Origin: a bacterium
GTDB lineage: Bacteria; Zhuqueibacterota; Zhuqueibacteria; Zhuqueibacterales; Geothermadaptataceae
Length of the DNA stretch: 64,000 nucleotides
Assembly: GCA_024275575.1 (NCBI GenBank)
Contig: JAJRYV010000069.1
Location: forward strand, 1-64,000
Direction: 5' to 3'
Shown here piece after piece: positions 1 through 64,000 of the stretch (its first letter is position 1; each line of letters begins with the position of its first letter). The notes under the pieces were generated by a model that was not told where the DNA came from, did not search any database, and saw nothing but the letters and a program-made list of their open reading frames with translations. A program made the position numbers and the translations under genes.

Positions 1-3000
1 GATAAAGACGGCGACGGCGATCCGGATTATCTCGATTTTGACTGCGACAATGACGGACTGTACGATAATTTTGAATCCGGACTGCCGCAACTTTCAGGAA
101 TTGACGCAGATGACGACGGGCTTGATGATGCCGTTGATTCTGATGACCAGCGCTTCGGCCCGGTGAATGCAGGCATAAACAATCCGGCAGCGATTTTGCA
201 GGATTGGGATGGCGACGTCAATTCCAATGGTGACGCTGACTGGCGTGACTATGACGATGACGGTGATAATCTGGGGTCTTTTCATGAATTTGCCGATGGC
301 GATACTGATGGCGATCCGGCAGATGCACAGGATTCCGATGGCGATGGCACGCCCGATTATCTCGATCGCGACGATGACAACGATCATGTGGAGACGCGTT
401 TTGAAGCGCCGGATGATAACCGGAATTCACGACCGGACGATGCACGGGATACCGACGGCGACGGCACGCCCGATTACCTCGATTTGGATGACGACGGCGA
501 TGGGATCATTTCCGCACTCGAGGGAAACGATCCTGACGGCAACGGCAGGCCGGGTGATGCCATCGATAGCGATGGTGATAATATTCCCGATTATCTCGAC
601 CCCAACAGCAGCGCTGATACCGATGGTGATGGTGTTGCCGATTTGATCGATAAAGATGACGACGGTGACGGCATTGCCGATTCCATCGAGGGGGATGCCG
701 ATTTTGACGGCGACGGTATTCCCAACAGCCTCGATCTCGACAGTGATAATGACGGCATCCCGGATATCGTTGAAGCGCAATCGACGTTGAGTTTTAAAAA
801 ACCGAGCGGTTTCGACAACGACGGCGATGGCATCGACAATGCTTTTGGGCAGGGGATTTCACCGGTAAACTCCGACACCCGCGGCAATTATGATTTTCTC
901 GATATCGATGCCGACGATGACGGCCCGGAAGACAATTTTGAATCCGGTCTGCCGCCACTTTCGCACAATGATGACGATCGCGACGGCCTCGATAACGCAA
1001 TCGACCCCGATGACACAAAATTCGGTCCGGTCTACGCAAACATCAGTTCACCGGCAGATGATCTGCGCGACACCGACGGTGATGCGCGCACCACTGGAGA
1101 TGTCGATTATCGCGATTGGGATGATGATGGCGATCACGTTCGCACCGACATGGAAGGCGTCGATCCGAACTTCAACGGCGTCCCGGATGATGCGATTGAT
1201 AGCGACGGCGACGGCATCCCGGATTATCTCGACAATGATGATGATAATGATGGCTTATTAACGTTGCACGAAAATCCAAATCCCGATGCAGACCCGGATT
1301 TCGACCCGGAAGACGCACAGGATTTTGATCGCGACGGTTCACCGGATTATCTCGATCCCGATGATGACGGAGATGGGATCGCCTCTGTTCAGGAAGGTAA
1401 TGACCCGAATAAAAACGGCCGCCCTGATGATGCTGTGGATCTCGATCAGAACGGCGCTCTCGATTATCTCGATCCGGATGATCAACATGACACAGATGGC
1501 GACGGCGTCGCCGATGTTTTGGATATCGACGATGATAATGACGGCATTTTGGATATAATCGAAAGTGAAATTGATATCGACGGTGATCAAATCAGCAACC
1601 CGTACGATCTGGATTCCGACGGTGATGGTATTCCTGACAACATTGAAGCACAGAAAACCAACGCTTACATCAAAGCATCCGGGCAGGATAGCGATGGGGA
1701 TGGACTCGACGACAGCTACGAACCGGATGGTCTGACCAACCTGCCCGATAATGATAACGATGGATATGCTGATTTCATCGATAGTGACAGTGACCAGGAT
1801 GGCATTCGCGACGTTGTAGAATCCGGTCTCGCTGCGCTCAAAAAACAGGATTGGGATAAGGACGGGCTCGATGACGCAATCGACAGCGATGATTTTAACT
1901 TCGGCCCGGCCAACGCCGGCATATCAAACCCGGCCAATACGTTGCAGGATCTGGATTCGGACAACTCACTTGATGGCGACGTCGATTACCGTGATAACGA
2001 TCGCTATGCGCCGGGTGGTATCAGCCAGCGCCTCGTTCTCTGGTTGCGCTCCGACACAGCCACCTCGACGACCATCAATAACGGGTTGCTCAGCCGCTGG
2101 ACAGACCAGAGCCCATATCACCACGTTGCCGAGGCCTATGGTGACAGACAGCCGATCTACAGCACCAACCCGGGTGATATGATCAACGGCTATCCAACGA
2201 TCGCTTTCTTTGGGGAAGATGATTATCTCACCATTACCGGTGGTTTGTTCTCGACTGCGGATACCATCGGCGAATTAACCGTATTTGTAGTGAATAAAAC
2301 GTGCCGCCTCGGCGAGGCGATCCAGTTGGCGCAATATGGTGCAGGCAATTCGCATATCGAAGTCGCCACACCGGATTTGACACCCGGGCGTTACAGCGAT
2401 TTTATTCTCGGCACAGGGCAACGCACTGCCGGGAACCTCAACAAAACTGCCAGGCAGCATATCGAAAATCATGCCTTTCTCTGGTCAATGTGCTCATCGG
2501 TGACTCAGGGCAAACGGACTATTACGCTTGACGGTGAGGAGATTTATTCGGATTCCCAGGCCGGTATTTTTTATCCGACAAATGCTGCCGCTTTCATCGG
2601 CGGCCGCACGCAGGGTTCGTTTTTCAACGGCACCATAGCTGAAATTATCGTTTATCAACGCGCTCTGACAGAAAAGGAAAAACGGAAAGTGGAAAATTAT
2701 CTTTCGATTAAATACTGTATTCCCATCCCTTTCGAAGCCAATGAATATTACAATATCAGCGGCTTTGAAAGCATGGTTGCCGGCCTCGGCCGCAACGATA
2801 TTTCCGGGCTCAACCAGCAAAGCGGCAGCCACCATAGCGATATTCTCATGCAACGCAGTGAGGATTTGCCGGACAAGAGCTTTCTTTTCTGGGGTAATGA
2901 CGGCAGTAATCTGCAATCCAATGCCGAAGCGCCGTCATCCTTGCAACGACGCTTGAACAGAACCTGGCGCATCAACGAATCCGGTGACGTCGGAGATATT

Positions 3001-3498
3001 TCCATTGCCTTTGATCTTGCGGATGTTCCGGCTTTTGAATCGCGCGATGAAAAGAATTACGCCGTGCTCGTCAGCGCCAACGGAGACTTCAGCACAGCCG
3101 GAATCTACACCTCCGGCGCCCGCTTTGACGGCTCGGTGATCAGTTTCTCAGGTTTAAACCTCGCTGCAGGTGATTACTTTACTCTTGGTTACGGCACGAC
3201 CGTCAGCGGCATTAATGAAAATAAAACGCCCCCTCAGGCCTTTAAACTTGAGCAGAACTATCCCAACCCGTTCAACCCACAAACCGAGATTCAATATACA
3301 CTGGCGGCGCCGGTTTTGGTCAAACTTTCCATCTTCGACGTGCTCGGCCGGGAAGTTTTGCAACTGGTAAATAGCAAACAAAGTGCTGGCCGGCACAGCA
3401 TTACTTTCGATGCTTCCAGATTTGCCAGCGGCATCTATTTTTACCAATTACGCGCGGGCAAATTCAGGTCTTCGCGCAAAATGCTTTTGCTGCGGTAA
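1..3498 (+). CDS. Secreted Asp-rich calcium-repeat protein with LamG-like and C-terminal sorting domains (5' end outside window)
   Basis: The frame is open from base 1, so the start lies upstream of the window. The first ~670 codons are thrombospondin type-3-like repeats (DxDGDGxPDYLD and variants), which bind calcium in known family members. A non-repetitive region from about nt 2020 to 2720 resembles a LamG/concanavalin-like domain (LVLWLRSD near its start, FIGGRTQGSFFNGTIAEI near its end). It is followed by a beta-rich domain and, at nt 3240-3495, a FlgD-like sorting domain (NYPNPFNPQTEIQY, then GREV and ASGIYFYQL). The last is typical of type IX-like exported proteins of FCB bacteria. The protein is therefore probably surface-attached or released, with a role in adhesion or a calcium-stabilised matrix; that role is inference. 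The Asp-rich stretch also contains a longer super-repeat (see findings). Confidence 0.85.
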   Translation, partial: DKDGDGDPDYLDFDCDNDGLYDNFESGLPQLSGIDADDDGLDDAVDSDDQRFGPVNAGINNPAAILQDWDGDVNSNGDADWRDYDDDGDNLGSFHEFADGDTDGDPADAQDSDGDGTPDYLDRDDDNDHVETRFEAPDDNRNSRPDDARDTDGDGTPDYLDLDDDGDGIISALEGNDPDGNGRPGDAIDSDGDNIPDYLDPNSSADTDGDGVADLIDKDDDGDGIADSIEGDADFDGDGIPNSLDLDSDNDGIPDIVEAQSTLSFKKPSGFDNDGDGIDNAFGQGISPVNSDTRGNYDFLDIDADDDGPEDNFESGLPPLSHNDDDRDGLDNAIDPDDTKFGPVYANISSPADDLRDTDGDARTTGDVDYRDWDDDGDHVRTDMEGVDPNFNGVPDDAIDSDGDGIPDYLDNDDDNDGLLTLHENPNPDADPDFDPEDAQDFDRDGSPDYLDPDDDGDGIASVQEGNDPNKNGRPDDAVDLDQNGALDYLDPDDQHDTDGDGVADVLDIDDDNDGILDIIESEIDIDGDQISNPYDLDSDGDGIPDNIEAQKTNAYIKASGQDSDGDGLDDSYEPDGLTNLPDNDNDGYADFIDSDSDQDGIRDVVESGLAALKKQDWDKDGLDDAIDSDDFNFGPANAGISNPANTLQDLDSDNSLDGDVDYRDNDRYAPGGISQRLVLWLRSDTATSTTINNGLLSRWTDQSPYHHVAEAYGDRQPIYSTNPGDMINGYPTIAFFGEDDYLTITGGLFSTADTIGELTVFVVNKTCRLGEAIQLAQYGAGNSHIEVATPDLTPGRYSDFILGTGQRTAGNLNKTARQHIENHAFLWSMCSSVTQGKRTITLDGEEIYSDSQAGIFYPTNAAAFIGGRTQGSFFNGTIAEIIVYQRALTEKEKRKVENYLSIKYCIPIPFEANEYYNISGFESMVAGLGRNDISGLNQQSGSHHSDILMQRSEDLPDKSFLFWGNDGSNLQSNAEAPSSLQRRLNRTWRINESGDVGDISIAFDLADVPAFESRDEKNYAVLVSANGDFSTAGIYTSGARFDGSVISFSGLNLAAGDYFTLGYGTTVSGINENKTPPQAFKLEQNYPNPFNPQTEIQYTLAAPVLVKLSIFDVLGREVLQLVNSKQSAGRHSITFDASRFASGIYFYQLRAGKFRSSRKMLLLR

Positions 3499-3510
3499 GG
3501 AAAATTTTCC
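3499..3510. repeat. 12-bp perfect palindrome directly after the stop codon
   Basis: GGAAAATTTTCC follows the TAA of the Asp-rich gene with no gap. It is short and may be chance. It sits just before the larger hairpin at 3516-3548. Confidence 0.4.
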
Positions 3511-3515
3511 GGTAT

Positions 3516-3548
3516 AAACCTGCCAGGTTCCAAAAACCTGGTAGGTTT
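3516..3548. repeat. Palindromic hairpin, 14-bp arms, after the secreted-protein gene
   Basis: Arms AAACCTGCCAGGTT (3516-3529) and AACCTGGTAGGTTT (3535-3548) pair with one G-T wobble across a 5-nt loop. No T-run follows, so it is not a textbook intrinsic terminator. It could stabilise the 3' end of the mRNA or be a dispersed intergenic palindrome. Confidence 0.6.
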
Positions 3549-3898
3549 CAATCGTTTGGCACCCACCTCTTGAAAATGGCAATATCCCAACAAAATCGAT
3601 CATTCGCATTAAGTTTTAGTCATATTTTTGCGATAGTTTGAATAAGATGTAATATTCCGGTGGCGTTGACTGGCGGCTTTCTCCACTCATTGAGCAACAG
3701 ATGAGTGGCAGGGCATTTCAGTCACGTATTCCACGATGATGAATAGAGCTATCTAACAGATTAAAATTTAGTGGGTTATATGCTTAATTTATCGGACCCT
3801 GTTTCCGGGTTTATCGTTGGCACCACCCTTGCTATTTCTCAATTAGTTTTCTCCAAAGGAAATTCAATGCAGGTTAATTTTCAAATGGAGGGCTTGTC
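3549..3898. other. Gene-free stretch upstream of the small exported protein
   Basis: No open frame with coding character and no convincing RNA gene is seen. The right end carries the ribosome site GGAGGG just before the GTG start at 3899. A TTATAT sequence near 3775 might be part of a promoter, but no matching -35 box was found. Confidence 0.4.
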
Positions 3899-4312
3899 GT
3901 GAGATATTTTGAATTCAAAAACGAAAGGATTAAAATCGCCCCAATTAACATGTCATTTGTCCTGCTGCTCGCAATGTTGATCATTGCCCCGGCATGTGCT
4001 TCAAATGGCAACCCACAGCAAAAGGATTTCGATCAGGCTGTCGCCTGTCTGGAAGAAAATGATGCCCTTTGCGCCCTTGAATATGCTAAAAACCTGCCCG
4101 ACGCTGAAAAAGCACGCATTCGGGCAATCATCCATTTTAAAAACCAAAACTATGACGGCTGGCAAACAGAATTGACGAATGCGATTAACGCGCTGAAAAA
4201 ACGCCAGACGCCGGAGGCTCAACAATTAATCCGGCATTTGAAGAAAATAATGCAGAAAGTTGACGGCATTCAGATTTCAAACAAGCAACAGCCCTATTCT
4301 GCCGGTGAATAA
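3899..4312 (+). CDS. Small exported protein of unknown function
   Basis: 137 residues. The GTG start is supported by GGAGG seven bases upstream. A hydrophobic segment at about residues 18-34 (SFVLLLAMLIIAPACAS) looks like a signal peptide and may carry a lipobox-like APAC. The mature part is helical and charged, with two Cys in the segment around VACLEENDALCALEYA, and is reminiscent of a single TPR-like helical pair. No family is recognised. It stands alone between the calcium-repeat gene and the opposite-strand DUF6702-like gene. Confidence 0.6.
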   Translation: MRYFEFKNERIKIAPINMSFVLLLAMLIIAPACASNGNPQQKDFDQAVACLEENDALCALEYAKNLPDAEKARIRAIIHFKNQNYDGWQTELTNAINALKKRQTPEAQQLIRHLKKIMQKVDGIQISNKQQPYSAGE

Positions 4313-4341
4313 TATTACCCCATCAGGAATGGGCACACAGC

Positions 4342-4890
4342 TCATTCCTGAGCGGGAAAGCCGATTGAATCTTCACTATGCCCCTTGCGAAATAACAAAC
4401 TTTTTTTCTGCCCCTGAATATTCAAATGCACGATATTTTTTTGCGTCTCAAATGAGTCGATCAACAAACGGTTCAACACAGTAATTTTTTTTACTTTTTC
4501 TTTTTTGGGGATTTCGAGGTAAATCCATGTTAAATCGATCTCCACTTCTTTGCCGATAAAACGCATGTGCGCGGGCTGTTTTTCGAGTTGCAGTCGAAAA
4601 TTTCTTCTGATATATTCAAAGAGCAGGCTGTCAGTTTTAATATGTTCCTTTTCTGTGCCCAGGCGCAAATTCAAATGATATTCATCTAACAGTGCTTTCT
4701 CGAGGTCATCGGTAAAAATGCGAAAGGTTATTTCAAGTAATTCAGTTTTTGTGTTTTCTTCCACCGAACAAATGCTGACGTAAAAAACATGCCTGAAGCC
4801 GATTAACAAAACACCGGTCAAAATGAATACTGCAACGCGTGCAGCCCGTAATGGTCGGTGGCGATATGAATTCTTTCCGAAAAAATTCAA
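4342..4890 (-). CDS. DUF6702-like membrane-anchored protein
   Basis: 182 residues from a TTG start backed by GAGGAG six bases upstream; no ATG lies near. One N-terminal membrane segment (AVFILTGVLLIGFRHVFYVSI) precedes a soluble domain containing EITFRIFTDDLEKAL. That pattern resembles the DUF6702 family seen in Bacteroidota next to HupE-like and M1 peptidase genes. The same three genes occur together here, although this one is divergent from the other two. The function is unknown; the family call rests on remembered motif similarity. Confidence 0.55.
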   Translation of the reverse strand: MNFFGKNSYRHRPLRAARVAVFILTGVLLIGFRHVFYVSICSVEENTKTELLEITFRIFTDDLEKALLDEYHLNLRLGTEKEHIKTDSLLFEYIRRNFRLQLEKQPAHMRFIGKEVEIDLTWIYLEIPKKEKVKKITVLNRLLIDSFETQKNIVHLNIQGQKKSLLFRKGHSEDSIGFPAQE

Positions 4891-5204
4891 TTTATCTCCT
4901 CTTTTGTTGTTTTAATTAAACAAATTGAAATTGGTGTCAGTCTTGGTTTCCTATGAAGTAAACTGGAGCTGAAAAATCGGTATTTTAATTAAAAGCTGCA
5001 CTATTCGCATCGCATCAAGGCAATGCACTCCGAGGGCAAACAACAAAGTTTATCAATAGAGCAGGGTAAAACCATTGCTTTGTGAAAAGCATGCGTGTTT
5101 TGATGATAATTCTTGCTGAAGTCTTTCATTTGTTTTTGTGAAAAAAAATAGCGATTTTTCATAACGGATACAAATTGTTCCTCGAAATTGAATGAGCCAC
5201 CCCA
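4891..5204. other. Divergent intergenic region between the DUF6702-like and HupE-like genes
   Basis: About 314 bases, AT-rich on the left, containing the ribosome site of the minus-strand gene (GAGGAG in reverse complement). It must hold the promoters of both divergent units, but no clear -35/-10 pair could be picked. No RNA gene was recognised. Confidence 0.4.
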
Positions 5205-5792
5205 ATGTCAGTGATGTCAATTTATTTTCAACTGGGTTTGCAGCATATCCTGGCCATCGACAGTTATGACCATATTCTTTTCGTCATCGCATTGTGTGTC
5301 GCTTATCCTTTGCGTCACTGGCGGCAAATCCTGCTCCTTGTGACAGCATTTACGGCAGGGCATTCGCTGACGCTCGCGCTGGCGACATTTCGTTTGCTGG
5401 AAATCGATGTCAATTTGATCGAACTTCTCATCCCGGTCACGATATTGTTGACCAGCATGGCTAATTTTATCAGAAAGCGCAGACCCGGCAGTGGATTTTA
5501 TTATTACAGTAAATATTTGTTTGCCATGGTGTTCGGTCTTATCCACGGGCTCGGGTTTTCCAGCTATCTCGTACTGCTGCTCAACCCGGATGAAAACCTG
5601 ATTCTGCCGCTGGCCAGCTTCAATATCGGTGTTGAAATCGGACAAATCATCATCGTGGTCTGTTTTAGTTTCATCACCTGGTTAGTAACCATTAAAAGTA
5701 AAATAGAGCACCTCTACTGGTGCAATTTCGTATCCGCCGGCATCGCTTGTACAGCATTTTGGTTGATCATAAAACCAGTTATTCAGGAGTAA
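5205..5792 (+). CDS. HupE/UreJ-like integral membrane protein
   Basis: 195 residues with about five to six membrane segments. The N-terminus has the family pattern GLQHILAIDSYDHILFVIAL, followed by FTAGHSLTLALA, GLIHGLGFSSYL and FNIGVEIGQ. HupE/UreJ proteins are linked to nickel or cobalt uptake in some species, and the His/Asp in HILAIDSYDH are the usual metal-site candidates. The stop is 3 bases before the M1 peptidase start, so the two are very likely co-transcribed. This context suggests a role beside the metallopeptidase rather than a hydrogenase or urease, neither of which is present. An alternative ATG lies at 5214. Confidence 0.75.
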   Translation: MSVMSIYFQLGLQHILAIDSYDHILFVIALCVAYPLRHWRQILLLVTAFTAGHSLTLALATFRLLEIDVNLIELLIPVTILLTSMANFIRKRRPGSGFYYYSKYLFAMVFGLIHGLGFSSYLVLLLNPDENLILPLASFNIGVEIGQIIIVVCFSFITWLVTIKSKIEHLYWCNFVSAGIACTAFWLIIKPVIQE

Positions 5793-5795
5793 GAA

Positions 5796-8123
5796 ATGAA
5801 GCGAGTTCTGTGTAAAACCTGCTTGATCATCGGACTGGTGTTCGTCTTTATCACCGGAGTTCAGGCACAAAATGAAAATATCAACAAAAATAAATTCCGC
5901 CAGCTTGGCCAGGAATTAGCGACCCCAAATGTCTACCGGACAGCCTCCGGGGCGCCGGGACATCAATACTATCAGCAAAAAGCTGATTACCAAATCAGCC
6001 TTGAGCTCGATGATGCAAAGCAGCGCATTTACGGTCGGGAAACCATTACCTATTACAATAATTCACCCGATCCGCTGCATTATCTTTGGTTGCAGCTCGA
6101 TCAAAATATCCGCGCTAAAGATTCCGATGCATTAAAAATCCGAACCGACACAATTCAGGAAAAGATGAGTTTCTGGCGTATGAAAGCGCTGGCCCTTGAT
6201 TTCGATGGCGGATTTAAAATCGATTATGTACGTGATAAAAATGACAAAGCATTGCCGTTCACCATCAACAATACGATGATGCGTGTCGACCTGCCATCAC
6301 CGTTGCGCTCACAGCATAAATTCACCCTGAAAATCAAATGGTGGTACAATATCAACGACCGGGCCAAAGTGCGCGGCCGTTCAGGCATGGAGTATTTCAA
6401 AGAAAACGATAACTATCTGTACATCATCGCACAATTTTACCCACGCATGGCGGTTTACAACGAGGTCGAAGGCTGGCAAAACAAACAGTTTCTCGGCAGC
6501 GGCGAGTTCACCCTTGCTTTCGGCGATTATAATGTCTCAATCACAGTACCGGCTGATCATATCGTTGCGGCCACAGGCGAATTGCAAAATGCGGGCACGG
6601 TTCTCAGCGGTGCTCAACGGCAGCGGCTGGCTAGGGCACGAACCAGCAAAACACCGGTACTTATCGTTACCGAAGCCGAGGCGCGCGAGGCTGAAAGACA
6701 GAGAGCCGACAGGAAAAAAACATGGAAATTCACCGCCAAAAATGTGCGTGATTTCGGTTTTGCCAGCTCGCGTAAATTTATCTGGGACGCGATGGGAGTG
6801 AAATTCGGCAAACGTACGGTTATAGCCATGTCGTTTTATCCCAAAGAAGGCAATCCATTGTGGGAAAAATACAGCACCCGCGTCGTTGCCCACACATTGA
6901 AAACCTATTCGAAGTTTACATTCCCCTACCCATATCCCGTTGCCCAGTCCATCCATGCCAACGCCATCGGCATGGAATATCCGATGATCTGTTTTAACGG
7001 CGGCCGCCCGGAGAAAGACGGCACCTACTCCCTGCGCACCAAATATAGCATGCTCTCGGTGATCATTCATGAAATCGGACATAATTATTTTCCGATGATC
7101 GTCAATTCGGATGAGCGGCAATGGACATGGATGGATGAGGGACTCAACTCCTTCCTGCAATATTTAACAGAGCAGGAATGGGAACGCGATTATCCCTCGC
7201 GCCGCGGCCCGATTCATAAAATCGTCGATTACATGAAAACGGAAAAAAACAAGCTCACACCGATCATGACCAACTCTGAATCGCTCTTTAATTTTGGCAT
7301 GAATGCCTACGGCAAGCCGGCAGCCGGGCTGAATATTTTGCGTGAAACCATCATGGGACGGGAATTGTTCGACTTCGCGTTTAAAGAATATGCCAATCGC
7401 TGGATGTTTCACCACCCGACACCGGCCGATTTTTTCCGCACGATGGAAGATGCCTCCGCGGTCGATCTCGACTGGTTCTGGCGCGGCTGGTTTTATACCA
7501 CCGACAATGTCGATATTGCCATATCCAATGTGCGCTGGTTCAAAATCGACACGCAAAATCCGGAAACTGAACAGCCTATCAGCAGATTAGAAGAAGAAAA
7601 ACGAGAGAAAGGCATCAGTATCCGGCGCAATAAAACACAGATTGCACAAACGGTAACTGAACAGGATACATCTTTGCAGGATTTCTACGACAGCTATGAT
7701 AAATTTCAGATCGATGACTACACGCTACAAAAATACCAACGCTATCTCGCCTCACTGGATTCGGCTGAAATCGAATTATTGAATTCAAAAAAGAATTTTT
7801 ATGAATTGACTTTCGAAAACAGGGGCGGGCTGGTTATGCCGTTGATTTTACAATTTAAATTCGCCGACGGCACCGAAGAAATTCAGCATATTCCGGCAGA
7901 AATCTGGAAACTGAACCAGAAAAAAATCAGCAAAGTTTTCCCCTTTAAAAAAGAAGTCAGGCAAATCGTGCTCGACCCTTATCTCGCTACGGCAGATGTT
8001 GAAACGAGCAATAATTACTGGCCGCCACGAAGCGTTCCGACACGATTTCAATTATTCAAGTACAAACGTCGCAGTGGCAAAAATCCGATGCAAATTGAAC
8101 GCGAACAACAGCCGGAAAAATAA
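5796..8123 (+). CDS. Exported M1-family zinc metallopeptidase
   Basis: 775 residues with a clear signal peptide (ending near GVQAQN) and ribosome site AGGAG. The zinc motif HEIGH is at residues 425-429 and the third ligand Glu at 448, an exact HExxH-18-E gluzincin spacing. The upstream exopeptidase motif reads GMEYP in place of classic GAMEN, as in many bacterial M1 relatives of this type. The family cleaves residues from peptide N-termini; here it would act outside the cytoplasm. The C-terminal third has a long charged insert and a beta-type domain. It is in an operon with the HupE-like gene. Confidence 0.9.
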   Translation: MKRVLCKTCLIIGLVFVFITGVQAQNENINKNKFRQLGQELATPNVYRTASGAPGHQYYQQKADYQISLELDDAKQRIYGRETITYYNNSPDPLHYLWLQLDQNIRAKDSDALKIRTDTIQEKMSFWRMKALALDFDGGFKIDYVRDKNDKALPFTINNTMMRVDLPSPLRSQHKFTLKIKWWYNINDRAKVRGRSGMEYFKENDNYLYIIAQFYPRMAVYNEVEGWQNKQFLGSGEFTLAFGDYNVSITVPADHIVAATGELQNAGTVLSGAQRQRLARARTSKTPVLIVTEAEAREAERQRADRKKTWKFTAKNVRDFGFASSRKFIWDAMGVKFGKRTVIAMSFYPKEGNPLWEKYSTRVVAHTLKTYSKFTFPYPYPVAQSIHANAIGMEYPMICFNGGRPEKDGTYSLRTKYSMLSVIIHEIGHNYFPMIVNSDERQWTWMDEGLNSFLQYLTEQEWERDYPSRRGPIHKIVDYMKTEKNKLTPIMTNSESLFNFGMNAYGKPAAGLNILRETIMGRELFDFAFKEYANRWMFHHPTPADFFRTMEDASAVDLDWFWRGWFYTTDNVDIAISNVRWFKIDTQNPETEQPISRLEEEKREKGISIRRNKTQIAQTVTEQDTSLQDFYDSYDKFQIDDYTLQKYQRYLASLDSAEIELLNSKKNFYELTFENRGGLVMPLILQFKFADGTEEIQHIPAEIWKLNQKKISKVFPFKKEVRQIVLDPYLATADVETSNNYWPPRSVPTRFQLFKYKRRSGKNPMQIEREQQPEK

Positions 8124-8130
8124 TTTCACC

Positions 8131-8871
8131 CTATGCCACACGTGCACCAATACTTTTGCCGCCGTCGACATGCAACACCTGTCCGGTGATGAATCCCGCC
8201 TTGCGGGAAGCGAGAAAGGTCACCAGGGCGGCGATATCTTCCACCGATCCCATCTCTTTTGTCGGCTGTGCCGCAATGAGTTGCTGCTGCACGGATTCGG
8301 GCAAATTTAAAGTCATCGGGGTGGCGATAAGCCCGGGTGCAACGACGTTGGCAGTGATTTTGTTTTTTGCCAGCTCCAGCGCCAGCGAGCGGGTGAGACC
8401 GACAATACCGGCTTTGGAAGCGGAATAATTCGTTTGTCCGAAATTGCCTAACCAGGCGCGCGAAGCGATGTTGATGATGCGGCCATAATTATTCTTCCGC
8501 ATGATCCGGGCCGCCTCACGGCACATCAGCCAGGTACCGCGCAAATTGACACCGATGACGGCATCGAATGCTTCGGCTTCCATTTTCCAGATGGGTTTAT
8601 CGCGAATAATGCCCGCATTGTTGACTACGACTTGCAGCGATTCCACACGATCTTGCAAAGTCGCAAAAAACTGTGCGACATCGTTTTCTTCTGCAATGTT
8701 ACAGCGTATAAACGCACTCTTCGTTTCGCCCAGTTCGGCAACAGCTTGCCGGGCTTTGCCGGCATCGATATCAGCGATGACAACAAAAAAACCCTCCGCC
8801 ACCAGTCCTGCGGCGATAGCCCGGCCGATTCCCTGGCCGCCCCCGGTGACGATGGCCAGTTTTGTACTCAT
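8131..8871 (-). CDS. Short-chain dehydrogenase/reductase, FabG-like
   Basis: 246 residues, the usual classical SDR length. The nucleotide motif TGGGQGIG is at residues 9-16, NNAG at 84-87, and the catalytic Ser137, Tyr149 and Lys153 are in place (SRAW, NYSASK). These enzymes interconvert 3-oxo and 3-hydroxyacyl thioesters or other alcohols using NAD(P)H. The gene overlaps the upstream hemerythrin gene by 4 bases (ATGA), so the two are translationally coupled. Its position near the aromatic operon would allow a role on 3-hydroxyacyl-CoA intermediates, but nothing in the sequence proves the substrate. Confidence 0.85.
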   Translation of the reverse strand: MSTKLAIVTGGGQGIGRAIAAGLVAEGFFVVIADIDAGKARQAVAELGETKSAFIRCNIAEENDVAQFFATLQDRVESLQVVVNNAGIIRDKPIWKMEAEAFDAVIGVNLRGTWLMCREAARIMRKNNYGRIINIASRAWLGNFGQTNYSASKAGIVGLTRSLALELAKNKITANVVAPGLIATPMTLNLPESVQQQLIAAQPTKEMGSVEDIAALVTFLASRKAGFITGQVLHVDGGKSIGARVA

Positions 8872-9386
8872 CTTTTTTCCTCAATTTTCATTTCGAGCTC
8901 TTTTTTGCGATCCAGACCCAGCACCTTGTCCTTGGCTAAAAATGCGGCATGCAGATCATCAAGCTGCTGCGCTGAAAGAATGTCGTCGGCAACTTTAAAA
9001 AAATTATCATCTTCCGCTGAAATATGATCACGCAAATCCGACAAATAAAGCGTAAAAAGCTGTTTCAACTCCGGCCATTTTTCACGTTTGATGAGGCTGC
9101 GCAGCTCGCCCAGTTTATCGCGAAATTCGAGATGGTGCTCGGAAAGCGCGGCAACAATGCTTTCAGCGAGCATGGCGTTTTTCTCTGCCACCAGCTTAAA
9201 AAGCGTTTCTTCCTCTTTCTGGTGATGAATCAAATCACCATAATCTTGAAAAAAAGTAACGTACCAATCGAGTTGATCAGCATAATCGCTTAAATTCGTG
9301 GCTGCAAGAATTTTTAAAACCTGCTTTCGGGCTTGCAGGATCACCCGGTGTTCATCGAATAGAATCTGGTTGGCAGCAGAATACAT
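8868..9386 (-). CDS. Hemerythrin-like HHE domain protein
   Basis: 172 residues, all helical, with the diiron ligand pattern of bacterial hemerythrins: DEHR near the N-terminus, IHHQKEEETLF, ALSEHHLEF and DHISAEDDNFF. Such proteins bind O2 or NO or act in iron repair. It is the first gene of a two-gene unit with the SDR. Together with the rubrerythrin fusion at 24928 it suggests oxygen protection in an anaerobe that depends on oxygen-sensitive benzoyl-CoA reductase; that link is inference. Confidence 0.8.
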   Translation of the reverse strand: MYSAANQILFDEHRVILQARKQVLKILAATNLSDYADQLDWYVTFFQDYGDLIHHQKEEETLFKLVAEKNAMLAESIVAALSEHHLEFRDKLGELRSLIKREKWPELKQLFTLYLSDLRDHISAEDDNFFKVADDILSAQQLDDLHAAFLAKDKVLGLDRKKELEMKIEEKR

Positions 9387-9818
9387 TTGAACCTCGTCAA
9401 AATTATATTATCATTTTTTTGATGTCGAATATAAGGAATCAGGATACAATTGCAAAATTGTTAAGAAAGGGCTTGGAATTGAAGAAATGGTTTTTAATTT
9501 TAAAAACAAGATAAAAATTCCGATTTTACGCATACATCTTGTTAATTTATTTATTTTAAATGTTTTAGTTGTCTTGTTACTCGCATGAATTATTAGAAAA
9601 TTATAAATCTGACCTTTTAAACTTTAATAAGAATTTTATTCGTTTAAGAAGGTAAAAAAATCAAAACGAATGCGCTAAAACATCGCCTGGCTTCCTTCCC
9701 CGGTCCCGATTCCTGAGCACAAATCCGCCCCTATCAAACGCCAAGAAATTTGCCCATTGCCGTGCAATTGTTAACGGGCCAATCCCCATTAATTTTGAAT
9801 TAACACGAGTGAGTTAAT
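9387..9818. other. Divergent AT-rich regulatory region before the aromatic operon
   Basis: 432 bases, strongly AT-rich from 9405 to 9660, between the minus-strand hemerythrin unit and the plus-strand aromatic operon. It should carry both promoters. No well-spaced -35/-10 pair or clear operator palindrome could be identified by eye, and no RNA gene is seen. Confidence 0.45.
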
Positions 9819-11534
9819 ATGCAATTCCTATCGCCAGATTTAAAGCTCGGTCCGGTTTTGGATAATATCGCCACATTGTTAAAACTGAATGCAGAAAAAT
9901 TTCGGCAGCGTCTGGTTTTTCAGCATCGGGTCGGGGATCGCTACCAGGGCATTTCATGGGTATAGCTCTATCAAAATATTTGCGATATCAGTTGGAATCT
10001 TGCGCAATCAGGCATGCAAAAAGGCGATAAAATGGTGATTTATTCACCGAACCGGCTGGAAATGCTACAACTGGAATTGGCATTGATGGCCTCCGGTTAT
10101 GTCGCTGTTCCTGTTTTTGCCTATTTCAACCAGGATACCGCCGAATTGCTCATCAAACATTCGCGCGCACAATATCTCGCAGTTGCAGGCGAATTTCAAA
10201 TTGCCAATATAACTCCCGACTTAGCACTCAAACAAATTTTCGTTTTTGATGAAAGCGTTTCCGATAACCGCTTCCCAAAGCTGCGTCAGTTTTCAGATTT
10301 GCTCAAAAAACGGCCAGACCCGACACGCCAGCCAGATCAAAAAGTCGCGCCGGATACTGTTTGCCTGAACATGTACACCTCCGGCACCATGGGGACGCCA
10401 AAATGTGTGCAGTTGAGCCATAAAAATATATTATCCCAGCAAGCTGCGATGCAGGTTTTATGGGATCTCGATGAAAACGACCGTTTCCTTTCCTCGCTGC
10501 CGTGGCACCACAGTTTCGGTGGTATCTATGAATTGTTCACCGCCCTTTATAACGGTGCAACTTTCCACCTCGAATCGAGTTTCGGCAAAAACCCACAGAC
10601 CATTCTGGAAAACTGGAAGCTCGTCAAACCCACTGTTTTTTTTAGCGTTCCCAAAATTTATCAGGCGCTTTTCGACCTGATCAGCGAAGATGAAGAAATT
10701 GAGAATATCTTTTTTCATCCTGGTCTCAAATTCATTTTCACCGCTGCCGCACCACTGCCCGGCGCCCTGACGCACGAGTTTGAAAAACGCAATATTCCGG
10801 TTTACGAGGGCTGGGGGCTGACGGAAACTTCACCCTGTTGTACTGTCACTGATGCGAAAATCAAACGCTTGCCGGGTGTTGTCGGCAAACCCATCCCCGG
10901 GGTTAAATTGCGTCTTGCCGCCGATGGCGAAATTCAGGTCAACGGGCCCAATGTCATGAAGGGATATTTCGATAATGATACAGCCAATGCCGGCGCTTTT
11001 ACCAACGACGGCTGGTTTCGCACCGGTGATATCGGGCAATTCACTGAATCCGGGCTGCGGCTCATCGCCAGAAAAGACCGGATTTTCAAATTATCGAATG
11101 GCGAAAAAGTCATCCCGACGGAGATGGAAGCCAAGATCCAAAACCGCTGTCCGTTCATTTCTTTCGCCCTCGTCGAAGGTAGCGGCGAATCCTATCCTGT
11201 TGCTTTATTATTTCCCAACAACGCTCTTTTCAATTCAAGCGAGAACGGTGAAATGCCTTTTACCCGTTGCGCCGGTCCGCAGGATATCGAAGAACTGCAG
11301 GGTTGTCTGAAAAAATGTCTCGATGAGCTCAACACTGAAATCAAGCAGAAATTTGCCAAAATCCGCGCAGCGGCGCTCATCGATGAAGAGCTGTCAATCG
11401 AAAACAGGACGCTGACGCCTTCGATGAAAGTCATTCCGAAACGGGTGGGCAATATTTACCAGGATCAAATTTATGCATTGTATGATGAAGAGAAAAAAGC
11501 GGGTGAAAATGTTTATGTCATCCGGCTCACGTAA
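9819..11534 (+). pseudogene. AMP-forming acyl/aryl-CoA ligase interrupted by an in-frame amber codon
   Basis: From the ATG at 9819 the frame matches an AMP-dependent CoA ligase of 571 codons, but codon 49 (9963-9965) is TAG. The surrounding peptide is RYQGISWV-stop-LYQN, where relatives usually have W-x-E-L, so a GAG-to-TAG change fits. The rest is intact: the P-loop YTSGTMGTPK near residue 186, YEGWGLTE, GWFRTGDIG and the lysine-region GEKVIP. Translation could restart at ATG 10014, giving a 506-residue protein without the N-terminal ~65 residues, though no strong ribosome site is there. If active it would activate benzoate, hydroxybenzoate or a fatty/alicyclic acid at the head of the operon; the substrate is unknown. 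It could equally be a recent null allele or a sequence error. Confidence 0.75.
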
Positions 11535-11549
11535 TTGGCGGAAATAAAA

Positions 11550-12770
11550 ATGGCCTATAAAATCAAATCGACATCTGTGCTGAAAGAGCTGATGCGCGAC
11601 TATTTTCAACGCATCGGGCAGCGAGAAAAACCGCTTGCATGGTGCACCAGCGTCGGCCCGGCCGAGCTTTTGCGCAGTTTCGGCTTCGAGGTTTATTTCC
11701 CGGAAAACCACGGCGCCCTGCTCGGCGCAACACGCACTGCCGGGTCCAATATCCCCGCTGCGATGAAATGCGGATATTCAGGAGATATCTGCTCCTACAC
11801 CACAAGCGATATCGGCGCTTTTCTCAACCAATCAACACCGCTGAAAACGCAGTACGGCCTCGACGGTATTCCCCGCCCTGATTTGCTGGTCTACAATACC
11901 AACCAGTGTCGTGAAGTGGAAGACTGGTTTCATTTTTACGCCGATCGTTTTAATTGCTCAATCGCCGGTATTCATCCGCCGCGTCATTTGCACAGCATCC
12001 GTGCGGCGGAAATTGAACTCGTGACCGCACAGTTCAAAAGGATTCTCCCGTTGTGTGAACAGATCAGTGGACAAAAATTCGATTTGGACGCCTTTCGCGA
12101 GGTTTTGCAACTGAGCAGCGAAGCCACCCTTTTATGGCAGCAGGTCTTACGCACAGCCATGGCAAGTCCGGCGCCCCTGAGTTTTTTTGACGGCACCATC
12201 CACATGGGGCCGATCGTCGTCTTGCGCGGAACGGTTGAGGCGAAAACGTATTACGCAGAATTATTGCAGGAACTGCAGGAAAATATCGCTGCCGGCAGGG
12301 GATTTCTGCAGCAGGAAAGCTGCCGATTATTCTGGGAAGGCATGCCGATCTGGGGCAAACTGCGCGCGCTCTCCGATTTATTCGTGCAAAATGATGCCGC
12401 CGTGGTTGCCTCAACGTATTGCAATAGCTGGATTTTTGACGCTTTTAACGAAAAAGAACCGTTTGAATCAAGCGCACGCGCTTATACGGAAATTTTCATC
12501 AACCGCAGCGAACAGGCCAAATTCACCATGCTACAAAAGTGGATCGAGGATTATCGCATCGATGGCGTCATTTTTCACGATGCCAAAACCTGTTTCAATA
12601 ATTCCAACGCCCGCTTCGGCATGCCGCTGCGCTTGAAAAACAAACTCGGTATTCCCAGCATCACCATCGACGGTGATTTGTGCGATCTGCGATTTTACTC
12701 CGAAGGGCAATCGATCACCAAAATCGAAACGTTTATCGAACAGATCCAAAACCAAAAATCATTTATCTAA
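11550..12770 (+). CDS. Lone 2-hydroxyacyl-CoA dehydratase/benzoyl-CoA reductase-type subunit (HgdB/BcrB family)
   Basis: 406 residues from ATG 11550, chosen over an in-frame TTG at 11535 because GGCGGA precedes the ATG at a proper distance. The family fold is shown by WCTSVGPAELLRSFG at 31-45, CGYSGDICSY at 74-83 and NTNQC ending at Cys120. Near the C-terminus it has AKTCFNN and then GIPSITIDGDLCD. The cysteines are candidate [4Fe-4S] ligands. Family members form heterodimers that take low-potential electrons from an ATP-driven activator and reduce or dehydrate a thioester. No partner subunit adjoins it, although an activator follows at 13806. It might pair with BzdN or BzdO from 41.8-44.3 kb, form a homodimer, or act on another thioester. 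Family certain, substrate unknown. Confidence 0.8.
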   Translation: MAYKIKSTSVLKELMRDYFQRIGQREKPLAWCTSVGPAELLRSFGFEVYFPENHGALLGATRTAGSNIPAAMKCGYSGDICSYTTSDIGAFLNQSTPLKTQYGLDGIPRPDLLVYNTNQCREVEDWFHFYADRFNCSIAGIHPPRHLHSIRAAEIELVTAQFKRILPLCEQISGQKFDLDAFREVLQLSSEATLLWQQVLRTAMASPAPLSFFDGTIHMGPIVVLRGTVEAKTYYAELLQELQENIAAGRGFLQQESCRLFWEGMPIWGKLRALSDLFVQNDAAVVASTYCNSWIFDAFNEKEPFESSARAYTEIFINRSEQAKFTMLQKWIEDYRIDGVIFHDAKTCFNNSNARFGMPLRLKNKLGIPSITIDGDLCDLRFYSEGQSITKIETFIEQIQNQKSFI

Positions 12771-12782
12771 CCGGGGTAAATC

Positions 12783-13748
12783 ATGAAACGAACACAAAAA
12801 AAGGTTGCCGTTGTCGGTTTAGGGCCGGTCGGCAGTATTCTCGCGGTTCATTTAAAACTGAGCGGACTCAAAACAGCATTATGTGATATCGATTTGCCCA
12901 AACTGCAGGCGATCAGAAACGGCGGTATCAGCCTGCAGGGCAGCATCGAAAAATCATCGGCTTTTGATTTTATTTTTTCCACATTTGATGAACTACAGGC
13001 TTTCGAACCGGAGATCGTGTTTTTTGCGGTGAAAGCCCATCAAATGCCGCGCGTTCTCGAAGATGCCGCACAGTTAAACAATGAAAATATTACCGTCGTC
13101 AGCGCGCAAAACGGCATCGATGTGGAAGAGTATTTATTCGATACTTTCGGTGAAAATAAAACCCTGCGCATGGTGATCAACTACGCAGGTGGTTTACTCG
13201 AAGCGAACCGGGTCAATATTGCTTTTTTTAATCCGCCGAATTATATCGCTTCCATCGATGACAGCCATACGGAAATGGCAGAGCTTGTTGCCGGCAAGCT
13301 CAACCACGCCGGGCTGGCGACAAAAGCCGTCACCTCTTTCGAGATCATCAAACGGGCATGGGAAAAAACGATTCTCAACGCCGCTCTGAGCCCGCTCTGC
13401 GGCATTGCAAAATTCACCATGAAAGAGGCGATGGAATCGCGCAATACGCTGGACCTCGTCGAAGAAATCATTCTCGAATCGGTGCAGGTCGCAGCGCAGG
13501 AAAAAATCTTTTTCGAAGATGAGTTTGTGCGAAAATGTCTGCGCTATCTGAAAAAAGGCGGACACCATTTTCCTTCCCTTGCGCTCGATTTGATCAACAA
13601 ACACGATACCGAAATCGATTTTATGAATGGTAAAATTGTTGAATACGGCAAAAAGCATTATGTGCGTACACCGGTGAATCTCGCTTTTACCAACATGGTG
13701 CGCGCCATTTCGCGGCATAATCTGGAAAAGGCAAAAAGCGAAAATTGA
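12783..13748 (+). CDS. Ketopantoate reductase-like (PanE/ApbA family) oxidoreductase
   Basis: 321 residues with the Rossmann motif GLGPVG at 12-17 and the family's AVKAHQ and NGID segments. It also has the catalytic Lys and Asn in WEKTILNAALSPL. The family reduces 2-oxoacids, with ketopantoate as the classic substrate, using NAD(P)H; relatives act on other 2-oxoacids. It lies 12 bases after the lone dehydratase subunit and ahead of its activator. That suggests it may supply or consume a 2-hydroxyacyl intermediate for that module rather than make pantothenate; this is inference, as no other pan gene is present. Confidence 0.75.
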   Translation: MKRTQKKVAVVGLGPVGSILAVHLKLSGLKTALCDIDLPKLQAIRNGGISLQGSIEKSSAFDFIFSTFDELQAFEPEIVFFAVKAHQMPRVLEDAAQLNNENITVVSAQNGIDVEEYLFDTFGENKTLRMVINYAGGLLEANRVNIAFFNPPNYIASIDDSHTEMAELVAGKLNHAGLATKAVTSFEIIKRAWEKTILNAALSPLCGIAKFTMKEAMESRNTLDLVEEIILESVQVAAQEKIFFEDEFVRKCLRYLKKGGHHFPSLALDLINKHDTEIDFMNGKIVEYGKKHYVRTPVNLAFTNMVRAISRHNLEKAKSEN

Positions 13749-13805
13749 TACGATCGAAACCGCTACCTGACAAATGCTTTCGCACCCATTGACCGGACAT
13801 TCAAT

Positions 13806-14609
13806 TTGAAAATTGAAAAGCACAAAACAAGTTCGCCACATTTCCTCGGCGTCGATCTCGGTTCGGCCTTTACCAAGTTCACCGTCTGCGACGCCGGGGG
13901 CAAGATCGTGCATCAGAATTTAATAAAAACATTAAACATCAGAAGCCGGTCACTTAAAGACAGTGTTGAGCGCATCTATGGACAGTTTAGCATTAAATCA
14001 TGTTGTGCAACCGGTTATGGCCGATCGAAATTTGAACCGGCGCAAATCATCAAAACCGAGATAAACTGCGCTGCCGAAGCCTGTCTCGCGCTGCGCCCCA
14101 AAGAGAAGTGCATCATCGATATCGGCGGCGAGGATATCAAAATCATTCATTGCGATGAGGCCGGAAAGGTCGAGAGTTTTTATTTGAACAGCAAATGCGC
14201 CGCCGGTACCGGCGCCTTTTTATCGGAAATAGCCGAACGTGCCGAAATCGATCTCACGCAGATGAGCGTGTTGGCTGAACAATCGGCTTCGGAAAGGGAG
14301 ATCAACAGTTTTTGCACGGTGTTCGCCAAGACGGAAATCATGGGCTGGTTATTCGACGATGTGCCGCAGCAAGACATCGCCCGCGGTATTTATGCAGCGA
14401 TCATCAACCGCGTGAACAGTCTGCGCATCGATTCGGCCGGGCCGGTTTTTTTAATTGGCGGCGTCGCAGCAAATCATCCGTTTTTTAACAATTTATTGCG
14501 TAAAAGTCTCGGTAAAGAAGTTTTCGTGCCACAGAAGAGCGAATTTATCGTATCTTTTGGCGCCGCTTTGATGGCTAAAAAATATGATGATAAAACGAAA
14601 AGGGATTAA
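13806..14609 (+). CDS. Divergent BadF/BcrA/HgdC-type activating ATPase
   Basis: 267 residues from a TTG start; no ATG is available upstream of the essential first motif. ASKHA-fold motifs are present: [34 protein letters not shown] and FLIGGVAAN. The two cluster-binding Cys positions (KCAAGTG and FCTVFA) are kept. It differs from the two ATPases of the benzoyl-CoA reductase operon: DIGGED replaces DIGGQD and CTVFAKTEI replaces CTVFAESEV. It would hydrolyse ATP to drive one electron into the partner reductase or dehydratase, most simply the lone subunit at 11550. The stop abuts the next start (TAAATG). Confidence 0.8.
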   Translation: MKIEKHKTSSPHFLGVDLGSAFTKFTVCDAGGKIVHQNLIKTLNIRSRSLKDSVERIYGQFSIKSCCATGYGRSKFEPAQIIKTEINCAAEACLALRPKEKCIIDIGGEDIKIIHCDEAGKVESFYLNSKCAAGTGAFLSEIAERAEIDLTQMSVLAEQSASEREINSFCTVFAKTEIMGWLFDDVPQQDIARGIYAAIINRVNSLRIDSAGPVFLIGGVAANHPFFNNLLRKSLGKEVFVPQKSEFIVSFGAALMAKKYDDKTKRD

Positions 14610-15863
14610 ATGAAAGTTTATCAAAAAAGAGAAAAAGGTATCGGTGCGCTATACGATGAGGTCTATCTCGTCGATGGCGCCCGCACGGCTTTCGGCAAAC
14701 TTTGCGGCACACTGGCGCAAGTTTCGCCGACCGACCTCGGTATTTTTGCCTCCCGCGCCGCATTGAACAATGCCGGCATCTCCGGCGATGAAATGGATCA
14801 GGCCATCATCGCAAACATCGGCCAGGCTTCTACAGACGCTTATTTTTTACCACGGCACATCGCACTTTACGCCGGTCTGCCGATGTCTGTGCCGACGCTC
14901 ATGGTGCAGCGTATTTGCGCCTCCGGCATGGAAACGATGATCACAGCGACGGAACAAATCACCCTGGGGAAAGCCCGTTCGGTGCTCTGTTGCGGCACTG
15001 AAAATATGTCGCTTTCACCAACTGTAAGTTTTGGAAATCGACTGGGTTACGCCCTGGGGCGACTCAATTTTAAAGACATGCTGTGGGAGGCGTTGAACGA
15101 CACTGCGGCCGGTTACCCCATGGGACTCACAGCGGAGAATCTGGCAAAAAAACACCACATCAGCCGGGAAAAATGCGATCTTTTTGCCAAACGTTCGCAA
15201 GAACTGGCGCAGGCTGCAAGTGAAAACGGTTATTTTAGTGGTGAAATCACACCGTTAAATTCAACAATTTTCGAAGCCGTGGGCCTGAAACCGCGCAAAG
15301 TGCGGCTCCCGCGCGGCATGACCGATTTCACCTGCGATGAAAACATCCGCCCGACAGACCAGGAATCGATGGCCAAATTACCGCCGGTTTTTGCCAAAGA
15401 CGGCGTGCAAACAGCGGCAAATTCCAGCGGCATCGTCGATGGGGCCGCCGCTGTTGTCATCGCTCACAAATCGGTCGTCGAAGCGAAAAACCTGAAGCCG
15501 CTCAGTCGCATTGTCGCCTCGGCCTCCTGTGGTGTCGATCCCCAATACATGGGCATTGGGCCGGTGCCGGCTATCGAAATCTTGTTGGAGATGACCGGAC
15601 TTTCACTCGCTGAAATCGATCTGATCGAAATCAACGAGGCTTTTGCCGCCCAATGCATCGCCTGCGAAATGGAACTCGGGCTTGAACGCGACAAACTGAA
15701 CGTGCACGGCGGTTCAATCGCTCTGGGACATCCACTTGCCGCGACCGGCACCCGGCTTTCTTTAACGATTTCACGGGCGCTGAAAGAACGCAATGCGAAA
15801 TACGGCATCGTTTCCGCCTGTGTCGGCGGCGGCCAGGGCACGGCGATTTTGCTGGAAAATTGA
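14610..15863 (+). CDS. Thiolase (acetyl-CoA acyltransferase family)
   Basis: 417 residues. The nucleophile Cys103 sits in RICASGMET, the active-site His374 in GHPLAATG and the second Cys404 in CVGGGQG, so it should be catalytically complete. An unusual N-terminal extension of about 17 residues precedes the normal first strand (VYLVDGARTAFG). Thiolases cleave 3-oxoacyl-CoA to acetyl-CoA and a shortened acyl-CoA. Here it could act on 3-oxopimeloyl-CoA after ring opening or belong to the upstream dehydratase-type module. A second thiolase, of the PcaF type, lies at 45526. Confidence 0.85.
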   Translation: MKVYQKREKGIGALYDEVYLVDGARTAFGKLCGTLAQVSPTDLGIFASRAALNNAGISGDEMDQAIIANIGQASTDAYFLPRHIALYAGLPMSVPTLMVQRICASGMETMITATEQITLGKARSVLCCGTENMSLSPTVSFGNRLGYALGRLNFKDMLWEALNDTAAGYPMGLTAENLAKKHHISREKCDLFAKRSQELAQAASENGYFSGEITPLNSTIFEAVGLKPRKVRLPRGMTDFTCDENIRPTDQESMAKLPPVFAKDGVQTAANSSGIVDGAAAVVIAHKSVVEAKNLKPLSRIVASASCGVDPQYMGIGPVPAIEILLEMTGLSLAEIDLIEINEAFAAQCIACEMELGLERDKLNVHGGSIALGHPLAATGTRLSLTISRALKERNAKYGIVSACVGGGQGTAILLEN

Positions 15864-15956
15864 AAGTCTGAAACAGCAGTATTTTTTAACCTTAAAATAA
15901 TGGTAACTGTTCAGCCGACACAATTTCTGAAAATAGAGTGAGAATGAACATAAACA

Positions 15957-17045
15957 ATGAACCCAAACCCCCAAAAGCCTATGAAAATACCTAAAAAAAT
16001 CCATGCCTGGCAAATGGTAGAATTAGATAAACCATTTCAATTGATCGAAAAAAAAATCCCCGAGCTTGAACCGGGTGAAGTACTGGTGGAAGTCGCCGGT
16101 TGCGGTGTCTGTCACACCGATATCAGCTTTTGGCATTTTGGCGTCAAAACACGTTTGGCGCCACCATTGACGCTGGGCCACGAAATCAGCGGACGCGTTA
16201 TCGCCGGCGACCCATCGTGGCTCGGCCGGGCCGTCATCGTGCCGGCTGTTTTGCCCTGTGGCGAATGCGAATTTTGCCGAAATGGGCGGAGCAATGTTTG
16301 CCGCAGCCAGTTGATGCCCGGCAACGATTTCGACGGCGGATTCGCCTCGCACGTTATCGTACCGGGCCGTTTTCTATGTTCGGTTCCAGAAGTTGTGTTG
16401 AGTCATTTTCAACTCGAGCAGCTCGCGGTCATCGCCGATGCTGTCTCAACGCCGTATCAGGTTGTGGAAAAATCCGAACTCAAAGAAGGTGATTTCGTCA
16501 TTACCATCGGTGCGGGGGGCATCGGAAACTATGGTGCACAATTGGCCAAAATCAAAGGTGGATGTGTGCTTGCTCTCGATATCGATCAGAGTAAATTGGA
16601 CATGGTTAAAAAATCCGGGATCGATGCCGTGCTCAATATCGACGGGCTGGAAATGCGCGAGGTCAAAGAAAAAGTAAAGACAATCGCTAACGAGCTTGGC
16701 GCCCCGCGTTTTCGCTGGAAAATTTTCGAAATGTCCGGAACCAAAGCCGGACAGGAGCTGGCTTTCAACTTGCTCAATTTTGCCAGCACATTGTCAATCG
16801 TCGGCTTCACCATGGATAAACTGGAAGTTCGTCTGAGCAATCTGATGGCCTACGACGCGAAAATGATCGGCACCTGGGGCTGTCGCGCCGAGCTCTATCC
16901 GGAAATCGTCGACCTGGTCGGCGAAGGCAAAATCAAGATCAAACCGTACATTGAAACTTTCCCGATGGCTGAAATCAATGATATTTTCCAAAAAACGTTG
17001 CAACATAAATTCAAACGCCGATCGATTCTCATCGCAGATTTTTAA
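15957..17045 (+). CDS. had: 6-hydroxycyclohex-1-ene-1-carbonyl-CoA dehydrogenase
   Basis: 362 residues, a zinc alcohol dehydrogenase. Catalytic zinc ligands lie in GCGVCHTD and LGHEISG. The structural zinc site is C-x2-C-x2-C-x7-C (CGECEFCRNGRSNVC), and the NAD motif is GAGGIG. The N-terminal half closely resembles known Had enzymes (AGCGVCHTDISFW, PLTLGHEISG). The enzyme oxidises 6-hydroxycyclohexenoyl-CoA to the 6-oxo compound with NAD+, the second step after dearomatisation. It is followed by oah and dch, the expected pathway neighbours. A second possible ATG is at 15981. Confidence 0.88.
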   Translation: MNPNPQKPMKIPKKIHAWQMVELDKPFQLIEKKIPELEPGEVLVEVAGCGVCHTDISFWHFGVKTRLAPPLTLGHEISGRVIAGDPSWLGRAVIVPAVLPCGECEFCRNGRSNVCRSQLMPGNDFDGGFASHVIVPGRFLCSVPEVVLSHFQLEQLAVIADAVSTPYQVVEKSELKEGDFVITIGAGGIGNYGAQLAKIKGGCVLALDIDQSKLDMVKKSGIDAVLNIDGLEMREVKEKVKTIANELGAPRFRWKIFEMSGTKAGQELAFNLLNFASTLSIVGFTMDKLEVRLSNLMAYDAKMIGTWGCRAELYPEIVDLVGEGKIKIKPYIETFPMAEINDIFQKTLQHKFKRRSILIADF

Positions 17046-17077
17046 AAAGAATAAAAGATGAAAATAAAGAGGGAAAA

Positions 17078-18163
17078 ATGGACACATTAAAAAACCATGA
17101 TTTAGTGGCAACTGATTTTTCCGAAATCCTTTACGAAAAACGCCCCTGTCTCGATAACTCCGGCACACCGGTTGAAGATATCTATAATGCCTGGATTCTG
17201 CTCAACAACCCTGCGCAATATAATTCCTACACCACACAAGCGGTTAAGGAAGTCATTCTGGCCTTCCGCCAGGCATCCAACGACCGTTCGGTAAACGCCA
17301 TCATTTTCAGCGCTGTCGGTGAGAAAGCCTTCTGCACCGGCGGCAATACAAAGGAATACGCCGAATATTACGCCGGTAATCCACAGGAATACAAGCAGTA
17401 CATGCGCCTTTTCAATGACATGGTCTCTTCGATTTTGATGTGCGATAAGCCGGTGATCAACCGCGTCAACGGCATGCGTATCGGCGGCGGGCAGGAAATC
17501 GGCATGGCCTGCGATTTTTCCATTGCCCAGGATCTGGCACGTTTCGGGCAGGCCGGGCCCAAACATGGTTCCGCTCCCGACGGCGGATCAACCGATTTTC
17601 TCCACCTTTTCATCGGCATCGAACGGGCAATGTTTTCCTGCACGGTCTGTGAGCCGTGGAGCGCTCATGAGGCATTCCGCTACGGTTTATTGACGGAAAT
17701 CGTACCGGCGCTGAAAGTCGACGGGAAGTTCGTGCCCAATCCCCTGGTGCACACAGATCGCTGGGTGGATGAATCCGGTAATCTGATTTATGGATTACCA
17801 AAAACCGGGGATGCTTTGGCGGCAGCGAAAAAACTGTTGAAATCCGGTGAAACCGATCTCTCGCTGTTAGATCAGGCGGTAGAAAAATTCGCCACAAAAT
17901 TGCTCTACACTTTCCCCAATTGCCTCAGCAAAACCATCAACTCGTTGCGCAAAAAAAAGCTGGAGCATTGGGATCAAAACAAAGAGAGCAACCGCGACTG
18001 GCTGGCGCTCAACATGATGACGGAAGCCAAAGCCGGGTTCAGGGCATTCAACGAAGGCCCGCGGGACAACCGCGAAGTGGATTTCATCAAACTGCGCCAG
18101 GCGCTGGCCAACGGGCAGCCGTGGAATGATGAATTGTTCAAATCAATTTCGCCGGTGAAATGA
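17078..18163 (+). CDS. oah: 6-oxocyclohex-1-ene-1-carbonyl-CoA hydrolase (ring-opening enzyme)
   Basis: 361 residues of the crotonase superfamily with the distinctive Oah/BamA layout: FCTGGNTKEYAEYYAG, NGMRIGGGQEIGMACDF, then GPKHGSAPDGGSTDF. GAGGG-type ribosome site. The enzyme adds water twice and cleaves the ring C-C bond, giving 3-hydroxypimeloyl-CoA. This gene (bamA) is the accepted marker for anaerobic aromatic degradation and gives the operon its identity. The length is slightly below typical family members. Confidence 0.93.
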   Translation: MDTLKNHDLVATDFSEILYEKRPCLDNSGTPVEDIYNAWILLNNPAQYNSYTTQAVKEVILAFRQASNDRSVNAIIFSAVGEKAFCTGGNTKEYAEYYAGNPQEYKQYMRLFNDMVSSILMCDKPVINRVNGMRIGGGQEIGMACDFSIAQDLARFGQAGPKHGSAPDGGSTDFLHLFIGIERAMFSCTVCEPWSAHEAFRYGLLTEIVPALKVDGKFVPNPLVHTDRWVDESGNLIYGLPKTGDALAAAKKLLKSGETDLSLLDQAVEKFATKLLYTFPNCLSKTINSLRKKKLEHWDQNKESNRDWLALNMMTEAKAGFRAFNEGPRDNREVDFIKLRQALANGQPWNDELFKSISPVK

Positions 18164-18242
18164 AACCGTTGTTGCGAAGCTTCCACCTCCGCAGTGAGGT
18201 GCAGAAAAAGATAACCGGTACAATCAAACGAGGATTGTTTTT

Positions 18243-19016
18243 ATGAAAAAAGTGATCGTCAATTACCACCATTCGGATTCGCTGGCGCAGGTGATTCTCA
18301 ATGCGCCGAAAGCAAACATCCTCGATTCGCAGATGATGCAGGAACTGCTGCAACTATTCGAAGAATTTCACCAGCACCAGGGTCTGAAACTCATCACCAT
18401 CGAAGGCGCCGGGCAGCATTTTTCCTTTGGCGCCAGTGTCGACGAGCACACGCGCGATAAAGCTGCTGGCATGCTGCAAAATTTCCACAAAATATTCTAC
18501 CGCCTGATGGATCTGAATATCCCGACGATTGCCAAAGTGGACGGGATGTGCCTCGGTGGAGGCTGCGAGCTGGCGTTGATGTGCAACATGAATTTCGCCA
18601 CACAATCGGCGAAATTCGGGCAGCCGGAGATTTCACTCGGGGTATTTCCGCCGCCGGCCTCGGTCATTCTGCCGCTGAAAATCGGCCAGGCACGCGCTGA
18701 TGAATTGCTCATTTCGGGAAGAAATATCACGGCGGAACAAGCCTTGACGCTCGGTCTCGTCAATAAAATATTCACAGAATCCGGCGAGATGGAATCCGCA
18801 GTTGACGATTATTTCCAAAAATTTCTGCTGCCGAAGAGTGCGAGCTCACTGAAATTTGCCGTTCGCGCCGCCCGTTCAAATTTTAACACGATCCTGCGCC
18901 AAAATCTTGCGGGGCTGGAAACAATGTATATCGAAGTGCTCATGCAGACGTTTGACGCCAATGAAGGCATCGAATCATTTCTGCAAAAAAGAAAACCGGA
19001 GTGGAAAAATAAATAG
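18243..19016 (+). CDS. dch: Cyclohexa-1,5-diene-1-carbonyl-CoA hydratase
   Basis: 257 residues of the crotonase superfamily. The segments FSFGASVDEH, MCLGGGCELALMCN and FGQPEISLGVFPPPA match the dienoyl-CoA hydratase group, and both crotonase Glu positions (GGGCE and QPEI) are present. It hydrates the benzoyl-CoA reductase product to 6-hydroxycyclohex-1-ene-1-carbonyl-CoA, the substrate of the Had protein encoded two genes upstream. Ribosome site AGGA. It ends with a TAG stop, which matters for judging the amber codon in the ligase. Confidence 0.88.
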   Translation: MKKVIVNYHHSDSLAQVILNAPKANILDSQMMQELLQLFEEFHQHQGLKLITIEGAGQHFSFGASVDEHTRDKAAGMLQNFHKIFYRLMDLNIPTIAKVDGMCLGGGCELALMCNMNFATQSAKFGQPEISLGVFPPPASVILPLKIGQARADELLISGRNITAEQALTLGLVNKIFTESGEMESAVDDYFQKFLLPKSASSLKFAVRAARSNFNTILRQNLAGLETMYIEVLMQTFDANEGIESFLQKRKPEWKNK

Positions 19017-19036
19017 CCATTAAGGGTGGAAGATCG

Positions 19037-21040
19037 ATGAAAAATCTAAAAAAAATTGCAGTAATCGGCGCCGACACCATGGGTTCGGCGCTGGCGCAAA
19101 AATTTGCCCAGGAAGGATTTGATGTTGTGCTGGCAGACCGCGAAATGCACTTTGTCGAAAAAGGGCTCGACGGCATCAAAAATACCTTGCAACAGGGTGT
19201 TGAGCGCCGGCTTTTCAGCCCGGAACAAACAAGTGAAATTCTCGGCCGCATCACCGGCAGTGAAAACCTGCAAGATCTATCCGACCGCGATATCGTCATC
19301 GAAGCCATCTTCGAAGATTTTGCGGCAAAGACTGCGCTTTTCAAACAGCTTGCTGAAATCCTGCCGGCGGAGACGGTGCTGGCGACGAATACCTCCTCAT
19401 TTTCCGTCAGCGAACTCGCGGCCAACCTGCCGCATCCTGAAAAATTTATCGGCTTGCATTATTTTTACCACGCCGCAAAAAACCGGCTCGTCGAAATAGT
19501 ACCCGGAGAGAAAACCGCAGCAGAAACCATCGAGACCTGCCGCGCTTTTGCCCATCTTTCCGGCAAAGATGCCATCACTTGCAAAGATGAAAACGGTTTT
19601 GTCGTCAATCGCTTCTTCGTGCCCTGGCTCAACGAAAGCGTGCGCTTGCTGCAGGAAGGTCTCGCAGCAACCGGTGAAATCGACGCTGTGTGCATGAAGG
19701 TCTTTAAAATCGGCATGGGGCCATTTGCTTTGATGAATGCCACCGGCGTGCCCATCGCCTACCATGCGCAAAAAACACTGGAAGTTTTCGGGCCGCTTTA
19801 CACCGTTGCCGAAGGTTTGCGCCGACAGGTTTTTGATATCAAAACGGACTGGTTGATCGATCAGGTGGAAGCAAACAGCATCGCGACTGCGAAAGAACAG
19901 CTCATCGGTGAACGTATGCTCGGCGTCGTCTTTTTTGTTTGCAGCCAGATTTTGCAGGAAGAAATTTGTACTGCCACAGACTTGAACCGCGGCGCCCGCA
20001 TCGGTCTGCGCTGGAGCAAAGGGCCGGTTAATCTCATGTCCCGTTTCGGACTGGCCGAGGTCAACAGGCTGGTTCAAAATATCGCTGCAAAATATGACGT
20101 TCCCCCTCCGGCGCCGATTCAGCAAAACACGCTGGAGATGAATTTTGTCACCCTTGAAAAACACGGTGCATTGGCGACTTTGACGATCAGCAAACCCGAG
20201 GATATGAACGCGCTCAATGAGGTTGTCATTCGTCAACTGGCGGAAAAATTTGACGAGGCGGACCAGGACCCGGAGGTTGAAACCATCATTTTAACGGGCG
20301 CCGGCAAAGCATTTGTCGCCGGTGCGGATATCAGATTTTTCATCGATAATATGCGCAAAGATGATCTGCAAGAAATTTACAACTTCACTGAATTTGGTCA
20401 AAAAGTTTTGCAACGGATCGACAATTCAGCGAAAAATATCGTGGCACTCATCAATGGTTTGGCGCTCGGCGGCGGTTTGGAACTGGCGCTTTGTGCCGAC
20501 AAAATTTTCGCCGTAGAAAACGCGGTGATGGCCTTCCCGGAAACCGGCATCGGTATTTATCCGGGACTCGGCGGCACGCAGCGACCGCAACGGCGCATCG
20601 GCAAAGCGCTGACAAAATATCTCGTCGGCACAGGAGCGATGCTTTCAGCCGCCAAAGCCGCACAAATCGGCCTCATCGATGCGGTGATCTCGCGCCGGCA
20701 AGCATGGCAAATTGCCACAGGAAGCGCACCGGTACCGGCGGCGGCGCAAAAGGCGGATTTGAAAAATAACTCGCTGGCACTCGCTGCCTATTTTTCTTCA
20801 CATTCCTTTGATGATGTATTGCAGGGGAAAAATGATGAACTCGATGAGGCAGAATTTGCCCGCTTGCAAAAAAACTTGCAGTGCAAAGCGCCAATCGCTT
20901 TGAAAATTGCCGAACAACTCATCGATGAAGCACGCGGTCCGGTTAGTGAACTCGAACATTTGAAAACGATTTTTGCCACAGAAGACGCGATGACCGGACT
21001 GAGCAACATCGGTCGGAAAGTCACATTTCAAGGGAAATAG
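19037..21040 (+). CDS. 3-hydroxyacyl-CoA dehydrogenase / enoyl-CoA hydratase fusion
   Basis: 667 residues. The N-terminal ~300 are an NAD-dependent 3-hydroxyacyl-CoA dehydrogenase, and from about 365 a crotonase domain follows (GAGKAFVAGADIRFF, NGLALGGGLELALCAD, FPETGIGIYPGLGGTQ) with both catalytic Glu. This order is the reverse of FadB and resembles archaeal-type fusions. The dinucleotide motif reads GADTMG at 11-16 instead of the usual GAGTMG. It probably oxidises 3-hydroxypimeloyl-CoA and handles later hydratase steps. Start GGAAG-supported; the stop is TAG, one base before the next gene. Confidence 0.85.
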   Translation: MKNLKKIAVIGADTMGSALAQKFAQEGFDVVLADREMHFVEKGLDGIKNTLQQGVERRLFSPEQTSEILGRITGSENLQDLSDRDIVIEAIFEDFAAKTALFKQLAEILPAETVLATNTSSFSVSELAANLPHPEKFIGLHYFYHAAKNRLVEIVPGEKTAAETIETCRAFAHLSGKDAITCKDENGFVVNRFFVPWLNESVRLLQEGLAATGEIDAVCMKVFKIGMGPFALMNATGVPIAYHAQKTLEVFGPLYTVAEGLRRQVFDIKTDWLIDQVEANSIATAKEQLIGERMLGVVFFVCSQILQEEICTATDLNRGARIGLRWSKGPVNLMSRFGLAEVNRLVQNIAAKYDVPPPAPIQQNTLEMNFVTLEKHGALATLTISKPEDMNALNEVVIRQLAEKFDEADQDPEVETIILTGAGKAFVAGADIRFFIDNMRKDDLQEIYNFTEFGQKVLQRIDNSAKNIVALINGLALGGGLELALCADKIFAVENAVMAFPETGIGIYPGLGGTQRPQRRIGKALTKYLVGTGAMLSAAKAAQIGLIDAVISRRQAWQIATGSAPVPAAAQKADLKNNSLALAAYFSSHSFDDVLQGKNDELDEAEFARLQKNLQCKAPIALKIAEQLIDEARGPVSELEHLKTIFATEDAMTGLSNIGRKVTFQGK

Positions 21041-21041
21041 G

Positions 21042-23822
21042 ATGAAAGAGCTGCACCTGATTGTCAACGGGCGCGAGCACCGGCTACTCGTCGATGCCGG
21101 AGCGACGCTGGCCAAAGTCCTGCGTGAAAAACTGGGACTCACCGGCACAAAAATCGGCTGTGAACAGGGTTCCTGTGGCGCCTGCACCGTGCTCGCCGAT
21201 GAGCGGCCGGCGCTCAGTTGCCTGACCCCGGCGCCGGCCTGTGACGGCCAAAGTATTACCACGATCGAGGGCGTGGCGCAAGGCCGGGTATTGCATCCGC
21301 TGCAGGAGGAAATGGTCAGGCACGGCGCCATTCAGTGTGGTTTTTGCACCCCCGGCATGGTGATGAGTGCCATCGCTTTTCTCAAAGAAAATGCTCATCC
21401 GACAAAAAATGAAATTCGTGAAGCTATTTCCGGGAATCTCTGCCGCTGTACGGGCTACAAAAAAATAATCGCCGCCATCGAAGCGACTGCCATACGTTTG
21501 CAGGGCAAAACGACGGTTATGCCGGACAAATCCGGAAACAGCATGGTCGGCACCGCACAGCCGCTCATCGATGCCCGCAAAAAAGTTACCGGTAGCGCGA
21601 AATTTGCCGATGATTTGCAGGAAAAAGACAGCCTGCAATGCCGTTTTTTGCGCAGCCCGCACGCCCATGCCCGCATCAAATCCATCGATAAATCAACTGC
21701 TGAAAAAATCGCCGGTGTGCGATATGTTTTAACCGGCGAAGAATTGCCGGAAAAATTCGGCGTACTGCCGATCTCGCAAGACCAAACCGCGCTGGCCATC
21801 GATAAAGTAATCTACATCGGTGAAATCGTCGCGGCGGTAGCAGCCGATTCCATGGAGATTGCAGAAAATGCTGTGCGCGCAATCGAGGTCGAATACGAAT
21901 TGCTCAAACCCTTTTACACCATCGCAGATTCCCTCGAAAAAGTCGGCAAAACAGACGATGCCATTCACCCGCATTGCCGCGAAGGGGCGAATATCCACAA
22001 ACGCGCCAGCCTGCGTTTCGGCGATCAGCAGGCCGGTTTGCAAAAAGCAGCATGCAAAATAGAACGGTCATTCGAATTTTCCGGCGTTACTCATGCATTC
22101 ACCGAACCCCATGCCTGCACCGCTGTCTGCGATGCCGAGGGCAAACTGACTTTAACCACAGCAACTCAGGTACCCCATTACCTGCACCGCGCCGTCGCCA
22201 AAGTTTTGCAGTTACCGCTGGAGGACGTACGCATTATCAAACCCTGCCTCGGCGGTGGTTTTGGCGGCAAGGGTGATCCTTTTGCTCACGAAATTATCGC
22301 CGCACATCTGGCGCGAAAACTGGCGCGTCCGATACGTATTGTGCTCAGCCGTGAGGAGGTTTTTCTCACTAACCACGGCCGCCATCCGACGGAAATGAAG
22401 CTGGCAATCGGCACCGACAGCGAAGGCAAGCTGAGCGTGCTCGACGCTGATATTTATATCGATGGTGGCGCTATCGGTAGTTTTGGCGTCGTGACGACTT
22501 ATTACAACGGCGTGTTGCTGCAGGCGCCCTACAAGATCGACAACATCGGTTTCGATTCCTGCCGCGTTTACACCAACAAACCGCCGTGCGGCGCCATGCG
22601 CGGGCATGGTGCAGTCAACCCGCGTTTTGCCGTCGAGACCGTGCTCGATGAACTGGCGGAAGAATTGGCGATGGACCCGTGTGACTTGCGGCTGAAAAAT
22701 TTTCTGCCGGCAAATTGCCTGACCGTGGGACAGTACCGCATCACCAGCAACGGCAGCCGCGAGGCGTTGACTGCAGTACGGCAGTCTTCAGGCTGGGATC
22801 ATAAATTTAAAAAATTACCTTTTGGCGAGGGCGTTGGCGTCGCCTGCGGTTTTTTCATCAGCGGCAGCGCTTTGCCCATCATCTGGAACAAATATCCGCA
22901 ATCCGTCGTGCATATGAAAATCGATTTCGACGGCCGCGTCGTGATTTATTCCGGCGCCAGCGATATCGGCCAGGGCAGCGACACCATGCTGGCGATGATC
23001 GTCGCCGAGGTGCTGGGCATCCCGTTGAAATCCATCCACGTGCATGCCGCGGATACGCTGTTCACACCGGTCGATCTCGGCAGTTATTCCAGCCGGGTGA
23101 CTTTTATGGCCGGCAATGCAGCGAAAATGGCGGCGGAAAATCTGCGTGCGGATATTCTCGCCGGGGTTGCTGCGGAAACAGGCGAAGCGGTAGAAAGACT
23201 AGATTTACAGCACGGAAAAATCAGCTCAAAAGATGGCAAAATTGCGCTCGACTGGCTCGAAACGATCGCTCACGCCACGGCCAACCGCGGCGCGCTCAAT
23301 GCCACCGGTTACTATATTTCCCCCAAACTCGGCGGCGATTTTAAAGGCGCCGGCGCCGGGCTCAGCCCGAGCTACAGTTTTGGTGCGGTGATCACGCAGG
23401 TGCGCGTCGACTCCATGACGGGTCAGGTGGAAGTGAGCGATATTTGGGGCGCGCATGATCTCGGCAAAGCGATCAATCCGCTGGCCGCCGAGGGGCAACT
23501 CGAAGGTTCGTGGCACATGGGTTTGGGCCAGGCGCTCAGTGAATCCATGCGTTTTGACAACGGCCATATCACCAACGCCAATTTCATCAACTACCGCATT
23601 CCAACATCGCTGGACACACCTGAAATACACACAAAAATCATCGAATCCATCGATCCCGAGGGACCGTTCGGCGCCAAAGAATGCGGCGAGGGCGCGCTGC
23701 ATCCGGTGATTCCGGCAGTGGCCAATGCTATTTACGATGCTGTTGGTGTGCGCATTCGAAAACTGCCCATCTCCCCGGAAGAAATTCTCACCGGCACCGC
23801 GCAAAACGGAGGTGTAAAATGA
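21042..23822 (+). CDS. hcrCA: 4-hydroxybenzoyl-CoA reductase-type protein, fused [2Fe-2S] (gamma) and molybdopterin (alpha) subunits
   Basis: 926 residues. Residues 1-~160 are the two-cluster [2Fe-2S] subunit with all eight Cys (40, 45, 48, 60 and 99, 102, 134, 136). A linker leads to a xanthine-oxidase-family molybdopterin subunit from about 168, ending with GPFGAKECGEG, where Glu883 is the likely catalytic Glu. Characterised 4-hydroxybenzoyl-CoA reductases have these as separate HcrC and HcrA chains. The enzyme removes the phenolic hydroxyl from 4-hydroxybenzoyl-CoA, making benzoyl-CoA. The stop overlaps the start of hcrB (ATGA), fixing the subunit pairing. Another aromatic-CoA or xanthine-type substrate is possible but less likely given HcrB. 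Confidence 0.82.
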   Translation: MKELHLIVNGREHRLLVDAGATLAKVLREKLGLTGTKIGCEQGSCGACTVLADERPALSCLTPAPACDGQSITTIEGVAQGRVLHPLQEEMVRHGAIQCGFCTPGMVMSAIAFLKENAHPTKNEIREAISGNLCRCTGYKKIIAAIEATAIRLQGKTTVMPDKSGNSMVGTAQPLIDARKKVTGSAKFADDLQEKDSLQCRFLRSPHAHARIKSIDKSTAEKIAGVRYVLTGEELPEKFGVLPISQDQTALAIDKVIYIGEIVAAVAADSMEIAENAVRAIEVEYELLKPFYTIADSLEKVGKTDDAIHPHCREGANIHKRASLRFGDQQAGLQKAACKIERSFEFSGVTHAFTEPHACTAVCDAEGKLTLTTATQVPHYLHRAVAKVLQLPLEDVRIIKPCLGGGFGGKGDPFAHEIIAAHLARKLARPIRIVLSREEVFLTNHGRHPTEMKLAIGTDSEGKLSVLDADIYIDGGAIGSFGVVTTYYNGVLLQAPYKIDNIGFDSCRVYTNKPPCGAMRGHGAVNPRFAVETVLDELAEELAMDPCDLRLKNFLPANCLTVGQYRITSNGSREALTAVRQSSGWDHKFKKLPFGEGVGVACGFFISGSALPIIWNKYPQSVVHMKIDFDGRVVIYSGASDIGQGSDTMLAMIVAEVLGIPLKSIHVHAADTLFTPVDLGSYSSRVTFMAGNAAKMAAENLRADILAGVAAETGEAVERLDLQHGKISSKDGKIALDWLETIAHATANRGALNATGYYISPKLGGDFKGAGAGLSPSYSFGAVITQVRVDSMTGQVEVSDIWGAHDLGKAINPLAAEGQLEGSWHMGLGQALSESMRFDNGHITNANFINYRIPTSLDTPEIHTKIIESIDPEGPFGAKECGEGALHPVIPAVANAIYDAVGVRIRKLPISPEEILTGTAQNGGVK

Positions 23823-24757
23823 TCTCCACAGTAAACTATTTTAACGTGAAAACATGCGAAGAAGCAATACAGCTTGCCCACGATCACGCGGATGATTTCT
23901 GCTGGATCGCCGGCGGCACCGATGTGATGCTCAACCGGCAACAGGAAAATAACACCGCGGCATGCTTGATCGATATCGGCGATATTGGCGAATTGCGCGG
24001 CATTGCTGTGCACGACAATAAAATGCGAATTGGTTCCCTGACGACATTGCATGATGTGGGCAAAAATGAATTAATTCTGCAAGGATTTCCCACACTGGCG
24101 CAGGCTGCGAAATCCGTGGCTTCGCCGCTCGTGCGCTATTCCGCGACCATCGGCGGCAATCTGCTGGTGGAAAACCGCTGCATTTCCTATAATCAATCCG
24201 AATTTTGGAAAGAGGCCGTCAATCACTGCATGAAAATCGGCGGCGAAAAATGCCTGGTCACCGGCAGTTTGAAGCATTGTTTTTCACAATTTGTTTCCGA
24301 TACCGCACCGGTTTTGCTCTGCTTGAATGCTGAAGTTCAAATTCTCGACAAAAACGGTAGCCGTATTTTACCACTGCAGGAGATGTATTCCGGTGTGGGA
24401 CTGTCGCCGCGGCGTCTCGACAAGCAGGCGCTTTTAACAGATATTTTTATCCCGATGAGCAAGCCGCACAAAATTTATTTTCGCAAACTCACCCGACGCA
24501 AGGCGGTGGATTTCACATCCCTCACCTGCGCGATATCAGCCGATGAAGCAAAAAACATCACCCTTGCCCTCAGTGGCGTCCATCCCGGGCCTGTGATGCT
24601 GCAGGATATGCTCGATTGCGATGCAGAGACCCTGGTTAAGCGTGCGTTGAAAGCAAGCAAAACAGTGGATAATGATATGTATTCACGGACCTATCGGCGC
24701 AAGATGATCGGGGTTTTTATCCGGGAGGGCTTGCAAATGTTGAAAAAACTGCCTTGA
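23819..24757 (+). CDS. hcrB: 4-hydroxybenzoyl-CoA reductase FAD subunit with extra [4Fe-4S] site
   Basis: 312 residues from ATG 23819 (GGAGGTG ribosome site; ATGA overlap with the gene before). FAD-binding motifs are AGGTDVML and TIGGNLLVENR. Cysteines 121, 137, 145 and 154 have spacing C-x15-C-x7-C-x8-C, the same as the four ligands of the additional [4Fe-4S] cluster of the Thauera HcrB subunit (122, 138, 146, 155 from memory). That insert is absent from ordinary xanthine dehydrogenase FAD subunits. This makes the complex a true 4-hydroxybenzoyl-CoA reductase, which takes low-potential electrons. It is the last gene of the operon before a terminator. Confidence 0.9.
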   Translation: MISTVNYFNVKTCEEAIQLAHDHADDFCWIAGGTDVMLNRQQENNTAACLIDIGDIGELRGIAVHDNKMRIGSLTTLHDVGKNELILQGFPTLAQAAKSVASPLVRYSATIGGNLLVENRCISYNQSEFWKEAVNHCMKIGGEKCLVTGSLKHCFSQFVSDTAPVLLCLNAEVQILDKNGSRILPLQEMYSGVGLSPRRLDKQALLTDIFIPMSKPHKIYFRKLTRRKAVDFTSLTCAISADEAKNITLALSGVHPGPVMLQDMLDCDAETLVKRALKASKTVDNDMYSRTYRRKMIGVFIREGLQMLKKLP

Positions 24758-24808
24758 TTATACCCTCTGTTTCATCTGCTCTCAATATCATTAAGATAAG
24801 CTGTGGCA

Positions 24809-24835
24809 TCCCGGCGAAACCCGGGAGTCTTTTTT
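24809..24835 (+). terminator. Intrinsic terminator after the aromatic operon
   Basis: Stem TCCCGG (24809-24814) and CCGGGA (24821-24826) with loop CGAAAC, then GTC and a run of six T (24830-24835). It lies about 50 bases after the hcrB stop and marks the likely end of the 9.8-24.8 kb transcript. Confidence 0.75.
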
Positions 24836-24853
24836 CCCGGCCTTATGAAAAGC

Positions 24854-24882
24854 TTGAATTCTTCGTAGATTTCATGTATGTT
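24854..24882 (+). promoter_or_regulatory. Sigma-70-like promoter for the rubrerythrin-reductase fusion
   Basis: TTGAAT (24854-24859), a 17-base spacer and TATGTT (24877-24882). It lies between the upstream terminator and the ATG at 24928, giving a leader of about 40 bases. The position supports independent transcription of the next gene. Confidence 0.5.
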
Positions 24883-24927
24883 GCCCCACGTCAATTTCCC
24901 CGCAAGCTATTGTCACAGGAGAAAATA

Positions 24928-26430
24928 ATGCAATTCAACATCGAAGAAATCCTGCAGATTGCCAAAAAAATAGAAAGCAACGGATACAGATTTTACACCG
25001 CAGCGGCGGAAGCAAACGAAGCCAACCGGGACTGGCTAAGCAAACTTGCTCAGGAAGAAATCGGGCACGAAAACATCATCGATGATTTTGCCCGCTCCCT
25101 CGTCAGCCCGGCGGACAGCCCGGATGATCCTGATAACCTTGTCTTGCTCTATCTCAATTCCATCGCCGATAGTCTCGTTTTCAGCGCCAGTGCTGACCCG
25201 CGTACATTTTTTGATCAGGAAGTCAGCATCGATGACATCATCGATGATGGATTACGCCGCGAACACGAGGCCGTTGCTTATTATTCTGCCCTGCAAAATG
25301 CAATGCAGGATGAGGCGGCAAAAGCACAGGTCGGGCTTCTGATCAATGAAGAAATCAGCCACATTGCCTGGTTGCGACGAAAACAGGAAGAATTGAATAA
25401 TAAAAGAAAAGCCCGCGGCAAAGACCGGATTTATGATCTCATCATCATCGGCGCCGGACCGGGTGGAATCAGCATGGCTGCCGAGGTAATCCACGCCGGC
25501 ATGGATAGCGAAAATATTCTCATTCTTGAAGGCGCCCCACGCACCTCGTGGATGATTCATTCTCTTTATCACGAACAACACCGCGTGGTCGCCGATTACA
25601 AAGGCGCCTCACCCGTGACTTACGGCATCATGAAGATGCGCAATATGACGAAAGCGAGCACCTTAAAAATGCTCGCCGATACGCTACAGGAATACGACAT
25701 TAAAGTTCTGTACGACTGCCCGATTCTCAGTATTGAGAAAAAAAAAGGTATCTTTCATTTTCAGGGAAAAGAGCACAGCTATAAAGCTCGTTTCGGGGTT
25801 ATTTCCATCGGTGTTTTCAATCGCCCCAACCACCCGGATTATCCCATTCCGGCAAGTCTCTCTGAAAAAATCTATTATGAAATCAGCTCAAACAAAATCG
25901 AAGACGCCGGCGTTCTCGTCGTCGGTGGCGGTGATACTGCGGCCGAATTCGTGCAATCCCTGCTTAATAGTGGCAACCGCGTCACCCTTTCCTGCCGCGA
26001 AGCCGACCTTTCCGCAATGGGCGATGAAAATCGTCAGGCGATCAAAGCGGCTGAAGCGAGGCAGCCATTGACCGTTTTTGCCGGCAGCGATATCCGGAAA
26101 ATTGTGCCGCATAGCAAAGGCATTCAGGTTCTGTTTCATGATGAAAGCCGCAGCGAATTGCTTGTCGATAATATTTTTTATGCCCTCGGCGGCAATACAC
26201 CGCTGCAAATCCTGAAAATTTCCGGCATTGAAATGAAAGATGGAAAACCGGTTTTAACCAAGGCAAATGAAAGCAATATTACCGGGCTTTATCTCACTGG
26301 CGATCTCGCAGCGCGAGATGAAATCGGCGCCATCAGTACCGCTTTTAATTCATCCTATGCAGCGGCTTCTCATCTTTTGCAAAAATATTTTCCGGAGATC
26401 GCTGCACAACAGGCAAAATCCAGAAGCTAA
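24928..26430 (+). CDS. Rubrerythrin-like diiron domain fused to a thioredoxin-reductase-like flavoprotein
   Basis: 500 residues from ATG 24928 (AGGAG upstream); a longer in-frame reading from 24754 has no coding character. Residues 1-150 form a ferritin-like four-helix domain with Glu16, E44xxH47, a Glu near 112-114 and E142xxH145, a complete diiron set. From about 168 a two-dinucleotide-binding flavoprotein follows (IIGAGPGG, then VVGGGDTAAEF, TGDLAARDE). No CxxC disulfide is present, as in YpdA-type reductases. A single chain could therefore pass NAD(P)H electrons through FAD to a diiron peroxidase. It sits just after the aromatic operon, where the reductases are oxygen-sensitive. No rubredoxin domain is present. 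Activity is inferred. Confidence 0.8.
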   Translation: MQFNIEEILQIAKKIESNGYRFYTAAAEANEANRDWLSKLAQEEIGHENIIDDFARSLVSPADSPDDPDNLVLLYLNSIADSLVFSASADPRTFFDQEVSIDDIIDDGLRREHEAVAYYSALQNAMQDEAAKAQVGLLINEEISHIAWLRRKQEELNNKRKARGKDRIYDLIIIGAGPGGISMAAEVIHAGMDSENILILEGAPRTSWMIHSLYHEQHRVVADYKGASPVTYGIMKMRNMTKASTLKMLADTLQEYDIKVLYDCPILSIEKKKGIFHFQGKEHSYKARFGVISIGVFNRPNHPDYPIPASLSEKIYYEISSNKIEDAGVLVVGGGDTAAEFVQSLLNSGNRVTLSCREADLSAMGDENRQAIKAAEARQPLTVFAGSDIRKIVPHSKGIQVLFHDESRSELLVDNIFYALGGNTPLQILKISGIEMKDGKPVLTKANESNITGLYLTGDLAARDEIGAISTAFNSSYAAASHLLQKYFPEIAAQQAKSRS

Positions 26431-26566
26431 CGAACCCGTTCAATTTTAACCTGCGAATGTTTAATTTGAACAGGCAAGCTCAGGACATCACTTCGCCCTA
26501 AGTTCAAAAATTGTGCAGGCTATACAGATACAAGCATAGCCGGCAACTTAATTTTTTACAAAAAAA

Positions 26567-26656
26567 ATCGTCTCGCTAAGTTGCAAAGACGCAGAGTTTC
26601 GTTTTTAAATATGTTATACTATTTTTCTCTGTGCCACTGCATCTCCGCGAGAATAA
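26567..26656. repeat. Imperfect inverted repeat, copy 1 of a dispersed element
   Basis: Left half TTGCAAAGACGCAGAG near 26581-26596 faces a right half reading CTCTGTGCC...CTCCGCGAGAA up to about 26656. The sequence resembles the 44854-44950 element. Both lie in spacers next to gene starts. Confidence 0.4.
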
Positions 26657-26666
26657 TAAAGGCCAG

Positions 26667-27737
26667 ATGCGTAGAGAAAATTTCTATATTTCTGATTTAC
26701 TTCCTTTCCTTTGTTTGATCCTGTTCAATGGTTGTGTCACCGATACCGGCGATCGCTTCACCACCGATCGCGTTGATCCGCTGTTCCGAAGCTATCAGGG
26801 TGAAGCAGCGCCCGGTGCAGCGCTGCGTATCATCAAAAATGGTGAAGTGACGCTGACAAAAACCTACGGCATGGCCAATCTTGAGATGAATATTGCGGTA
26901 AAAAGCCGGACGAATTTTCGCCTGGCCTCGGTCACCAAACAATTTACAGCCATGTGCATCATGTTATTGGTCGAACGCGGCAGCATGAAACTCACCGATA
27001 CCTTGCGAGATATTTTTCCTGAATTTCCGGACTATGGCCGAAAAATCACCATCCGCCATCTTTTGCAACATCAATCCGGGCTCGTCGCGTATGAAGACCT
27101 GATCACAGAAAATACGACGGAGCAGGTGCGTGATGCCGATATTTTAAAAATGATGATGGCACATGACAGCACTTATTTTCAACCGGGTACGGATTATCGT
27201 TACAGCAATTCCGGTTATGCGGTGCTGGCGATGGTGGTGGAGAAAATTTCGGGGAAATCATTTGCTGCGTATTTGCAGAAAAATATTTTCACCCCGCTGG
27301 GCATGCATAACACAGTGGCATTCGAAAAAGGTATTTCGTCTGTTTTCGACCGCGCCTTCGGCTATACCGTGGACGCGGATACGATATTCTTCAGCGATCA
27401 AAGTCTGACCAGCGCTGTGCTCGGTGACGGCGGCATCTACTCGTCCATCGATGATTTGAGCAAATGGGATCAGGCGTTATACGGTAAAAATCTGGTCTCG
27501 CGGGAAATGCTGCAGCAGGCTTTCACTCCGGGACTGCACGGTTATGGTTTTGGCTGGCGCATCGATGAATATCGCGGCCACAGAAGGGTGGCCCACACCG
27601 GTAGCACACGCGGTTTTCGCACCATCATCCAGCGCTTTCCACAGGACGAGTTTACCGTCATCATCCTGACAAACCGTAACGGGCCGGGCGTCGCTGATTT
27701 GGCTGAAAAATTGACGGATATTTTTTTACTCGAATGA
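26667..27737 (+). CDS. Serine beta-lactamase-like lipoprotein (class C/DD-peptidase family)
   Basis: 356 residues from ATG 26667; a GTG at 26631 would add 12 residues before the signal peptide and is less likely. The lipobox is LFNGC. Family motifs are S-x-x-K in LASVTKQFTAM, the Tyr motif in YRYSNSGYAVL, and the third motif replaced by VAHTGSTRGF. These proteins act as esterases, D-amino peptidases or beta-lactamases in the cell envelope; the substrate cannot be read. It is convergent with the ATPase gene that ends 10 bases away. Confidence 0.8.
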   Translation: MRRENFYISDLLPFLCLILFNGCVTDTGDRFTTDRVDPLFRSYQGEAAPGAALRIIKNGEVTLTKTYGMANLEMNIAVKSRTNFRLASVTKQFTAMCIMLLVERGSMKLTDTLRDIFPEFPDYGRKITIRHLLQHQSGLVAYEDLITENTTEQVRDADILKMMMAHDSTYFQPGTDYRYSNSGYAVLAMVVEKISGKSFAAYLQKNIFTPLGMHNTVAFEKGISSVFDRAFGYTVDADTIFFSDQSLTSAVLGDGGIYSSIDDLSKWDQALYGKNLVSREMLQQAFTPGLHGYGFGWRIDEYRGHRRVAHTGSTRGFRTIIQRFPQDEFTVIILTNRNGPGVADLAEKLTDIFLLE

Positions 27738-27746
27738 ATTGCTGCT

Positions 27747-29069
27747 TTAAAAATCGATGCTGACCGTTCCCCCGGCAACCTGTTGAAAAGCGTAATAAAG
27801 AGGCAGAAAAGTCAATTTTTTCTGCGATAATTGGGCATAAGGCGCCGAAGAAAAAATATAACCGCCCGGGCAATCCGGATAATTTTGCATAACCATGTGC
27901 AGGCTGCGCAGCCGACCGGAAGCACCACTCTTGACTTCCACAGGCACGATTGACCCGTTTTTGACAATCAAATAATCCACCTCCGCACTGCTGCTTTTTG
28001 CCTCCCGTGCCCAATAAAACAGCTCCTGCTCGGTGGCTAAAAATTCTTGTCCGACAAATTGTTCCGCCAGCGCTCCCTGATAAATATTAAGTAAATCCGA
28101 GCGTAAAAATTCACTTTCGAGCGGCAATTTGCACAGCGACTGTACCAAACCCACATCTAGCATCAGGGATTTAAACTTTTTCTCCGAGGCGCTTGCGCCC
28201 AGCGGCAAACCAGCCGGGGAAGCGGCAGGAATTTTTCGAATGAGCTGGGCAAGGGTCAGCAAATCAAAGGCTCTTTTGATTGTTGGATTGGTAAATCCTT
28301 CGGCGAGACGGGCATATTTTATCTGCTTGCCGATGTTTTGCGCCGTCGAAGTGAGCACTGCATCGAGGCAGCGGCGATTGGAAAATGCTGCGTATTTGCC
28401 AAAATCCTGCCGGAAAGTGTGCAGCAAATCGGCCTGTACCACAAATGCATCGCGAACTTTATCATTTTCCAGCGCTGCATTGACACATTCGGGCATGCCG
28501 CCAATAAACAGATAGCGACGCAATTCACCGAGCAGCATGTTGTGCACGGCATCCGGTAATTTTTCCGGTGGCGCGAGGATGCTTTGTGCAGCGACGGTCT
28601 TTCCGGCAGCGAGTAAAAATTCAGCAAAGCAAAGCGGATACATAGCCATGTTCTGCACCCGTCCCACAGGAAATGAGATATCCCTGAGTGCGAATTCCAG
28701 TAGCGAACCAGCGGCGATGATATGCAGCTCCGGCATGTCTTCATAAAAATAGCGCAGTGCCATCAGGGCGCGCGGACAGCTTTGGATTTCATCGATGAAA
28801 AGCAAGTCCCGGCCTGGTGTAATGCGCGCATTGGTGAGAATTTCCAACTCGGAAACAATGCGTTTTACATCGAGATTGCGTTCAAAAATCTGATGCCAGT
28901 CAGCATTTTTTTCCAGATCAATCAGGTGAAAACGCCCGGGAAAATGCTTTTTACCGAAATTGCTGACTACCCAGGTTTTGCCAACTTGCCGGGCGCCACG
29001 CAATAGCAGGGGTTTACGGTTTTTCCGGTCACGCCAGAAAATGAGTTTTTGGGTAATAAATCTCTTCAT
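27747..29069 (-). CDS. AAA-family ATPase with DUF4143 domain
   Basis: 440 residues. Walker A is GARQVGKT near residue 25, Walker B LLFIDEIQ, followed by the AAGSLLEFAL sensor segment. The C-terminal half is a DUF4143-type, restriction-fold-like domain (QFVGQEFLA, AEVDYLIVKNGSIVPVEVKSG). The family is widespread and its role is unresolved; the D/ExK-like VEVK motif recalls nucleases. The ribosome site AAGGTGA lies against a 9-bp-arm inverted repeat, suggesting an operator at the translation start. Probably a single-gene unit. Confidence 0.85.
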   Translation of the reverse strand: MKRFITQKLIFWRDRKNRKPLLLRGARQVGKTWVVSNFGKKHFPGRFHLIDLEKNADWHQIFERNLDVKRIVSELEILTNARITPGRDLLFIDEIQSCPRALMALRYFYEDMPELHIIAAGSLLEFALRDISFPVGRVQNMAMYPLCFAEFLLAAGKTVAAQSILAPPEKLPDAVHNMLLGELRRYLFIGGMPECVNAALENDKVRDAFVVQADLLHTFRQDFGKYAAFSNRRCLDAVLTSTAQNIGKQIKYARLAEGFTNPTIKRAFDLLTLAQLIRKIPAASPAGLPLGASASEKKFKSLMLDVGLVQSLCKLPLESEFLRSDLLNIYQGALAEQFVGQEFLATEQELFYWAREAKSSSAEVDYLIVKNGSIVPVEVKSGASGRLRSLHMVMQNYPDCPGGYIFSSAPYAQLSQKKLTFLPLYYAFQQVAGGTVSIDF

Positions 29070-29074
29070 TCACC

Positions 29075-29103
29075 TTAACCTTGATTTAATTTAACAAGGT
29101 TAA
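29075..29103 (-). promoter_or_regulatory. Operator-like inverted repeat in front of the AAA ATPase gene
   Basis: Perfect 9-bp arms TTAACCTTG (29075-29083) and CAAGGTTAA (29095-29103) with an 11-base AT spacer, starting 6 bases upstream of the start codon. A third half-site CAAGGTAA lies at 29128-29135. The placement suits a repressor site; the protein that binds it is unknown. Confidence 0.55.
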
Positions 29104-29519
29104 AATAAAAATTAACTTTTAATTTTACAAGGTAAAAACTTATTAAAAGTGACTCTTCGATTCTGATATACTGGTCGGGAGTTTAACTCCACATGCTCAG
29201 CCACCAGGCGAATATGGCCAGGCAGTTACTTTTCAGAGATAGAATTTTCCGGTCTTATTTTCTTGACCTGAATTATTCATAAAATGATACTTGAATACAC
29301 TTAACTTATTTATAAGAAAATTTTTGAATGAGTATTATCGTGACTATTTAGCCAACCGTTAAACCGGCAGGCTGACGCAATTCAACCCTGATAGAGCAGG
29401 CTGAAACTTAAGCCGCCTTCAGTCGGGTTTTCAAAAAGTAGCCGCAGGCTTCAGTGGGGAAATCGGCCTTAACAGATACATATAAACATGATTTTAAGAA
29501 TAATTCAGGCTCAGGGGCG
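29104..29519. other. Gene-free spacer between two minus-strand genes
   Basis: About 415 bases with no coding frame. The left third is AT-rich and includes the third CAAGGT half-site. The right third has GC-richer sequence with Gln/Pro-like frames that do not persist. Its TATACT-like box near 29168 lacks a matching -35 element. No tRNA or known RNA was seen. Confidence 0.4.
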
Positions 29520-30677
29520 TTAATTGCGCCGTGCGCCGAGATGCCCACGGATACGGTCGCCGCGGGTTTCTTTCACCTCAGCCATTTTGAGTTTGATACG
29601 ATATTCATTTTCCGGCATACGGCAATAAACTCCGCCTTCCTGATAATCACATTTATCCCAGAATGTGCACTGGATCGAACAAATCCTGTCCATGCCTTCC
29701 TCCTGATTTTCTTTGCGGTGTAAAAACGCCAACAACGGTACATAATTATTGTCAGTGTTCGGGTTTTTGATTTCTTCTTTAAAAACAAATTGTTTTACCA
29801 TGCGCATGATGATTTTTCGTACTTCACCTCGGGTAGAGGTGATGGCATCCGGCCTACTACTGCGGATGGATTTGTAAATTTGGTGATCATGTGGGATATA
29901 ACCCCAAAAATCAATTTTAATACGCAATAAATCCTGCACCGCGATTTGCAAACTCAGTCCGTCCATAATTTCGTCTTTATGGCGGATCTGGTTCAAAATG
30001 AGGTGTGGGGTGTAATTATTGATTAAGCGGTAGAAGCGCATGCCGAGGCGGATATCTTTTTTACGCACATCTTCGGCAAGTGTGCTGATGAGGCGATTGT
30101 CGCGGGTATGAGCCGGATCATTGCAGAAATCCAGCAATTGTGTCACCCAGGCTGAATCCATAAATTCAGAGCGCAGTTTGCGAAACAGGCTGAGCTTGAT
30201 AAAGCTGTAGCATTCCTGAATCGCCGGAGGTTCGGGCTGCGCAACGACGATGCCCTGATCGGCCGCATTGAAAATATCAATTTCATTTAACGAAGTGCCG
30301 GCGCCGAGATCGGTCACGACAAAATCGGTCTGCAGTTGTCGGAACAGGCGAATGGCTTTGAGTTTATCCCAATATTGAATATCAGCCATGCCAACCGCTC
30401 CGGCAGCGCCGCAAATCAGGCTTAAATTGGCCACTGGTGTTTTGGTCACCAATGCGTTAAAATCGTTGACCTTGCCATGGAAAAAATCGAAAAGGGAGAG
30501 CCTCGGCGTGTGTATGCCCAGCATCGAATGCAGGTTAGCGCCGCCAAAATCCGCATCGATGAGTGTGACTTTCCGCCCTGATTCCGCCAGGGCAAGCGAA
30601 ATGGTCAGACTGATGAGTGTTTTACCGACACCACCCTTGCCGCCGCCCACTGCGATTATATGAGGTTTTTTGAGCAT
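29520..30677 (-). CDS. MinD/FlhG-like ATPase with a C-terminal four-Cys motif
   Basis: 385 residues. The deviant Walker A motif GGKGGVGKT is at the N-terminus, followed by LIDADFGGANLH and VTDLGAGTS, all typical of the MinD/ParA group closest to FlhG/FleN. Near the C-terminus is a cysteine set C-x3-C-x5-C-x8-C (ICSIQC, WDKC, VYC) that could bind zinc or an iron-sulfur cluster, and the tail is basic (RGHLGARRN). No flagellar genes are nearby, so a role in positioning a membrane or regulatory complex is a guess. It is flanked by long non-coding spacers and likely transcribed alone. Confidence 0.8.
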   Translation of the reverse strand: MLKKPHIIAVGGGKGGVGKTLISLTISLALAESGRKVTLIDADFGGANLHSMLGIHTPRLSLFDFFHGKVNDFNALVTKTPVANLSLICGAAGAVGMADIQYWDKLKAIRLFRQLQTDFVVTDLGAGTSLNEIDIFNAADQGIVVAQPEPPAIQECYSFIKLSLFRKLRSEFMDSAWVTQLLDFCNDPAHTRDNRLISTLAEDVRKKDIRLGMRFYRLINNYTPHLILNQIRHKDEIMDGLSLQIAVQDLLRIKIDFWGYIPHDHQIYKSIRSSRPDAITSTRGEVRKIIMRMVKQFVFKEEIKNPNTDNNYVPLLAFLHRKENQEEGMDRICSIQCTFWDKCDYQEGGVYCRMPENEYRIKLKMAEVKETRGDRIRGHLGARRN

Positions 30678-30891
30678 ATTCTTTCGACTATTTTATGGTT
30701 CAGGATTAGCGCCCAAACCCGGGATTCCCGCACGTTGAGAACCCCGGGGATTTTTCCGGGCTATCCTTCCCATCCTGTTTCTTTTCATAATCTTCTTTCT
30801 ATATGTAAAATCAATCACGAATAATGCGCAGATTTTTACGTTATTTTTACAGTTTTTCTGTGGTGAAACGAAGCGACAAACTGTAACAGGC

Positions 30892-30920
30892 TTGACATGC
30901 GTGTGAATTCTTGTTATATT
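30892..30920 (+). promoter_or_regulatory. Near-consensus sigma-70 promoter
   Basis: TTGACA (30892-30897), exactly 17 bases, TATATT (30915-30920). It points toward the YhaO/YhaN-like pair and would give a leader of roughly 250 bases. Confidence 0.7.
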
Positions 30921-31011
30921 CTATGACTAAAATATTGATTTTATTGTATATTCGATGGATAGCCGGCAACTGTTTAGCCTTATGCGCGCTCAATGGAGCG
31001 AAGCGATATCC

Positions 31012-31107
31012 TGAGCTTGCCGATGGGGCGTCTCACCGAGTGTAACGCCCCCTGAGCTTGAAGGGTACATTCGAGCTCCCTGCGTATTCATAGTGCCGCA
31101 AGCTCAG
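31012..31107. repeat. Repeat and hairpin cluster in the leader of the nuclease operon
   Basis: CTGAGCTTG occurs at 31012 and 31052 in direct orientation and inverted at 31099-31107. Between the first two lies a hairpin with arms GGGGCGT (31025-31031) and ACGCCCC (31045-31051), extended inside by CTC/GAG. It resembles a dispersed intergenic element, and it falls inside the predicted 5' leader. Confidence 0.55.
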
Positions 31108-31180
31108 CGTCCGCCTGATGCGCCGAACAGATAATCGGTGTTGATTATGAAAATATTATCCTGAGATTTAAGGATAACCC

Positions 31181-32302
31181 ATGAAAATATTCCATTTTTC
31201 CGATCTCCACCTGGACACACCTTTCAGCAGTAATTATTTCGACATAACACTGGCACGGCAATGCCGTTTGCGCTTGCGGCGTACGCTTTCGAAGCTGTTG
31301 CATTTTGCACAACAGCATAAAGTTGATGCTGTCACCATCGCTGGTGATTTGTTTGAGGGAGATCGTGTCAGCCGTGATACGTTACATTTTCTGGCGGAAA
31401 ATTTTGCCAAAATCGCACCACTACCGGTTTATATCGCACCGGGAAATCATGACTTTTACGGCCGTAATTCTGCTTATTCCCGTCACAACTGGCCGGGAAA
31501 TGTTTTCATCTTCAAGCGAAATAAACCGCAGCCCGTCGAACTGAGTGACAGAATTACCCTCTGGGGGGTGGCGCATAATATGCCGGACGAGCGCAAAAGC
31601 GCACTCACCGATTTTCACGTCCCCGAAGACGGTAAAATGCATATCCTGCTACTGCATGGCTCGGAAACCGGGCCTTTCAGTGAAGCCCGCGCAGTGCATA
31701 TGCCTTTCGCGTTGCAGGATTTGCAAAATTGTGGTTTCAATTTCAGTTTGCTCGGCCATTATCACGGCGCCCGTGATCTGCCGGAAAACTCACCGCTGGC
31801 GCTTTATCCCGGATCACCGCAACCGCTTAATTTCGGTGAAACAGGGGTGCATTCAGCCGTAGTGCTGAGCATCGAAGAAGAGAGCACCAACATCAAGGCG
31901 TTTTCTACCGAGACACAACTTTTTCATACGCTACACCTCGATATTGCCAAATACAGCAACACCGATGCGCTGGCAAAAGCAGTGTTCGAAAATATCGATG
32001 ACTTGGGTGAAGAAGCTAATTTTCTGCGCTTGAATCTTACCGGTGTACCGGAGAGACAGCAACGCTTCGAACTCGATCTTCTGCACCAGCAACTCACCGA
32101 AAAATTCGATTATGTGAAAATTCGTGATGAAATTCACAATGAAAATGAGCTCGATGATCTGGCACGAGAACCCACAGTTCGCGGCGCATTCGTACGGCAG
32201 CTCAAAGAAATGCTCAGTGTTGAGCAGGAAGACAGCGAGCTCATCCGCCTGGCAATGAAATACGGATTGCAGGCATTCGAGGAGGATAAAATCAATATCT
32301 GA
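31181..32302 (+). CDS. SbcD/YhaO-like metallophosphoesterase (exonuclease subunit)
   Basis: 373 residues. Metallophosphatase motifs appear in order: FSDLHLDTPF (residues 5-14), GDLFEGD, GNHDFYG, LLHGSE and GHYHGARD. This is the Mre11/SbcD/YhaO layout for two-metal DNA nucleases. It is followed 26 bases later by a coiled-coil ATPase, the standard partner. Ribosome site AAGGA. Together they should form a DNA-end-processing or repair complex. The short length and the partner type favour YhaO over SbcD. Confidence 0.85.
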   Translation: MKIFHFSDLHLDTPFSSNYFDITLARQCRLRLRRTLSKLLHFAQQHKVDAVTIAGDLFEGDRVSRDTLHFLAENFAKIAPLPVYIAPGNHDFYGRNSAYSRHNWPGNVFIFKRNKPQPVELSDRITLWGVAHNMPDERKSALTDFHVPEDGKMHILLLHGSETGPFSEARAVHMPFALQDLQNCGFNFSLLGHYHGARDLPENSPLALYPGSPQPLNFGETGVHSAVVLSIEEESTNIKAFSTETQLFHTLHLDIAKYSNTDALAKAVFENIDDLGEEANFLRLNLTGVPERQQRFELDLLHQQLTEKFDYVKIRDEIHNENELDDLAREPTVRGAFVRQLKEMLSVEQEDSELIRLAMKYGLQAFEEDKINI

Positions 32303-32328
32303 TCAATTTTGAGTTCAGGTTATCTATT

Positions 32329-35157
32329 ATGCGAATTGAATATGTACATCTTGATGGTTTCGGAACGCTGGCCGATACGGATTTTGCTTTTGAGTCGGGT
32401 TTTAATCTCATCGTTGGGCCGAACGAAGCCGGAAAATCGACACTACAGCAAGCGATTCTGGCCATGCTTTACGGTTTTTACACTGGTGGCCGCGCGAATG
32501 CTACAGAAAAAGGATTGCACGCACGCTATCGGCCGTGGAACGCAACGCAATATTCCGGCAGTGTGCTCGTGCGCAGCGACGGCAATAAATCATACATGAT
32601 CATGCGCACATTTGGCACGTCCGAGCCAGAAACGCAAATCATCGACGAACAAAGCAAAAAAAATATCACCGCTGAGTTTGTGCGCGGGCGCCGTGGGCAT
32701 GTGGCTTTTATCGAGCAACTGACCGGCCTGTCATACCCGGTATTTCAGGCTGTGGCCTGTGTACGCCAGGGACAGATTATCCACATCAGCCAGGCGCAGG
32801 CGGAAGATATCGCCGAGGCGGTTTTACGCCTCGTCGATAGCGCAACAGCGCAGGTTTCAGCGCGGGGCGCTCTCAATAAAATTGCCACTGCCATCCGGGC
32901 GCTGGGAACCGATCGCAGCAAATCAGGCCCGATTTATCGCACACGCGCCGATTTGGCCATGCAGGAACGTTTACGCGATGAGCAGAAAACGATTATATCA
33001 GGTTTGCAGCAGGATCAGGAGCGGTTGGACGAGCTGGCCGGCAAAACCGGGGAACTGCAAAGCGATCGGCAGCAACTTGAACACGACATCCGCATCAGTG
33101 AATATTTACAATTAAAAAATCTTCTGCGGCGGTATGAGGCGGTGAAAAACGGGCAGGCGGAGTTGCAACAGGCCGCGCAAGTCATAAAACCAAAACAGGA
33201 AATCCATTTACAAAACCGCGACACGGTGCTCAAGCTGGATCAGGAGAGAAAATCGCTCAGCAAGCGCCGTTTGCAGCTCAACGATGAATTGCGCAATTTG
33301 CATGATGAGCTGCAAAAAGCCAACGCCGACCTGGGAAAATTACCTGTCGATAAAAATTTCTGGCATCAGGAAAACATGGCTGAATTTTACGAACTCGACG
33401 CGACCTGGAAACGCCTGAACAGTAAAACTACCGATCTCGAACGGCAGCGCAGCGATATTCACAGTAAATTGAAAGCCGCAGGCCTGTCCGAGAATGCCGT
33501 CAGGCTAACGCAACTCACCGATCTCGACATCCAGCAAATTCAATTACAATCGGACGACCTGCAGGCGCAGCAGGCCGGTCTCGAAGATGAGCAAATGATA
33601 CGCGAAGACCGGCGTGCATTTTTCCGTATGATCCGCAGCGGTATGATTTTTTTAGCAGCGGTGCTGGCTTTATTCATCATCGCCATTCTCAAAGTACCGG
33701 ATTTACAGCCGGTCAAGTTCAATTACCCATTCACCTGGATGACGTTGCGCTATTCGTTGACCTTACTGGTGGTTGGTTTGTTTCTCGGACAAATCGCTTT
33801 TCGCATGCAATTTCGTGTGCTTTTGGATAAAATTGCAGCAGACAGGGCCAATGTTGAACTCAAATTAAAACACTATCGCGAGTCCCTTATGCCCTTCGGC
33901 GTTTCAACGGTTGAGGCACTCATCGAGCAACGTATGCGTTATCTCGATATCCAGCGCATCAGCGAGTATACCGACACGCATCTTCATGAAAAACAAGACA
34001 TTGAAGAGCGACTGGTACGATGGCTGCAAAAAATTCAGGTGGAGGAAGTCACACCTGAAAACATGCAGCGGGCGATCGTCATCTTTCGCCGCGGCAGCCA
34101 CCTGACAGCATATGTCGATGAATTGAGCAAGAAAATTGAATCCTGTGACGCCAACATCGCTGTGCTAACCGCTAATTTGCGTGACGTGGAAAAGGATCTG
34201 CACGAAATTTATCAGGCTGCCGGATTGGAAACAGGAAATATGGATTTGGCGTATTCTGCATTTCTTGAACAGGTGAAAGCCGCGCAAAAATATATCAAAC
34301 TCATGGGAGAATTGAAACAGATGCAGGAAATCGAGCGGGAAATGCTCACCGGCCGCGATGCCGGGCAATTGCAGAAGCAGTTCGAAGAATTAAAACAGGA
34401 AATGCGGGAAGATGATTTGATCGAACCACTGATGCCGGTGAAGGAGATTAAGCGTAATTTAAAAAACATACTCGCTCAACTGCAGGATGTGGAACTGGAA
34501 AAGGCGCGTTTGCAGGAGCGGATTCGCGAGCGCGAGTCGAAACTGCCGGATCTGTCGGAAATCGAGGAGAATATCGTTGCGTTGCAGGCGAAACTGAATA
34601 TGTTGACCCACAAGCGGCGGGCGCTGGAGCTGGCGCATGAGACCATCGGCGAGGTGGCGCAACAGGCGCACCAAAATTTTGCGCCGCAATTATCCACCAG
34701 CGTTGGACGCCATTTAAGCATGCTGACCAATAACGAATACAAGCAAATTTATATCGATCCTTCTGACTTTTCCATGCAGGTGGCACATGAAAAAGCCAAA
34801 AAGCTGGTACCGATCGATTTTCTCAGCTACGGAACGCAGGAGCAAATTTACCTGTTGTTGCGCGCAGCCGTAGCAGAACTTTTTTCGGCGCAGAGCGAAA
34901 CAATACCGCTATTCCTCGATGATCCGCTGGCGCACGCCGACAGCAAACGCCAGGTCAGCACTCTCGAATTATTGCAGAATCTGGCGGAAAATCAACAGGT
35001 CTTTTATTTCACCAAAGACCCTGGGCTGGTGGAGTTATTAGATGAAATTGAAGCGCCGTATAATCTCGTTAAAATGCCCCTGGCGCCGGAAATCGTGCCC
35101 TATCGCTGGGCGGCAGGCACAGCGTTTAAAGAGAAAAAAGAACCCGGAGAATTATAG
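32329..35157 (+). CDS. YhaN-like coiled-coil ATPase
   Basis: 942 residues. Walker A GPNEAGKST at about 30-38, Walker B LFLDDPLAHAD near 862. Long coiled coils lie between, interrupted by two hydrophobic segments near residues 437-452 and 470-490 (MIFLAAVLALFIIAI and YSLTLLVVGLFLGQ). No CxxC zinc hook is present, which separates it from Rad50/SbcC and places it with YhaN-type proteins, some of which are membrane-linked. It partners the nuclease just upstream. It ends with a TAG stop and is convergent with ggt. Confidence 0.85.
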   Translation: MRIEYVHLDGFGTLADTDFAFESGFNLIVGPNEAGKSTLQQAILAMLYGFYTGGRANATEKGLHARYRPWNATQYSGSVLVRSDGNKSYMIMRTFGTSEPETQIIDEQSKKNITAEFVRGRRGHVAFIEQLTGLSYPVFQAVACVRQGQIIHISQAQAEDIAEAVLRLVDSATAQVSARGALNKIATAIRALGTDRSKSGPIYRTRADLAMQERLRDEQKTIISGLQQDQERLDELAGKTGELQSDRQQLEHDIRISEYLQLKNLLRRYEAVKNGQAELQQAAQVIKPKQEIHLQNRDTVLKLDQERKSLSKRRLQLNDELRNLHDELQKANADLGKLPVDKNFWHQENMAEFYELDATWKRLNSKTTDLERQRSDIHSKLKAAGLSENAVRLTQLTDLDIQQIQLQSDDLQAQQAGLEDEQMIREDRRAFFRMIRSGMIFLAAVLALFIIAILKVPDLQPVKFNYPFTWMTLRYSLTLLVVGLFLGQIAFRMQFRVLLDKIAADRANVELKLKHYRESLMPFGVSTVEALIEQRMRYLDIQRISEYTDTHLHEKQDIEERLVRWLQKIQVEEVTPENMQRAIVIFRRGSHLTAYVDELSKKIESCDANIAVLTANLRDVEKDLHEIYQAAGLETGNMDLAYSAFLEQVKAAQKYIKLMGELKQMQEIEREMLTGRDAGQLQKQFEELKQEMREDDLIEPLMPVKEIKRNLKNILAQLQDVELEKARLQERIRERESKLPDLSEIEENIVALQAKLNMLTHKRRALELAHETIGEVAQQAHQNFAPQLSTSVGRHLSMLTNNEYKQIYIDPSDFSMQVAHEKAKKLVPIDFLSYGTQEQIYLLLRAAVAELFSAQSETIPLFLDDPLAHADSKRQVSTLELLQNLAENQQVFYFTKDPGLVELLDEIEAPYNLVKMPLAPEIVPYRWAAGTAFKEKKEPGEL

Positions 35158-35170
35158 CCAGCATTATTCA

Positions 35171-36670
35171 TCAAACCGTGATCACTGCACCATCACGGCG
35201 TTGATCGCCGCCGCCCTCGCCGTTTGCTGCAACGGCATGCACGCCACCAAAATATACATCTTTTACCTGCCAGATATTCAGCGGAAACTTTTTCTGTAGC
35301 GCCGAAATGACTTCCCCGGCAAATCCCGGTTCAATTTGTGCCAGTTCGCCATCCCAATGCATGCGCGGCGCCGCAACCGCCGCCGCCACAGGTTGTTCGA
35401 AATCGATGATAGCGCTGATGACCTGCAGCAGTGCTGACCAAATTCTTTTGCTGCCGCCACTGCCGATGACCAGTTTCGGGCGACCGTTCTCCAGCAAGAT
35501 TGATGGCGACATCATCGAAGCGATGCGTTTTCCCGGTGGATCGAGGTGAAATCCTTGCGGATGCAAATCGTCTTCCCCCATCATATTATTGAGCATTATG
35601 CCGGTTCCCGGCATGATGTAACCGCTGCCCTCGCCGTTGGAACAGGTCAGGCTGGCGGCATTGCCGCCGGCATCGAGAATGCTGAGGTGTGTGGTGCCGC
35701 CAAATGCTTTGCGGATGCTTTCAAAATTTTTGTTAAAATCCTCGTCAGCTTGTGAATGGGTGAAAAAATGGGCATTTTCGCGGCAAAGGCTGATGTGCTG
35801 CAGCAAAGTCAGCAGCCCGATGATGTGGCTTTTTGAGCCATATAGAGGTCGTTGCGGCATACTTTCTTGCAGATAGCGCAGAGCGATTGTCAGCAGGAAA
35901 CCACCGAAAGAGGGCAATGGATTGGTCAAAAGTTCATACCGGCGATAGGGCGCGCGCAGTGGTTTGCGTTCGATGACTTTATATGCAGCCAAATCCGCTG
36001 CCGTCAGGAGTCCGTGATTCTCAGACATATCTGCCGCAATGCGGCGGGCAAGTTCTCCCTCATAAAAATCACGTTCTCCACATGCCGGAAGGCTTTCCAA
36101 AAAATCGGCGAGATCTGGATTTTTAAATTCACACCCGGATTGCAATATTTTGCCCTTTGGGAAATAAAGTGTACGGCTGCATTCGGTCAGCCGCATTATC
36201 GGTTCCAGCAGAGCGAGAATATAGGCCTGGGTACGGTTTAACGCAACACCGTTGCGCGCCAGCTCCACTGCCGGGGCAATAATTTCATGCAGGGGCAATC
36301 GGCCGAATTTTCTGTGAACATGCAGCAAACCACGCAATACTCCCGGTACGGCAACCGATCCGTAACCGACGTTGAAGACTTGCACCGATCCGGGGAAATG
36401 AACATCCACGGGCAGAAAATCAGGTTCAATTTCGGCTTCTGCAAGGCCGCGCCCGGGCGTATCGACAAAAAAATCGAAAAGTGTGGACTTTCCGGAATCT
36501 GTCCGAGCGAGCAAAAACCCACCGCCACCGAGGCTGGTGAGCAATGGTTCTGCTACCGCTGAAGCAAATCCGCCGGCGACAGCAGCATCGAAGGCGTTAC
36601 CGCCATTTTTTAACATTTCTCCGGCAGCCTCACACACTTGTTGATGCCCGCTCGCGACGACAGCTTTCAT
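35171..36670 (-). CDS. ggt: Gamma-glutamyltransferase family protein
   Basis: 499 residues. The self-cleavage site is the Thr in GGTTHLSILD, followed by GSGYIMPGTGIMLNNMM and IGSGGSKRI, all family hallmarks. AGGAG ribosome site. These enzymes hydrolyse gamma-glutamyl bonds of glutathione and similar peptides, or act as acylases. Most are exported, but no signal peptide is visible here (MKAVVASGHQQVCEAAG), so this one may be cytosolic. It stands alone, head away from the PP2C gene. Confidence 0.85.
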   Translation of the reverse strand: MKAVVASGHQQVCEAAGEMLKNGGNAFDAAVAGGFASAVAEPLLTSLGGGGFLLARTDSGKSTLFDFFVDTPGRGLAEAEIEPDFLPVDVHFPGSVQVFNVGYGSVAVPGVLRGLLHVHRKFGRLPLHEIIAPAVELARNGVALNRTQAYILALLEPIMRLTECSRTLYFPKGKILQSGCEFKNPDLADFLESLPACGERDFYEGELARRIAADMSENHGLLTAADLAAYKVIERKPLRAPYRRYELLTNPLPSFGGFLLTIALRYLQESMPQRPLYGSKSHIIGLLTLLQHISLCRENAHFFTHSQADEDFNKNFESIRKAFGGTTHLSILDAGGNAASLTCSNGEGSGYIMPGTGIMLNNMMGEDDLHPQGFHLDPPGKRIASMMSPSILLENGRPKLVIGSGGSKRIWSALLQVISAIIDFEQPVAAAVAAPRMHWDGELAQIEPGFAGEVISALQKKFPLNIWQVKDVYFGGVHAVAANGEGGGDQRRDGAVITV

Positions 36671-36818
36671 TTCCGACTCCTGTCAATTCCTTTCATCAAT
36701 AGTTTTTTCTCTATTACCATCAACGGCTTAGATTCCGGATTTTAGCTTTTATTATTTTTGTAGAACGTATTGGCAACTATTCTAATCTGTCACAGTGACG
36801 AGCTGTGAAGTAGGCATT

Positions 36819-39380
36819 TCACCGCATCTGCTTTTTACGCTCGATGATGAAGAGCGTAAAATCGTCCGCCAGGGGAGCATTCCCATAAAATTCACCGAGT
36901 TCCTGAACGATTTTTTTGATCAGTTGGTGGGCCGGCAATTTTCTGTTTTCAGTTAAGATTTTCTGCAATCTTTCCTCACCGAAAAACTGATCTTCGGTCT
37001 CGCCCTGTCCATGCCGCTGGGCTTCAACCAACCCATCAGTGAAACAAAAGAGTTTGTCCCCGCTTTTGAGCTTGCACTTTCCCGGTTTTAGAGATTTTTC
37101 CATTTGTTGTGAATCGCGGGCAAGCCCGATGCCGATACCGGCGCTTGCCAATTCCTGGATGGGTTCATTAAAATCACCGGGGATGAGGAAAGGCAAAGTG
37201 TGCCCGGCCCGAATGAACTCGAGGCTATGTTTTGCAGCATCAAAAATACCGATAATCGCGGTGATGAACATCTGCCGGTCCATTGCCGGGCCAGCAAAAT
37301 ATTGGTTTAACCGTTTTATAATCTCATTCACATTTCTGGTAAATTGTGGTGCAAAACGCAGCAGGCTAACACATTGTGCCATGTAAAATGCCGCCGAGGT
37401 GCCTTTGCCGGAAACATCGCCGATGGTAAACAGATATTTATCATCACCGAGGGGTTGCATATCATAAAAATCACCGCCGACCTCTGTCGCCATCTCAAAA
37501 AATGCCTCCACGGCATAACCGGAAACCACCGGCAATTGACGCGGTAACAAGCTTAATTGCACCTCCCGTGCAATTTGTAATTCATGCTCCAGCCGACCTT
37601 TTTCGCGCGCCTCGGCGATGGTTTTTTTCAAACGATCGCCCATGTTATTGAAATGTGTTGCCAGTTCAACAAACTCATCCTGACCTTCCACCTGAACTTT
37701 AAAATCGAGATTTCCGGAAGCAATTTCGCGGATACCGCCCTGCAGATGGTTGAATTTCTGTACGATCATCTGGTTGATTTCGGCGCCGAATTTAACCACA
37801 CGCCGAATGAGCAGGGAGTTGATCAATAAGTAGGCGATGAAAAGCATGAGCAGATTGCGAAAAACAGCAGTCGAAAAGATCGCCGCATTGGGTTTTAAAA
37901 TGACGTCACAGGCAAAATAGCCGTCGCTGATAAAAGCACTGCTGTAATAGTCGATAAAAAGCCGTCCGAAAGTGAATTGATCCTGACCGAAAATGCGAAT
38001 TCCCAAATCGGAGAAGTCCTCACCTTCCTGCTGATTTTTGCGATAAAATTCGCCTGTGAGCGGCGCATTTTTTTCGTAAGGGGTCCAGCTAAAAGGAAAA
38101 ATCCGGATGGCATCATCCTTTTGCCAATAGTCAAGTGAGTAGATGTAATTTTCCCAACGGTTCGGTTTGTAGGGATATCCTAGGATGCCGTTGCCGGCAA
38201 CAGGGACAAATGCTGATCCGAGATAATCGAGAAAACCTGTATCAAGGCGAACGAAATAAACGATGCGGGGCGTTCTTTTGTCGCGGTGGAAAAGAAACAA
38301 TGCCTGATCGACTTCACTTGCAGCAGCCGTATCGGACCGTTGTTGCAATGTGATGATGCCTTCCTTCGGAACAGCGCCATAGTCATGCTGCAAAATATAA
38401 CCATCGAGATCGACACCGCGGTGCAGCGCATCCCTTTCAATTGCATAGCTGCGGATACCAATGGGTTGATCATTTTCCTGAATTCGCTCAAAAAGATCGC
38501 CGATAGCGAAGCGCACCTGATCCGCCTGCCACCCGGATATAAAAAACTGAAACACCAGCAGCATCAGCACAAACTGAAAAATTTGCGGGAAAGTCGATTG
38601 AAACAGACTGGAAATCCACAGTTTCCTGGCGAGCCGCGCATGATTATACACTAAAACCACCGGCGTTTTAACGGCGATCGCCAGTGTATAGGCTAACATC
38701 AGATACAGCGCATAGGCAACAAGGCCGTTTTGAAAAGGAGAAGGTGTGGTCCCGAGTTCCGGCGCGTAAATTACCGTGCTATTGAACAGTTGCCGGAAAA
38801 TAAACAGTGCGGCAAAAAAGTAAATCCAGCATTCGGTTTTCGATAGATTTTCCAACCATTTAAGTCTTTTCAGCAGGCTGATAAAAATGAGAATTTTTAC
38901 CAGTAAAAGCAGGAATTCATGTTCAGATTTGCTGAATTCGAGAAAGAAATAAGCAAAAATAAAAATTGCGACTAATGTAGTGAAACGGCCTTCTTTATAC
39001 TGGAAAATAATCAGACTGAAAAACATCGCATAGCCCACCAGTGCGACGAAATAGAAGAACTGGCTGATACCGCTGTCGTAATAAACTGTTTGCCGCAAAA
39101 TTATGAGGAACTGTAAAGTGAGCAGGATATTGAGCTCAGTAGGAGGTTTGAGTTCATCGCTGATCAGGGTGATGAGCTGCAGCCAGAAAAAACCAAAGAT
39201 AAAATAAGCAGCGATCGCGTTTGCATGGAACCCGTATTTCGGCAGTGTGACCAGGGTTAAAAAACCGATCAGACTGCCGAGAGAATAAATGATAAAGGGC
39301 CATGATTTGTAATCAAAATGTTGTATCGCTACCCAAAAGTTTTGAAGCCGCTGATCAATACTGAATTTTCGCGGTCGCAA
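36819..39380 (-). CDS. Membrane sensor SpoIIE-type (PP2C) serine phosphatase with HAMP domain
   Basis: 853 residues from a TTG start supported by GGAGG five bases upstream; an in-frame stop precedes it. The first ~270 residues hold about eight membrane segments. An extracytoplasmic region follows, then another membrane segment, a HAMP-like linker (~530-590), a coiled segment and the SpoIIE domain (EVGGDFYDM, IGDVSGKGTSAAF, FTDGLVEAQ). This domain dephosphorylates Ser/Thr, commonly anti-sigma-factor antagonists. No kinase or antagonist gene adjoins it, so the pathway is unknown. A 14-bp perfect palindrome lies upstream. Confidence 0.85.
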   Translation of the reverse strand: MRPRKFSIDQRLQNFWVAIQHFDYKSWPFIIYSLGSLIGFLTLVTLPKYGFHANAIAAYFIFGFFWLQLITLISDELKPPTELNILLTLQFLIILRQTVYYDSGISQFFYFVALVGYAMFFSLIIFQYKEGRFTTLVAIFIFAYFFLEFSKSEHEFLLLLVKILIFISLLKRLKWLENLSKTECWIYFFAALFIFRQLFNSTVIYAPELGTTPSPFQNGLVAYALYLMLAYTLAIAVKTPVVLVYNHARLARKLWISSLFQSTFPQIFQFVLMLLVFQFFISGWQADQVRFAIGDLFERIQENDQPIGIRSYAIERDALHRGVDLDGYILQHDYGAVPKEGIITLQQRSDTAAASEVDQALFLFHRDKRTPRIVYFVRLDTGFLDYLGSAFVPVAGNGILGYPYKPNRWENYIYSLDYWQKDDAIRIFPFSWTPYEKNAPLTGEFYRKNQQEGEDFSDLGIRIFGQDQFTFGRLFIDYYSSAFISDGYFACDVILKPNAAIFSTAVFRNLLMLFIAYLLINSLLIRRVVKFGAEINQMIVQKFNHLQGGIREIASGNLDFKVQVEGQDEFVELATHFNNMGDRLKKTIAEAREKGRLEHELQIAREVQLSLLPRQLPVVSGYAVEAFFEMATEVGGDFYDMQPLGDDKYLFTIGDVSGKGTSAAFYMAQCVSLLRFAPQFTRNVNEIIKRLNQYFAGPAMDRQMFITAIIGIFDAAKHSLEFIRAGHTLPFLIPGDFNEPIQELASAGIGIGLARDSQQMEKSLKPGKCKLKSGDKLFCFTDGLVEAQRHGQGETEDQFFGEERLQKILTENRKLPAHQLIKKIVQELGEFYGNAPLADDFTLFIIERKKQMR

Positions 39381-39456
39381 CCAAGCCTCCGTTCATTCTG
39401 TTTTTAACCGGCCTTGATTTATTTTAAGCCGAAAAAGATGGAACCGTTCAGCGTGG

Positions 39457-39470
39457 ACGAGGGCCCTCGT
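39457..39470 (-). promoter_or_regulatory. 14-bp perfect palindrome upstream of the phosphatase gene
   Basis: ACGAGGGCCCTCGT is fully self-complementary and lies about 77 bases ahead of the phosphatase start. It could be a regulator site; no other copy was noticed in the window. Confidence 0.45.
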
Positions 39471-39749
39471 GAAGTTAGACCCTCCTCTTCTATAAGGTCG
39501 TATTTTCAAACGTTGCAAAAAAGGATTTTTTGGATTTTTTCAATGTGCAAAGATTTGCGGAAGTTTAGGAGTTGTTATACAGCGCTGATCGAAAACTCTC
39601 TTTTGGAGCTTTCCGGCTGGATTCCCGGATAAAAACAATAGTAACAAGCTTTATCCGGCTTGATTGAGCCTGTTGGGCGGGTAACGTGCGGCAAGGCCTC
39701 CCACACCGGACATACCTGAAATCCCTTTCCCCTGAAAACCCCTCCGACA
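39471..39749. other. Spacer between the reductase operon and the phosphatase gene
   Basis: Part of a 369-base gene-free region (39381-39749). Apart from the palindrome at 39457 and the hairpin at 39625 it holds short frames with no start signals. I see no RNA gene. Confidence 0.4.
39625..39658. terminator. Hairpin after the benzoyl-CoA reductase operon
   Basis: Arms CCGGATAAA (39625-39633) and TTTATCCGG (39650-39658) with a 16-base loop. It lies about 90 bases beyond the last gene of the minus-strand operon. No T-run follows on either strand, so it may act as an mRNA 3' stabiliser or weak terminator. Confidence 0.4.
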
Positions 39750-40034
39750 TCACCGTTTTTTGCGTGTATAAAGCAGGTTAAAAGTTGCCAGCATATCTTT
39801 GCAGCCGCCACATTCGCTGCGCAGCTTTTCGATTTTCATCGCTTCGAGCCGCACTTCGAAATTGAGATCAGTATAGGTTTCCATCGCCTCCTGTGCCATG
39901 CGCTTATCCCCGAAAAAACGCAACTGCCAACCGGCGGCGATAAGCTCAGGATCAGCAGGCACAGGACAGCCGGAAACAGGCGATCCTGCAGCGCATTTTT
40001 GTAATTGAGTGGGGGTGTTATTGCCACTTATCAT
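39750..40034 (-). CDS. Small four-Cys protein at the end of the benzoyl-CoA reductase operon
   Basis: 94 residues from ATG 40034; an in-frame TTG at 40058 would add eight residues. Cysteines occur in QLQKCAAG, VSGCPVPAD and the pair ECGGC, and the tail is basic (LLYTRKKR). The four Cys could bind a metal or iron-sulfur cluster. It follows the second ATPase gene by about 90 bases on the same strand. I do not recognise the family. The location suggests an accessory or maturation factor, but that is inference only. Confidence 0.55.
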   Translation of the reverse strand: MISGNNTPTQLQKCAAGSPVSGCPVPADPELIAAGWQLRFFGDKRMAQEAMETYTDLNFEVRLEAMKIEKLRSECGGCKDMLATFNLLYTRKKR

Positions 40035-40125
40035 CTCACTTGTCAATATTGACTCCAATCTTTCGAAACCGCTCCTGCAAGATAAAGCGAAAGTTCGGTT
40101 TTATCATTTGATGCGCTTTGCCGCT

Positions 40126-40941
40126 TCAAGCTGTCACCAGCTTTTCTGCCGCCAGTTTTTGCAAACGCACATGCCCGAGGATAGCGCAGCCCAACGCTGC
40201 GATGAATTGCGGCATGTCATTTTCAGGTACGTTAACTCCTGAACCGAGAATTTCCCGCACGCCCTGCGTCATTTTTTCCCAGCGCAAAATACCGCCGACC
40301 AGAGTGAATTCCGGCTCCGCTTTAATGCGTTTCAACAATTGTGTAGAGCGGTTGGTCAACGACATGATAGCGCCATACATGATATCTTCCGGCGGCACTC
40401 CCTCAGACAAATGGCTGATCACCTCCGACTCCGCGAAAACTGCACAGACGCCGGAAATGGGCACGGCTGCTTTCGACAGATTGAGCAGGTTGCCGATATC
40501 TTTGGTTTCGTAATTCATGTAACGCACCGTTTTTTCGAGGAATGCGCCGGTGCCCGCAGCACACTTGTCGTTGAGGCGAAAGGTGACGACACGGGCTTTT
40601 TCATCGATTCGACTGGCTTTCATCGTCTGACCGCCGATATCCAGCACCGTGCGCGTGCCGGGAAACAGAAACAGAGCGCCGTGCGCCGTCGCGGTTAAAT
40701 CGGTGATCTGCAAATCGCGGAACGGCACCTGATGACGGCCGTAACCAGTGGTGATCGTATAACTGATATCCGCCATTTTAAAACCGGCTTTTTCCAGCAC
40801 CTCGTCAGTTATTTTTTGCGTAACATGATTCAGGCGTGAACCGGTCGGCTGCATCACCCGGGTGATGATATTGTATTTGTCATCAACGATAAGCGCTTTT
40901 GTGTAGGTGGAACCCACATCGAGGCCGAGTGTATATTTCAT
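40126..40941 (-). CDS. bzdQ: Benzoyl-CoA reductase ATPase subunit (BcrD/BzdQ-like)
   Basis: 271 residues, ASKHA-type activator: [53 protein letters not shown] and VGGI. The cluster Cys positions are kept. It overlaps the preceding ATPase gene by 4 bases (ATGA). It and its partner hydrolyse ATP to lower electron potential for ring reduction by the BcrB/C-type pair. Its equal length with the partner ATPase fits the Azoarcus Bzd type better than the Thauera Bcr type, where one ATPase is much longer. Assignment of Q versus P is by gene order. Confidence 0.8.
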
Positions 40942-41753
40942 CTTCTTTCCTCCGCTGCAACAGGTTGGCGGCTCGCCAGAACATGATCGAGGGCGAACAG
41001 CGCCGCGCCGATGGCACCCATAAAATGGGAATTTTCACCGACATTGACTTTGCGGTCGAGCCCTTCTTCCAATGATTTCACCATGCCTATATTTTTTGCC
41101 ACACCGCCGGTAAAAGTGACTTCATCAAACACACCTACACGCCGTAACAGCCCGATGGAACGGGAGGCGATCGACTGATGCACGCCGCGTAAAATGTCCT
41201 CGACTTTTTTGCCTTTACCAAGCCAGGCCAACACTTCGGATTCGGCGAAAACCGTACAGGTTGTGCTGATGCGAATAGGTTTGGTGGCCAGTAGAGCCGT
41301 GGGGCCAAGTTCGTCTAACGGGATATCGAGGGCAACCGCGGCTGCGCCGAGAAACCGGCCGGTGCCGGCCGCACATTTATCATTCATGCAAAAATCGAGA
41401 ATCTCGCCTTTTTCATTGACTTTGATCGCTTTGCTATCCTGCCCGCCCATATCGATCACCGTACGGGTATTGGGGAACATGTGCACCGCGCCACGGCCGT
41501 GGCAACTGATTTCCGTCACCTGGCGGTTGCCGAAAGTCACTTTGTAGCGCCCGTACCCGGTGCCGATGACATATTCCACAAAACGCGGATCGATATCGGC
41601 ATTTTCCAGAGCAATTTCATAAGCTCTTTCGGCGGCGGCGATAACATTGGCACCCGTATCGATGAGGGACTTGCCGATAATCTCTTTTTTTTCGTTGATG
41701 AGGACTGCTTTGGTTTGCGTCGATCCAACATCGACGCCTGCTGTGTAAGCCAT
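40938..41753 (-). CDS. bzdP: Benzoyl-CoA reductase ATPase subunit (BcrA/BzdP-like)
   Basis: 271 residues. Motifs are [52 protein letters not shown] and FTGGVAKN. The sequence is very close in style to activators of 2-hydroxyacyl-CoA dehydratases (HgdC). The two Cys (KCAAGTG, TCTVFAE) would bind the [4Fe-4S] cluster at the dimer interface. GGAG ribosome site; 19 bases after bzdO. It could partner the lone subunit at 11550 as well as BzdN/O. The P/Q naming follows order and could be swapped. Confidence 0.8.
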
Positions 41754-41772
41754 GATTTCTCCTGCCTTTTTA

Positions 41773-43074
41773 TTAAACCCGGCCTGCCGTTTGCTTTTTG
41801 CTGGTCATGCCTTCAAAAAACGCATCGACGCGATTTTTCATTTGCGCCTCGGACACAACCCGCTTGTCCATCAAATCCGATTCGAAAAACAGCGTTGAAA
41901 TATCCACATTTTCGATCACATGACGGCGACCATCCGCCAGCCCCGTCGAAACCGTGCGGCAACTTTTAATGGGATGATAAACCACGCCATCCAAATGAAA
42001 AGGTTCCACCGATTGCATGACGATTCTGTGCTGATGGAACATGCTGTCCATGGCGTCGCGAACACTGATGAGCAGACCTTCAGCCAAACTTTCCAAAGGA
42101 TCATGGACATCGTACTGAAAACCGACATTGGTGCCTCCCGAGGCGAACCATAAGTAAGTCGAGCTGACAAAAACACCGTTCCAGTCGGTAAAAAACTCAT
42201 TAAAGCGGCGGAAAATAGGATAACAGGGCACACCGACAAAAAAGAGGCGGAACTGCTCATCAGTTACCGTGCCGATACCGTTCGCTACTTTGTATTCCAT
42301 CTCCTGCACCAGCTCCTGAAAATAACGGGCGCCGGCTTCAGCACCGCGGAAACCGTTAGCGACACCGAGAAATATAGTGCCGTCTGTTAGCGCGTTGTAG
42401 ACCGCTGGTTTACAGGTGTTGAGCTCGAGTAGCCGTTTCCAGTTGGCACTCATGGTGTTGGCGTGGGTCAAAGTCTCGCGAAACTTGTCGATATCAAATT
42501 TTTGCCCACTGATCTTTTCACACACTGTGATGAGTTCTTTGAGCTGCGCCACGATATATTTTTTATCATTTTCAAAATCGATGTGCCCCTGCCAGGTTTG
42601 TGTTCCATCAGCACGTGTGCCGGGAATATCGATGGTGAATACCGGGCAATCATGAATACGCTCCCAGATTTCCGCCCACTTTAAATAGGTATTGCAAGCG
42701 TTGGTCAAAACCGCGATCTTTGGTTTGGGAATGCGCCCCATCGGATGTTTGCCACGATTGAGCTGCACTGCAACATCCGCTTTCACATAACCGCAAATAT
42801 CGGGAGAATAACCGTAATCTTCCGCTTCGCTGAGCAATTCACCAGCCACCCGTCTGACGGCTGTCTGCAACGAATTGATCTCCGGGAAAACCACAGGGAA
42901 ATCAAATGTTTTGAGAATTTCATTAATGCTGCCCATGACGAAAACATAAGCTGCACCTTTGCCTTCCTCGGCCGTTGCCGTCAATTCCTGAAACCACTGC
43001 CGAAATAGATTGGCGCCGTCGCGGTTTCCCCGTCCGACGATCTCCTGATTTATCGCATTATTTTTCTCTTTCAT
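41773..43074 (-). CDS. bzdO: Benzoyl-CoA reductase catalytic subunit (BcrB/BzdO-like)
   Basis: 433 residues of the HgdB/BcrB fold. Candidate cluster and active-site Cys lie in [22 protein letters not shown] and [11 protein letters not shown]. The family heterodimer binds benzoyl-CoA and [4Fe-4S] clusters and performs two-electron ring reduction to the cyclohexadienoyl-CoA. It starts 11 bases after the bzdN stop and is followed by the two ATPase genes. The N-O-P-Q order matches known bzd/bcr operons. The product feeds the dch-encoded hydratase in the other operon. Confidence 0.85.
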
Positions 43075-43085
43075 GGCCCGTCCTT

Positions 43086-44258
43086 TCAGCTAAAAAGCAG
43101 GTTTTCGACAAAGGTTTCCAGTTGAATGCCGAGATGATCAAATGAAGTCTGGTTTTCCTCGAACTCGCTGATGAAATAAGGAATTTTTTCATCATCGAGC
43201 ATTTTGCTGTAGGTGACCTGCTCTTCCAAACCAGGCTCACACATTTTCGCCGCGGTGACGATGGCCGCTTCTGCATGGGCGTTTTTGATGCGCGCCAGCA
43301 ACATGTCTTCCTTGCGTTTGCGCAAATCGTGCTGTACCGGGCTATAAGAAGATTTCTCGATATAAGCCTCCGCGAGATTAAACATCGGATCACCCTGCAA
43401 GGAAACGTCTTCGAGAAACCAGCGCATGCCGATGAGCAGATCGTCATCGACGAGGTAACAGGATCGATTGATCGTCTGCAGCAGATCGACCGGCGGCTGT
43501 TCACAAAATCCTCCCTCAAAAACGACGCGCATTTTATCCTGTTTCTTTATATCGCGAGTTTTGATTCTCGGCAAAACATTCGCCAGCAATGCATTGTGTT
43601 CCTCCCGCGGAATAAATCCGGCAAGGGCGATCAGACAATAGGCATCTTCCGCATTGATGAGCCAGGGTGTTTCACGTTTAATCGTGTAGAGTTCAGCCAT
43701 CAAACGGCGGTTTTGATTATAAAGAACAATCGAATTTCGCAGCGCCTCATCGGTAATTTTTTCACCACTGATCGCTTCCATATCTCGCCGCAGACGATTA
43801 TACTCATCAGTAAGATAAGCGACAGAAGCGGCGGAATTGGGATTTTGCGGCAGGTAGAGGATCTGGCATTTGTAAGGGAAATTCCGCCCCCAGATCGCCC
43901 CGAGATTTCGCGCCGCATCGCAGATGGGATGGGTGACGAACATTTCAAGTTCGACACGATTCGTCAGTGCCAGTTCGAGCGATGTTTTGATGATCGAGCA
44001 GAGATAAGAACCGAAATGGGATTCGGCTTCCATGCCGTCAACCTGCGCCCCTTTAATTTTTAGCGGTAATAAGCCGGCCGCATGGACGATTTCTTCAGGC
44101 AAATAAACCTGAAAATGACCGACGACTTTACCGCCGGACCGGCGCCATTTTTTCACGGTTGGATAATCGGGGTCTTCGACCAATTCCCGGCAATAGGCGA
44201 AAAGCTCCTCAAGTGGTTTGTCTTCCCACCTGTCCAATAAAACGGGTTTGACTGCCAT
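43086..44258 (-). CDS. bzdN: Benzoyl-CoA reductase catalytic subunit (BcrC/BzdN-like)
   Basis: 390 residues from ATG 44258, chosen over an in-frame TTG at 44270 because GGAGAGC gives proper ribosome spacing to the ATG. Family signatures include [44 protein letters not shown] and [11 protein letters not shown], with Cys residues as cluster ligands. It forms the catalytic heterodimer with BzdO. It is 54 bases downstream of a GNAT gene on the same strand, so transcription may begin upstream of that gene. Confidence 0.85.
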
Positions 44259-44312
44259 TGTGCTCTCCAAATGAAGGTCGGTTTATTTGTTTGCTTCAGC
44301 TTATTCTTAAAA

Positions 44313-44768
44313 TCAAGAATCGAGATCGAGCTCAAGCTCGACAAAGGGGCCGGAACGAAAACCCGAGGCGCGAAAAAAACTGAGCATATCAAGATTGTCA
44401 CGGCGCACCATCGTACGAATGTGTTTTATGCCCACGGCCTGAAATTGCCGGCAGACGTGACGACATAATGCAGAAGCAACACCGTGGCGCCTGTAAGGTG
44501 GATCGATACCAACGGCAAAAATCCAGCCGCATGGCGGTGAACCGAATTCCCAGGCACGGACTTCTGATAAAATATAAGCGATGATTTTGCCCTCAGTCTC
44601 AGCGACGTATCCCAGGCTGTGCTGCGATTCATCCCCGGTTTGTGTTTTGAATTTTTGAATGCGCGCTTTCCAGTAATTCTCTTTGGCAATGCCCGAGTTT
44701 ACCGCATCGATCTCACGGATCCGGCCGGCATCCTCGACCGCAATTTCACGAATAGTGAATTTCATCAT
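44313..44768 (-). CDS. GNAT-family N-acetyltransferase
   Basis: About 151 residues. The acetyl-CoA site is seen in GIDPPYRRHGVASALC (R/QxxGxG/A type), followed by VRRDNLDMLSFFRASGF. There are tandem ATG codons at 44768 and 44765 and a GTG at 44774; no strong ribosome site decides. It precedes bzdN on the same strand. Protein acetyltransferases of this kind are known to silence acyl-CoA ligases, including benzoate-CoA ligase in Rhodopseudomonas. A regulatory role on the aromatic pathway is therefore conceivable, but the target is unknown. Confidence 0.75.
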   Translation of the reverse strand: MMKFTIREIAVEDAGRIREIDAVNSGIAKENYWKARIQKFKTQTGDESQHSLGYVAETEGKIIAYILSEVRAWEFGSPPCGWIFAVGIDPPYRRHGVASALCRHVCRQFQAVGIKHIRTMVRRDNLDMLSFFRASGFRSGPFVELELDLDS

Positions 44769-44853
44769 CGACACATTTACAGGAAAAATATAATGAGTGA
44801 AACTGTAAAAACCTAACCCGGGTAAACCGGAACCTGAAAAAGAAAATTAAAAA

Positions 44854-44950
44854 CGCACGCAAAGTCGTCGAGACGCAGAGAATTCACAAAGGTTTTTTTG
44901 ACTTTTTCTTTGCGACCCCTTTGCGGCTTTGCCTCTTCGCGTGAAATTCT
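44854..44950. repeat. Imperfect inverted repeat, copy 2 of a dispersed element
   Basis: GCACGCAAAG and GACGCAGAG on the left face CTTTGCG, CCTTTGCGG and CTCTTCGCGTG on the right, around a T-rich centre. The left half is similar to the 26567-26656 element. It is probably a non-coding repeat family of this genome. Confidence 0.5.
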
Positions 44951-45019
44951 TGCTTTTGAGGATTTAGATCAATATTTCCTGTCAAAAAACGGCAGAAAAT
45001 AACTTGCCAGCTACTAAAC

Positions 45020-45043
45020 AGGTAAACAAGTACTCTTTTACCT
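45020..45043 (-). promoter_or_regulatory. Short inverted repeat in the AT-rich part of the operon spacer
   Basis: AGGTAAA (45020-45026) and TTTACCT (45037-45043), 10 bases apart, in a region of low GC. It is a candidate binding site for the adjacent Rrf2 regulator or another repressor; this is a guess from position. Confidence 0.4.
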
Positions 45044-45093
45044 ATTTAAAATAAAAACGACATTTTCAACTTTAAAATCAAGTCATTTTCAAT

Positions 45094-45513
45094 TTAAATT
45101 ATTTTTTTTTCCGATAACAGGGTGGCAAAACTGACGGACTTCAGGGTGAAATAGACATATTCATCAATTTCGTTAAAAAGCTCACCGATGGGACAGGGTT
45201 TTTCTTTGCAACAATTCTGCTGGTCATCCACCAGAATGCAGGTACCGCCGTTTTGCGGCATTTCGAATACCGCGATAATTTCCACCATAGTTATACTTTT
45301 CGCCGGCTTTGCCAACTGAAATCCCCCCTTGATGCCGCGGATGCTGTTAATAAAACCACTGCGTTTGAGCTGTTGCAAAACCTTGGCAACATGATGTTCT
45401 GAAATGCCATAGATAGCGGCGATTTGCGTTGCCGATAAAATCGCCTGCGGGTCTTTGCACAGCTCAAACATGCTGTAAAGTGCGTATTTCGTGCTTTTAT
45501 TGATTTTGATCAT
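45094..45513 (-). CDS. Rrf2-family transcriptional regulator with cysteine cluster
   Basis: 139 residues, typical length. The N-terminal winged helix has YALYSMFELCK, ATQIAAIYGISEHHVAKVLQQL and the wing IRGIKGGFQLAKP. Cys92, 101, 102 and 107 lie where IscR and NsrR hold an [2Fe-2S] or [4Fe-4S] cluster, so DNA binding may respond to redox, iron or NO. It starts right after a thiolase gene (12 bases) and next to the reductase operon. As I recall, a Geobacter benzoate-gene repressor (BgeR) is also of this family, which makes a pathway role plausible. Confidence 0.8.
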   Translation of the reverse strand: MIKINKSTKYALYSMFELCKDPQAILSATQIAAIYGISEHHVAKVLQQLKRSGFINSIRGIKGGFQLAKPAKSITMVEIIAVFEMPQNGGTCILVDDQQNCCKEKPCPIGELFNEIDEYVYFTLKSVSFATLLSEKKII

Positions 45514-45525
45514 ATTTTTTCCGGA

Positions 45526-46722
45526 TCAGTTTATTTTTTCAACGACCATCGCCATACCCTGCCCGACGCCGATGCACAAGGTGACAAGACCAAGGCGGGC
45601 AGATGGCAACCTTTTCATTTCATACAACAGTGTGGTTAATATTCGTGCACCGGTACAACCGAGCGGATGCCCCAGCGCGATTGCGCCGCCGTTCGGGTTC
45701 AGGCGTGTATCATCGGCAAGGATTTTCAGCTCGCTCAACACGGCGAGTGACTGGGCGGAAAAGGCCTCGTTTAATTCGATGACATCGAAATCCGGCAAGG
45801 TCAAACCTGTTCTTTGCAGCACTTTTTTTACTGCCGGTACCGGACCGATTCCCATGATGCGCGGTGGCACGCCGGCCACCGCTGAAGTCACAATTCTGCC
45901 CATCGGCTCCAGGCCGTTCGACAGAGCAAATTCTTTTGAAACCAGCAAAAGAGCGGCCGCCCCGTCGTTCAGCGAGCTGGAATTGCCTGCGGTAACCGAT
46001 CCATTTCGACGAAAAACCGGACGCAGACTACCCAGCTTCTCCAGACTCGAATCAGCCCGCGGCCCGTCATCTTTTTGCACAGCTCCGTTGCGGGTTTCAA
46101 CCGCAATAATTTCATCATCAAATTTTCCCGCCTCCTGCGCCGCCACTGCTTTTTGATGCGAGGCCAGCGCAAACTGGTCCTGCGTTGCGCGGCTTATTTT
46201 ATACAGTTCAGCAAGATTTTCCGCCGTCTCACCCATGGATTCCGTGTATCCCATCTTTTTCATTTTCGCATTGACAAAACGCCAGCCGAGAGAAGTATCG
46301 AAAGCAGTTAAATTACCAATAGGAAATGCGCCTTCCGCCTTGGGAATAGCCCACGGCGCCCGGCTCATGGATTCGACGCCGGCGCCGATGTAGACATGGG
46401 CTTCGCCGAGCTGAATGGCGCGCGCTGCCATCGCCACCGCTTCGAGCCCGCTGGCGCACAGGCGGTTTACCGTGCATCCGGCGACGTGATCTGGAATTTC
46501 TGCGAGCAACAGACACATGCGTGCAACATTGCGGCTGTCCTCCCCGCTTTGATTGACGCAGCCCATGTAGACATCCTCGATTTCACCAGCAGGGATATCC
46601 GTTCGTTTCAAAAGTGATTTGAGTACAAGGGCACCGAGGTCGTCGGGCCGTACCGTCGCCAGGGACTTGCCGATTCGGCCAACCGGTGTACGCACTGCAT
46701 CGATTATCCATGCTTCTTGCAT
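45526..46722 (-). CDS. Thiolase, beta-ketoadipyl-CoA/acetyl-CoA acyltransferase type
   Basis: 398 residues. Nucleophile Cys89 is in NRLCASGLEAV, His in ALGHPLGCTGAR and the C-terminal Cys in LCIGVGQG, so it is complete. The N-terminus and overall form resemble PcaF-type thiolases that cleave dicarboxylic 3-oxoacyl-CoA esters. That suits 3-oxopimeloyl-CoA, giving glutaryl-CoA and acetyl-CoA. It is in one unit with the Rrf2 gene downstream, linking regulator and pathway. The substrate is inferred. Confidence 0.85.
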   Translation of the reverse strand: MQEAWIIDAVRTPVGRIGKSLATVRPDDLGALVLKSLLKRTDIPAGEIEDVYMGCVNQSGEDSRNVARMCLLLAEIPDHVAGCTVNRLCASGLEAVAMAARAIQLGEAHVYIGAGVESMSRAPWAIPKAEGAFPIGNLTAFDTSLGWRFVNAKMKKMGYTESMGETAENLAELYKISRATQDQFALASHQKAVAAQEAGKFDDEIIAVETRNGAVQKDDGPRADSSLEKLGSLRPVFRRNGSVTAGNSSSLNDGAAALLLVSKEFALSNGLEPMGRIVTSAVAGVPPRIMGIGPVPAVKKVLQRTGLTLPDFDVIELNEAFSAQSLAVLSELKILADDTRLNPNGGAIALGHPLGCTGARILTTLLYEMKRLPSARLGLVTLCIGVGQGMAMVVEKIN

Positions 46723-47094
46723 TTGTTCATACTCTTTTATTTGTTAAATTTATGTTTTTTTATGCTCTATGCTCTTCAGCGCCTGGTTATCCAGTTAATT
46801 CAGCGTTTTCCACTACACCAGGCTACTTTCAGATCAAATCCGTAATGGTGGGGATGTTATTAAACAGGAATTTTATTCCGGTTTTAAAGTAGAGCATTGC
46901 AGCGCCAGATGCAAGGGACTTTGCACGAAAATTTTCATCCGCGTATGAAATTCAGTGCTCATATTACCATCATCACGGCGCAGCCCCGGTAAATGACAAT
47001 TTCATCATTATCGTCATCCCGCTGTAGCAAAATCCCGATAAAAAATTAAAATAAATGACGATTTGCTCGCAGATGTTGCGAAACTGCATGCGCG
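46723..47094. other. Divergent spacer between thiolase and pel locus
   Basis: 372 bases. It must hold the thiolase-Rrf2 promoter (left) and the pel promoter (right), yet no confident boxes were found. There are no palindromes of note and no RNA gene. Confidence 0.4.
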
Positions 47095-49197
47095 GTGAAA
47101 AAGCATTCACGTATGAAACGATTTATGAATTTTACTTCGACGATGGAAAAATTAAGCTGTAAAGTCATTTGGGTGGTTTGCTGTTTTCTACAGAGTACGA
47201 CAGCCCTGGCGCAGCAACCGGTGAAGCGTCACATTCTGGCGTTGTATTCGGCCAGTCAGCAACAGAACCCGAAAGTCACCCGCATCCATCAAAACGTCGA
47301 AATGGTGCTCAATCATCTCGGCTGTATCGTCGAATATCACGATATCGATAGCGGCGTTCCAACAGCAGCGACGATGGCAAAATACCGCGGTATTATATCG
47401 TGGTTTGAAGGCAATGATTTTCCGGCGAAAGAACTGTTTATGTGCTGGCTGCCGCAGCCAATCCACGATGGTAAAAAGTATGTACACCTGGGCTCTCTCA
47501 CCGGTTTTCAGCCTGACGGAGAAAAAATAACCAAAGAAATCAGTGCAGCTTTTTTTAAAACGCTTGGACTGCGCTGCGAAGACGATCTGTGGGAAGACAA
47601 TCCGGCGAAAATTGTGGTTGCTGAAAAAAAACCGGACCTGGTGGAATTTGAGCGCACACTTGAAAACGAGCTCTCCTATTACACTTTGGTGTAAGCATAA
47701 AAAGAAATTTTCATCCCCTATCTGGCTTTGCAAATTAAAAATCGGCCGCAAACGCGCAGCTTGATCATCGCCCGGGCGCAGTGGGGTGGTTTTGCACTGG
47801 CACCTTACATTCTTTACGACGATGAGGCGACTTTTCAAAGGCAGTGGCGGCTTAATCCATTTCTGTTTTTTGCAAAAGCATTTGATTTGCAGCAAATGCC
47901 GAAGCCGGACGTGACCACACTCGCCAGCAGCCGTTTGTGGTTCTCACACATCGATGGTGATGCGCTCGTTTCAAAATCTGAAATCGGCAAGGGTTTCTCA
48001 TGCGGTGAAATGGTTCGCGACAGCATTTTGCAAAAATACAACCTGCCGGTCAGCGTATCCATCGTTGTGGCGGAATTATTACAGAAGAAAAAATTCATCA
48101 AAATCGCACGCTCGATTTTCGCCCTGAACAATGTCGAAGCAGCGAGTCATTCATACTCTCATCCATTTTATTGGGATGAAAATTACGAGCATAAAAATGA
48201 ATATCGAATTCAGCATTTAGCGATACCGGGTTATGTATTTAACGTAAAAACCGAGGTTGCCGGGTCTGTCGAATTTATCAACCGCAATCTGGCGCCTGCC
48301 GGAAAACCGGTCAAAGCTTTTTTCTGGTCCGGCAATTGTCAGCCAACCGGGCAGGCGATACAATACTGTGATGAAGCCGGATTACCAAACATGAATGGTG
48401 GCGACACCGTGTTCGACAATCGCCACCCGTCATATACAAATGTCGCCCCGCTAACTGTGCCGGTGGGTGACCGGTTACAGTTTTATGCGGCCAATGCGAA
48501 TGAAAATATTTATACGGAAGAATGGAGCGGGCCGTATTTTGGTTTTTTAAATGTGCTGAAAACCTTTGCATATACCGAATCGCCACGACGGATTCGCCCG
48601 GTGGATGTTTATTACCATTTTTATAGTGCTGAAAAACGGGCTTCGCTACAAGCGCTGAAAACCGTCATCGAGAAATCCGTGGAAGCGATAGTCGCGCCGG
48701 TTTTTGCCAGTGAATATCTACGCATCGTGCAAGGTTTTTTTTCGATGCAGATCCGCCGGGTTGATGAATTGCAATGGGAAATCAGCAAGGGCGGCGCCTG
48801 TAAAACAATCCGATTCGATAATTGCAGTTTGCAGGTGGATTTAGGGAAATCGCTCAATGTCATCGGCTATTCTCACAATCAGGAAATGCTGTATATCCAT
48901 CTCGGCGCTGCCGACCTCAGCCGGGTCGTACTCACCAGTAAAGCGGACAATTGTGTTTATTTGCATCAGGCGACACACCAGCCGGTGAATCTGGAAATGG
49001 CAGCGGGAAAGATTCGATTTTCGGCGCGCGGTTATGGCAGCGGTTTTTTTGAATTCTACAACTTGCCGCAACAGCAGGAATATATCGCCCGGATAAACGG
49101 CGAGCCGGAAAAAGCTGAAACCGATGATTTGGGAATTTTGCAGATCAATTGTGAGATAACCGGCGAGGTCGATATCGAAATAACTCGTGTCGATTGA
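47095..49197 (+). pseudogene. pelA: PelA-like polysaccharide deacetylase, broken by two in-frame ochre codons
   Basis: The frame runs from GTG 47095 (or ATG 47113) to 49197, but TAA codons at 47692-47694 and 47698-47700 interrupt it, separated by one codon. Both sides stay in the same frame. The first part has a signal peptide (ending near ALAQQ) and a Rossmann-like segment. The second part carries the deacetylase motifs: SHIDGDAL (metal Asp), EAASHSYSHPF (metal His pair), GNCQPTGQ and NMNGGD. PelA removes acetyl groups from Pel polymer in the periplasm. The hydrolase domain found at the N-terminus of classical PelA is missing and appears instead in the next gene. This may be a recent knock-out, a sequence error or read-through; the 3' part has no good start. 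Confidence 0.75.
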
Positions 49198-49246
49198 CAA
49201 TGTGATAACCACAGCGGTAATTTATCCCAATGCAGTTGGATGCAAC

Positions 49247-50164
49247 ATGAATTTACTCCAGAATATAAAAGAACGGAATATTAAAACCGCAAAAAGAATT
49301 ACCATTTTTTCAGGATTGCTGATCACGATGGTTTTTTTAGCATGCAGTAAAAATATCCACAAACCCGAACCGCGCTTGCAGACGGTGCATAACTGGGTTT
49401 GTTCTTATAATAAAAAAATCGCCCCGGCGGCACTTGCCCCCTTCGATCTCGCTGTGCTCGATGCTGCTGTTGAAACCGATATCACGGCCATTCAAAACAA
49501 AGGCACGCGGGTTATCGGCTACATTAGTTTGGCAGAGATTCAACCGTTTCGCTGGTATTGGCCGCTGCTTGAAGGCAGCGAAGCCATCTTACCGCAAAAA
49601 ACAGCATTCGGCGGCTATTTTATCGATGTGCGCACAGAAAAATGGCGCACGACAGTGCTCGACAGCATCATTCCTGCCATTTTAAAAAGAGGTTTCGACG
49701 GTCTTTTTCTCGACACTATCGATACTGCAGAATACCTTGAAAATCTTAAAAGCGGAAAACGCCTGCCCGGAGCACAAAATGCAATGATCGGATTGATCCG
49801 GTTAATTCGAAAAAAATTCCCGACGAAAATTATCATTGCCAACCGCGGTTTTTCCATGTTGCCGCAATTTGCCCCCTTTGTTGATGCAGTGCTTGCGGAA
49901 TCCGTTCTGACCGAGTTTAAAGCGAAAAGCGGCCTGGCCGCGCTACGCGCCAAAGAATCTTACGCCGGTCTGTTGCAGGAAATGCAAAAATTCCAAAGTG
50001 CCGGTGGTCTGGTTTTAAGCCTGGATTATACAGCAGACAGCAGCCCTTTTATCAGTGACAGCGTTTTGAAACTGGCGGCTGAATATCATTTCCTGCCCTA
50101 TTTGAGCGACCCCAAACTCGATAAGATTTATTACACTGCACCGGGGAGGGAAAATGGGCATTAA
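49247..50164 (+). CDS. GH114-type Pel hydrolase lipoprotein
   Basis: 305 residues from ATG 49247; the in-frame GTG at 49187 would overlap pelA and adds nothing recognisable. A lipobox FLAC follows the signal segment. The domain resembles endo-alpha-galactosaminidase (GH114/PelA hydrolase): HNWVCSYNKKI, GYISLAEI, GFDGLFLDTIDTAEY with its Asp, and DAVLAESVLTEF with its Glu. It would cut Pel-type polymer at the outer side of a membrane. It overlaps pelB by 11 bases. Known Gram-negative PelA proteins fuse this domain to the deacetylase. Confidence 0.8.
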   Translation: MNLLQNIKERNIKTAKRITIFSGLLITMVFLACSKNIHKPEPRLQTVHNWVCSYNKKIAPAALAPFDLAVLDAAVETDITAIQNKGTRVIGYISLAEIQPFRWYWPLLEGSEAILPQKTAFGGYFIDVRTEKWRTTVLDSIIPAILKRGFDGLFLDTIDTAEYLENLKSGKRLPGAQNAMIGLIRLIRKKFPTKIIIANRGFSMLPQFAPFVDAVLAESVLTEFKAKSGLAALRAKESYAGLLQEMQKFQSAGGLVLSLDYTADSSPFISDSVLKLAAEYHFLPYLSDPKLDKIYYTAPGRENGH

Positions 50165-53100
50165 ACTGCGCTGGATTTTTCTCTTCATATTCTGCATTTT
50201 AAGTACTGCTTTCATTCTTTTCGCTTCAGATGCCCGGCTGATCGACCTGCATATTAAAGCCGGGAAATTAGACGAAGCGCTGGAAATGTATGATAAACTG
50301 CTACAGTTTCAACCGAAAAACGCTCAGTTGCACATCGAAGCGGGCCAAGTCAATTTATTGGCCGGTTATGAAAACAAAGCGTTACAGCAATTTGAAAAAG
50401 CCTGTCTGCTGGGTGTGCATTCAGAGCAGCTATTGAGCGATCTTTACCATTTGTATCAGAAAGATGAAAACAGGGAAAAAATGATCGAGATGCTCAACGG
50501 GCTGCTGGCGCTACAGCCCGGAAATGAAAGTTTGCACCTGCAAATGGCCGAGCTCTACGAATGGAATGCACAACCGCAAAAAGCGTTACAGCATTATCAG
50601 TTGCTCGCAGATAAGGACCCGTTAAATGCTGAATATCTGTTAAAAATTAGTGCAATTTATCGCCATATGCGGCAATTCGGCGAGGCGATTCCCCGTGTAG
50701 AAAAATATGTGCAAATCAGGCCGAATGATCGCAGCGCGCGTTTTCTGCTGGCTGATCTGCATCTCGCCAGTGGCAACACAGGCCGGGCGAGTGAGCTTTT
50801 CGAAGAAATTTTACAACAGGACAAAGAGAATCTGGCTATCCGGGAAAAGCTGGCTGAAATTTACACATGGAAAAATAAACCGGGGAAAGCATTTTCGCAC
50901 CTTGAATACCTGGCCAACAGAGCGAACACCGGGGCACAATCTAAAAAACAATTCCTGCAATTGGCACAACGATATGAACCTCTTCGCGCCATTAGATTTC
51001 TGGAAAACAGATTAAAAGCCGACACCCTGAATGTGGCGTTGCGACAGGAACTGGCAGATCTGTTTCTATATCTCGGCCGTCCCCATGCAGCATTATTTCA
51101 TCTGCAAAAACAGCTTGAAAATGAACCCAAAAACAATGATGCCCGGGAAAAAATCGCCCGCCTGCTGGTACAGATTGACGAGCCGGTTCAGGCGCAGAAA
51201 TACTATCGGGCGATTTTCGATTACGGCGATACCAGCAGAAGCACTATCGACTGGCTGCTGCAAAGCTACAGTTTCCGCAAACAATATCACGAGCTGTTGA
51301 ATTTACATCAGGATATGCTGGATCGGCAAATTTCAACCTACAACGATCGCCGGGCCTGGGCGCAAACACTTTTTAAAACAGGTAAGCTCATTCCGGCCAT
51401 TAGCGCTTATTCCAAACTGCTGGCGCAAAAACCGGAAGATGCCGAAACGCGAGTGGAATTGGCCTATGCGCTGGAGGCCGATGGCCAAAGCCCGGAAGCC
51501 AACCGCATTCTCTCGCAGGGTTTGGATGAGCATAAATTGGAAGGAACGGAATATTTACTGACCTGCCTGCGCTTTTTCAGCAGAGAAAATTCACCGGACC
51601 GGTCGCTTACCTGTTACCGCTTGCTGGCGCAGAAATTCCCTGAAAACAGTGAATACAATCGTGGTTTGCGACAGGAATTAATTCGCAATGGGAATTACCG
51701 CGAAGCGCTGACGGCGATCGACGAATGGTCGCAGACACACCCGACAACGCTCAAAGACCAGGTACAAATCGCCATGCTGTACTGGAAGCTGGGGAATACC
51801 AAAGCCATGCGCCAAGCGCTGCCGAAAGCAGGAGCAGACCTCAATGAACAACGGCAGCTCGCAGCTTATTTTTTTGATGCGGCGATGTTCGACGAAGCCA
51901 TCGGTGCGGCGCTGAAGGTGATTCGCCAGGTTCCAGCGGACAGCGCCTTGCTGCGCACCATCGGGCTTGCCTACGCCTGGAACAACCGGCCGCACATGGC
52001 GATGAAAATTTTACAAAAATTTCATCGTGATTATAGCGGCGATTACGAAAGCCATTATCACCTGGCTGAGATTTACCGCAGCAACAATAAACAACGGCAG
52101 GCACGGGTTGAATTTGAAAAATCACTACACCTGTTGGATGCCGAAATTCAGCGCAAAAACAGCAGATTGGTACGGGCGCGAATTTTAGCCAGCCAGGGTG
52201 AATTGGTAAAAGCCAGGACTATTTATAAAAACTTGCTGCAGGATTCGCCGGCAGATATTTATGTACAGCTCGATTATATCTCGACATTGATCGCTGCAGA
52301 TGCACTCGATGAGGCTGCAGCAAAACTCAACAACTTTCGTCGTATACGGCCCAACGATATCCAGGCGAAACAACTGCAGAGCACTTTATACTTCAAACAA
52401 GGCCGACCGCGAAAATCGTTACAAATTCTGGAACAAATCGCCAAAACGACATCGGTTAACAGCGGCCAGTTGCTCGATATGGCAGACTTGCATTTTATGC
52501 TCGGCGACTGGTCGCAAGCAAAAGACAACCTCGAGGCCGCTCTGAAAATCGATCCGCAAAATGAGGCCGCGCGGCTGCGGCTTTTCCGGCTGCGACGTGA
52601 TAATTTCCCAGCATTTGCCTCGGAATTTGAATTTGCCCGGCAGAGCAACCGCTTTGAAAAACAGGTCTATTCAGCATTGTGCGCCATTGCCAGAACCCGG
52701 CCGTTGCAGCTCTTTCTGCGCATGGAAAGCGTGCAGCTTTTTGATAATAACGCTGCAGATTCAACAACGCGCTACAACACGTTAAATATACACACCATCT
52801 CCCGCCTGAGTGACCGCTTACGCTTGCGATCCCGCCTAGGGATCAACCAGACCAATGGTGAATCAGATATCAGCGCAAATGCGGTAGCGACATGGATCTA
52901 TCGCGGCGCTGACGCCGTGAATTTTCGTTATGTCCACAAGGATATCTGGCAGGACCTGCAATATGCCACCTATCTCGGCGGACGCCAGAGCGGTTTAAAA
53001 ATCAGCGGCAATCTTCACATGGCGAACAACTGGAATTTCCAGGGCAGTTATGCCCGCTATGCGAATTCTTTCGCCGATACCTCGCTGACGATGGGTTCGG

Positions 53101-53477
53101 TGCAGTATATCAATTTACAGACCGGTTACAACTTCAAAGCGCTGCCCGGCCTAAATTTAAATTACAATTTATACAGCTACAGTTATTCGAATATAAATCA
53201 ATCTCTCGAACTGGCATCGTTTCTGGAAAACGAAACCGTGCACAATTTGGGCACGCGCTACAGTTACAGCACGCCGCGTTTCTATTTTGATTTTGGCGGT
53301 AGTGTCGGCTACCGCATGCATAATGCAGACCTCACTTATTATGGCGATCTCAATCTTGAATACATGTTACTGCGTAATTTTCGTTTCGGCAGTACCATGC
53401 GTTACGGTAGTGATAAAGAACTGCTGGTGGATGGCCAAACCTTTGAAGTACTGCTGAATTTAGGCATTTTTTATTAA
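50154..53477 (+). CDS. pelB: PelB-like TPR and outer-membrane beta-barrel export protein
   Basis: 1107 residues. After a signal peptide (FILFASDA), about 20 TPR-like helical repeats run from residue 25 to about 830, for example LHLQMAELYEWNAQPQKALQHY. The last ~270 residues are alternating aromatic beta-strands ending in a terminal Tyr (LLNLGIFY), the usual signature of an outer-membrane barrel. In Pel systems PelB guides the polymer through the periplasm and across the outer membrane. No separate pelC gene lies before pelD. Length is near that of P. aeruginosa PelB (about 1190). Confidence 0.8.
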   Translation: MGIKLRWIFLFIFCILSTAFILFASDARLIDLHIKAGKLDEALEMYDKLLQFQPKNAQLHIEAGQVNLLAGYENKALQQFEKACLLGVHSEQLLSDLYHLYQKDENREKMIEMLNGLLALQPGNESLHLQMAELYEWNAQPQKALQHYQLLADKDPLNAEYLLKISAIYRHMRQFGEAIPRVEKYVQIRPNDRSARFLLADLHLASGNTGRASELFEEILQQDKENLAIREKLAEIYTWKNKPGKAFSHLEYLANRANTGAQSKKQFLQLAQRYEPLRAIRFLENRLKADTLNVALRQELADLFLYLGRPHAALFHLQKQLENEPKNNDAREKIARLLVQIDEPVQAQKYYRAIFDYGDTSRSTIDWLLQSYSFRKQYHELLNLHQDMLDRQISTYNDRRAWAQTLFKTGKLIPAISAYSKLLAQKPEDAETRVELAYALEADGQSPEANRILSQGLDEHKLEGTEYLLTCLRFFSRENSPDRSLTCYRLLAQKFPENSEYNRGLRQELIRNGNYREALTAIDEWSQTHPTTLKDQVQIAMLYWKLGNTKAMRQALPKAGADLNEQRQLAAYFFDAAMFDEAIGAALKVIRQVPADSALLRTIGLAYAWNNRPHMAMKILQKFHRDYSGDYESHYHLAEIYRSNNKQRQARVEFEKSLHLLDAEIQRKNSRLVRARILASQGELVKARTIYKNLLQDSPADIYVQLDYISTLIAADALDEAAAKLNNFRRIRPNDIQAKQLQSTLYFKQGRPRKSLQILEQIAKTTSVNSGQLLDMADLHFMLGDWSQAKDNLEAALKIDPQNEAARLRLFRLRRDNFPAFASEFEFARQSNRFEKQVYSALCAIARTRPLQLFLRMESVQLFDNNAADSTTRYNTLNIHTISRLSDRLRLRSRLGINQTNGESDISANAVATWIYRGADAVNFRYVHKDIWQDLQYATYLGGRQSGLKISGNLHMANNWNFQGSYARYANSFADTSLTMGSVQYINLQTGYNFKALPGLNLNYNLYSYSYSNINQSLELASFLENETVHNLGTRYSYSTPRFYFDFGGSVGYRMHNADLTYYGDLNLEYMLLRNFRFGSTMRYGSDKELLVDGQTFEVLLNLGIFY

Positions 53478-53549
53478 CCGGACGATAGTGTCAAAATTTG
53501 CAAAATGAAAGATAGAAAGTGCGTCGCACTTTTACCGAAAAGATGTGTT

Positions 53550-55139
53550 ATGAAAACTTTCATCCAAAGCAAACAGGAATTTCGCTCAGCTTTTTTTATT
53601 GGTGAAATTCTCATATTTACTGCAATTTTACACGGCATCAATCTCATTTTTGCACCGGCGCATCCCGGATTTGTCGGCTTATATCCAAACCCGCACTGGA
53701 TCACTGTTTTGCTCATCGCCAGCCGCTACGGCCTGCTGCAAGGTTTGACGGCCGGGGTCTTCGCCGCGATTGTTTACATCTACTTTGCAGTCCAGAGCGG
53801 CGCCATCGATTTTAGCTCGATGCGTTTTCCGCATGACGGATTTCGCATTCCCTTTCTCTTCATACTTATTGGCGCCATCACCGGCGAAATTCGTTCGCTA
53901 TACAAAAAGCAGAAAGAAAAACTTGCCGCTGATCTGCTAAATACAAACCGCAAAATGGAAGACCTCAATACGCTGCTCGTTGCCCTGTCGACTTCGAAAC
54001 AGGAGCTTGAGCGGCGAATTGCGACCCAGACTTCGACGCTGCTTTCATTGTTCGGTCGTTTGAATCAGATCGACACCTCCGACACGCAAGTCCTTTATTC
54101 GAAAATACTCGAACTGCTCGTCGAGCATTTACAGGCTGAAGCAGCATCGATCTATTTAATGCAGGATAATCAACTGAAACTGCAGGAAAGAATTGACCCG
54201 AAACAATTATCCATCCTGCCCGATACCTTGAATCTGACTGAAGGCATCATCGGTGAAGTCGTGTTTAAAAAAGCTGTCATGAGCATCAACCAGCCCGGAA
54301 GCGAAAAAGACTGGCAGCAAGCGAAACAGCAGCCGGTAATCATGGCTGCACCGATAAAACGCAGCGACGAATCCATCATCGGCATCATCAATATCGAACG
54401 TCTGCCATTCCTCATTTTCAACCATCATGCCGTACAAATTTTCACGCAAATCAGTAACTGGATTTCCACGCTGATCGACAAACGACTGAAATTTTCAGAG
54501 GCGGAGAAGGAGCGCATTCTTGATCCTGCAAGTGGAGGTAATACCTATACTTATGCCTATTTTCAGAAGCGTCTTGAATATGAAATGGTGCGTGCTCGCC
54601 GTTTTGGTAGCACCCTCTCACTCGCTCTGTTTCGCATTCAGCGGTTTAACGAAATTTCATCGCAAACACGCCAGGATTTATACACGGTGCTGGGTTTAAT
54701 TTTCAAGAAACAACTCTGCGATTCCGTGATCATCGGGCGCTATAAATGGCCGGATACATTTGCTATCATTTTCACCGGGCATGAGCAGAAATATATCTTG
54801 CGGGTCATCGATGATTTACAGCGCGAAATCAACAATTTTCACTTCAAACCATTTGAAAATTCAGCGGATAATCTTGAAATCAAGTCAGCGCTAAGTTATT
54901 TTAAACAATCGATGGCAATACTCACAGATTTTGAAAAAGAAGTGGAATCAGTATTCGCGTTTGATGAGAACAAATCACGGATCGCTGAAGAAGATTTGCT
55001 GTACCTGCAGACTCTGGGACAATCCGGGCCGGCCGGTGAAAAATCGCGGGTGCATGCTCTGTTGTCCATCGATGAAACCCGCGATGAATTCAATGATCTG
55101 ACATTTTTAAGAGTGGAAAACATTCAAAATGAAGGGTAA
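53550..55139 (+). CDS. pelD: PelD-like membrane GAF/degenerate-GGDEF protein
   Basis: 529 residues from ATG 53550; an ATG at 53505 adds 15 residues (RKCVALLPKR) of non-membrane character. Four hydrophobic segments near residues 10-110 are followed by a coiled coil, a GAF domain (~165-320) and a degenerate diguanylate cyclase domain. Where GGDEF is expected the sequence reads WPDTF, and the inhibitory-site motif RxxD reads QLCD. PelD is the c-di-GMP receptor that switches on Pel synthesis. Loss of the Arg makes the usual ligand site doubtful here. It overlaps pelE by 11 bases. Confidence 0.8.
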   Translation: MKTFIQSKQEFRSAFFIGEILIFTAILHGINLIFAPAHPGFVGLYPNPHWITVLLIASRYGLLQGLTAGVFAAIVYIYFAVQSGAIDFSSMRFPHDGFRIPFLFILIGAITGEIRSLYKKQKEKLAADLLNTNRKMEDLNTLLVALSTSKQELERRIATQTSTLLSLFGRLNQIDTSDTQVLYSKILELLVEHLQAEAASIYLMQDNQLKLQERIDPKQLSILPDTLNLTEGIIGEVVFKKAVMSINQPGSEKDWQQAKQQPVIMAAPIKRSDESIIGIINIERLPFLIFNHHAVQIFTQISNWISTLIDKRLKFSEAEKERILDPASGGNTYTYAYFQKRLEYEMVRARRFGSTLSLALFRIQRFNEISSQTRQDLYTVLGLIFKKQLCDSVIIGRYKWPDTFAIIFTGHEQKYILRVIDDLQREINNFHFKPFENSADNLEIKSALSYFKQSMAILTDFEKEVESVFAFDENKSRIAEEDLLYLQTLGQSGPAGEKSRVHALLSIDETRDEFNDLTFLRVENIQNEG

Positions 55140-56211
55140 TTTGAAAAAAATCGGCCTGATTATTTTATTGGCCCTGTGCACAGTGGCTGAGGGGGCCACC
55201 GCTTTCTGGCTCTTTCACGCCAGTAAATCGATGCTGGTTCTTGCACTTTTTACTCATTTATTGCTTTGCCTGTTCTACCTCGGCCTGCTTTATTTCTATC
55301 AAAAAAAGGATGAGGTTGTCAATTACAATTTTATGCTCATCGCTGGTGCCGTTTCGCTCATCATACCTGTTTACGGAATGACCGGCCTGACAATCATATT
55401 TTTCGCAATTGGCAATAATACGGAAAACGAGCAGGATTATTTTGAATTTGATGACAGCAAATTATCCAGCAAACTCGATGAAATTCTCACGCAACTCGAT
55501 GAGGATATCATAGGATTTATTCGTTCCGAACAGAATATCGATGCGTTGAAGGATATTTTTCTCAGCGGTGACCAGCAACTCGAGGAGACGGCGATCCAAA
55601 AATTAAACCAGCTCGGCACAAAAGCGGCCGTCACTATTTTGCAAACCGTTGTCGAGCAGTCAAAAACCGATGTCAAGATTTTAGCGGCATCAGCGCTCAC
55701 CGCTATCGAAGAGAAAACAGTGGAAAAAATCGAGAGCCTGCAAAGCTCCCTCGCAGCCGAGCCGGAAAATCCGCAGGGCCTGCTCGAATTGGCGCAGGCA
55801 TTCGATCTCTACTGCCACCTCGGTGTGCTCGATAGTTCCCTGATTACTTATTACCAAAATCTTGGAATCGAGTATTTTAGAAAATATTGCCAACTGGCGC
55901 CGCAGGATAACCGGGCACGAACCGAACTTGGCCGCTTGTTGTTAAAATCGCAACGATTCGAGGAAGCAAAATCGCTTTTTCGCGAGTTGGTCGAAGAATA
56001 TGCCGACGATTTTAATGCCAAAATCTGGCTCGCAGAGACTTATTACGCCGACGGAGAATATCATCTGCTGCGCCAAACTTGCCGCGAAATAGAGGCCACA
56101 GGCGATGTTCCGGAAATTTGCGCCGATACCGTCAGTTGGTGGACCAGTGATATATTTGCTGAAGAAGCAGAATTGGAAACAAACACAGGAGCAGCGCATG
56201 ATGAATCATAA
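55129..56211 (+). CDS. pelE: PelE-like membrane protein with TPR repeats
   Basis: 360 residues. Three hydrophobic segments lie at the N-terminus (for example IGLIILLALCTVAEGATAFWLF), a charged region follows, and the C-terminal half has TPR-like helices (RTELGRLLLKSQRFEEAKSLF). This matches PelE, which joins PelD and PelG in the inner-membrane synthase complex. It overlaps both neighbours (11 and 14 bases), showing tight coupling. The call depends on context as much as on sequence. Confidence 0.75.
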   Translation: MKGNLKKIGLIILLALCTVAEGATAFWLFHASKSMLVLALFTHLLLCLFYLGLLYFYQKKDEVVNYNFMLIAGAVSLIIPVYGMTGLTIIFFAIGNNTENEQDYFEFDDSKLSSKLDEILTQLDEDIIGFIRSEQNIDALKDIFLSGDQQLEETAIQKLNQLGTKAAVTILQTVVEQSKTDVKILAASALTAIEEKTVEKIESLQSSLAAEPENPQGLLELAQAFDLYCHLGVLDSSLITYYQNLGIEYFRKYCQLAPQDNRARTELGRLLLKSQRFEEAKSLFRELVEEYADDFNAKIWLAETYYADGEYHLLRQTCREIEATGDVPEICADTVSWWTSDIFAEEAELETNTGAAHDES

Positions 56212-57718
56212 TGAAGCCGATGTCTGTTTTGTTGTCGAGGGCAGCTATCCCTATGTCTCAGGTGGCGTTTCCAGTTGGGTGCACCAGCTCATCACCAACC
56301 TGCCGGATTTTACCTTTGCGCTGGCGGTTATCATGCCGAATGAAGACCCGAATCGCGACTACCGTTACGACATTCCGGGCAATGTTGTCGAAATTCGGGA
56401 ACTCTATCTGCATGAGGAAAATCTGCCGGACTCGCATAACCGCAAAATAAAAAATGATGATGCCTGGCAGACATTGCACAAATTTCACACAATGAACACA
56501 ATGGGTGAAAAATCCTGCTGCTTCGAAAGAATTTTCCGGCATTTTTTCGATGAGGACAAGCGCTGCCTTGCTCCGGCCGATATTCTCAATTCCAAAAGAG
56601 CGTGGGAATTGATGAAGGAAATCTATCGTCAGGAAGCGCCGCACGATTCATTCATCGATTATTTCTGGAGCATTCGCTTTATTCATCAGCCCATGTTTAA
56701 AGTACTGACGACGCCCTTGCCACCAGCGCGAGTCTACCACGCGGTTTCAACCGGATACGCCGGATTATGGGCTTCGCTCGGAAAAATAAAAAACAAAAAA
56801 TCGCTCATTCTAACCGAGCACGGCATTTACACTCGTGAACGACGAATCGAAATCAGCCGTGCAGAATGGATTTATGAAAAAAACAGCGATACACTGCGCA
56901 TCGATCATTCCAACAGCCATTTCAAGCACCTGTGGAATAAAATGTTTGCCATGCTCAGCCATATCTGTTATCACTGTTGCGATGAAATCATCACGCTGAC
57001 AAACTTTAACCAGCGATACCAGCTCGAAGAGGGCGCCGACCCGCAAAAACTGCGCATTATTCCCAACGGCGTCGACGTAGAAAATCTGTCAAAACTATCC
57101 ATCGAACAGCGGCAAGCGGGCAATCCCTTTGTCATCGGGTTCATGGGGCGAGTTGTTTCAATTAAAGATGTGAAGACATTTATCCGGGCATGCAAGGGCG
57201 CGGCGCAGGCGATTCCGAAGATGAAAGTATTTATCATGGGCCCGACCGATGAGGAACCACTGTATTTTGAGGATTGTCAACGACTGGTGAAATTGCTCGA
57301 TCTGAATGAAATCGTCACATTCACCGGCAGAGTTGATATCAAAGAATATTTTCCAAAAATCGACATCATGGTATTGAGCAGCATCAGCGAATCACAGCCG
57401 CTGGTGATTCTCGAGGCGAATTGTATCGGCATTCCCTGTGTGGCCACAGATGTCGGCGCTTGCCGTGAACTTTTGCAGGGGACGACTGAGGAAGACAGGG
57501 CTATCGGTGAAAGCGGTTTGCTTGCCGGCGTCACCAACACCCGGGAAATTACGACAGCCATCATCCGGCTCTACGAATCACCGACATTGCGTCGGAAAAT
57601 GGGCGAAAACGGCCGACGCCGGGTGGCCAAATTTTACAGCGAAAAAAGCCTGGAGGAGCGCTACCGTCAAATCTACAGTAATCACATTCATGCTGATTTA
57701 CACCAACCGGTTTTGTAG
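56198..57718 (+). CDS. pelF: PelF-like glycosyltransferase (GT4)
   Basis: 506 residues, the same length class as PelF (507). Start ATG 56198 has AGGAG upstream; an in-frame ATG at 56105 would extend through pelE. Motifs EGSYPYVSGGVSSWVHQL at the N-terminus, IPNGVD, FMGRVVSIKDVKTF and the E-x7-E segment near ISESQPLVILEA identify a GT4 PelF. It polymerises the amino-sugar chain from nucleotide sugar on the cytosolic face. Confidence 0.9.
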   Translation: MMNHNEADVCFVVEGSYPYVSGGVSSWVHQLITNLPDFTFALAVIMPNEDPNRDYRYDIPGNVVEIRELYLHEENLPDSHNRKIKNDDAWQTLHKFHTMNTMGEKSCCFERIFRHFFDEDKRCLAPADILNSKRAWELMKEIYRQEAPHDSFIDYFWSIRFIHQPMFKVLTTPLPPARVYHAVSTGYAGLWASLGKIKNKKSLILTEHGIYTRERRIEISRAEWIYEKNSDTLRIDHSNSHFKHLWNKMFAMLSHICYHCCDEIITLTNFNQRYQLEEGADPQKLRIIPNGVDVENLSKLSIEQRQAGNPFVIGFMGRVVSIKDVKTFIRACKGAAQAIPKMKVFIMGPTDEEPLYFEDCQRLVKLLDLNEIVTFTGRVDIKEYFPKIDIMVLSSISESQPLVILEANCIGIPCVATDVGACRELLQGTTEEDRAIGESGLLAGVTNTREITTAIIRLYESPTLRRKMGENGRRRVAKFYSEKSLEERYRQIYSNHIHADLHQPVL

Positions 57719-57738
57719 TAATAAACGCAGGAAAAATC

Positions 57739-59112
57739 ATGGCAGGCATAGGATTTCAACTCAAAAAACTCTTTCAGCGAGATACATTTCTCGACAATTT
57801 TCACGCCGTCGTTTATTCGGCGACCATTGCCAGCGGGCCGGTATTCTTTTCCATTCTCTGTCTCGCGCTGCTCGGCATTTTTGCAAAATCCGGACTCGAA
57901 GCGGCACAATTTGAAATATTTACGGTGACTGTCGTTTATGTTTTTGCATTTTCGCTCATCGCAACCGGCATGACGCAATTGCTTTTCAGCCGCCATCTTT
58001 CAGACCTGATTTTTGCTAAAAAATATCAGATGATCGCACCGACCCTGAGCACTGCCCTCGTTTTCACCATCTGCGTCCAGGCAATTTTCGGCCTGCCGTT
58101 TATTTTCTCGCTGCACGCCTCGCTTTTCTACCGTTTTACCGCATTTGCATTGTTTATCACCATCGGCTGTATCTGGCAATTGATGGTTTTCCTCAGTGCG
58201 GTCAAGAATTTTCGCAGCATTGTCCGGGCGTTTTTTGCCGGGATAATCATCAGCTTTTTTCTCGGTTACATACTCTCAAGATATTTTGGCCTGGCTGGGT
58301 TGCTGCACGGATACTTTATCGGCCAGTTCGGTATTTTTATCATCCTGCTGTGTCGGGTTTTGCAAGCCTTTCACAGCAGCCTGCGGCCCGATACAGCCCT
58401 GTTTGCGACGATGAAAAAATTCCCTGCACTTCTGCTCTTCGGGCTTTTTTATAACCTGGGAATCTGGGTGGATAAAATTATTTTCTGGTACAGCGGCGCC
58501 GGTGAAAGAATTGACACATTTATGCATGCTTCAGAGTTGTACGACAACGCCATGTATGTTGCCTATTTGACGGTCATTCCGGCCTACACTTATTTTTTGG
58601 TCAAAGTTGAAACGGAATTTTACAGCTATTTTCGCAGCTATTTCCAGACGATTCTCAACAAGGACTCGCTCGCTTTGATCGAGAATAAAAAAGAAGATAT
58701 CTGTAAATCAGTGCGCGAAAGCCTGCTGGGTTTGATCAAAGTGCAGGGGTTGGTGACCTTGCTGTGCCTGCTTTATTCTGACGAAATCCTGGCGGCACTG
58801 CAGATGTCACAACTCAGCATCGTCATTTTTGAAAAAGCGCTGGTTGCCCTTTTTCTGCAAATGCTGGTGTTGACGCTGATGATTTTTATGATGTATTTTG
58901 ATGTGCAAAAGGAATTGCTGATCGTCGGAGCGCTGTTCGTTTCCAGCAATATCGTGCTGACTATCATTTCACTGAATCTCGGGATTCAGTTCTATGGCTA
59001 CGGTTATTTTTTTGCGAATTTAATCACCCTCACTGCTGCATATTTTTTCCTCGACCAACATTTGAAAAGCCTCGAATACCGGACATTTATCGGTCAGGTA
59101 AAAAATCATTAA
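57739..59112 (+). CDS. pelG: PelG-like polysaccharide flippase
   Basis: 457 residues, matching PelG length (456). The N-terminal amphipathic start GIGFQLKKLFQRDTFL is typical, and about twelve membrane helices run through the rest. PelG belongs to the Wzx/MATE-related group and moves the growing Pel chain across the inner membrane with PelD and PelE. It is the last gene of the locus and is convergent with the sorted protein at 59133. Confidence 0.88.
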   Translation: MAGIGFQLKKLFQRDTFLDNFHAVVYSATIASGPVFFSILCLALLGIFAKSGLEAAQFEIFTVTVVYVFAFSLIATGMTQLLFSRHLSDLIFAKKYQMIAPTLSTALVFTICVQAIFGLPFIFSLHASLFYRFTAFALFITIGCIWQLMVFLSAVKNFRSIVRAFFAGIIISFFLGYILSRYFGLAGLLHGYFIGQFGIFIILLCRVLQAFHSSLRPDTALFATMKKFPALLLFGLFYNLGIWVDKIIFWYSGAGERIDTFMHASELYDNAMYVAYLTVIPAYTYFLVKVETEFYSYFRSYFQTILNKDSLALIENKKEDICKSVRESLLGLIKVQGLVTLLCLLYSDEILAALQMSQLSIVIFEKALVALFLQMLVLTLMIFMMYFDVQKELLIVGALFVSSNIVLTIISLNLGIQFYGYGYFFANLITLTAAYFFLDQHLKSLEYRTFIGQVKNH

Positions 59113-59132
59113 GTCCTATTTTCCGACCGGCC

Positions 59133-62100
59133 TTATCGCAGCAATACGGCTTTGGTCACCGCGATCTCACCGGCAAATAACATGCGCACAAAATAAATAC
59201 CTGAAGGCAAAATCTGACCGCGCGCGTCCCGCGCCTGCCAGAAAATGCTATGATAACCGGCAGCCATTTCAACATCATTGGCAAGAGATGCCACCTGCTG
59301 GCCTAATTGATTAAAAACAGCGATCTGCACCAGTCCGTTTCGGGGCAGATTAAAACGAACGGTTGTCTCCGGGTTGAACGGGTTGGGAAAATTTTGCAGC
59401 AGAGCAAATTGTTGCGGCAGCGAGGTGATCTCCCCGGCAACTTCCCGCACGAAACTTTCTGTTCCCACGACAAGTTTTACTTTTTTCGAACCTTTGGTTA
59501 CCGTTAGAAATTCATATCGTGGGTTGGAGCGCAAATCCTGCATGCGTTGCTGCTGTTCATCGATGAGAAATACGGACAGATTTTCAGGGACATTCTCATC
59601 GAATTCGAAAGCCAATTGCACGGTTTCGTTGCGCGCATTGCTGCGGATATCGACTTCCCAGACGAATTGATCTGCGCCGGGTGAGCGAAAATCAGTGCTG
59701 AAGCGGTCGGTGATCTGCCGCCATTCCGGATGATGAAATGACACCGAAACATAGCGCCCGATGAGCGGCGGTTCCGCCCGTTCGAGATCATCAAATCCAG
59801 CTTTGCTCATCTGCCGCACTCCCACCCAATTATGCAAGTCGCGTGATCTGCCGGCGGTGGCAGAAATTTTGATCGACCATTCTGTTGCTGATCCTCCTGC
59901 TACCGTAGCGGGGCGTATTTTCGTTGCTGTTGCTGTCGTCGGTGCTTCTTGCGGCTCAACGACCAGGTACATGGGCGCGTTTACAGGTGCATTGTCGGCG
60001 CGGCGTACAAAAATCGCATAACCCAGCCACGGCTGCATGATGCTGGAAAACTCCCAACCGGCATCGTAGGGATATAAAATGACGGGCGAATTGCTGTTCA
60101 CCAGCGACAGCGCCCGTAGATCGACAGTAAAATTGAATGGTGTGGCGACGAGATTCCACCCTTCGAAAACCTCGATCGAATCCGGGCAAAGTGTGCGCCG
60201 AGTTTTGCCGCGGCCGGTATCGAATTTCATATTTGACCGGCTGATGATAAAATAAGAACGGCCGGGCGCAAAGGGCCGGGCGCTATCGCCTTCAAGCCAG
60301 CGCTGCCCTGCCGGCGCTTTGGTATCATAGTCGAAAAGGCGCCATTTTGAAACTTTATAATCACCGAGATCATCGGCAAAAACACTATCTATTTGCGGCG
60401 CAACGAGCTCGAGGGGGATGGAAATCAGTTGATAATCCGTAGAATCGGAACCGGCGATCAAAGGCAATTCATTGCCGGCTTCATCCATCGGAGAAGTTCC
60501 TTTACCGGAAACATAGGTTGGCAATGCCACCCAGCCGGAATCTGTTGCAGAACTATTTTGATTGACCGCAAAACTGATGAGATCGGTGCTGTCCTGTGCA
60601 AGAATCCTATATTCAAGACCGCGAAGCGTAACTTCATTTTGGGGAATGCTGACGATGAAATCATCGCTGCCGAAAATTCTGCGGGTATTATCATTTGTTT
60701 TCACTTCTGCCGATCCGGCAGCGCGGTATTCGATCCAGACTCTTTTTACATCACGCTCATCTTTGACATGCACCGTATCGCGAAACGCACGGCCAAAAAC
60801 GGCGCTGATGACATTTGTATTCGCAATGCCACTGATGGTCGGCGGGCATGTATCGGTGCGGTAATCAAGCGCCAGCGACGAATTGATATCACTATAATTG
60901 CCGGCGGAATCCGAAGACCAGAAATAAATCGTTCCCGGGCCGCAGGCTACTGGATCAAACTTGAATCTGAAAGCCGCGATGCCGTTTTGCACGCTACCAA
61001 CGCCACTCCATGCCATAAAATCTCCGCCATCTTCCGGTGGCGAGTTAAATTTAATATAAACACGGGCAACATCGAGCAAGTGAACCTGGGCGCTGGGCGC
61101 CAATTTCAATTTCACCTCCACGCTGTCGAGAGTAGAAATCCACGTACCCGGCAAAATATTGGACTGCACAAGCAACGGTACAGCCGGGCTGGTGCGGTCA
61201 TATTTAAAATTGATTCCCATATAATCCTGATAGCCCGAATTGCCGGCTGCATCGACCAGCCAGAAATAGCCATACCAGCGGCCCTGCCCGAGAGCTGCGA
61301 GTGAGATCGAGGCACACTGCTGATTGGCGCTGAGATTTAACACCCCACCTTTGTCGAGATCGTCATTGTTGAGCGGCGGCGCTGCAGATGTGGTGAATTT
61401 CCAGCGGATTTGTGCATTTCCTCCCCCGGGATTTTCCCAACAAATTTGCAGCAATTCGGTGTTGATATGTCCCGGATAAATATCACCCCATTGCACCTGC
61501 AAATTGGAAATGCTCGTCGACGGCGTACTCTCGGTATCGCCTGAAAGTTCAATCTGCTTCTCAGGTTGCAGGCCGTCATTGGCGGTCAATCGCAGGATAT
61601 AATTGTCATACGAACGCACTTCCTGCGGCCTGAATGTGAGGAGAATTTTCAACGAATCTCCGGGTAAAATATCACCCTTAACGGGTGACGGCGAAAAAAT
61701 CACCTGATCCGGCTGCACGGTTAATTCGAAATGCAGATCTGCATCGAACGCCGGGTCTGCGGCCGGTATATTGTAGATGGTAAGACGCTGTGTTGAATCC
61801 TGACCTAACTCTACAGAACCAAAATTCAGCTTAACGCGATCGATGGATAACGATGGTCCGGGTGCCGAACCCGTAAGGCGCACGTTCATCGATTGCTGTG
61901 ATAATTGTGTGCTGACAATATGTAAATCAGCCGCAAACGCCTGCCGGGAAAGCGGTGAAAACCGGAGGGTAATTTTAAGCGAATCTCCGGCAGCGATCGT
62001 TTGATTATTTGCGGAGGTGGCAATGGAAAACGGCGTTGCCGTTTTCAGGCTGTCGATGGTGATCGCGGCGCAGCTTATGTTTTGGATGATGAGCGTATCC

Positions 62101-62570
62101 GTCGAGATAAAACCCGGCGCCGTATCGGCAAAATTCAGGATGGTTGCGGTAAGCAGTTCCGGGCGGCAGATGTGAAGTTGCTGTAATCCGAAAGTCGTGT
62201 CCATCACCACACCGGCTGCGGATTTGGCGCCATGAAAACGAAAATTATAAAAACCGTTTCCAGTCGGCGGCATGTTTTCGCTGACGCTAAAAATGCCCTG
62301 CCAAATACTATCGCCAACCCAAAAGCCGGTGATCGGCAGTGGCAAAGTAAAACTGGAATCCAGACTGAAAAAAACCTGCGGATGCAATTGCGGGTTGGTA
62401 TCCATCTCGCGGTTAAAAATCAATTCCAGCGTAACGCTGCCGATACCCGTTTGTGTGGATGAAATACCATTGACGAGGAAATCCTGTCCCGTAATTAGCG
62501 GTTTTTCAGTTTGCCCGAATACGGAACCCGGCAACAGTAAAAATGCAATCAAAACGATGCTGCGATGCAT
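59133..62570 (-). CDS. Large secreted protein with choice-of-anchor-type Ig domains and C-terminal sorting domain
   Basis: 1145 residues. Signal peptide (LIAFLLLPGSVFGQ), then repeated beta domains with the NFGSVELGQDSTQRLTIYNI pattern seen in choice-of-anchor/ASH domains, an Ig-like Cys-poor middle and a region of unknown fold. The C-terminus (FALLQNFPNPFNPETTVRF, ILPSGIYFVRM) is the FlgD-like sorting domain of type IX-like export. AAGGA ribosome site. It probably works at the cell surface. It lies 37 bases after the acidic protein gene on the same strand. Confidence 0.85.
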   Translation of the reverse strand: MHRSIVLIAFLLLPGSVFGQTEKPLITGQDFLVNGISSTQTGIGSVTLELIFNREMDTNPQLHPQVFFSLDSSFTLPLPITGFWVGDSIWQGIFSVSENMPPTGNGFYNFRFHGAKSAAGVVMDTTFGLQQLHICRPELLTATILNFADTAPGFISTDTLIIQNISCAAITIDSLKTATPFSIATSANNQTIAAGDSLKITLRFSPLSRQAFAADLHIVSTQLSQQSMNVRLTGSAPGPSLSIDRVKLNFGSVELGQDSTQRLTIYNIPAADPAFDADLHFELTVQPDQVIFSPSPVKGDILPGDSLKILLTFRPQEVRSYDNYILRLTANDGLQPEKQIELSGDTESTPSTSISNLQVQWGDIYPGHINTELLQICWENPGGGNAQIRWKFTTSAAPPLNNDDLDKGGVLNLSANQQCASISLAALGQGRWYGYFWLVDAAGNSGYQDYMGINFKYDRTSPAVPLLVQSNILPGTWISTLDSVEVKLKLAPSAQVHLLDVARVYIKFNSPPEDGGDFMAWSGVGSVQNGIAAFRFKFDPVACGPGTIYFWSSDSAGNYSDINSSLALDYRTDTCPPTISGIANTNVISAVFGRAFRDTVHVKDERDVKRVWIEYRAAGSAEVKTNDNTRRIFGSDDFIVSIPQNEVTLRGLEYRILAQDSTDLISFAVNQNSSATDSGWVALPTYVSGKGTSPMDEAGNELPLIAGSDSTDYQLISIPLELVAPQIDSVFADDLGDYKVSKWRLFDYDTKAPAGQRWLEGDSARPFAPGRSYFIISRSNMKFDTGRGKTRRTLCPDSIEVFEGWNLVATPFNFTVDLRALSLVNSNSPVILYPYDAGWEFSSIMQPWLGYAIFVRRADNAPVNAPMYLVVEPQEAPTTATATKIRPATVAGGSATEWSIKISATAGRSRDLHNWVGVRQMSKAGFDDLERAEPPLIGRYVSVSFHHPEWRQITDRFSTDFRSPGADQFVWEVDIRSNARNETVQLAFEFDENVPENLSVFLIDEQQQRMQDLRSNPRYEFLTVTKGSKKVKLVVGTESFVREVAGEITSLPQQFALLQNFPNPFNPETTVRFNLPRNGLVQIAVFNQLGQQVASLANDVEMAAGYHSIFWQARDARGQILPSGIYFVRMLFAGEIAVTKAVLLR

Positions 62571-62607
62571 GAATTATCCTTCATGATAAAAAATTAATCC
62601 CTGAATA

Positions 62608-64000
62608 TTAATTGCCCCCGAGAAATTCCGGCGGTTTTGGCAGCGGCGATCCATTATCACCCGGATTGCCGGGTTTACCGAGATTTTTCGCTGCGATGAT
62701 AATGCCTGTGCCAACGCCGGTCGCCAGCAGCCCGTACAACCCCCACTTGCCAACTTTATACTGCCGCGCCGGTTTCTCTGAAGCGGCTTTACTTTTTTCC
62801 TTCTCCGGTGAGTTTGTGAGAAATTCAGCTTGTGGGAAACCGTCATCATCGTTAACTATTTCGGCCTGCGAGGCTGGACTGTTCTCTTCCGTCAAGGTTT
62901 GATGATTTTGTCCGGCCATAGAATAAGCCGGAAAAATTTCCGTAATACTATCAGCCGATGATTTATTTTTATGTGATTTCTCAGCACCCGTCTGAAGAGG
63001 ATCCGCGATAGATTCATCCGAAGAGAATTCAGTGTTCGGCACGTTATCTTTTCGCGGTGTCACCCGTTCCACCGTCGAGGGCTGCAGGGTCGTCACTGGT
63101 TTTATCACTTTATAATCTGCCCAGATATCCTCGCCTAAAAAACTTTCCTGCGTTTCATCATCCGTAATCGGGCTATAGGCCGCATCACCGGTCATATTAT
63201 AATCATCAAAACGGAAACCCTTTTCGGGGTTTGCAGCACTGTCATCCCAGGCGATTTCAATGAGTTTGACGGGTGCGGGGGAGCTTGCGGGAGATTCTGC
63301 TGCCGGGGCGGATTCTTCACCTTTCAGAGCGGCTTGCGTTGTTGTTTGAACCGGCGCCGTATTTTTATTCTCCGTCAGGTTCATTTCAGAAGATAAAAAG
63401 CCGGTTTCATCCTTCAGGGTGGTCGCCTGATTTTTTTCCGGCGTATCAATTGCGATCATCTCATCAACTGCATCACTGGAGACCATTTCTTCCGGTGCAG
63501 TATTCATGGCGGACGAAATAATTGCCGGCACAGTGGCGATTGTTTGCAGGGAATCTAAAAAATCAACACCGTCAAAATCATCGGCATTCATCGAATAATC
63601 CACGGTATCGAGTGTGCCAACCTTCGCAGAAGGCAGCTTTAAAACGGTTTGTTGCGGCGAAATTGAGGGCTTTTTATCCGCCAGGGCCGCTGCATTTTTC
63701 TCAGGCTCAACAGCGTCGGCATTATTTTCCCCGCTCCAGTCGGCAGCGAAGTCGTCCTTGAAATAATCATCATCGGCACCGCTCTCTTCTTCCATTTTAA
63801 CTGCAGCAAGTTCGTTTTGATTCTCCCCGACAGCGTCTTTCGCCGCAATAATCAAAACCGGTTCGGCCGGTATGATTTTCTCTTCCGGTATCGGGTCGGG
63901 TAAAGTGGTCGGGGCTGCCGTCTCATTTTCCATAGCATTCCCTGTTTCTTCCGCCACATCCCATGTGATCGAATCGAGATATTCATCTGATTGTGATGGA
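62608..64000 (-). CDS. Acidic low-complexity protein with a C-terminal membrane segment (5' end outside window)
   Basis: The frame is open through base 64000, so the protein starts beyond the window; 464 residues are visible. Most of it is Glu/Asp/Ala/Thr/Pro-rich and likely disordered, with WDDS, WADYK and YNMTGD-like short motifs that repeat the theme W/Y-D. Near the end is one membrane segment (WGLYGLLATGVGTGIIIAA) and a Pro/Gly tail (KPPEFLGGN). No family is recognised. Its stop is 37 bases from the start of the sorted protein, so they form one unit. Role unknown. Confidence 0.6.
   Translation of the reverse strand, partial: PSQSDEYLDSITWDVAEETGNAMENETAAPTTLPDPIPEEKIIPAEPVLIIAAKDAVGENQNELAAVKMEEESGADDDYFKDDFAADWSGENNADAVEPEKNAAALADKKPSISPQQTVLKLPSAKVGTLDTVDYSMNADDFDGVDFLDSLQTIATVPAIISSAMNTAPEEMVSSDAVDEMIAIDTPEKNQATTLKDETGFLSSEMNLTENKNTAPVQTTTQAALKGEESAPAAESPASSPAPVKLIEIAWDDSAANPEKGFRFDDYNMTGDAAYSPITDDETQESFLGEDIWADYKVIKPVTTLQPSTVERVTPRKDNVPNTEFSSDESIADPLQTGAEKSHKNKSSADSITEIFPAYSMAGQNHQTLTEENSPASQAEIVNDDDGFPQAEFLTNSPEKEKSKAASEKPARQYKVGKWGLYGLLATGVGTGIIIAAKNLGKPGNPGDNGSPLPKPPEFLGGN

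Follow-up and report, generated by a model that had tools for sequence, protein, structure and literature searches.

Diiron proteins and their electron donors

Rubrerythrin peroxidases normally depend on separate electron carriers. A rubredoxin-less example is ferriperoxin (Fpx) of Hydrogenobacter thermophilus, a diiron protein which is reduced by NADPH and FNR and reoxidised by H2O2, and the assay mixture as listed contains no ferredoxin or other carrier (PMC3317640). Both H2O2 and organic hydroperoxides serve as Fpx substrates (PMC3317640). Single chains that include their own source of electrons have also been described. HydR of Clostridium perfringens is a chimera of [FeFe] hydrogenase and rubrerythrin which couples H2 to the reduction of H2O2 (PMC11926857), and single-chain NADH:O2 diiron oxidases are known among the flavodiiron proteins (FDPs), namely those of class F (PMC6033852) and Trichomonas FDPF3 (PMC9364112). 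On the flavoprotein side, FqrB uses NADPH and is described as having an affinity for both quinones and flavodoxin (PMC10746189).

Where nature has joined a rubredoxin-less diiron domain to an FNR-like reductase, one purified protein would show whether flavin can drive such a site directly, and would also provide a compact NAD(P)H peroxidase. Here we describe a gene encoding both parts, located in a 64,000 nucleotide stretch of bacterial DNA (contig JAJRYV010000069.1, positions 1 to 64,000; hereafter the window).

The fusion gene and its homologue

The fusion gene occupies positions 24928..26430 of the plus strand, as do all features of the gene given below, and encodes a protein of 500 amino acids for which a full-length homologue is known. 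Both the start codon (ATG, 24928) and the RBS read from the sequence 5' of it (AGGAG, 24917..24921) are kept in this homologue. The diiron domain is N-terminal and the flavoprotein C-terminal: residues 1-153 (24928..25386) are assigned to a rubredoxin-less ferritin-like diiron domain by Pfam, profile and ligand alignment, and residues 168-490 (25429..26397) to a TrxR/FNR-like flavoprotein module without CxxC or the YpdA cysteine by Pfam, NCBIfam and structure-profile matches. Between them is a variable 14-residue linker (residues 154-167, 25387..25428), which has 36% identity between the two fusions. The only cysteines in the protein are C264 and C356, and it therefore has neither a CxxC nor a rubredoxin.

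The first-pass annotation of this DNA had proposed that a diiron domain with a full ligand set and a flavin reductase with two dinucleotide-binding motifs are joined in one chain, with no rubredoxin and no redox disulfide. This description stands in every part; the domain search which it called for finds both PF02915 and PF13738 by Pfam in the 500-residue ORF, and the ligands, motifs and cysteines are as proposed. AlphaFold, run with a two-sequence input, gave a pLDDT of 41 for the full length and 53 for the N-domain, which is too weak for a distance between FAD and the diiron site to be read. A Foldseek search with the N-domain model (pLDDT 53) listed many ferritin-like proteins, none of them significant.

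The same fusion is present from end to end, at 61% identity and with its domain order unchanged, in the independent assembly QQUE01000009.1 (L004/L020; genome G069, from Calditrichota like the window), which rules out a chance or assembly chimera. When the two genes are compared over the whole fusion, dN is 0.30 and dS is near saturation. Constraint is stronger on the diiron domain (78% identity, dN 0.13) than on the flavin module (55% identity, dN 0.37). Judged from these substitution rates, purifying selection is acting on both domains, which argues for a working two-domain enzyme; as a second genome has a 61%-identical copy in which both parts are so constrained, the fusion is real.

Queries with the full-length protein or a profile covered approximately 690 genomes (G000 to G685), 82 of them from the same phylum, and the fusion is present in only two. 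The genome sample is thin per species, so that more fusions are possible elsewhere. A larger genome collection was searched directly by exact short patterns, which are sensitive to close relatives only, and across the phyla of the other genomes searched no additional fusions were found. There was likewise no fusion in the plasmid and phage collections, where similarity to the flavin module was only 21-27%, nor in the viral contig scans, which returned only ferredoxin-fused flavoproteins and one unrelated flavoprotein. Literature searches, limited to open-licence papers, found no described protein with this layout, in agreement with the first-pass annotation, to which no characterised protein of this order was known. 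The joining of a diiron domain to a flavin reductase thus appears to be rare, and undescribed in the open literature searched, while its component parts are of known kinds.

The N-terminal diiron domain

Pfam places Rubrerythrin (PF02915) at the N-terminus, with 28.8 bits for the domain alone against a cut-off of 22.8. Six metal ligands were located by alignment with relatives, E16 (codon at 24973), E44xxH47 (25057 and 25066), E112 (25261) and E142xxH145 (25351 and 25360), and are invariant in 33 of the 33 aligned sequences. The set is therefore of the six-ligand type (four Glu and two His). Classical rubrerythrin has a seventh ligand, a Glu three residues past the helix-C Glu; as far as motif reading can place it, this position is A115 in the fusion and an S/T/A column in the family. 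Rubrerythrin sensu stricto is thus matched in the E, ExxH, E, ExxH ligands, and not in the rubredoxin FeCys4 centre or the seventh Glu.

The nearest structure is TM1526 (PDB 1VJX), to which the profile of the N-domain family gives a full-domain match (3.7e-27). Full-domain similarity and the six ligands agree with the TM1526 type, and the standalone single-domain form of that type is absent here. On its sequence, the N-domain is a member of a widespread rubredoxin-less ferritin-like family: 63 of the 388 genomes sampled have a relative (the two fusions counted in), and nearly all of these proteins are 155-190 amino acids long, with the standalone ones at approximately 165. The ligand set itself also fits ferroxidases, bacterioferritins and diiron oxygenases.

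A possible unfused counterpart of the fusion was noted in another genome (L045), where a diiron gene without rubredoxin (1492-1959) precedes a CxxC-containing TrxR-type gene (2020-2931) by 60 bp.

The C-terminal flavin module

Pyr_redox_3 (PF13738) spans residues 172-458 in the Pfam search (3.7e-33). The FAD-binding motif GAGPGG (175-180; 25450..25467) and the NAD(P)-binding motif GGGDTA (333-338; 25924..25941) were both identified by motif and alignment. The nearest solved structures by profile are YpdA (7A7B) and TrxR-like FNR (3AB1, 6GAS, 3LZW). As judged by sequence, the module shares the TrxR fold, the FAD and NAD(P) motifs and the lack of CxxC with enzymes of the TrxR-like FNR/FqrB type, but not their basic 2'-phosphate (NADPH) motif. 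After GGGDTA the two fusions read CREADLSA and CREKNFEM, whereas the aligned standalone relatives have YRRxxFxR or similar, and of the three basic residues in the NADPH motif of these relatives, two are missing from each fusion. This degeneracy hints at a preference for NADH.

Several flavoprotein identities were considered and rejected. A YpdA/bacillithiol disulfide reductase is ruled out by G179, which stands at the position of the GxGPCG cysteine, and the module scores 62 bits against the YpdA family TIGR04018, whose cut-off is 340. Thioredoxin reductase is ruled out as there is no CxxC in the NAD(P) domain, and a flavodiiron protein because the Pfam scan gave neither a metallo-beta-lactamase core nor a flavodoxin domain.

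The closest relatives of the module are standalone CxxC-less proteins of about 320-340 amino acids, which occur in 30 of the 247 genomes of one Spirochaetota-like phylum and in two Campylobacterota-like genomes (affiliation read from gene content). Their identity to the module is 37-38% (L014, L015) or 30-31% (L017, L018), and they have in common with it the motif GxGPxG, a Y..K.V...YKG block and RPN.P.Y. The flavin module belongs with these FNR-like reductases, a clade of standalone proteins. FqrB of Helicobacter and Campylobacter is presumably a characterised member of the clade, and the L017 and L018 proteins may be FqrB.

The genome from which the window derives also encodes a ferredoxin-fused, circularly permuted TrxR-like flavoprotein (L002, 1489-2793), in which the C-terminal FAD segment (compare P0001 434-462) is placed ahead of the remaining module. 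This permuted form also occurs at L019 4441-5772 and on contigs L067-L071, classed as viral in IMG/VR.

Genomic context and the benzoyl-CoA pathway

The window carries an anaerobic benzoyl-CoA pathway, as identified with Pfam and NCBIfam. The class I benzoyl-CoA reductase genes (40126-44267) encode two BadF/BcrA-type ATPases and two HGD-D subunits. Downstream enzymes of the pathway are located at 11535-19016, and two additional genes in this stretch encode an HGD-D protein on its own (11535) and an activase (13806). A 4-hydroxybenzoyl-CoA reductase-like gene (21042-23822) has its 2Fe-2S (gamma) and molybdenum (alpha) subunits in one chain, and is followed by a beta-like FAD subunit (23813-24757). 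Close to the start of the pathway cluster there is a hemerythrin HHE-domain protein on the minus strand (8868-9386).

It had been suggested in the first-pass annotation that the fusion protects the benzoyl-CoA reductase; this did not survive closer inspection, as transcription unit, synteny and gene co-occurrence all speak against a specific link. A terminator-like hairpin, TCCCGG-CGAAAC-CCGGGA followed by GTCTTTTTTC (24809..24826, a pattern match only), lies between the pathway genes and the fusion gene. It is followed by a promoter-like sequence, TTGAAT-N17-TATGTT (24854..24882), also a pattern match, which is conserved in the homologue as TTGAAA-N17-TAAAAT with 10 of the 12 positions in agreement. 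Regional counts of terminator- and promoter-like patterns are within the shuffle range, and it is therefore the conservation that bears the weight of the case for a separate unit. Taken together, the hairpin and the conserved promoter-like sequence suggest that the fusion gene is a transcription unit of its own.

Upstream of the fusion, G069 has a MATE-like transporter and genes of the aspartate pathway, which differ from the neighbours in the window. This genome, which is 98% complete, lacks the pathway marker TIGR03200, whereas five further genomes from the order show the converse, with the marker present and the fusion absent. A tie between the fusion and the adjoining benzoate genes is therefore not supported, and this locus illustrates that a position close to an oxygen-sensitive pathway is in itself no evidence of a role there. 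The sole neighbour common to both genomes is a serine beta-lactamase-fold lipoprotein-like gene downstream (26631-27737 in the window, 9546-10667 in L004). No oxidative-stress gene is found beside the fusion.

Proposed function and alternatives

On the strength of the protein's motifs and of the analogy with Fpx, our best model, to which we give an even chance, is that of a self-sufficient hydroperoxide reductase which would work in the cytosol at the expense of NAD(P)H; the first-pass annotation had likewise named a self-sufficient NAD(P)H peroxidase as a possibility. Electrons from NADH (or NADPH) would enter at the FAD of the FNR-like C-terminal module, and FADH2 would then hand them on singly and directly to the N-terminal diiron site, either within one chain or across to a dimer partner. 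The diferrous site would in turn reduce H2O2 to water, or an organic hydroperoxide to the alcohol. Direct transfer from FAD to diiron is proposed because the fusion lacks a disulfide, a rubredoxin and a ferredoxin; as the chain shows no further redox motif, the electrons would go only from NAD(P)H to FAD to diiron, unless an outside carrier intervenes. The cofactor content, electron path, substrate and NADH preference are those which we infer for the fusion, and one protein may here do the job of two or three in relatives. More tentatively, and with somewhat less than an even chance of being right, FAD would directly reduce a rubrerythrin-type diiron site in a single-chain NADH peroxidase, a minimal detoxifier with an apparently single origin in one Calditrichota genus.

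The same electron path could end in O2 being reduced to water, as in the flavodiiron NADH oxidases. The single-chain oxidases noted above provide a precedent, and a reduced flavin close to diiron is able to react with O2; we nevertheless regard this as unlikely, although it is the foremost of the alternatives, as the diiron fold is of the rubrerythrin type and not the metallo-beta-lactamase fold of FDPs, and Fpx, the nearest characterised functional analogue, is a peroxidase. Ranked after it, and also improbable, is the possibility that two separately working modules, an FqrB-like quinone or flavodoxin reductase and a diiron peroxidase fed by another carrier, were fused for co-expression. That each part is also found standalone, at 320-340 and approximately 165 amino acids, and that the linker is short and variable would fit this, but the order is kept across 61% identity and the domains are without any other electron-carrier motif.

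A role in iron handling, in which the ferritin-like domain would oxidise or bind iron and the flavin module would reduce ferric iron for release or loading, has a lower probability again. The ligands are those of ferritin and bacterioferritin, NAD(P)H flavoproteins do reduce ferric iron, and there are weak NCBIfam matches to the iron exporter MbfA and to encapsulin-associated ferritin. These matches, however, are far under their cut-offs and cover half the domain, the full-domain match goes to TM1526-like proteins, and no transporter, encapsulin or storage-ferritin gene is located beside the fusion. Very unlikely, in our view, is an oxygenase function, in which a self-sufficient diiron enzyme would attack an organic substrate and might be tied to aromatic metabolism. 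The Glu/His pattern of the fusion is shared with aldehyde-deformylating oxygenase and others (weak profile matches), and in its own genome the gene adjoins those of aromatic degradation; but the aromatic pathway in the window is an anaerobic one, the gene is apparently a separate unit which does not co-occur with the pathway, G069 has the fusion and, as judged by the marker, no aromatic pathway, and the closest relatives are rubrerythrin-type.

Comparison with known systems

The peroxidase reading can be set against each of the described systems. The TM1526 type (1VJX) is alignable over the whole N-domain and has the same six ligands, but is a standalone protein of approximately 165 amino acids. 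The TrxR-like FNR and YpdA/Bdr structures (3AB1, 6GAS, 3LZW, 7A7B) share with the fusion the fold, the FAD and NAD(P) motifs and the absence of CxxC, whereas the fusion has G179 in place of the YpdA cysteine, has partly lost the NADPH-type basic residues and carries a fused diiron domain. The standalone Spirochaetota-like and Campylobacterota-like flavoproteins (L014, L017, L018, L073-L090), unlike the fusion, have no diiron domain.

HydR is a tested precedent for the fusion of a rubrerythrin to the enzyme that supplies its electrons (PMC11926857); these electrons, however, come from H2 via hydrogenase, and HydR has FeS clusters and rubredoxin centres. Class F FDPs (PMC6033852) and Trichomonas FDPF3 (PMC9364112) resemble the fusion in carrying electrons from NADH to diiron within a single chain through an FAD reductase module, but differ from it in their metallo-beta-lactamase diiron core, their FMN flavodoxin and rubredoxin domains and their reduction of O2. 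Fpx with its NADPH:ferredoxin oxidoreductase has, by published description, the same combination of a rubredoxin-less rubrerythrin-type diiron protein and an FNR-type flavoprotein. That system consists of two proteins, whereas the fusion is one chain with a degenerate NADPH basic motif and would, by analogy, be in effect the NADPH-FNR-ferriperoxin system in a single polypeptide.
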